The position numbers and the translations under genes were made by a program. Shown piece after piece: positions 1-24,568 of a DNA stretch of 24,568 nt (positions are counted from its first letter, which is position 1; each line of letters opens with the position of its first letter). Source of the DNA: a virus; the IMG/VR virus record IMGVR_UViG_3300032401_000083, positions 1-24,568 of that record, one strand, 5' to 3'. The notes beneath the pieces are model-generated. The model was given only the letters and a program-made list of their open reading frames with translations, did not search any database and was not told the origin of the DNA.

Positions 1-617
1 CGGGCGTCACGGGAACGGCCGATATCGCGGGTACTGCCCTTCTCGATGGAGCGGCGGCAGGCGTCTCGGCGGTCGATGCGAGCCTTAGCGTAGCGCGGCC
101 CTTGACGGGGGACGCGGCCTCGGGCTCATCGGCTGTCGGCGAACTGATCGCCATGCGCCCCTTGACCGGTTCCGTTGCCAGCACTTCCGCTGTTACCGCA
201 ACGCTCACGCCCGAGCGCGGGCTAACAGGCGCGTCCGTATCCGCATCCTCGGCAGTCGGCGAGCTGGCGAACGTCGCGTCCCTGTCAGGCTCTACGGGCG
301 GACTATCAACAGCCGCATCCGAGTTGACGGTTACGAGCCCTTCCACTACGGACCTAACCGGAACCGCAAGCGGAACGTCCGGGGCGAGCGCGGCCCTGAC
401 CTCGACGCAAGCCTTGGCAGGGACCATTACAGCCGTATCCTCCGCGACGGCAGACCTGTCCATCGTCAGCGTAACCGTCACGTTATCGAGCACCGTACAG
501 TTGACGGAACAGGTCAGCGGCCAGATCGACGTTGACACTTATTCATTCGACGGCCTTCTCAATACGTCCGTGCTCCTAATCAGCACGTTAACCGAATCCG
601 AAAGCATGTTGGGGTAA
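1..617 (+). CDS. Ala/Ser/Thr/Gly-rich repeat structural protein, 5' end missing
   Basis: The reading frame is open from the left edge, so the true start lies upstream. The TTG at 102 is inside the repeats and is probably not the start. The visible part is built of 20-residue units (consensus roughly LTG, then small residues, SA, then a hydrophobic L) that run to about base 467. A non-repetitive tail of about 50 residues follows and contains an IDVDTYSFDG segment. The composition is almost free of charged residues, Cys and aromatics, which suits an extended beta-rich fibrous structure. Position just before the connector gene, where capsid decoration or head-fibre genes often lie, suggests a head fibre or decoration protein; this is inference. 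Its Ser/Thr richness makes it a possible acceptor for the glycosylation genes downstream. The family is not recognised beyond similarity in style to phage repeat proteins. Confidence 0.75.
   Translation, partial: GVTGTADIAGTALLDGAAAGVSAVDASLSVARPLTGDAASGSSAVGELIAMRPLTGSVASTSAVTATLTPERGLTGASVSASSAVGELANVASLSGSTGGLSTAASELTVTSPSTTDLTGTASGTSGASAALTSTQALAGTITAVSSATADLSIVSVTVTLSSTVQLTEQVSGQIDVDTYSFDGLLNTSVLLISTLTESESMLG
36..467 (+). repeat. Seven in-frame 60-bp coding repeats (20 residues each)
   Basis: Units begin at 36, 96, 156, 216, 276, 348 and 408, each 60 bases long, with a 12-base insertion at 336-347. At protein level the units keep an L-(T/S/A)-G core near residue 3-5, an S-A or similar pair near residues 11-13 and a leucine near residue 17. 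The DNA copies have diverged substantially, so this is an old protein repeat and not a recent tandem duplication. Confidence 0.75.
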
Positions 618-621
618 CGCC

Positions 622-900
622 ATGTCAGTATTCATCGGAGACACGGGGGTCAAGATCATCCTCGAAGTCGGAACGGATATCACGTCTGCGACAACCCGCA
701 AGATCAAGTACCGCAAGCCGGGCGGAGATAGCGGGTCGTGGACGGCCATCCAAGAATCCTCGATCAGCATTTCCTATACGACGACAGCAGCGACGGACCT
801 GAATGAGGCTGGGCGCTGGCGCTTGCAAGCCTACGTCGTCACGCCTTCCTGGACACTGAGCGGAAAGATCGCCAATATCAACGTCCTGGCAACGATATAA
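622..900 (+). CDS. Small beta-rich phage structural protein (Ig-like or BppU-N-like)
   Basis: A 92-residue protein beginning four bases after the preceding stop. It starts MSVFIGDTG and alternates hydrophobic and polar residues throughout, including VKIILEVGTDI, a KYRKPGG turn near residues 29-35 and a GRWRLQAYVV strand near residues 66-75. That pattern suits a single beta-sandwich domain of about 90 residues. Proteins of this size and style, with a stated 'difference plus gradient' opening and a W/L-rich final strand, recur in phage head and baseplate modules and resemble the N-terminal domain of BppU-type baseplate proteins. The location upstream of the connector favours a head-associated decoration or fibre-attachment role. 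No catalytic motif is visible. The call rests on fold pattern and context only. Confidence 0.6.
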   Translation: MSVFIGDTGVKIILEVGTDITSATTRKIKYRKPGGDSGSWTAIQESSISISYTTTAATDLNEAGRWRLQAYVVTPSWTLSGKIANINVLATI

Positions 901-912
901 GGAGATTACGCC

Positions 913-2040
913 ATGAGCCTTGATGCCTATGCCCTCGTGACCATCGATGATGTTAAGGGATACCTCGGCTCTCTTCCCTCGCGGGATGGCCTGTGGGTCT
1001 ATTGTTCCCAAGCTGGAGCTACGACAGCAACGGTGGAGGTGACACCGACGACCATGATCCTCGTCATTACCGGAACCGGGGCCGGGACGAATACACTGAC
1101 CTTTGCCGATGCCAACAAGAATACGGTCGCAGAACTCGTGACGGCAATCAATGCGCTCACGGGATGGAAGGCCGGGGCAATATATGATGGTAACGCCGAT
1201 TCAACGGACCTTGTTATCACCGCGGCCATTTCCTGCCTCGGGGCCGCCCAAGAACTCACCTTGAAGATCGAGGACAACTACCTCATCGAACGCCTGATTG
1301 ATCGGGCGACATATTTCCTCGAACGTTATTGCCATCGGAAGTTTATGAGCCGGGCCTATTCGCGGGAGGTCTACTATGGCTCGGGGCATGGGAATCTCAT
1401 CCTCGATCAGTATCCAGCGACAACGATAAGCCGGGTCTCGATAGGCCGGACAAACGCCTTTTCCGTCACGAACACGACGGCGACGAATCACGCGACGGTC
1501 GAGATAACGTCATCGGCGCTCAAGTATTCGGCGGACGGCGCGGCGGCAACCAGCCTGACGCTTGCGAGCTATGCTACGATCAACCTCCTCATCGCGGCGC
1601 TTAACCTGGTTGCAGGCTGGACGGCAACGCTCCTCAGCTCTACCTACGGCACGCGCAAGGCAACCGACCTCCTCATCAGGCCCGGGATGTATTGCAAGTC
1701 CCCGACCTCTGCCTGGTGCGAGATCCCGAATGATGAATTGACGGACTACCAACTCATCTCACCGTCCGAGGACCGGAACTACGGCATCCTCTATTGCCCC
1801 GGTGGGTGGGTTCGGGGCCAGGAGTATTTCGTCGATTACACGGCGGGCTATGCTACGGCACCGATTGACCTCGAAGATATCTGCATCCGACTTGTCGTCA
1901 ATCGCTATAACCAGAGCAAGAAGGACGGGTCTATAAAAAGCGAAAGCCTGGGCGACTACAGTTACACGATGGCCGATATGCGTTCGCTTCCCGACGACCT
2001 CAAGGAAGCCGCCGACCTCTATAAGAGGCTCGTTCTCTAA
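913..2040 (+). CDS. Head-tail connector protein, gp6-like, with two inserted domains
   Basis: A 375-residue protein with a good Shine-Dalgarno (AAGGAG, 899-904). The outer parts match phage gp6-type connectors (HK97 gp6, SPP1 gp15): an N-terminal segment with IDDVKGYLG (residues 11-19), a helix with LIERLIDRATYFLERYCHRK (124-143), a strand-rich part with NLILDQYPATTISRVSI (161-177) and a C-terminal VDYTAGY...DLEDICIRLVVNRYN segment (308-333). Such proteins form the ring beneath the portal. Typical members are only about 100-200 residues. The excess comes from two inserts, about residues 38-118 and 192-265. They look like each other: both open with ATVE(V/I)T, continue with TLT, an INxLxxAxNxxxGW-like stretch, and end with TDL(V/L)I. 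The stop shares its last base with the next ATG. Confidence 0.85.
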   Translation: MSLDAYALVTIDDVKGYLGSLPSRDGLWVYCSQAGATTATVEVTPTTMILVITGTGAGTNTLTFADANKNTVAELVTAINALTGWKAGAIYDGNADSTDLVITAAISCLGAAQELTLKIEDNYLIERLIDRATYFLERYCHRKFMSRAYSREVYYGSGHGNLILDQYPATTISRVSIGRTNAFSVTNTTATNHATVEITSSALKYSADGAAATSLTLASYATINLLIAALNLVAGWTATLLSSTYGTRKATDLLIRPGMYCKSPTSAWCEIPNDELTDYQLISPSEDRNYGILYCPGGWVRGQEYFVDYTAGYATAPIDLEDICIRLVVNRYNQSKKDGSIKSESLGDYSYTMADMRSLPDDLKEAADLYKRLVL

Positions 2041-2216
2041 TGGTCATCATCGACTATCGCGGCCCGGACGCTCCGCGCTATGCCCGCATATCTTCGCGTG
2101 CCGACCTCGGGGCCTGTATCACCTGGCTCCTGGAAGTGCTTGACGAGATGGAAGCCAGGGGCCGCGATGCCGATACGATCGTCGATCTCAAGGATTATAA
2201 CGGGGTGGCAATATGA
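2040..2216 (+). CDS. Small hypothetical phage protein, 58 residues
   Basis: This short gene fills the space between the connector and head-closure genes exactly. Its ATG (2040-2042) uses the last base of the connector stop (TAATG), and its TGA (2214-2216) overlaps the next ATG as ATGA. The protein begins MVIIDYRGPDAPRYARI, has an acidic amphipathic helix with LLEVLDEMEARGRDADTIVD in its second half and ends in DYNGVAI. No family is recognised. The tight overlaps at both ends, codon use like its neighbours and the absence of any other explanation for a 176-base gap in an otherwise packed operon support a real gene. A role in head-tail joining is only suggested by position. Confidence 0.65.
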   Translation: MVIIDYRGPDAPRYARISSRADLGACITWLLEVLDEMEARGRDADTIVDLKDYNGVAI

Positions 2217-2548
2217 GCTTCGCGTCGCTCCTCAATCAGACCGTTGATATCAAGCGCAGGGTGCAGACTGCCGACGGACAGGGCGGATATACGACGGCAT
2301 GGTCCGTCATCCATAGGCGCGTCCCCTGCCGATTCCAGGCGTTGACTTCGAAAGAGGCGATGCTGACATATGACAAGGCCGCCGTCTTTGCTAATTACTA
2401 TGTTCACGTGGAGCATCTATCCGACGTTGCCGAGGGGGACAGGCTTTACCTCGGGACGCGAACCTTCGATATCAAGCTGGTTCAGGACTGGGACGAGGTC
2501 GGTAAGTATCTCAAACTCGCCGTATTGGAAATCGGAAGGGGGGAGTGA
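2213..2548 (+). CDS. Head-closure / head-tail joining protein (SPP1 gp16-like)
   Basis: A 111-residue protein that starts MSFASLLNQTVDIKRRV and continues with a DGQGGYTTAWSVIHRRVPC segment, a typical opening of the phage head-tail joining family (Hc1; SPP1 gp16, HK97 gp9-like), in which 'rhVdI.rr...dg.GG....w' precedes a small beta-barrel. The C-terminal half has GDRLYLGTRTFDIKLVQDW and a final KYLKLAVLEI strand, also usual for the family. The protein closes the connector channel after DNA packaging and presents the tail docking surface. Length is normal. Its ATG overlaps the stop of the 58-residue gene upstream, and its TGA overlaps the next start. Confidence 0.85.
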   Translation: MSFASLLNQTVDIKRRVQTADGQGGYTTAWSVIHRRVPCRFQALTSKEAMLTYDKAAVFANYYVHVEHLSDVAEGDRLYLGTRTFDIKLVQDWDEVGKYLKLAVLEIGRGE

Positions 2549-2898
2549 TGTTCTGGGCCATTCGCAGATTCGTCCGTGATATCCCGTATCGTATCCGAAG
2601 TATCGTCTTCCGTCTGCGACATGGGTTCTCGATAGAGGACGTATGGAACCTGGATGATGCTACAGCTCGATTCTTGTCCGCGAGACTTCTGTATCTGGCG
2701 GAGAATACTTCCGGATATCCGTCAGAATTCGACGGCGAGGATGGCGATGAACTCTGGAGTGCCATTCTATTCAAGATGGCCGATGGATTCGAGCGGATGA
2801 CCAAGCCGGACTGGGATTCGTTCGACCGCGACGAAATGGCCTATACCGAGGAATGCCTAGACCTTTTCCGGGAGTTTTTCTTTTCACTCTGGGACTAA
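2548..2898 (+). CDS. Conserved phage protein of unknown function, 116 residues
   Basis: The ATG at 2548 overlaps the preceding TGA (TGATG); a GTG at 2545 would add one residue and is less likely. The protein has a basic N-terminal helix (RRFVRDIPYRIRSIVFRLRH), then GFSIEDVWNLDDATARFLSARL, a GYPSEFDGEDGDELWSAIL segment and an aromatic C-terminus (EECLDLFREFFFSLWD). This order of motifs (YRLR-GFS-x-x-DVW-LD...GYP...W--IL-KM--aF...LF-x-x-F--LWD) recurs in phage genomes as a conserved hypothetical protein. I cannot attach a function. The strongly aromatic C-terminal helix suggests a packing or oligomer interface. It sits between two head-tail joining genes and may be structural or an assembly factor. 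Confidence 0.75.
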   Translation: MFWAIRRFVRDIPYRIRSIVFRLRHGFSIEDVWNLDDATARFLSARLLYLAENTSGYPSEFDGEDGDELWSAILFKMADGFERMTKPDWDSFDRDEMAYTEECLDLFREFFFSLWD

Positions 2899-2899
2899 C

Positions 2900-3400
2900 A
2901 TGGGAACCGTTAGCGTAAAAGTCGAAGGTATCGAGAAGACGCTGGCGAGCCTCAAGAAGTGGCAGATCATCAAGCGGCAGGCTTGCGAGGATACGCTGAA
3001 GAAGATCGGGTTCAAGGTCGAGGCTGATGCGAAACGGATGACGCCCGTCTGGACGGGACGGCTTCGGAACTCCATGTCAACGAACTGGTCCGGGTCAGGC
3101 ATGACGAAGGGCAAGGTAAGCGGAACGGCCAAGGCCGACGATGGTGTCGGCGAGCCGCAGGGCCCGAAGGGATTGGTTGTCGTCGTCGGGACAAACGTTC
3201 TTTACGCGCACATGCAGGAATTCGGCTCATGGGGCGAGGGTCCGAAACCGGGTCCGGGTGAGACCATGCCCAAGCGTGAGCATGAGGCATGGCCGCGTCC
3301 GCAAGGCGGGTTCCAGATGCTTACTAAAGCCTATCTCCAGCACGAAGGCGAAGTCGGCACGGAGATCGGCAAGATCATGGGAAAGGACGAAAAGGTTTGA
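2900..3400 (+). CDS. HK97 gp10-like neck / tail completion protein
   Basis: A 166-residue protein starting one base after the previous stop. The N-terminal part (VSVKVEGIEKTLASLKKW) with a following basic helix, the KRMTPVWTGRLRNSM motif (residues 45-59, 'tPv.TG.LR.S' in the family) and the VGTNVLYAHMQEFG strand (about 97-110, 'v..n..YA..vEfG') are hallmarks of the HK97 gp10 family, which acts at the head-tail interface. The C-terminal part is rich in Gly, Pro and Lys (GPKPGPGETMPKREHE) and ends with a helix. In related phages the tail terminator normally follows directly. Here its stop overlaps the TTG start of a sugar aminotransferase, so an 8.5 kb island separates the two structural genes. 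Confidence 0.85.
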   Translation: MGTVSVKVEGIEKTLASLKKWQIIKRQACEDTLKKIGFKVEADAKRMTPVWTGRLRNSMSTNWSGSGMTKGKVSGTAKADDGVGEPQGPKGLVVVVGTNVLYAHMQEFGSWGEGPKPGPGETMPKREHEAWPRPQGGFQMLTKAYLQHEGEVGTEIGKIMGKDEKV

Positions 3401-4509
3401 TACCGCTTTTTAAAGTGCACATGCCGTCGAGCTTAGACGGTCCACTCCTCGACGTTTTACACTCTGGCTTCATAGGACAGGGAGCGAAGGTCGAGGAGTT
3501 CGAGAAACTCATCGGCATGTTCGTCGGCAATGAACACGTACTCACCGTGAACAGCGGCACGTCGGCCCTTCAACTGGCCCTGAAACTTGCCGACGTAGGC
3601 TATGGCGATGAGGTTATCACGACCCCGATGTCCTGCTCTGCCACGATGATGCCGATCCTGATGGCGGGGGCTAAGATCGTTTGGGCCGATATCGATCCCT
3701 GGACGGCCTGCATAGACCCGGAAAGCGTCAGGAAAAAGTTTACGGCCAAGACCAAGGCGGTCATCTGCGTAGACTGGGGCGGCTATCCGTGCGACCTTTC
3801 CGAGTTGATGACGCTATGCCGTGAGCATGGCGCCAAGCTCATCGAGGATGCCGCGCACGCGTTCGGAGCGCGGTATCAAGGAAAGCGCGTCGGCTCGATT
3901 TCGGACTTCACCTGCTTCTCCTTTCAGGCTATCAAACAGCTAACGACAATCGATGGGGGCGCATGCGCGTGCGCGGACGCGGGCGCATATAAGCGCGGCA
4001 AGCTCCTCCGCTGGTACGGGATCGACCGCGAGCAGAAGCGCGGCGACTTCCGATGCGAGGCCGACATCATCGAGGCAGGCACGAAGTGGCACATGAACGA
4101 CGTGGCCGCAACTATCGGCATCGAGCAAATGAAATATCTGCCGTCGATTCTGAGCCAGCACCAGGACAACGCTCTTTGGTACGACGGCGAATTGAGAAGG
4201 GCGAATATCAAAACCGTCCAGCCCTTGTGTTATAGGTACGACAGATTTTCTACGCATTGGCTCTACACCGTGCGTGCCCTTAGCCGCGACAGGTTCGTCA
4301 AGTGGATGAACGACAACGGGATTCAGACAAGCCGAGTCCATCAGCGGAACGACGTGCATACTTATGCTCTGGAATTCAAGGCCGATCTCCCCGGCGTGGA
4401 CGAATTTAACGCTCACCAATGTTCTATCCCGGTGGGGTGGTGGCTAACGGGCGACGATAAAGATTACATTCTAAACAAGATAAAGGAATGGGAAAATGTT
4501 TGCCTCTAA
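3397..4509 (+). CDS. DegT/DnrJ/EryC1-type PLP-dependent sugar aminotransferase
   Basis: A 370-residue protein of normal family length. The TTG start (overlapping the previous TGA) is chosen because IPLFKVHMP followed by VLHSGFIGQGAKVEEFEK is the usual family opening; starting at the ATG at 3421 would cut it. Seen motifs: VNSGTSALQLAL (residues 51-62, cofactor phosphate region), DAAHAFGA (151-158, the Asp that contacts the pyridine nitrogen) and CFSFQAIKQLTTIDGG (173-188) with Lys180 as the predicted Schiff-base lysine. Members transfer an amino group from glutamate to a nucleotide-linked 3- or 4-keto sugar. The next gene is a GNAT acetyltransferase, so the likely product is an N-acylated amino sugar nucleotide. 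The exact sugar cannot be told. No NDP-sugar dehydratase is present in the window to supply the keto substrate. Confidence 0.92.
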   Translation: MIPLFKVHMPSSLDGPLLDVLHSGFIGQGAKVEEFEKLIGMFVGNEHVLTVNSGTSALQLALKLADVGYGDEVITTPMSCSATMMPILMAGAKIVWADIDPWTACIDPESVRKKFTAKTKAVICVDWGGYPCDLSELMTLCREHGAKLIEDAAHAFGARYQGKRVGSISDFTCFSFQAIKQLTTIDGGACACADAGAYKRGKLLRWYGIDREQKRGDFRCEADIIEAGTKWHMNDVAATIGIEQMKYLPSILSQHQDNALWYDGELRRANIKTVQPLCYRYDRFSTHWLYTVRALSRDRFVKWMNDNGIQTSRVHQRNDVHTYALEFKADLPGVDEFNAHQCSIPVGWWLTGDDKDYILNKIKEWENVCL

Positions 4510-5053
4510 TGGCATTGTCTTTCGGCCCGTCGAGGAAAAGGATCTAGAGGCGATTCGCACCTTGCGGAATGACCCCTCAACTTGGGGCCAGCTCACGTCG
4601 ATAGGGCATATCTCAGTTGAGGCGCAGTCAGCATGGTTCTCGCGGCTGGACGGCGATCCGTCCCGGGAATACTTCGCCGTATTCACCGAGCGACAGGATG
4701 AGCATTACCCCGTCTATTTCGAGGGCGACTTCGTCGGTATCATCCGCATGGATGAGATAGACCGGATAAACCGTTCCGTGCGCATCGGGGCCGATGTTGT
4801 CCCGGCCATGCGCGGGCAGGGATACGGGACGCGCATCTATAAGGCACTCCTCAAATACTGCTTCGATTACATGGGGATGCACCGCGCCTGGCTCCTTGTC
4901 CTCGATACCAATGAGGTCGGCAAGAAGCTCTACTTCAATGCTGGGTTCAAGCTCGAAGGAAAGCACCGAGATGCCATCTGGCGTAATGGACAGTTCATAG
5001 ATTATCTCGCCATGAGTATTCTTGAGGACGAATACCGAGAAAGGGTTGCATGA
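4496..5053 (+). CDS. GNAT-family N-acetyltransferase (probable amino-sugar acetyltransferase)
   Basis: A 185-residue protein overlapping the aminotransferase end by 14 bases, with AAGGA at 4483-4487 before the ATG. It has the RimJ/RimL-like GNAT layout: VFRPVEEKDLEAIRTLRND at the N-terminus, a central strand region GDFVGIIRMD (77-86), the acetyl-CoA pyrophosphate-binding motif VVPAMRGQGYGT (101-112) and the closing LYFNAGFKLEGKHRDAIW segment (145-162). Paired aminotransferase and GNAT genes are known from pathways for N-acylated amino sugars (PseH-, FdtC- or WecD-type steps), so acetylation of the amino sugar made by the neighbouring enzyme is the favoured role. Acetylation of a protein N-terminus is an alternative, since the RimJ/RimL group does that too. 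Confidence 0.88.
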   Translation: MFASNGIVFRPVEEKDLEAIRTLRNDPSTWGQLTSIGHISVEAQSAWFSRLDGDPSREYFAVFTERQDEHYPVYFEGDFVGIIRMDEIDRINRSVRIGADVVPAMRGQGYGTRIYKALLKYCFDYMGMHRAWLLVLDTNEVGKKLYFNAGFKLEGKHRDAIWRNGQFIDYLAMSILEDEYRERVA

Positions 5054-5883
5054 TCGACATTCTGATCCCGACGCGCTTTTCCTGGAATTCGATTTGCCTG
5101 ACTATCGAGAGCATCGTAAAGCGCACTGTCCGCCAGGACTACCGCGTCATCGTTGCCGACAATAGCCTAGCCGATAACCGATTTGCCTGCGAGCCGCACA
5201 AGCGGCCGGCCGGGGAAGATGACGGCAACCGGCGCGCATATCTCCGCAACCTGGCCCGTCTGCCCTTCCTGAAGTTTGCCTATATCGAGGTAAAAGAGCA
5301 GGGCCGACGTTACGGGCACGGAGAAAACTTGAAGGTGCTGTGCGACGCATCCACCGCTGACTACGCGCTCCTACTGAACGCCAACTCCGAGGTCGTTCGC
5401 GGCGACTGGCTGGACGTGCTGTTAGACCCAATGAAAGACCCCGAGCACGACTTGGGTGTCGCCAGATTCCGATCCGGCGGGGCAAGAGAGCATGACTACA
5501 TAACGCCGACGTACTGGCCCAACATCATGCTCTTGGATATGCGACTTTATCGGCGATACTTCCCAGACCATACGTGGGAGCTAAGGCAGGTGGGCCTCGA
5601 GAACTTCGAGCGACCCGAGATATTCGCCGGACAGCCTCCCCCGCGCACGCCCGAGCGCGTACCCCCGCTCGTGTTCGCGGATACGGGATGGACGCTCTGG
5701 GAACGGTTGCACTTCGAGAACCCTGCCGGACTGAGGATGATACCGCTTCCCGATAATTACTGGAACACGCACATAACGTGGCGCGGCGGGATAGACCGGA
5801 ACTCGCATCGACCCGATCACCCCCATGTCACAGGCGTATTGGCTGAAGTCAACGCCGCTCTCGAAAGACTGAGGAACGAATAA
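5050..5883 (+). CDS. GT-A fold glycosyltransferase-like protein with altered DxD site
   Basis: A 277-residue protein whose ATG overlaps the preceding TGA (ATGA). The opening MIDILIPTRFSWNSICLTIE (1-20) and YRVIVADNSL (31-40) correspond to the first strands of family-2-like glycosyltransferases and resemble the paralogues at 6454, 7771 and the first domain at 8580. A GHGENLKVLCDASTADYALL stretch leads to the strand that normally ends in DxD. Here that position reads LLLNANSEVV (108-116), so both aspartates are replaced by asparagine (Asn110, Asn112). Metal-dependent sugar transfer may therefore be lost or altered. The C-terminal half is rich in Trp, Pro and Arg. It could be a divergent transferase, a non-catalytic partner or an acceptor-recognition subunit. 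Confidence 0.7.
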   Translation: MIDILIPTRFSWNSICLTIESIVKRTVRQDYRVIVADNSLADNRFACEPHKRPAGEDDGNRRAYLRNLARLPFLKFAYIEVKEQGRRYGHGENLKVLCDASTADYALLLNANSEVVRGDWLDVLLDPMKDPEHDLGVARFRSGGAREHDYITPTYWPNIMLLDMRLYRRYFPDHTWELRQVGLENFERPEIFAGQPPPRTPERVPPLVFADTGWTLWERLHFENPAGLRMIPLPDNYWNTHITWRGGIDRNSHRPDHPHVTGVLAEVNAALERLRNE

Positions 5884-6467
5884 TGGACTCAAAGTTCCTG
5901 GAGACATTCAACTCGCTCGAAGCGCCAATCCAATGCCGGGAGGAGTGGCTGGCCTTCCTAGAATACTGCGCCTCATATTTCGAGCATCGAGGGATTGAGC
6001 ATCCCGTTGTCTTGGAAATCGGAACGCGGCTGAATCAGCAAAAACCTTTCCATGAACAACTCTTGGGTGCCAGGCACATCGGCATCGACATCACGGACGC
6101 CGAGGGAAGGCCGGACATTATCGGCGATAGCACGGCACCGGAGACAATCGAGCGCGTCCGTTCCACGTTGGCCGGACGGTTCGTTGACCTCCTGTTTATC
6201 GACGGAGACCACGGTTACGAAGGTGTCAAGCGTGACTATGAAATCTACGGCCCACTAACCAGGCATATCATCGCCTTCCATGACATTAATCTCGAATGGC
6301 AAGGCGTGGGGATTAAGCAGTTCTGGGATGAACTCAAGATCAAGGAACAGCAAACCTTTTCCTTCGTTTCGATAGATTCCTGGACGGAACCGGAGATCCG
6401 CTTAGGATGCGCTACTCGAATCGGCATCGGCCTAGCCATCAGGAGAAATGCGAATGAAGTCCGTTGA
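5883..6467 (+). CDS. Class I SAM-dependent methyltransferase (Methyltransf_24 / CmcI-like)
   Basis: A 194-residue protein. The ATG shares a base with the previous TAA and has GAGGA at 5871-5875. It shows a Rossmann-type SAM-binding motif VVLEIGTRL (42-50), an acidic second strand HIGIDI (65-70) and the strand FVDLLFIDGDHGYEGVKRDY (100-119), followed by IIAFHDI (129-135). The FIDGDH...V..D and HD pair is characteristic of the Methyltransf_24/cephalosporin-hydroxylase-like group, which often modifies sugars in polysaccharide clusters, with metal ligands from the Asp and His residues. In this setting O-methylation of a glycan residue is the likely job. It lies between two glycosyltransferase genes and overlaps the next one. 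Confidence 0.85.
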   Translation: MDSKFLETFNSLEAPIQCREEWLAFLEYCASYFEHRGIEHPVVLEIGTRLNQQKPFHEQLLGARHIGIDITDAEGRPDIIGDSTAPETIERVRSTLAGRFVDLLFIDGDHGYEGVKRDYEIYGPLTRHIIAFHDINLEWQGVGIKQFWDELKIKEQQTFSFVSIDSWTEPEIRLGCATRIGIGLAIRRNANEVR

Positions 6468-7185
6468 AATCCTTATCCCAAACTTTAACTCCGGTGAAGC
6501 CATAGAGTTGACCATCGAAACCATCCGCAAACATGCGGGTTATCCGTTCACGATGACCGTGCGTGACGATGCGACATGGAGCGTTCCGGACGCAAGCATT
6601 CAGTTGTTCGAGGGATACGGCGACCTTGCGTACTTGCGGGCATGCCGAGACAAGGGTTGGCTGCATCTGATCGAAGGGGAACGGCGGATCATGCACGGCA
6701 CAAGCGTCGGCATCATGCTGGACCAATGCACAACCGACCTTGCCATGATCGTCGATTGCGACATGCAATTCGTAGCTCACGGATGGCTTGCCGACATGGT
6801 TGCCCTCCAAGAGAAAACGAACGCGGCACTCATTGTCAAGATGGAACATTTCCCCGACGATAACGATTGCCTTCAATCATGGTTTGTCATGGTGGACATG
6901 AAGCAATATCCGCTTATTCGAGATAACTGGGAATACAGGGAACGGGAGGATGGAAAGCCGGGACTGCGGGCGACGGGACATTTCATCTGGCGAAACGTCC
7001 TCTCTCGTGGGCTCGTGTGGGTGCCGACACCGGAAAGCGTTATCAAAAAATATTATCATCATGCACACCTCAGCGTATTGAGTGCCCCGCAGGTAGGGAA
7101 GGAATGGGAAGTCCGCAAGTTGAAATACGCGAGGGTCCAAACTGAGTTGAAAAAGTTCAGGAAGGAGAACAGTGCATCCGCTTAA
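6454..7185 (+). CDS. GT-A glycosyltransferase (GT2-like)
   Basis: A 243-residue protein. Two in-frame ATGs exist, at 6448 and 6454. The AGGAG at 6441-6445 is only two bases from the first and eight from the second, so 6454 is preferred. The protein begins MKSVEILIPNFNSGEAIELT, the usual first strand and helix of GT2 enzymes, and has MIVDCDMQFVAHGWL (98-112) with a DCD motif at 101-103 for the metal and sugar nucleotide. LAYLRACRDKGWLHLIEG (58-75) is almost repeated in the 7771 gene, which marks the two as paralogues. The C-terminal third is basic. No membrane segment is visible, so it should act in the cytoplasm. Donor and acceptor are unknown. It overlaps the upstream methyltransferase gene by 14 bases. 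Confidence 0.87.
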   Translation: MKSVEILIPNFNSGEAIELTIETIRKHAGYPFTMTVRDDATWSVPDASIQLFEGYGDLAYLRACRDKGWLHLIEGERRIMHGTSVGIMLDQCTTDLAMIVDCDMQFVAHGWLADMVALQEKTNAALIVKMEHFPDDNDCLQSWFVMVDMKQYPLIRDNWEYREREDGKPGLRATGHFIWRNVLSRGLVWVPTPESVIKKYYHHAHLSVLSAPQVGKEWEVRKLKYARVQTELKKFRKENSASA

Positions 7186-7774
7186 CAGACATTTCTGGAG
7201 GGAGACGAGCCGGAAGTATCCCCAGTATTTCAACGATCCGGCCGTCGTTATTGAATTTGGAGCCGTGAACATTAACGGTTCCATCCGCGACTATTTCAAC
7301 TGCAAGAACTATATCGGCGTTGATTGGCGTCCAGGAAAGGACGTGGACGTTGTAAGCCTGACGCATGAATTCAAATATCCGGCGTCATGTTTTAATACGG
7401 TCGCCTCGGCGTCCATGCTGGAACATGATCCGTACTGGAAACAGAGCCTGGCCAAGATGGTCGACCTCATGCGGGGCGACGGGATGCTGGTCATCTCGTG
7501 GGGGTCGGCATTGAATAATCCGCATGAACTGGCCGTTGCACCGGACGGAAAGTTTCACACACTTAAATCAAAGATCGTGTTTGATTACCTGGAATCGCTC
7601 GGTCTATATGTTCATCAGTTCCTATATGAACACTCGATGTTCTTGGGCCACTCCCCGAAGGTACTGACGGGATGGCAGGCCGGGTTCGGCGAGGTTACGC
7701 TTATCGGGTTTAAGGATCCGAAGTATGCCGAGGGGTTCCGAATCATCGATCCGTTCATCGAGGCCGATAGATGA
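7172..7774 (+). CDS. Class I SAM-dependent methyltransferase (Methyltransf_11-like)
   Basis: A 200-residue protein with a GTG start; AAGGAG at 7162-7167 supports it. Motif I reads VVIEFGAVNINGSIRDYF (25-42), the second strand NYIGVDWRP (46-54) ends in the acidic residue that binds the SAM ribose, and FNTVASASMLEHDPYWKQSL (74-93) is the post-strand-4 motif with the LEHD signature of sugar and small-molecule methyltransferases. DGMLVISWGS (102-111) is strand 5. It belongs to a different group from the methyltransferase at 5883, so the two probably methylate different positions or residues. It overlaps the previous glycosyltransferase end by 14 bases and the next start by four. Confidence 0.87.
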   Translation: MHPLNRHFWRETSRKYPQYFNDPAVVIEFGAVNINGSIRDYFNCKNYIGVDWRPGKDVDVVSLTHEFKYPASCFNTVASASMLEHDPYWKQSLAKMVDLMRGDGMLVISWGSALNNPHELAVAPDGKFHTLKSKIVFDYLESLGLYVHQFLYEHSMFLGHSPKVLTGWQAGFGEVTLIGFKDPKYAEGFRIIDPFIEADR

Positions 7775-8583
7775 ATCCGGTTGCGCTCCTCGTCTCTAAC
7801 TATAATTCAGGCGACGCGATCCAGCTCTGCGTAGAATCCATCCGTCGCTATACTCCGGAGGGCGCTTATAAACTGATTGTTTATAACGACCTTTGCAAGA
7901 ACGGAATTGATGATAATTATTTGCGCGGATGCCGGGACAAGGGATGGTTGACTCTGTTTGAGAATACCGGGGAAAAGGCGCTCGGATACCAAGTCGTCGT
8001 CAACCGTCTATTGCATGAGATATGCGATACGGAAAAAGCCGTCCTCCTAGATTGCGATATCCAGATCAAGGCGCATGGCTGGCTTGAGGACATGGCGAGA
8101 CTATTGGAAGACCCGTCCGCTTTAGCCGTATGCGATAACCGGAGTGAGGCGACATGTAGCAGAGGATGGTGTTCGGGATTTTATCGCTTCTGGTTCGGCG
8201 GGTTGAACATGGCGGCATACCGTGACGGCATGCAGGTGGACTGGGGATTCAGCGAAGGGGATCGGCGGGAATGGCCTTATTGCGAGATGTTCAAGAAGAT
8301 CGAGAATGCCGACTTCCCGGAAAAGCATGTCCCGGGATTTGACGACAACAAGGTTTTCAATGACCCCGGTTCACAACTCTGGCTGAAGGTCCATTTTTAT
8401 AATCCCAAAAAGTATCGAGTCCTGGAGATTCCGCAACCTCTCGCAAGTAAGTTTTATCATTATGGACACGTCAGCTTTTTCTACGATATCCCGGATAATT
8501 ACGATGATTATACGATGAGGACTAAGGCCATCGGGCTGTCTCGAATCAATGCGGCGCTGAGACAATTAAGGGGCGGAACGTGA
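7771..8583 (+). CDS. GT-A glycosyltransferase (GT2-like)
   Basis: A 270-residue protein starting with an ATGA overlap. It begins MNPVALLVSNYNSGDAIQLC, then YLRGCRDKGWLTLFEN (50-65) and AVLLDCDIQIKAHGWLEDMA (90-109), with DCD at 94-96. It is clearly a paralogue of the gene at 6454 and a more distant relative of the first domain of the 8580 protein. The middle part is rich in aromatic and Cys residues (CSRGWCSGFYRFWFGG), probably an acceptor-binding loop. The C-terminus carries FYHYGHVSFFYD, comparable with YYHHAHLSVL in the 6454 product. No signal peptide or membrane segment is seen. It probably adds one residue in a stepwise cytoplasmic glycan assembly; donor and acceptor are unknown. Confidence 0.87.
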   Translation: MNPVALLVSNYNSGDAIQLCVESIRRYTPEGAYKLIVYNDLCKNGIDDNYLRGCRDKGWLTLFENTGEKALGYQVVVNRLLHEICDTEKAVLLDCDIQIKAHGWLEDMARLLEDPSALAVCDNRSEATCSRGWCSGFYRFWFGGLNMAAYRDGMQVDWGFSEGDRREWPYCEMFKKIENADFPEKHVPGFDDNKVFNDPGSQLWLKVHFYNPKKYRVLEIPQPLASKFYHYGHVSFFYDIPDNYDDYTMRTKAIGLSRINAALRQLRGGT

Positions 8584-11500
8584 ACGAACCGCTTGTTAGC
8601 ATTGTGACGGCGCATTGTAATACGCCGGACTGGATCGAGCTTTTCGTTAAGAGCGTGAGGCGGTTCACGGCCGACGTGCCGCATGAAATCCTGGTTATAG
8701 ACAACGATTCGCTCGAAGTCAATAAGCGATGGCTCAGGGAACAGCCGGACGTGCGGATGATCGAAGTTCCCCAGCTATCTCACGGCGGGGCGATGGACAT
8801 TGGCACGCGGGGAGCTTGGGGCCGATATGTTTGTATCCTCGATTCGGATGTTCATATCCAACGTACCGGCTGGGTACAAGACCTGATAGCACTCTATCAC
8901 GAGAACGATAAAACCCGGCTCATCGGTTGCGTCGGCCCAAAGCATAAGCCGCTTCATCCGCCGCTTTTCTTTTTCGAGCGGGACTTCATTGTCAGGAGCA
9001 ATATCTCTTGGCAGTTTATACCCGACCCGGCCGTCCCGACGCAGACGGACACGGCGCAACAGGCATATTGGGATATCCTTGCGCTCGGATACGAAGTGCT
9101 GAGACTTCCGAAAGGCCCGAAGATATACGAAGACTTTATCGGCGACGAAATATGGATTGCCGGGAAACCGACCATCGCACACATGTGGTACGGGACGCGG
9201 TTCCAGGAAAACGGACTCCGGCCCAAGCTGGAACTCGACGGCTATAAACTGATTGACCATATTAAAAATAAAAGATCGCTTTTCGCACAACCTTTTGTGA
9301 GGGAGATATTGGGGAATGACCGAACCGCAATCATCATAACGACATTTATGCGGGATGCACTTCTTGTGCGATGCGTTGAAAGCATCAGGAAATTTTATCC
9401 TGATATCCCGATCTTCGTGGGCGACAACGGGAATCCGGACGATAAGAAAACGGAATTCCTGAAGGCCGCCAAGTGCGCGCATTTCCAACTTCCGTTTGAT
9501 CTCGGCGTGAGCGGCGTCCGTAACGAAACATTGAAACTCATCCCGCCGGAATACGAATACTTGATGATTATCGAAGACGACACGGTCTTCACCGACAAGA
9601 CGCAGGTTGAAAAACTCCGGGCGGTCTTAGACGATGAACCAGCGGCCGGACTCTGCGGTTGCCTATTATTTCTCAAGGATGGGCGAGAACAGCACTACGA
9701 AGGCAAGGTTTATAGCGAAGGTACAACGCACTTCATCAAGAAAATTGATTCTCCGAGATGGCGGAAGACGGCATCCGGCGTTCAGTTTACTACGAGCTTT
9801 GATCTTATCCTCAATATCTTCATGATGCGCCGCCAGGTCTGGATTGACAATCCGTGGGACACGGCATTTAAGACGGCACTGGAGCATGAAGATTTCTTCC
9901 TGGGGCTCCAGCAAAAGACGAAATGGCGCGTCGCCTATACCCACGACGTATCGCTACAACACCTTCCGGAAGGGTCAAACGATTATAAGAAATACAGGTG
10001 TCGTCCGGTGGGGTGGAAACTGTTCGGCGAGAAGTGGGGGGTTCAATATGTCAACAGCGACTATAATCTGGAATCGCCGCTTTCTTATGAGGCGATGGCA
10101 GAGGGGAAAGTGGTTGATCTCAAGGGTGACTGCCTGAAATTCGCTATCGATGTTTTAAGCGCCAATCAATGCACCTGGTGGCTTGAGGCCGGGACATGCC
10201 TCGGGGCAATACGAGAGCGGGGTTTTATCACGCATGATTCCGATATTGACATCGGTCTTCATCCGAAGGAACTGGCACTCTGGGACAAGCTCCATGCCGA
10301 CATGATCGCGGCCGGGTTTGAATTCTTGCGGGCGTGGACCCACGGCAAGAAGCGGATGGAATTGAGTTTCCGGAAGAACGGCGTCAAGATTGATCTTTTC
10401 TTCTTTTACGATGACGGCGATTTCTGGTGGCATGGCGCATTCGGGCCGAACAAGGATGGCGGATGGGACCATGATTGGGAATTCCTTCCACACGTTTTCT
10501 CGGCCCATCTTTTCAAGGACTTGAAGCCGGTCACGTTTCATAATCTTCCGTGCTTTCTGCCGAACCCGCCGGAACGGTATCTCCTGGAACGCTATGGCTC
10601 GACCTGGAAACAGAGGCAACGGGGATATCGATTCTGGACAGACTGCCGGGCTATCGACCGGAACTATTTTAAGCGGGGCACGAAGGTTGTCTTTATCGGC
10701 GGTGTCTGGGATCTCTTCCATGAGGGACACCTGGCAATCCTGGAACGGGCTAAGGCGCTCGGGACGAAATTGATTGTCGGCGTCCTGACCGACAAGGCCG
10801 CATCGGATTACAAGGCGCAGCCGGTCATCCCCTTCGAGGCCAGGCGGCGGATTGTCGATGGCTTGAAGTGTGTCGATAAAACCATCGTACAGAACGACAG
10901 GAATTCGACAGCCGATCTTGAAGCGGCAAGCGTCCAACCGCACTATCTCGTCCACGGTGATGACTGGGACCAGTGTCCCGGCGAGACCTATGTCCGGAAG
11001 CATGGCGGCAAATTGGTTTACCTGCCTTACACACAAGGCATATCGACGACGGAGATCCGGCAGCGGATTCTCGACGGCGAAAAGCTGAAGCCGACGTTCC
11101 GCGAGAATAAACTTGCCATCGGCATCAAGACCTTCATGCGCGACGCGGCGTTCTTTAAGACGATGGAAACATATCAAACGACCCTCGCAAAAATCGACCT
11201 TCCGTACCGATTCTACATAGCCGATGATGGCCCGCAAAATGACGAGAGGGCCCTGCTCTATACCAAGCTCAAACAGGACGGTCACATGGTCATCTCACTC
11301 CCGTTTAATTCGGGGATTTCATTCGGCAGAAACGCCATCGTCAAGCAGGCCAAGGAAGATTATGTCCTGATATCCGACGATGATGTTGTCATCAGGGATG
11401 CCGTATCAATCAAAAACATGAAGGCCGTCCTCGACTCGGACGAGAAGATCGGGTTGGTTGCGGCAACGCTCAGGTATGAGAAGGGGGCATTCTTTGCCGG

Positions 11501-11876
11501 TGAGAACTATGCCAAGGGGATAAGGCTTGAGAGGCGGGGCAAACTCCTGGCTCGCACACCCGCGCCCCGCGAGGTCCACGCCACGGCCGACGGCATCAAG
11601 TATGTCCTGGCCGACCAGGTTCCGAACATCTTCCTTGCCAAACGCCAATTATTCAAGGACGTGATGTGGGATAACCGCATCAAGATCGAATTCGAGCACA
11701 TAGACTTCTTCCTGGAACTCCAGAAAACAACATGGAAGGCGGCCGTTTGCCTGGATGCCGAGGCGTTCCATCTTATCACGGCCCCGGAGGAGGGCTATAA
11801 CCAATATCGCCGGACGACCCCGATGGCCTATTTTCTTCAAAAGCATGAATTGGGATCGGTAGTCAACCAGTTTTAG
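8580..11876 (+). CDS. Five-domain GT-A / GT-A / LicD / cytidylyltransferase / GT-A fusion protein
   Basis: A 1098-residue protein with a GTG start overlapping the previous TGA. Domains in order: (1) residues 1-230, GT2-like, opening VSIVTAHCN, with CILDSDVHI (DSD 88-90). (2) 248-500, GT-A, with IIITTFMRDA, LGVSGVRNE and MIIEDDTVF (EDD 332-334). (3) 511-695, LicD/fukutin-like phosphotransferase, with WLEAGTCLGAIRERGFI and THDSDIDIGL (Asp553/555/557) and GVKIDLFFFY (Asp605). (4) 701-835, cytidylyltransferase, with GGVWDLFHEGHLAIL (HxGH at 714-717) and TQGISTTEIRQRI (ISTTEI 821-826). (5) 844-1095, GT-A, with TFMRDA, SGISFGRN and LISDDDVVI (DDD 933-935). All signature residues are present. Inference: the cytidylyltransferase makes a CDP-alcohol that the LicD domain transfers to a glycan built by the GT domains. 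The phospho-alcohol may be choline, ethanolamine, aminoethylphosphonate, glycerol or ribitol phosphate; the ending TQGISTTEI most resembles ethanolamine-phosphate cytidylyltransferases. No membrane segment is visible. Confidence 0.9.
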   Translation: MNEPLVSIVTAHCNTPDWIELFVKSVRRFTADVPHEILVIDNDSLEVNKRWLREQPDVRMIEVPQLSHGGAMDIGTRGAWGRYVCILDSDVHIQRTGWVQDLIALYHENDKTRLIGCVGPKHKPLHPPLFFFERDFIVRSNISWQFIPDPAVPTQTDTAQQAYWDILALGYEVLRLPKGPKIYEDFIGDEIWIAGKPTIAHMWYGTRFQENGLRPKLELDGYKLIDHIKNKRSLFAQPFVREILGNDRTAIIITTFMRDALLVRCVESIRKFYPDIPIFVGDNGNPDDKKTEFLKAAKCAHFQLPFDLGVSGVRNETLKLIPPEYEYLMIIEDDTVFTDKTQVEKLRAVLDDEPAAGLCGCLLFLKDGREQHYEGKVYSEGTTHFIKKIDSPRWRKTASGVQFTTSFDLILNIFMMRRQVWIDNPWDTAFKTALEHEDFFLGLQQKTKWRVAYTHDVSLQHLPEGSNDYKKYRCRPVGWKLFGEKWGVQYVNSDYNLESPLSYEAMAEGKVVDLKGDCLKFAIDVLSANQCTWWLEAGTCLGAIRERGFITHDSDIDIGLHPKELALWDKLHADMIAAGFEFLRAWTHGKKRMELSFRKNGVKIDLFFFYDDGDFWWHGAFGPNKDGGWDHDWEFLPHVFSAHLFKDLKPVTFHNLPCFLPNPPERYLLERYGSTWKQRQRGYRFWTDCRAIDRNYFKRGTKVVFIGGVWDLFHEGHLAILERAKALGTKLIVGVLTDKAASDYKAQPVIPFEARRRIVDGLKCVDKTIVQNDRNSTADLEAASVQPHYLVHGDDWDQCPGETYVRKHGGKLVYLPYTQGISTTEIRQRILDGEKLKPTFRENKLAIGIKTFMRDAAFFKTMETYQTTLAKIDLPYRFYIADDGPQNDERALLYTKLKQDGHMVISLPFNSGISFGRNAIVKQAKEDYVLISDDDVVIRDAVSIKNMKAVLDSDEKIGLVAATLRYEKGAFFAGENYAKGIRLERRGKLLARTPAPREVHATADGIKYVLADQVPNIFLAKRQLFKDVMWDNRIKIEFEHIDFFLELQKTTWKAAVCLDAEAFHLITAPEEGYNQYRRTTPMAYFLQKHELGSVVNQF

Positions 11877-11885
11877 GAGCGGATA

Positions 11886-12311
11886 ATGGCAACACGCAAG
11901 CTAGGGTTTTCGCCGCTGATGAAGGCGCTTTATACCAGGCTCACAACCGATGCGTTGACTAATACTTATACGGTTTATAACTATGTTCCGGCGACGGCGG
12001 TCATGCCTTACGTTTCGTTTGGTGCCCCGATTGGCGTCCGATCCACATCGTTCACGACGCGGGATTCCGAGGTTGAAGAAAACTCCGTTGTTGTTCATGT
12101 ATGGAGTTCGATTGAGGGCGACAAGCAGGCATCGGAATATATGGACAATATCGTCCAGGCCATCCTCAGCTCGGGTCTGACCATAACGGGATATTTCACG
12201 CCGTATTTGGCGCAGCTCGAAATGTCGGAACTCTTCATTGACGATTCCGTGCCGACGCGACTCGTGAGACACGGGGTGCTGAGGTTCCGATTCGTTATGT
12301 CTCCGACTTGA
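11886..12311 (+). CDS. Tail terminator / tail completion protein (DUF3168-like)
   Basis: A 141-residue protein with AGGAG (11875-11879) six bases before its ATG; this AGGAG overlaps the stop of the fusion protein gene. FSPLMKALYTRLTTDALTNTYTVYNYVP at the N-terminus, then MPYVSFGAP, a VHVWSSIEGDKQASEYMDNIVQAIL segment and the final HGVLRFRFVM strand fit the DUF3168 tail-completion family (SPP1 gp17-like), in which 'P.v....p.......s.......v.vws...g...a..i...i...L' is typical. It caps the tail tube and docks it to the neck. Its position just before the tail tube gene agrees. It is the first structural gene after the glycan island. A 119-base gap with small hairpins separates it from the tube gene. 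Confidence 0.85.
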   Translation: MATRKLGFSPLMKALYTRLTTDALTNTYTVYNYVPATAVMPYVSFGAPIGVRSTSFTTRDSEVEENSVVVHVWSSIEGDKQASEYMDNIVQAILSSGLTITGYFTPYLAQLEMSELFIDDSVPTRLVRHGVLRFRFVMSPT

Positions 12312-12330
12312 TAATCATTGCCTTTCTCAT

Positions 12331-12396
12331 GCAGGCATAGTTAAGCCTGCCTTTCGCATAACCCGGCCCGCGAATCTTTTCTCACGCGGACGCGGG
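12331..12396 (+). other. Two short inverted repeats in the gap before the tail tube gene
   Basis: The 119-base gap (12312-12430) holds GCAGGC (12331-12336) paired with GCCTGC (12345-12350) over an 8-base loop, and CCCGCG (12367-12372) paired with CGCGGG (12391-12396) over an 18-base loop. Neither is followed by a clear T run, so they are weak candidates for terminators. They could be RNA-processing or mRNA-stability structures before the highly expressed tube gene. AAAGGAG at 12417-12423 is the tube gene's ribosome-binding site. Confidence 0.35.
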
Positions 12397-12430
12397 AATC
12401 AACAAGCAACTACAGCAAAGGAGTATTGCT

Positions 12431-12832
12431 ATGACTACAGCCGCAGTAACCGGCAAAAACATGACCCTCTCCGTAGAGGGTGACCTGATGGCGGAGGCGC
12501 AATCGTTCGCGCTGCATTTCGCGCAGTCGATGATCGACGTAACCTCCAAGGATTCAAACAACTGGGGCGACTTCCTCGGCGGCCGCAAGGAATGGACGGT
12601 CGATTTCAGCGGACTCTATATCTACAACGACGTTGCCAAAAAGTGCCTCCAGGACCATTTCATCATCGGGACCCCGGCCACGTTGACCCTCATCATTACC
12701 ATGCCCGATAGTGCAACGTTCACGGGCGAGGCCGTTCTGGAATCGATGGATTACGAAGGTCCGGTCGAAGAAGCATTGACCATCTCGGGATCACTCAAGG
12801 GGCAGGGCACGCTTACAGCCTCCGTAAGCTGA
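12431..12832 (+). CDS. Major tail tube protein (TP901-1 family)
   Basis: A 133-residue protein preceded by a strong Shine-Dalgarno (AAAGGAG, seven bases from the ATG) and followed by a strong terminator, both expected for an abundant structural protein. The sequence has AEAQSFALHFAQSMIDVTSKDSNNW (residues 17-41), a typical tail tube segment ('...t.....id.TskdSg.w...l.G...w..s..g'), then FLGGRKEWTVDFSGLYIYND (44-63) and, near the C-terminus, FTGEAVLESMDYEGPVEEAL and ISGSLKGQGTLT. This is the order seen in TP901-1-type major tail proteins, and the length is normal. The protein stacks in hexameric rings to form the tube around the tape measure protein. Confidence 0.88.
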   Translation: MTTAAVTGKNMTLSVEGDLMAEAQSFALHFAQSMIDVTSKDSNNWGDFLGGRKEWTVDFSGLYIYNDVAKKCLQDHFIIGTPATLTLIITMPDSATFTGEAVLESMDYEGPVEEALTISGSLKGQGTLTASVS

Positions 12833-12867
12833 CGCCTCCTCCTTTCATTCTTCCTCCTTTCTCCCTC

Positions 12868-12900
12868 GGGGGGCGTCCGCGGGGATGCCCCCCACTTTTT
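12868..12900 (+). terminator. Strong Rho-independent terminator after the tail tube gene
   Basis: GGGGGGCGTCC (12868-12878) pairs with GGATGCCCCCC (12883-12893) with one G-U pair, an 11-base-pair GC-rich stem closed by a GCGG loop, followed by AC and TTTTT (12896-12900). It is preceded by a pyrimidine-rich tract (about 12833-12867). It stands inside the late operon, between the tube gene and the chaperone gene, so partial termination could set a high tube-to-tape-measure ratio. Confidence 0.85.
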
Positions 12901-12923
12901 AATCTTTTCAGCTAGGAGTTGGC

Positions 12924-13328
12924 ATGGTTAAACGAACAGTCCCGATCACGCTGGCTGACGGGAAACTCCGACATCTCCGCTATGACTTCAATGCGCTCGT
13001 TGCATTGGAGGAAACGCTGGGGATCTCCATCACCAATCTTCGGGAAGCGATGTCCGGGCCCGGGATGCTCAGAGCGGTTCGCGGCATCCTCTGGGCCGGT
13101 CTCATTCACGAGGATGAAAGCCTGGGCCTCAAGGCCGCTGGCGAACTTATCGAAGCGGCCAAGTTGGGCGAGATTTCGGTCGTGATTACCGAAGCCTTAT
13201 CCGTGGCCTTTGGTACGGGCGATGGAGGCCCAAAAAACGCGGAGGAGCCGGCGACACCGGCGGCGGAGACAAGCCCCTCGACGGGCGCGGCTTCCTCAGA
13301 GCAAGCGAGCGAACAGCTTACGCACTAG
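12924..13328 (+). CDS. Tail assembly chaperone, short (gpG-like) form
   Basis: A 134-residue protein with AGGAG (12914-12918) upstream. It begins MVKRTVPITLADGKLRHLRYD, followed by FNALVALEETLGISITNLRE, the usual opening of phage tail chaperones of the gpG type ('...v.l..g....l.fd..al..lEe..g'). Helices to about residue 95 are followed by a low-complexity Ala/Pro/Ser/Glu tail (residues 107-134) downstream of the slippery site. It is the normal-frame product. It overlaps in -1 frame with a second open frame that continues to 13666. The pair sits directly before the tape measure gene, which is the canonical place. The protein binds the tape measure protein and recruits tube subunits during tail assembly. 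Confidence 0.85.
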   Translation: MVKRTVPITLADGKLRHLRYDFNALVALEETLGISITNLREAMSGPGMLRAVRGILWAGLIHEDESLGLKAAGELIEAAKLGEISVVITEALSVAFGTGDGGPKNAEEPATPAAETSPSTGAASSEQASEQLTH

Positions 13329-13666
13329 GCTTGCGTCCCTGGGAATTCTTGGCCGTGACGCCCGGGGAACTCTGGATCATGGCGGATGCCATAGGCGAGC
13401 GCGAGCGCGTGCGCGAGAAGGAGATGTGGCGGCGGTTCGCATTCCTGGCGGCGGAAACCGTGAACATCTCCGGGAAGAGCGTCCGAAGGCCAGTGCGGGC
13501 TAAGGACCTGGTTCGCTTCGATGATGATGACAAAGAGAAGAAAGGATTGACTCCGGCTGATATCGAACAGAGGAAACGACAGGCAATGGAAACCGCGAAA
13601 CTTCACAAGTCAAAATTCTGGACAAAATTGAAGGATACGTCTGTCCAGAAATTGACCGGAGACTGA
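12924..13666 (+). CDS. Tail assembly chaperone, frameshifted (gpGT-like) form
   Basis: Slippage by -1 at AAAAAAC (13232-13238) joins the first 105 codons of the gpG-like gene to an open frame that runs without a stop to TGA at 13664-13666, giving a predicted 247-residue product. After the slip the frame reads RGGAGD..., then FLRASERTAYALGLRPWEFLAVTPGELWIMADAI; the GLxPWEFxxLTPxEL motif is typical of the second chaperone domain in many phages. A charged region with RERVREKEMW and a Lys-rich C-terminus follow. The TTG at 13331 is not needed as a start: the motif runs through it from upstream, which argues for frameshifting and against a separate gene. The long form is expected to be the minor product and to contact the tube protein. 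Confidence 0.8.
13232..13261 (+). promoter_or_regulatory. Programmed -1 ribosomal frameshift site
   Basis: The heptamer A_AAA_AAC (13232-13238) is in the correct register for the upstream frame (codons CCA AAA AAC). Eight bases later GCCGG (13247-13251) pairs with CCGGC (13257-13261) over the loop CGACA. An alternative, larger hairpin pairs GAGGAGCCG (13242-13250) with CGGCTTCCTC (13288-13297) with one bulged T. The -1 frame is open from here through the second chaperone domain. Confidence 0.8.
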
Positions 13667-13667
13667 C

Positions 13668-16600
13668 ATGGGCGAGATCGGAAATATCTGGATTAAGATC
13701 GGCGCAAAAATTGACGACTTTGAGAAGAACATGTCTGCCGCCGAGAAGGCGATGGTCAAGGTCGGCGACAAATTCCAGGGTATCGGAAAGACACTGGGCA
13801 TCGCCGGTGCGGCCATCACCGCCAGCATGGGCCTCATCATTGCCAAAACCGCGAACCTCGGCGATGAGTTCTATGATCTCAGCCAGCGCACTGGCATCGC
13901 CGTAGAAACGCTGTCGTCCTTCAAGCTCGCTGCCGACAAGAGCGGAACATCCATAGGCGGATTCGCAACGGGCATGAAGGGCTTGTCCCGCGCCATGTTC
14001 GAGGCGGCAGGCGGCGGCAAGGAGGCCCAGGAAGCATTTAAGTCTGTCGGGGTGTCCGCAACGGACAGTTCGGGCAAACTTCGACCGCTCGACCAAGTCA
14101 TGCTCGATGTGGCAGATCGCTTTGCCTCGATGGCAGATGGTGCCGAGAAGAACGCTCTGGCCATGAAGCTCTTCGGCAAAGCCGGCATGGATCTCATCCC
14201 CATGCTCAATCTCGGACGCAAGGGGCTCGAAGAAAACGTTGAGCAGATGAAAAGGTTCGGCAGCGTTACCCTTGAAGAAGCCCGGGCGGGCGATGCCTTC
14301 AACGATGCCATGACGGACCTACAGGCCGCGACAGGCGGCCTGACCAGGACTATTGGCAACGCCCTGATTCCGGCCATGACCAGTCTGGCAGCGAAGGCTT
14401 CCGAGATCATCGCCAAGGTCAGCGCATGGGCAAGGGAACACCCATTGCTTATTAAGGTTGTAAGCGGAACGGTCTTGGTAATCGGGGGATTGCTAACAGC
14501 CCTGGGAACTCTGAGCTACGCCTTTGGAACAATACTAAAACATATTCCGACATTGATAACGGGCCTCAAGACCCTAAGAGCCCTGCTGTCCACACTGGTA
14601 TCTAAAACGATTGTTTTTACGTTCGCCATAGCCGGGGTTGCAATCGTCGTGGCGGGCGTCGCTAAGATGATCGCGGATTTCAAGAAGCTCCGGGAAGAGG
14701 GTAAGACAACGGCAGATGCCCTGACGGCGATGGCTCCGAGTTTCAACCCGTTTAAGAACATGTCCCGCGAAGGTCTCGGAAAATTCTTGACGGACATGGA
14801 TGCGGCCCGGGATAAGTCGATTAATCTCAAGGGCGCGATGATCCTGCTCGGTGATGCCTTCCGCGCTATCAAGGGGGCCATCGACCCCGCAACTTCAAGC
14901 GTTGCCAACCTTGCCGCCATCTTCAAGGAATTCGGCCTCAAGACCAAGACTGAACTCACGGCTGAACTGGCCAATGCTGAGGCGGCGCTCAAACTCTTGA
15001 AGGCCTCGGTTGAGGCGACGCCCGGGGCCATTACGACCTTAGAAGATAAAATTAAATCCCTAAAGGAAAGCCTCTACGGCGCGCGGACGGAGACCGAAAC
15101 ACTCACCGAGACATTCACCCCGATGGCTAGGGGGGCTGCGTTTGTCCGCGACGTGATACAGGGGTTCGCGGGCGAGTTGACAAATACATTCCTTCCGGCG
15201 GCTCGGGACATGTCGCTGGTCATGGCGGCGGCCCCGGGCACGTTCAATGAGGTTGGGAGTGCGGCAAGCCGTCTTGAATATGTGTTTAAGGCCATCGGCG
15301 ATGCCATCGGCGTGTCGGCTGCAACGGTCAAGGTTGCGGTGTGGAATATGCAGGCCGATATCTTGGCAATGATGGGGATTATCCTCCCGAAAATTCAATC
15401 CCTCCCCCAGGCGATCGGGCCGGCCATGAATGAGGTTTCCACGATTGTTACCAATGCCGTGCAAAATATCGCTGGGGCCATTGCTGGTGCATTTAATCTT
15501 CAGGGGCTTTTCGGGGCCGCACCAAAAACAGTTAAATTCGACAGCTCCTATTATGATGCAATGATTAAAGCGGCAACGGCAGCTTACGATAAAGAAAGAG
15601 CCTTGATTGAAGCCAACAATGACGCTCGCCTTAATGCGGCTCGCAAGGCTTACGGTGCACAGGAATTACTTATCAGCCGAGCCGAAGAGGATTTTGATCG
15701 AGACCTAGAACGTCACTACGATTCGCAGGACAGGGCGTATGAGCGTCAGTACGAGAACCAGAAGAGGGCTATTGAAAACAGCAAGATGACGGAGGCCCAG
15801 AAATATGCGGCACTTCAGGCATTGGAAAGAGCATACGAGGATGCGAAGGCCGCTAGAGAAAAAGCAAGGGAAGACAAAAAGGTAGCACTCGAACGCAAAC
15901 GCGAAGATGCAAAGTTGGCGCGGGAATTAGTGCATGAGAAAGCAATCGAAGCCATAAGAACCGCGGGGTTGGCAAAGCTCTTGGCTTTACAAAATGCTCA
16001 CCAGGCCGAACTGGATGCTATTCGAGTCGCCGAGGATGCGGCGCGGCAGAAGCAGGCCGATGATGAATTGAAAAGACAGAATAGCCTCTGGACCAAGGTC
16101 AAGGGAATATTTGCTACAGCCATTGAAGAAATGCTCAAGCTGTGGATTGGAAAATTTATTGCGAACATTATCGGCGGGGCGGCATCGGCGGCGACGGGCG
16201 TCGCCACCTCGATGGCATCAATCGGAACAACGATTGCCTCGTTGGTATCGACAGTTGGAACGGTGCTGACAACGCTTGTCGCATCCATTGGAACGGCCAT
16301 TGTGACATTGGCAACGGCCATCGGGACGGCTATGGTGACGCTGGCAACGGGGATCGCTTCGGCGGCAACGATCATCGCGGCGGCGGCCCCAGCGATCATC
16401 GTCACATCCTTGCTGGCGCTCGGCATTATGGCCGGGCTGAATTTGCTCAAGCGAATCTTCGCTGCGGGCGGAACCGGGGCGGGTGACGGCATGGGCCGCG
16501 TCGTCGAACGGCAGGACATCCAGATCAGCCTCCTCACGAGGATATTTGATACGCTCAACGACAATATCAAGACGGCACTATGGGGCATCTCGACTAAACT

Positions 16601-17066
16601 GGACAAGGGCGTGAAGGACAAGCTGGTAACGATCAGCGGTTATCTGAAAACCATTGCCTCCAAAAATTATCTTGCCACGGCTGTCGGCTATCTCAAGAGC
16701 ATAGCGGCTACCATTGGAAACTTGACGGAAGGCGTAACGGAAACGACAACGGCAACCGTGACGAGGGGCGGTGGGGAGGGTTCCGGCAGTTCGCACTTCG
16801 CTTCGGGCGGCATCGCATGGACTCCGCAACTGGCTCGTATAGCTGAGCGCGGACCCGAGATCATCATGCCGCTCCGGGAATACCGGGCCGATGCTACGCC
16901 GAGTGCGGGCGGGCGAAATCGTTCCATTAACCTCACGTTCAATGTCAACGCCATTGACCGGGCCGGTGTGGAGACGTTCCTCCGAAGGGATGCCAAACCT
17001 ATCCTGCAACGGATGTTCGACCATAATGATTTCAATGTGCCTACGGGCGCGGTAGGGGGTGCGTGA
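13668..17066 (+). CDS. Tape measure protein
   Basis: A 1132-residue protein one base after the chaperone stop. It begins MGEIGNIWIKIGAKIDDFEK and continues with GDKFQGIGKTLGIAGAAITA, GDEFYDLSQRTGIAVETLSS and the phage TMP-type LAMKLFGKAGMDLIPMLN segment. Hydrophobic stretches lie near residues 40-62, 260-286 and 313-337. Residues 638-807 are highly charged and helical (repeated RAEEDFDRDLERHYDSQD-like and EKAREDKKVALERKRED-like runs), a probable coiled coil. Residues 831-927 are an Ala/Thr/Ile/Gly-rich hydrophobic region with repeated IGTAxVTLATA-like units, a probable membrane-insertion segment. The motif HFASGGIAWTPQLARIAERG followed by PEIIMPL (from about residue 1042) is a widespread TMP C-terminal signature. 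The protein sets tail length and is released on infection. No peptidoglycan hydrolase domain is evident. Confidence 0.93.
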   Translation: MGEIGNIWIKIGAKIDDFEKNMSAAEKAMVKVGDKFQGIGKTLGIAGAAITASMGLIIAKTANLGDEFYDLSQRTGIAVETLSSFKLAADKSGTSIGGFATGMKGLSRAMFEAAGGGKEAQEAFKSVGVSATDSSGKLRPLDQVMLDVADRFASMADGAEKNALAMKLFGKAGMDLIPMLNLGRKGLEENVEQMKRFGSVTLEEARAGDAFNDAMTDLQAATGGLTRTIGNALIPAMTSLAAKASEIIAKVSAWAREHPLLIKVVSGTVLVIGGLLTALGTLSYAFGTILKHIPTLITGLKTLRALLSTLVSKTIVFTFAIAGVAIVVAGVAKMIADFKKLREEGKTTADALTAMAPSFNPFKNMSREGLGKFLTDMDAARDKSINLKGAMILLGDAFRAIKGAIDPATSSVANLAAIFKEFGLKTKTELTAELANAEAALKLLKASVEATPGAITTLEDKIKSLKESLYGARTETETLTETFTPMARGAAFVRDVIQGFAGELTNTFLPAARDMSLVMAAAPGTFNEVGSAASRLEYVFKAIGDAIGVSAATVKVAVWNMQADILAMMGIILPKIQSLPQAIGPAMNEVSTIVTNAVQNIAGAIAGAFNLQGLFGAAPKTVKFDSSYYDAMIKAATAAYDKERALIEANNDARLNAARKAYGAQELLISRAEEDFDRDLERHYDSQDRAYERQYENQKRAIENSKMTEAQKYAALQALERAYEDAKAAREKAREDKKVALERKREDAKLARELVHEKAIEAIRTAGLAKLLALQNAHQAELDAIRVAEDAARQKQADDELKRQNSLWTKVKGIFATAIEEMLKLWIGKFIANIIGGAASAATGVATSMASIGTTIASLVSTVGTVLTTLVASIGTAIVTLATAIGTAMVTLATGIASAATIIAAAAPAIIVTSLLALGIMAGLNLLKRIFAAGGTGAGDGMGRVVERQDIQISLLTRIFDTLNDNIKTALWGISTKLDKGVKDKLVTISGYLKTIASKNYLATAVGYLKSIAATIGNLTEGVTETTTATVTRGGGEGSGSSHFASGGIAWTPQLARIAERGPEIIMPLREYRADATPSAGGRNRSINLTFNVNAIDRAGVETFLRRDAKPILQRMFDHNDFNVPTGAVGGA

Positions 17067-17833
17067 TGGCGCTAGAGCATACCCGGTTCCTTTGGAATAA
17101 CCTCTTCGATGACGCGATCCTAGACGCATCATCCGAGGCGACAAACTATCCCGTCGAGAACATCCAGAACGAATGGCCGACCTTCGCATGGCGGGCAACG
17201 GGCAAAGCAAGCGAATGGGTATCAATCAACCTCGGAACCACCTCGCCCGGCGTTAAGGCGCTCGTTATCAAGGGTCATAATTTCAGCGCCGGGGCATCCA
17301 TCCGCATCCAGGCCGACGACGATCCGGCCTATGGTTCCCTCGATGTGGAACTTATTCTTCCCGTCGTCTCCGAGACCATGACCTGCTTCTGGACTACGGC
17401 ACAGAATTATCGATATTGGAGGATTACGATTGCCGACGCCTCAAATACCGATGCCTATGTCAAGATCGGACGCATATTCCTGGGGGGTTATTTCTCGCCG
17501 ACTTACGACGTGTCGTCCTATTCGATGCAGGTAGATGATCCATCCGGGGTTGGGCTTTCCGTCGGCGGCCAACTCTCGGCATCCAACCGGACGCACTACA
17601 AGGCATGGAATTATCAATTCGCCTATGTCCCCGGATCGGATAAGACAACCTTTGAAAGCATCTTCACCGAGGTGGGATTCTCGAAGCCTTATTTCATCGT
17701 CGAAAACGTTTATGATTCCACATCGACGCGCTATGCTAGGAACACCAGCCCGTTCAATTTCAATTTCCTATTTTATGACGTGACCGGCGGGTTTGCCTAT
17801 GACATGGACTTCTCCATCGAGGAGTGCCGCTGA
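17066..17833 (+). CDS. Distal tail-like protein with F5/8-type (discoidin-like) N-terminal domain
   Basis: A 255-residue protein. The ATG at 17066 overlaps the tape measure stop and has AGGGGG (17054-17059) at a good distance; the GTG at 17063 would be too close. The first half has NYPVENIQNEWPTFAWRATG, then EWVSINLGTTSPGVKALVIKGHN, SIRIQADDDPAYGSLDVE and YRYWRITIADA, the strand pattern of a galactose-binding-like F5/8C domain ('a..v.d.....w.....w..idlG....v..l.i.ghn.......i......w...f......ryw.i.i'). The second half (from about residue 140) is beta-rich. The place directly after the tape measure gene is where distal tail (Dit) genes lie in siphoviruses. A carbohydrate-binding contribution to host contact is possible. 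The protein is not recognised at full-length level. Confidence 0.7.
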   Translation: MALEHTRFLWNNLFDDAILDASSEATNYPVENIQNEWPTFAWRATGKASEWVSINLGTTSPGVKALVIKGHNFSAGASIRIQADDDPAYGSLDVELILPVVSETMTCFWTTAQNYRYWRITIADASNTDAYVKIGRIFLGGYFSPTYDVSSYSMQVDDPSGVGLSVGGQLSASNRTHYKAWNYQFAYVPGSDKTTFESIFTEVGFSKPYFIVENVYDSTSTRYARNTSPFNFNFLFYDVTGGFAYDMDFSIEECR

Positions 17834-18510
17834 TGACCTTCAACCCGGCGCTAACGATTCAAGACCTTGTATGGCTGGCCGAAATTGAGCCTGCCCGGAG
17901 ACTTGAGGGCGCAACATGGAGCCCCACCGCGCCGAGTTGTTATTACATCGCGCACCCGGAAGGAAAGCCCTCCCGCGTCCGGCAATGCCTGAAATCTACG
18001 GGTGTTATCATAACCTATGCGCCGGACGTGGCCGACTTGGCGACATGTCAATCCACGGCCTCATCCTGGTATTGGGACGCATCGAATACGCGCCTCTACG
18101 TTCACACATCGACGGCGGCGGATCCCGGCGTCGGGAGTGGGCTGTTCTATGTCAATTCCTATTTTTGGGAGCGGTTAGCAGACCGTCAAGTCGATCTTGA
18201 TAGCCATCCCTACCGGCCGCTTCTTGCCCCATCATCGATTTCCGACCTGAGTTATGAGGCGACGCTTTTCAGCTCCGGCGGGATTACGCAAAGTTTCGGT
18301 TCGCTGAACGTTCTTAATCCTGACGGTTATTGGGACTCCCGGCTTGCGGCCTATGTCTATGAGGGCAAACGCATCCTCGTTAAGTTCGGCAAATACGGCG
18401 ATGCCTATGCGGATTACGTGAAGCTCTTTGACGGCTATACCGGCGGGATAATATGGGGGGACGAGTCTGTCGAATTCGATATCGAAGACCCGCGAAGGTT
18501 CCAGGAATAG
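17833..18510 (+). CDS. Tail hub / tip protein, N-terminal half (probably split gene)
   Basis: A 225-residue protein. The ATG at 17833 overlaps the previous TGA, with GAGGAG at 17818-17823 before it; the GTG at 17824 is less likely. Seen features: a WYWDASNTRLYVHTSTAADP segment (about residues 77-96), a repeated FSSGGITQSFGSLNVLNPDG region and a final GYTGGIIWGDESVEFDIEDP segment. In comparable phages the 'fdG.i....w.d..v.f...d.rr.l' segment is followed, in the same protein, by '.l......P......G..iPi.YG', which here begins the next gene. The two genes are two bases apart and in different frames. Together they are close to the size of a single hub/tip protein. The role is a guess from place and segment order. 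Confidence 0.65.
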   Translation: MTFNPALTIQDLVWLAEIEPARRLEGATWSPTAPSCYYIAHPEGKPSRVRQCLKSTGVIITYAPDVADLATCQSTASSWYWDASNTRLYVHTSTAADPGVGSGLFYVNSYFWERLADRQVDLDSHPYRPLLAPSSISDLSYEATLFSSGGITQSFGSLNVLNPDGYWDSRLAAYVYEGKRILVKFGKYGDAYADYVKLFDGYTGGIIWGDESVEFDIEDPRRFQE

Positions 18511-18512
18511 CC

Positions 18513-20087
18513 ATGCTGAATATCAAACTTCCCAAGACTCGGTATAAGTTGGCGGCGGGCGTTGCGCCGAATTATCCAAATCTTGAAGAGCGAGCCGATG
18601 GGGCGCCGATACCCATCGCGTATGGCGACCTTCACGGCGTTATTCCCATTTGCATTGACAAGACAACCTTCAAGTACAAACTGGCCGGCCACGCCATCCA
18701 TGCCATCGACGCCGTCATGACGGAGGAGGCAACGCTCACCTTGACGGCAGACTATACGGTTGATCTTGCGCTGGCAGAATTCACGCTTTGCTCTACGCCC
18801 TACCTTGCCGCCAATACGCTCTATTATTTTTACATTGAGGCCAGTTATGTCATAAGCGGTACTAATTATATTTCCTTCAAGAAATGCGCGGCTCCCGGAT
18901 ATGCGGGGGGTCAGGCGTTTCAAATTGACGGCGCCGGGGTCTGGACGGCCGTCCCGGGCAGTGATCTCTTATTCCGGGTACAGGGCAGCACGACGCTCAG
19001 CGGCCGAACAATCCATCAGGTCGTAACGGGTTGCGACAGGGGGGCGGGATTTGCACTCAGGGATCATGCCGATCGGACGCGGATCGGCCAGTCCTTTACG
19101 ACCGGAGCCACTCCCTTCTATGCAAAGCTCCTCCAGTTTTGGACGACCAAAAAGGGTGCTCCTCCGGCATCGACCGTCCGGTGTACCATCCTGTCGGCTT
19201 ATACTCCCGCCGAGGTTCGCATCGGGGCGCAGTCGATCGTCCAAGACATCGACGTCGATCCGACATGGTGGAGTTTCAAGAGTTATTTTCCTCTCCAGTC
19301 GGATGAAACGAGTTTCCTCTGCAATATCGAGGGCGCAGAAAAGACGATCGGCGTTGCACCCCCGGCTGTCGGGGCAACCATTATTGACGGGGCCAATTTT
19401 CTGGAAGACTTGGTCATAACGCGACTCGGCAAAACAACCGCAGGATTACTGGATGCGACGGCACTGGCGAACTTCAAAACGAAACGGACGCAGGCCATCG
19501 CGGCCTATATTGACCGCGATACGACGTTCGGCGAGATCGTCGGGAAGTTGGAATCATCCCTCCTGTTCAAATTCGTTCCGCTCCATGATGGCACGTATGC
19601 ACCGACGGTCTATGAGGCCGACACCGTTGAGGTGCGACCGCATTTCTTCGATGAACATTTCCTTTCGTTTTCTATGCGGCACGATTTCTCGGCAGTCAAA
19701 ACCATCGTCAAGGTGAAGTATGACGAAAATCCGGGGAACAATGAATTCAAGGTGACTGAGGCCGACTCCGATGTTGCCCGTTTCGTCTATGGCGTAGAGG
19801 ATACGCTGGAGGTCGAAACGTATCTAAAGACCGAGGCCAATGCGGCGACGCTGGCGGCAGACTATCTTGGGATGTACGAGACGCCGCCGCTGGAGATCAC
19901 TTTCGAGATTCGGGGCTATGGGCTAAACCTTATCCCGGGGCGCGATAAGGTGAAGATCACGCGCACGCGGGCGGCATACGCGGGAGGGGCGCTGAGCGGC
20001 ATCCTGTTCAGGATCACCAAGATCACGAAGAAACCGGGGACGGCATCGACGGAAATCGTCGCTGTCCAGGACGATCAAACTTACTGA
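18513..20087 (+). CDS. Tail hub / tip protein, C-terminal half
   Basis: A 525-residue protein. The ATG at 18513 follows the preceding TAG by two bases; the upstream extension of this frame (from 18453) overlaps the previous gene and has no protein-like character. The sequence opens MLNIKLPKTRYKLAAGVAPN and continues NLEERADGAPIPIAYGDLHG, a 'YPnl.....G.piPi.YG' motif seen in phage tail tip proteins. A beta-rich middle part (including FAKLLQFWTTK-like strands, about residues 200-270, with a possible carbohydrate-binding style) leads to a C-terminal part with TLAADYLGMYETPPLEITFE and GLNLIPGRDKVKITRTRAAY and GILFRITKITKKPGTASTEI, a strand order typical of hub/Tal-type proteins. It probably forms the tail tip together with the product of the preceding gene. 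Confidence 0.7.
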   Translation: MLNIKLPKTRYKLAAGVAPNYPNLEERADGAPIPIAYGDLHGVIPICIDKTTFKYKLAGHAIHAIDAVMTEEATLTLTADYTVDLALAEFTLCSTPYLAANTLYYFYIEASYVISGTNYISFKKCAAPGYAGGQAFQIDGAGVWTAVPGSDLLFRVQGSTTLSGRTIHQVVTGCDRGAGFALRDHADRTRIGQSFTTGATPFYAKLLQFWTTKKGAPPASTVRCTILSAYTPAEVRIGAQSIVQDIDVDPTWWSFKSYFPLQSDETSFLCNIEGAEKTIGVAPPAVGATIIDGANFLEDLVITRLGKTTAGLLDATALANFKTKRTQAIAAYIDRDTTFGEIVGKLESSLLFKFVPLHDGTYAPTVYEADTVEVRPHFFDEHFLSFSMRHDFSAVKTIVKVKYDENPGNNEFKVTEADSDVARFVYGVEDTLEVETYLKTEANAATLAADYLGMYETPPLEITFEIRGYGLNLIPGRDKVKITRTRAAYAGGALSGILFRITKITKKPGTASTEIVAVQDDQTY

Positions 20088-20094
20088 GAAAACC

Positions 20095-23046
20095 ATGAGC
20101 ATCGGGGAAAAGTTCGCAACGAAGAACGAGGTGGAAGTCCTGCGTCGGAAGCTCCAGTTGGCCCTCAGCGGGGCGACCATCGTCCAGATAGAATCGGAAG
20201 AAACGGGGGTAGCAAATTTCACCGACCTTGCCGACGTTCCACCGACTTATGCGGCGGCGGGGAACTGGGTCGTGCGGGTCAAGAGCACGGTTGATGAACT
20301 TGAATTCGCGGCTCTCTTGGGGACGACGAACCAGGTCTATGTTGCGGAAAACGCGGCTGACTTCACGCTATCGCTCCCGCAGAATATCCACACGGCAGCG
20401 ACCCCGACGTTTGCGGGACTGTACTTGGAGTCCGATACCATCGCGCCGTTCCTGAAGATGACGAACGAGAGCAACGTGGAGCGAGACCCGATCCACCAAT
20501 GGTCCGTGGGGGCAACGCCAGCCATTAAGTTTACTCACGGAGTCGATGATAGCGATAGTGATAACCTCAAGTGGTGCAATACGGACGCATTGGTTGATAC
20601 GGTTCTATTCAACGAACTCTCCGACGATTTATTTGTCTCTGATACGACGAATGCAAGAATCCACAAACGTTTGAAAACAACCCTGGCTCATGTCCTGCAC
20701 CTGGATGATGGAACCAGCCCCCTGTTTTGGGGAATGTGTTGCGATGGGGATTATGTTTATGTGGTCGATGTGGGGGGGCACACGGTTGAAAAATATCAGG
20801 CATCTGATTTAACTCTCATCGCATCGGCAGGAAAAATCGGCGGGGGGTCCGGCAACGGGGACGGTGAATTCAGCAGTCCTCGTGACGTATGCACGGACGG
20901 CGTTTATCTCTATGTTGCGGATTACGCCAATTACCGAATCCAGAAGTTGTTGAAAGACGATCTGAGTTTCGTAGCTAAGGCTGGTTCGGCCGGGGCAGGG
21001 GATGATAACTATAATTTCCCCATAGGTATATGTACTGACGGATATCACTGTTGGGTCAGCGATTCCACTAATTATCGCATCAAGAAAATCCTCTGTTCCG
21101 ACCTGAGTTACGTTTCAAAGATAGGCTCTAATGGCACGGGTAATGATCAATTCAATTATCCCGTAGGGATCTGCACCGACGGGACGCACGTTTATGTTGC
21201 TGACATTAATAATGATCGCATTGTAAAAAGACTCTGTTCCGACCTGAGTTATGTATCCGAACAAGGCTCTAACGGCATCGGCAATAATGAATATATTCAA
21301 CCGGCCGGCGCCACTACCGACGGGACGCACGTATGGGTTTCCGAGGTTGGGAACAATCGCATCAAGAAAATCCTCTGTTCCGATCTGAGTTACGTTTCAA
21401 AGATAGGCTCTACTGGCACGGGTAATGATCAATTCAATTATCCATACGGAATTTGCGTGGCTTACATCCCGAATCGTGTTTTTGGAAAACTTCTGGTTCT
21501 CCATCAAGATGGTTCTTATTTCGATGTTTATCCGAAACTAAGCCTGTATAATTCTTTGATATTTCGGGAGGATTCCGTTGCGGAGGTCGAGTATGTCGAG
21601 ATCAAATCTCCCACATCGATTGTTTCGTATACACTGATTTTGCCCGGGGCGGCGGCGGGGGCGAAGAAACATTTATATTCGGGCGCGACGGGCATCCTAG
21701 ATTGGGGCCAGAATGTCGATACGGACAGCGGGCCGACCTTCGATCACCTTCACCTTAGCGCGACGAGCAACCAGATTGTTTTGCAGAGCGCGGGGGTGAC
21801 CGGGACGATCACGGCGACGCCTGCCAGCTCGAACAAGGTTTGGACGCTTCAGGATTTCACCGGGACGATTTATCAGACCGGTGGGACGGACGTCGCCGTG
21901 GCCGACGGCGGGACGAATAAAAGTTCATGGACGCTTTATGCCATCCCCTATGCTTCAGGCACGACGACCATCGGCGAGATAGCGATAGGGGCCGCCGGGA
22001 AGGTGCTGGCAGTCAACGGCGGGGCTAATGGATATGAATGGATAGCGGCGGGCGGAGGAGGGACGTTCCTCACCCTTACCGACGTTGACGAACCTAACTA
22101 TACGGGCCATGCCGGGCATTTTGTTGTGGTCGATGGTGATGAAGATGCTCTCATATTTTCGGCTTCTTCTGTCGCGGCTCACAATATCCTGTCCGCCACG
22201 CACAGCGACACGACGGCGGCAAGTCCGGTTGCCGGAGACATCCTCTATGCTGACGCCACGCCCAAGTGGACGAAGCGCGCGAAAGGGACTAATGGCCACG
22301 TTTTGACTTTGGTTTCCGGCCTTCCGGATTGGGCGGCGGCTGCGGGCGGCGGAACGCACAGTCTTTGGTTCCCAGACGCCTTCCCCGCGTCGCCAACGTC
22401 CCAGAGTGATCATTTTGACGACGCCTCCCTAGATGCCAAATGGCATGAATTTGATACGGCCGGAAAAGTGGTGATATCCGAAGCAGACCACCATGTTAAA
22501 TTTGCCATAACGAGTTTAATCAATAATCATGCTGGAATGTGGCAAACATTACCATCGGGAGATTTTACGATTACAGCGAAGATGAGAACGGAATATGCCA
22601 AGAATCTTGAAGCTAAATATATGTATTGGGGAATAACCCTATTTCAAGATGCCACCAATAATCCATCCACCTGCGACATACTTATTTTTCATGTATATCA
22701 ATACAACAATACTGTTACGTCCCAGGTACTTTATTGGACGGATTATGATAGTTATAGTTCGACCGTCTATGCCGGGCCAACCATAATGGTAGCACCATTC
22801 CAGGCCATATATTTTAGGGTAAGAAGAAATGGGACTAACTTTTATTATGATTTATCACTTGATAACCTATCGTGGAAGCAATATGCCGGGCCGATTGCAC
22901 AAGGGACTTATTTTACTCCGGCGGAATTCGGGATAACCTGTTATCAGGAATCCGGCGCGGAACAATACGTCTATTGTGATTGGATTTATTATCAGGCATC
23001 AGACAATTTCTTGGCTTCGGCGATTGGTGCAAGTATTAGCATTTGA
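20095..23046 (+). CDS. Mosaic tail fibre with six-bladed NHL-type propeller and ConA-like C-terminal domain
   Basis: A 983-residue protein. The Shine-Dalgarno is weak. Order: a short helix (residues 5-24) that may trimerise; a fibre motif NFTDLADVPPTYAAAGNWVV (41-60); PQNIHTAATPTFAGLYLE (95-112), common in phage fibres; six NHL-like repeats of about 47 residues (about 160-475), each with DG-x-x-V-(Y/W)-V-(A/S/D)-(D/E)-x-x-N-x-R-(I/V)-x-K near residues 175, 217, 268, 315, 362 and 409; fibre repeats (about 530-750), including a second FLTLTDVDEPNYTGHAGHFV motif (658-677) and ADGGTNKSSWTLYAIPYASG; then a jelly-roll region (about 772-970), with FDDASLDAKWHEFD, of ConA/laminin G or DUF1349 type. 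The propeller and tip domain are candidates for receptor binding. DNA of the propeller and of the tip is visibly richer in A/T than the linker between them, which suggests domain exchange. Confidence 0.87.
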   Translation: MSIGEKFATKNEVEVLRRKLQLALSGATIVQIESEETGVANFTDLADVPPTYAAAGNWVVRVKSTVDELEFAALLGTTNQVYVAENAADFTLSLPQNIHTAATPTFAGLYLESDTIAPFLKMTNESNVERDPIHQWSVGATPAIKFTHGVDDSDSDNLKWCNTDALVDTVLFNELSDDLFVSDTTNARIHKRLKTTLAHVLHLDDGTSPLFWGMCCDGDYVYVVDVGGHTVEKYQASDLTLIASAGKIGGGSGNGDGEFSSPRDVCTDGVYLYVADYANYRIQKLLKDDLSFVAKAGSAGAGDDNYNFPIGICTDGYHCWVSDSTNYRIKKILCSDLSYVSKIGSNGTGNDQFNYPVGICTDGTHVYVADINNDRIVKRLCSDLSYVSEQGSNGIGNNEYIQPAGATTDGTHVWVSEVGNNRIKKILCSDLSYVSKIGSTGTGNDQFNYPYGICVAYIPNRVFGKLLVLHQDGSYFDVYPKLSLYNSLIFREDSVAEVEYVEIKSPTSIVSYTLILPGAAAGAKKHLYSGATGILDWGQNVDTDSGPTFDHLHLSATSNQIVLQSAGVTGTITATPASSNKVWTLQDFTGTIYQTGGTDVAVADGGTNKSSWTLYAIPYASGTTTIGEIAIGAAGKVLAVNGGANGYEWIAAGGGGTFLTLTDVDEPNYTGHAGHFVVVDGDEDALIFSASSVAAHNILSATHSDTTAASPVAGDILYADATPKWTKRAKGTNGHVLTLVSGLPDWAAAAGGGTHSLWFPDAFPASPTSQSDHFDDASLDAKWHEFDTAGKVVISEADHHVKFAITSLINNHAGMWQTLPSGDFTITAKMRTEYAKNLEAKYMYWGITLFQDATNNPSTCDILIFHVYQYNNTVTSQVLYWTDYDSYSSTVYAGPTIMVAPFQAIYFRVRRNGTNFYYDLSLDNLSWKQYAGPIAQGTYFTPAEFGITCYQESGAEQYVYCDWIYYQASDNFLASAIGASISI
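21076..21443 (+). repeat. Near-identical 86-bp direct repeat in the propeller
   Basis: Bases 21076-21161 and 21358-21443 differ at only two of 86 positions. They are 282 bases (94 codons, two propeller blades) apart. The blade between them (from about 21217) is related but more diverged. The pattern points to a recent duplication or gene conversion inside the receptor-binding propeller. Confidence 0.85.
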
Positions 23047-23056
23047 AAGAGACGCA

Positions 23057-23128
23057 ATGATGGTATATTTTTATGCAGATCAAAATATTGGGAGATTTAA
23101 TCTGGTACATTCGAGGGTGCGGCAATGA
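23057..23128 (+). CDS. Possible 23-residue mini-ORF between fibre and hydrolase
   Basis: An ATG at 23057 opens a 24-codon frame (MMVYFYADQNIGRF...) whose TGA overlaps the next gene's ATG as ATGA, the same coupling used elsewhere in this operon. The coding evidence is otherwise thin: the stretch is A/T-rich, only a weak purine-rich site lies upstream, and no family is recognised. It could simply be a leader that couples translation of the hydrolase gene to the fibre gene, or chance. Confidence 0.3.
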   Translation: MMVYFYADQNIGRFNLVHSRVRQ

Positions 23129-24246
23129 TTTCTGAAGATCGAGCAGGGATCGGTTATGGCCTCATGGGTCTATTCCAGGACGACGCTAGGTTCGTAACCT
23201 TCAATGGGCAGGCATGGATACTTGATGAAACGGCCCTGACCGCACATCTCAAGGCGATTGCCAATGCCGGAACCAACGTCGTCCGTGTGCTTCCGTGGGG
23301 GGTATGGGGGACGCACAAATACGGCAAGGCGTCTCAATTCCAGCCCTACTTCCTCGATACCAGCCGGGACAAGTGGGACTTGAGCGCGTTCAACACGCAC
23401 TACTTTCCTGTCGTCAAGCGGGTCATCGAGATCATAAACGGCTTGAACATGAGCGTCATGTTCTGCCCGTTCGACAACTGCCAGTTCCACGGAGGCTATT
23501 CCAAGTGGTCGCCCTGGGTCTCGAACGTGCAGGGCATCAAGACGCTCTACGATCCGGCAGCAGACGTCTACACAAAGCGGTGGGTGTCGACAATGACTCT
23601 CAGGTTCAAGGACGCCGACGTGATTTGGGCCTTCGGGAACGAGATGAATAACGCCGCCTTCCCCGACTTTGCCAAGCGCGTCATCTTTCCATACGTCAAG
23701 GCGCGTAAACTCGATTTCAATCGGCTGACCTACGGCGCGACGATGATGAGTCGAACCTATCTCGGCAATAACCAATATGACGATACGAAGTATTGCCCGC
23801 TCGATTTCGTCAAGAAGGATGTCGGGGTCGCCTTCGGGGACGAAGCCAAACTTGACATGTATCGGGAGATCCACGGATGCGGGGGGGCGGCAGAGGGGTC
23901 GGAGCGTCCGTTCGGAGCCGACGTTGACCAAGCACTTTGGGGATGGGGCAAGAATCCCATCCGCAAAATCTTCTCAGACGACGGATGCTACACGGGGAAC
24001 AGCAAGTGCGATAAGCGGGACAAGGGGGCCCGGCCATCGGCTGAAACGTGGGGCAAGATGGCGACGTATATCCTCGCAAACTATCCGACCACGAAGGGGG
24101 GCCGGGATAGACTGATAAACTTCGAGCATCTTCCCGGCGTCTATCCGCCCAATGATATTTGCCAGGCCGCGACAATCAGGGCGATCAGCATGGCGTATCG
24201 GGCGAAGTTCGGAGTGTGGCCGAAGAACTACGGCAAGCATCCATGA
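23125..24246 (+). CDS. Clan GH-A-like TIM-barrel glycoside hydrolase (GH5-like)
   Basis: A 373-residue protein; GAGGG (23113-23117) lies seven bases before the ATG. The N-terminal half follows a (beta/alpha)8 hydrolase pattern: HLKAIANAGTNVVRVLPWGV (41-60; strand 2 with Arg54), LNMSVMFCPFDN (107-118; strand 3) and DVIWAFGNEMNN (165-176), the strand 4 NE motif with Glu173 as predicted acid/base. DMYREIHGCGG (244-254) may be the strand 5/6 His motif. The nucleophile is unclear: IFSDDGCYTG (282-291) stands where an E-x-G motif is expected, and LINFEHLPG (330-338) offers Glu334. No signal peptide is visible, which suits a virion-associated or lysis-released enzyme. As the last gene after the fibre it may act as a depolymerase on a capsule or exopolysaccharide. 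The substrate cannot be told. Confidence 0.75.
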   Translation: MISEDRAGIGYGLMGLFQDDARFVTFNGQAWILDETALTAHLKAIANAGTNVVRVLPWGVWGTHKYGKASQFQPYFLDTSRDKWDLSAFNTHYFPVVKRVIEIINGLNMSVMFCPFDNCQFHGGYSKWSPWVSNVQGIKTLYDPAADVYTKRWVSTMTLRFKDADVIWAFGNEMNNAAFPDFAKRVIFPYVKARKLDFNRLTYGATMMSRTYLGNNQYDDTKYCPLDFVKKDVGVAFGDEAKLDMYREIHGCGGAAEGSERPFGADVDQALWGWGKNPIRKIFSDDGCYTGNSKCDKRDKGARPSAETWGKMATYILANYPTTKGGRDRLINFEHLPGVYPPNDICQAATIRAISMAYRAKFGVWPKNYGKHP

Positions 24247-24328
24247 AATAGCCCCGATTTGGGCCTGAGAAGCCCGTAGGTGCATTATTATTGCCAAGCA
24301 CAGTATTCGCTATCGGTTTCACTACCCG

Positions 24329-24360
24329 AGCCCTCCAGCGTCATCTGGGGGGCTTTTTTT
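24329..24360 (+). terminator. Rho-independent terminator at the end of the late operon
   Basis: AGCCCTCCAG (24329-24338) pairs with CTGGGGGGCT (24345-24354) with one G-U pair and a CGTCAT loop, followed directly by a run of T to 24360. The other strand has no T run after the hairpin, so it serves the + strand operon. The bases from 24247 to 24328 hold no gene that I can see. Confidence 0.9.
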
Positions 24361-24397
24361 GTCCCCAAATTTGCCATCATCGCGGATAATCAAAAAA

Positions 24398-24568
24398 TCA
24401 ACGATATGAATCGAAACTCGGATTTAATACGGGTACGTGGGAATAGAGATCAAGCGGCACGGTTTTCCACTCCGGCTTCTCATAATTTGCAATGGCCTTA
24501 TGGATATTCTCCGCCCATTCTGGCCTCTTTCGCGGTCCGCCAACAAAGGCAATGTCCGTCACTCTTTT
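24398..24568 (-). CDS. C-terminal end of a minus-strand gene of unknown function, 5' part outside
   Basis: On the minus strand a frame is open from the right edge for 56 codons and ends at TGA (complement of 24398-24400). The visible protein includes VTDIAFVGGPRKRPEWAENI, IANYEKPEWKTVPLDLYSHV and ends LNPSFDSYR. The composition is ordinary for a coding sequence, with no low complexity. A GTG at the third codon could even be the start, but upstream sequence is missing. I do not recognise the family. The gene converges on the late operon and is separated from it by the terminator at 24329-24360, so it belongs to another transcription unit. Confidence 0.6.
   Translation of the reverse strand, partial: KRVTDIAFVGGPRKRPEWAENIHKAIANYEKPEWKTVPLDLYSHVPVLNPSFDSYR

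Follow-up and report, generated by a model that had tools for sequence, protein, structure and literature searches.

What is a set of genes for sugar chemistry doing between the neck gene and the tail terminator gene of a tailed phage, and on what is its product built? The question is raised by a 24,568-nt stretch of virus DNA (positions 1–24,568 of IMG/VR record IMGVR_UViG_3300032401_000083), hereafter the window. A sequence-only reading had proposed that eight coupled genes at 3397–11876 form a glycan pathway lying between a gp10-like gene and the tail terminator gene. All of the ORFs are present in that order and fill exactly the space between these two genes. The island encodes an aminotransferase, a GNAT acyltransferase, three GT2 proteins, two methyltransferases and a 1098-aa GT2-GT2-LicD-cytidylyltransferase-GT2 protein, and Pfam and PHROG profiles match the families proposed for amination, acylation, glycosyl transfer, methylation and phospho-substitution. 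The island is probably an assembly line for a virion glycan, with the C-terminal Ser/Thr tail of the tail-tube protein as its acceptor. The features of the region are as follows.

2900–3400, + strand: HK97 gp10-like neck/tail-completion gene, bounding the island on the left (PF04883, 4.3e-10; phrog_5, 1.4e-14)
3397–4509, + strand: i1, DegT/DnrJ/EryC1 sugar aminotransferase, PseC/CalS13-like (PF01041, 1.3e-86)
4496–5053, + strand: i2, GNAT N-acyltransferase, PseH-like (PF13302, 1.3e-14)
5050–5883, + strand: i3, GT2-like protein (PF00535, 5.2e-7)
5883–6467, + strand: i4, methyltransferase, Methyltransf_24 (PF13578, 4.9e-6, just over the cut-off)
6448–7185, + strand: i5, GT2, variable cassette (PF00535, 4.1e-7)
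7172–7774, + strand: i6, SAM methyltransferase, variable cassette, GTG start (phrog_32762, 2.4e-24)
7771–8583, + strand: i7, GT2, variable cassette (PF00535, 4.3e-5)
8580–11876, + strand: i8, fused GT2 and GT2-LicD-cytidylyltransferase-GT2 protein (Pfam; junction)
11886–12311, + strand: tail terminator, DUF3168/gp17 family, bounding the island on the right (PF11367, Tail_completion_gp17, 1.2e-12; phrog_176, 1.6e-19)
12431–12832, + strand: tail-tube protein, C-terminus ...LTASVS, the predicted glycan acceptor (PF06199, Phage_tail_2, 1.6e-17)
12868–12893, + strand: hairpin resembling an intrinsic terminator, 3' of the tube gene; it is the region's strongest, with none better in the island

Neighbouring island genes overlap by 1–20 bp at each junction, and the stop codon of the last is separated from the start of the tail terminator gene by a 9 bp gap. 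No promoters of its own are detectable in the window island, and the terminator-like hairpins of the region number 11 against a shuffle mean of 10.2. No transmembrane or strong hydrophobic segment is detectable in any island protein of the window. By family, no flippase, polymerase, polyprenyl-phosphate enzyme or other lipid-carrier enzyme is recognised in the island, and the GtrA flippase and membrane GtrB of gtr-type serotype conversion likewise have no family match there.

The first gene (i1) starts with TTG, overlaps the gp10 stop codon by 4 bp and encodes a protein with Lys180 (SFQAIKQ) at the PLP-lysine position and PDB relatives 4zwv, 4xau and CalS13. Its nearest NCBIfam family is PseC (229.9 bits, below the equivalog cut-off of 423.5), and that of the i2 product is PseH (73.2 bits, below 93.1). 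The two proteins are therefore predicted to perform chemistry similar to that of PseC and PseH without being members of those families. Every NCBIfam equivalog cut-off that would name the amino sugar or the cytidylyltransferase substrate was missed. The i2 protein is 74–91% identical in every close-relative island showing it. The i3 protein is found in all large islands among close relatives and has N-x-N in place of the DxD of other GT2 proteins; a GT2-like protein that is always present and lacks DxD counts against the preferred explanation. A relative of the i4 family is the sole accessory gene of the minimal islands L062–L067. In the middle of the island, i5 shows 43–47% identity in most relatives and 92% in L012, i7 is 80% identical in L004, and i6, which has no Pfam match and is identified by phrog_32762 alone, is 84–91% identical in G001, G004 and L004 and absent from G005 and G006.

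The final gene (i8) contains three GT2 stretches (6.5e-34), a LicD domain (3.3e-12) and a CTP_transf_like domain (1.6e-16) by Pfam. The LicD profile scores 47.4 bits against a cut-off of 22.6, with a match spanning the N-terminal part of the domain only. The LicD motif of the window protein reads GTCLGAIRERGFITHDSDID, and the pattern G-[TS]-x-L-G-...-D-x-D-x-D occurs in most LicD-cytidylyltransferase (LicD-CT) proteins that cover this region. The CTP_transf_like profile scores 61.1 bits against a cut-off of 21, and the cytidylyltransferase motifs HxGH (HEGH at residue 714) and [ST]T-x-I are both present. On profile and motif, i8 is assigned to the LicD family and to the cytidylyltransferases of the GCT/ECT/CCT type. 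The CT domain is nearest to the Fom1 CyTase and to the ethanolamine-P and glycerol-3-P cytidylyltransferases, and the LicD domain is nearest to FKRP. An AlphaFold model of the LicD-CT protein, built with six close sequences, has a mean pLDDT of 37.9 and is unusable. The 1098-aa fusion is specific to the window: the first GT (approximately 250 aa) is a separate gene in close relatives, and the window lacks approximately 22 bp between near-direct repeats, which fused the frames of this GT and the core gene. A separate fusion of 1112 aa occurs in G014/L071.

The invariant core gene of the locus corresponds to i8 from approximately 9294 to 11876 and has full-length relatives in about 38 contigs; in one of the related sequences (L074), no CTP_transf_like match is found. 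The same gp10-island-terminator arrangement, sought in other phages, is kept in about 35 other viral contigs. Recurrence of this order in contigs from many different samples led to rejection of an assembly artefact. The GT2-LicD-CT-GT2 gene lies directly 5' of the tail terminator gene in 29 of the 32 contigs with a readable downstream side, and gp10 lies upstream of its island wherever that side is readable. Islands range from 2 to 11 genes, the core with up to 10 more. The minimal ones consist of the core gene and one methyltransferase only; large ones have conserved ends (aminotransferase and GNAT on one side, the LicD gene on the other) and a mosaic middle. The breadth of the proposed pathway is an elaboration on one constant gene, by addition or exchange of aminotransferase, GNAT, extra GT and methyltransferase genes. 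That gene is under purifying selection (dN/dS 0.02–0.20), and its distances correlate with those of the terminator and the tube (Mantel r 0.85 and 0.75, respectively). Also found at the site are a DNA methylase in G001, an SLT transglycosylase in L048 and, in the L084 group, sulfotransferase-like genes.

A search by tail tube, independent of the enzymes, returned 27 loci, 25 of them with the upstream side shown (authors' count). LicD-CT or split GT/LicD genes are carried by 22 of these 25; L179 has only a GT and a methyltransferase at the site, and L177 and L178 have lost the LicD-CT or split genes. The latter two retain a sulfotransferase-like gene whose target there is unexplained, which counts against the preferred explanation. 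No related terminator was found among 50,697 phage records, and the DUF3168 profile is too diverse for a collection-wide scan. A genome-contig scan for the host gave two weak partial matches only; in 299 genomes of a single phylum, the matches listed were confined to the region of the CT domain.

The tail-tube C-terminus emerges from sequence comparison as a specific candidate acceptor. Only 6 columns are invariant across 14 tubes (the window's and others 34–79% identical to it), and the C-terminal Ser fills one of them. Among tube clusters with the enzymes, 22/23 end in Ser and the remaining one ends in STSA, and none of the three clusters without the enzymes ends in Ser. The L177/L178 tubes are 79–87% identical to those of L083/L084, yet they end in GALAKP/GALAKV rather than GALQSTAS/AALESTAS; no comparable C-terminal change was seen in the other structural proteins compared. 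None of 29 PF06199-family tubes from 200 bacterial genomes ends in Ser. The association of Ser tail with enzymes gives a Fisher p of 0.0015, which overstates independence because the loss of both is one evolutionary event in two close contigs. The single Ser of the L062 group, whose tube ends in AAAHS, counts against the preferred explanation. The tube model (pLDDT 67.8) has tail tubes as its top fold-search matches, all weak and none under E 0.001.

Late in infection, before or during tail assembly, soluble phage enzymes would build a short glycan on this tail. The core enzyme would add sugars, its CT domain would activate a small alcohol phosphate (or phosphonate) to the CDP form, and its LicD domain would transfer the activated group, leaving a phosphodiester substituent. 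Where the island is large, a host 4-keto-6-deoxy precursor may be converted by the aminotransferase and GNAT into an N-acylated 4-amino-6-deoxy nucleotide sugar, with cassette GTs and methyltransferases setting the chain structure. Substrates, linkage, acceptor and order of steps are given here as predicted, and the benefit would be shielding or a change of serotype. Exchange of the middle cassettes between conserved ends could give close phages different tail glycans.

The glycan may instead sit elsewhere on the virion, with the major head proteins, the Ser/Thr-rich product of orfA (3–617) or a neck protein as candidate acceptors. MCP1/MCP2 end in SAATS, SSTS or LTTSS in G001, G005, L061, L081 and L082, so these termini could be acceptors too, against the tube as sole acceptor; the orfA product is 33% Ser+Thr, GT4-type glycosyltransferases are encoded after the capsid genes in G005 and G001, and mycobacteriophage capsids are glycosylated (PMC12363180, PMC12619734). 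Set against this, enzyme-positive L084 and enzyme-negative L177 have head proteins with an identical TIG end, which makes the MCP C-termini less likely as the sole acceptor; orfA varies across the clade, with calls in 3 sequences, and covariation with the enzymes is confined to the tube tail. An acceptor other than the tube is unlikely on this evidence. Bacterial LicD enzymes mostly act on cell-surface polymers, as GT2 enzymes usually do, which counts against a virion target, and the nucleotide-sugar enzymes of the island are of the cell-envelope type. In the literature, phage LicD and GT genes have been interpreted as host-surface modifiers (PMC8008677); late changes to teichoic acid, LPS or capsule of the infected cell could block superinfection or re-adsorption to debris. 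This is less likely than virion glycosylation, and quite improbable, because lipid-carrier genes are unrecognised in the island and two complete genomes (G012 and G015) have no Phage_integrase or Resolvase match; an integrase is present in the incomplete relative G014. The window island proteins also lack membrane segments, and host-surface modification leaves the strict neck/terminator position and the covariation of the tube C-terminus unexplained.

A mere hot spot for unrelated cargo without common function is very improbable: the methylase, transglycosylase and sulfotransferase-like genes at the site would suit it, but nearly all of the cargo is glycan chemistry, and the LicD-CT gene occurs in almost the whole clade, is constrained and diverges in step with structural genes. 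Glycosylation or hypermodification of phage DNA has the least to recommend it. Phage GTs able to glycosylate DNA are cited in PMC12619734, and the G001 island contains its DNA methylase; the aminotransferase/GNAT/LicD-CT chemistry and late structural position are a misfit, and no base-hydroxymethylating enzyme is recognised in the island. Of these readings, a decorated virion protein has the best support, as a prediction from sequence. With the glycan predicted, the breadth an elaboration and LicD precedented in phages, the sequence-only reading is supported in part.

The phage precedent for LicD is the licD/ispD insertion of Flandersviridae, also tailed phages; it lies in the replication module, licD adjoins ispD and is not reported within a GT/CT protein, and it is read as teichoic-acid modification (PMC8008677). 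Virion glycosylation is reported for mycobacteriophages Che8, Corndog and Myrna (Freeman 2023 as cited in PMC12619734, PMC12363180 and PMC11256854), with the C-terminal ends of capsid and tail tube as the glycan sites (PMC12619734 citing Freeman 2023), a class of site that the predicted tube acceptor would match. Both groups have phage-encoded glycosyltransferases, here also associated with structural genes. As those citing papers describe them, mycobacteriophages modify major virion proteins with one or few GT genes, whereas this clade has a LicD-cytidylyltransferase core, up to 10 further genes, a fixed site and a mosaic middle, and its modification is predicted. Chlorovirus PBCV-1, with its capsid glycan machinery A111/114R, shares by description multidomain virus glycosyltransferases and an atypical virion-protein glycan made independently of host organelles; it is a eukaryotic virus with N-glycans on the major capsid protein, and LicD-CT is not described there (PMC7826918). 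The clade-dependent glycosylation gene clusters of Megavirinae (6 to 33 genes) likewise encode rare bacterial-like amino sugars (PMC10117803), in giant amoeba viruses and for fibril glycans rather than in a tailed phage. In the literature searched on phage tail-protein glycosylation or phage LicD, nothing closer was found.

By analogy, the island resembles a miniature O-antigen locus. Bacterial O-antigen and capsule loci have conserved ends and exchangeable middle GT cassettes that set the serotype; they differ in their Wzx/Wzy or lipid-carrier enzymes, unrecognised here, and the island sits inside a phage tail operon. Tentatively, the locus may be a phage serotype locus, in which O-antigen-like mosaic exchange gives sibling phages distinct phosphodiester-capped tube glycans under pressure from virion recognisers in the environment or from phage-phage competition.

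Phage virion glycosylation has so far been reported in a few mycobacteriophages with small GT sets. A lineage known so far only from metagenome contigs appears here to be committed to it: the LicD-CT gene is almost as constant a part of its tail operon as the tail terminator gene. The predicted pathway is unusually broad, and covariation allows an acceptor to be predicted to the residue. The core protein is a naturally occurring multi-domain enzyme, possibly able both to activate a phosphate substituent and to transfer it onto a protein-bound glycan. If the reading is true, it can be asked which tail parts are decorated and what a glycan does for virions in antibody-free environments; the sugars of a virus surface would be a variable trait, like bacterial surface antigens, in a virus that swaps its surface chemistry cassette by cassette.

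The window, a complete IMG/VR record of 24,568 bases, represents a phage fragment. Between its gp10-like and tail-terminator genes lie eight coupled genes, as the sequence-only reading had claimed, all on the + strand and overlapping by 1-20 bp.

2900-3400: gp10-like gene, left flank of the island
3397-11876, + strand: island of eight genes
11886-12311: tail-terminator gene, right flank of the island
12431-12832: tail-tube gene (PF06199 family)

The island encodes, in order, a DegT/DnrJ aminotransferase, a GNAT acyltransferase, a GT2-like glycosyltransferase (GT), a methyltransferase, a GT2, a second methyltransferase, another GT2 and a 1098-aa protein, which combines LicD and cytidylyltransferase (CT) domains with three GT2 stretches. 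Promoter- and terminator-like sites are not commoner in the island stretch than in shuffled sequence, and the strongest hairpin terminator of the region follows the tail-tube gene. At the operon's tail end (20095-24246), an NHL-repeat tail protein precedes a glycoside hydrolase that weakly resembles an apiosidase.

Relatives of the region, viral contigs and genomes designated here by G and L numbers, were gathered by searches seeded on the terminator, gp10 and the LicD-CT part. They come from many samples, and the gp10-terminator interval holds the island wherever the relevant part of a contig exists; the same gene order recurs in other phages. Several cassette types turn up again in contigs from other samples, evidence against chimeric assembly. 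With a LicD-CT protein profile, relatives of full or nearly full length (40-93% identical) were identified in approximately 38 contigs. The tail terminator directly follows the LicD-CT gene in 29 of the 32 loci with a readable next gene; of the remaining three, two have a small intervening ORF and one has no called terminator. An independent search by tail tube provided 27 loci, with the upstream side visible in 25 by our own count. The LicD-CT gene, intact or split, is present in all of the latter but three: L179 has only a GT and a methyltransferase of the GT/LicD-CT gene set, and L177 and L178 are without LicD-CT gene, GT and methyltransferase alike. The site is empty in the far outgroups L050 and L051, where gp10 and the terminator are direct neighbours. 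Four distant phage contigs (L102, L094, L101, L087) show LicD and CT as separate matches, those of L102 and L094 being ~2-7 kb from genes matching gp6-connector or tape-measure profiles.

The minimal islands (L062-L067) pair a single methyltransferase with the core, a GT2-LicD-CT-GT2 gene, and those of L061, L073, L081 and L082 pair a GT with the core. Large islands occur in the window, G001, G004, G005, G006 and L004, and in part in L012 and L014; the aminotransferase, GNAT and GT2-like genes are common to one end and the core, where complete, to the other. By clustering, each complete large island has a different middle, and gene counts reach 10 in G005 and 11 in G004 with overlapping ORFs resolved. 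The window and G006 match closely at gp10 (92% identity over the part present), the aminotransferase (91%), the core (92%) and the terminator (93%), but their middle methyltransferase and GTs are at most 52% identical. Synonymous divergence shifts abruptly between adjacent genes within one genome pair (window versus G005: aminotransferase 2.26, GNAT 0.90, GT2-like 0.41, core 0.49, terminator 1.22), which in sequence terms is the trace expected from block exchange by recombination. The dN/dS values are 0.02-0.20 over the island genes and flanks compared, and core protein distances correlate with those of the terminator (Mantel r 0.85) and tube (0.75; n=14, p about 0.001), indicating that the core is an established part of the tail module. 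Other genes seen among island genes are a DNA methylase (G001 27273-27926, oriented) and an SLT transglycosylase (L048 869-1621). One subclade has a sulfotransferase-like gene at the island 5' end (L177 8369-9166, L084 9231-10007, L179, L183), which L177/L178 retain despite loss of the GT-LicD genes.

Among curated families, the first two gene products come closest to PseC and PseH, in both cases below the equivalog cut-off, and the nearest solved structures of the aminotransferase are 4zwv and 4xau, both named only 'putative aminotransferase', and CalS13. These matches suggest C4 amination of a nucleotide-linked 4-keto-6-deoxy sugar and N-acylation. Sugars of this type are made by enzymes of the GDP-mannose 4,6-dehydratase type, and a gene resembling these is present in L049, whose terminator is ~46% identical to that of the window. 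The CT domain is nearest to the 5x3d chain recorded as phosphoenolpyruvate phosphomutase, which we take to be the CyTase domain of Fom1, and next to ethanolamine-phosphate and glycerol-3-phosphate cytidylyltransferases; the LicD domain is nearest to fukutin-related protein. With CDP-activating and CDP-using domains in one chain, the core likely adds a phosphate-linked substituent. No CT domain was matched in L074, and L183 encodes LicD separately and shows no CT in its visible part, so the cap may vary between phages or draw on host CDP-compounds. In the GT2-like protein (5050-5883), whose gene is present in all large islands of close relatives, N-x-N replaces DxD in all six members in which the motif could be located; the protein could be an atypical GT or act as an accessory subunit. 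Close relatives encode the first GT of the 1098-aa protein separately, in a gene that overlaps the core; approximately 22 bp between the near-repeats TGACGGAACC...TGACCGAACC are missing from the window, which joins the two frames. A 1112-aa fusion is also present in G014/L071, and the two activities therefore probably act together.

The tail-tube C-terminus is the proposed glycan acceptor. All 14 tubes of alignment A5 end in Ser; this position is among only six invariant columns, although the other tubes share just 34-79% identity with that of the window. Among non-redundant enzyme-positive tube clusters, 22 of 23 end in Ser and the other in STSA, whereas none of the three enzyme-negative clusters ends in Ser; nor does any of 29 candidate tubes of the PF06199 family taken from 200 bacterial genomes. 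The p value for the association between enzymes and C-terminal Ser (0.0015) treats clusters as independent and calls for caution, since the loss within one subclade is a single event. The most informative comparison is within that subclade: the enzyme-bearing L083 and L084 tubes end in GALQSTAS and AALESTAS, whereas those of the enzyme-lacking L177 and L178, 79-87% identical to them, end in GALAKP and GALAKV. The other structural proteins compared are ~68-95% identical with similar C-termini. The L183 and L179 tubes end in GELESTAS. In lambda and SPP1, C-terminal tube extensions stick out from the tube surface. The link between tube ending and enzymes agrees with the reported mycobacteriophage glycan sites, which PMC12619734, citing Freeman 2023, places at the C-terminal ends of the capsid and tail-tube proteins.

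Head proteins are possible additional acceptors because two tandem HK97-type major head proteins of unequal length (MCP1, MCP2) both have Ser/Thr-rich C-termini in five contigs (G001, G005, L061, L081, L082).

G001 13421-14644 and 14658-15683 (oriented): tandem HK97-type major head protein genes

A second glycan spot with a GT4-type glycosyltransferase lies downstream of the capsid genes in G005 (12791-13984) and G001 (18382-20012, oriented); that of G001 also has a methyltransferase like the first of the window's island and adjoins Ser/Ala-rich proteins. The low-complexity Ser/Thr/Ala-rich repeat protein at 3-617 of the window (33% Ser+Thr, 5' end cut off, variable in relatives) is possibly a mucin-like virion protein. 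Modification of the host surface by the island enzymes would need an envelope route, but the island contains no recognised flippase, polymerase or lipid-carrier enzyme, and no island protein of the window has a strong hydrophobic segment. The G012 and G015 genomes, with direct terminal repeats of 81 and 114 bp respectively, lack Phage_integrase/Resolvase matches, which speaks against this explanation, whereas an integrase is present in G014. DNA modification does not fit the chemistry of the island, in which no base-hydroxymethylating enzyme was recognised.

Phage enzymes glycosylate the virions of Che8, Corndog and Myrna (PMC12363180), and giant viruses are known to possess multi-gene glycan pathways and multidomain GTs (PMC10117803, PMC7826918). 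Some Flandersviridae phages encode LicD in the replication module (PMC8008677), whereas here the LicD-CT core is fixed beside the tail terminator. Within the literature searched, this placement of a LicD-CT-based core across a phage lineage is new, as are accessory cassettes in an O-antigen-like mosaic and a residue-level acceptor prediction for the tail tube.
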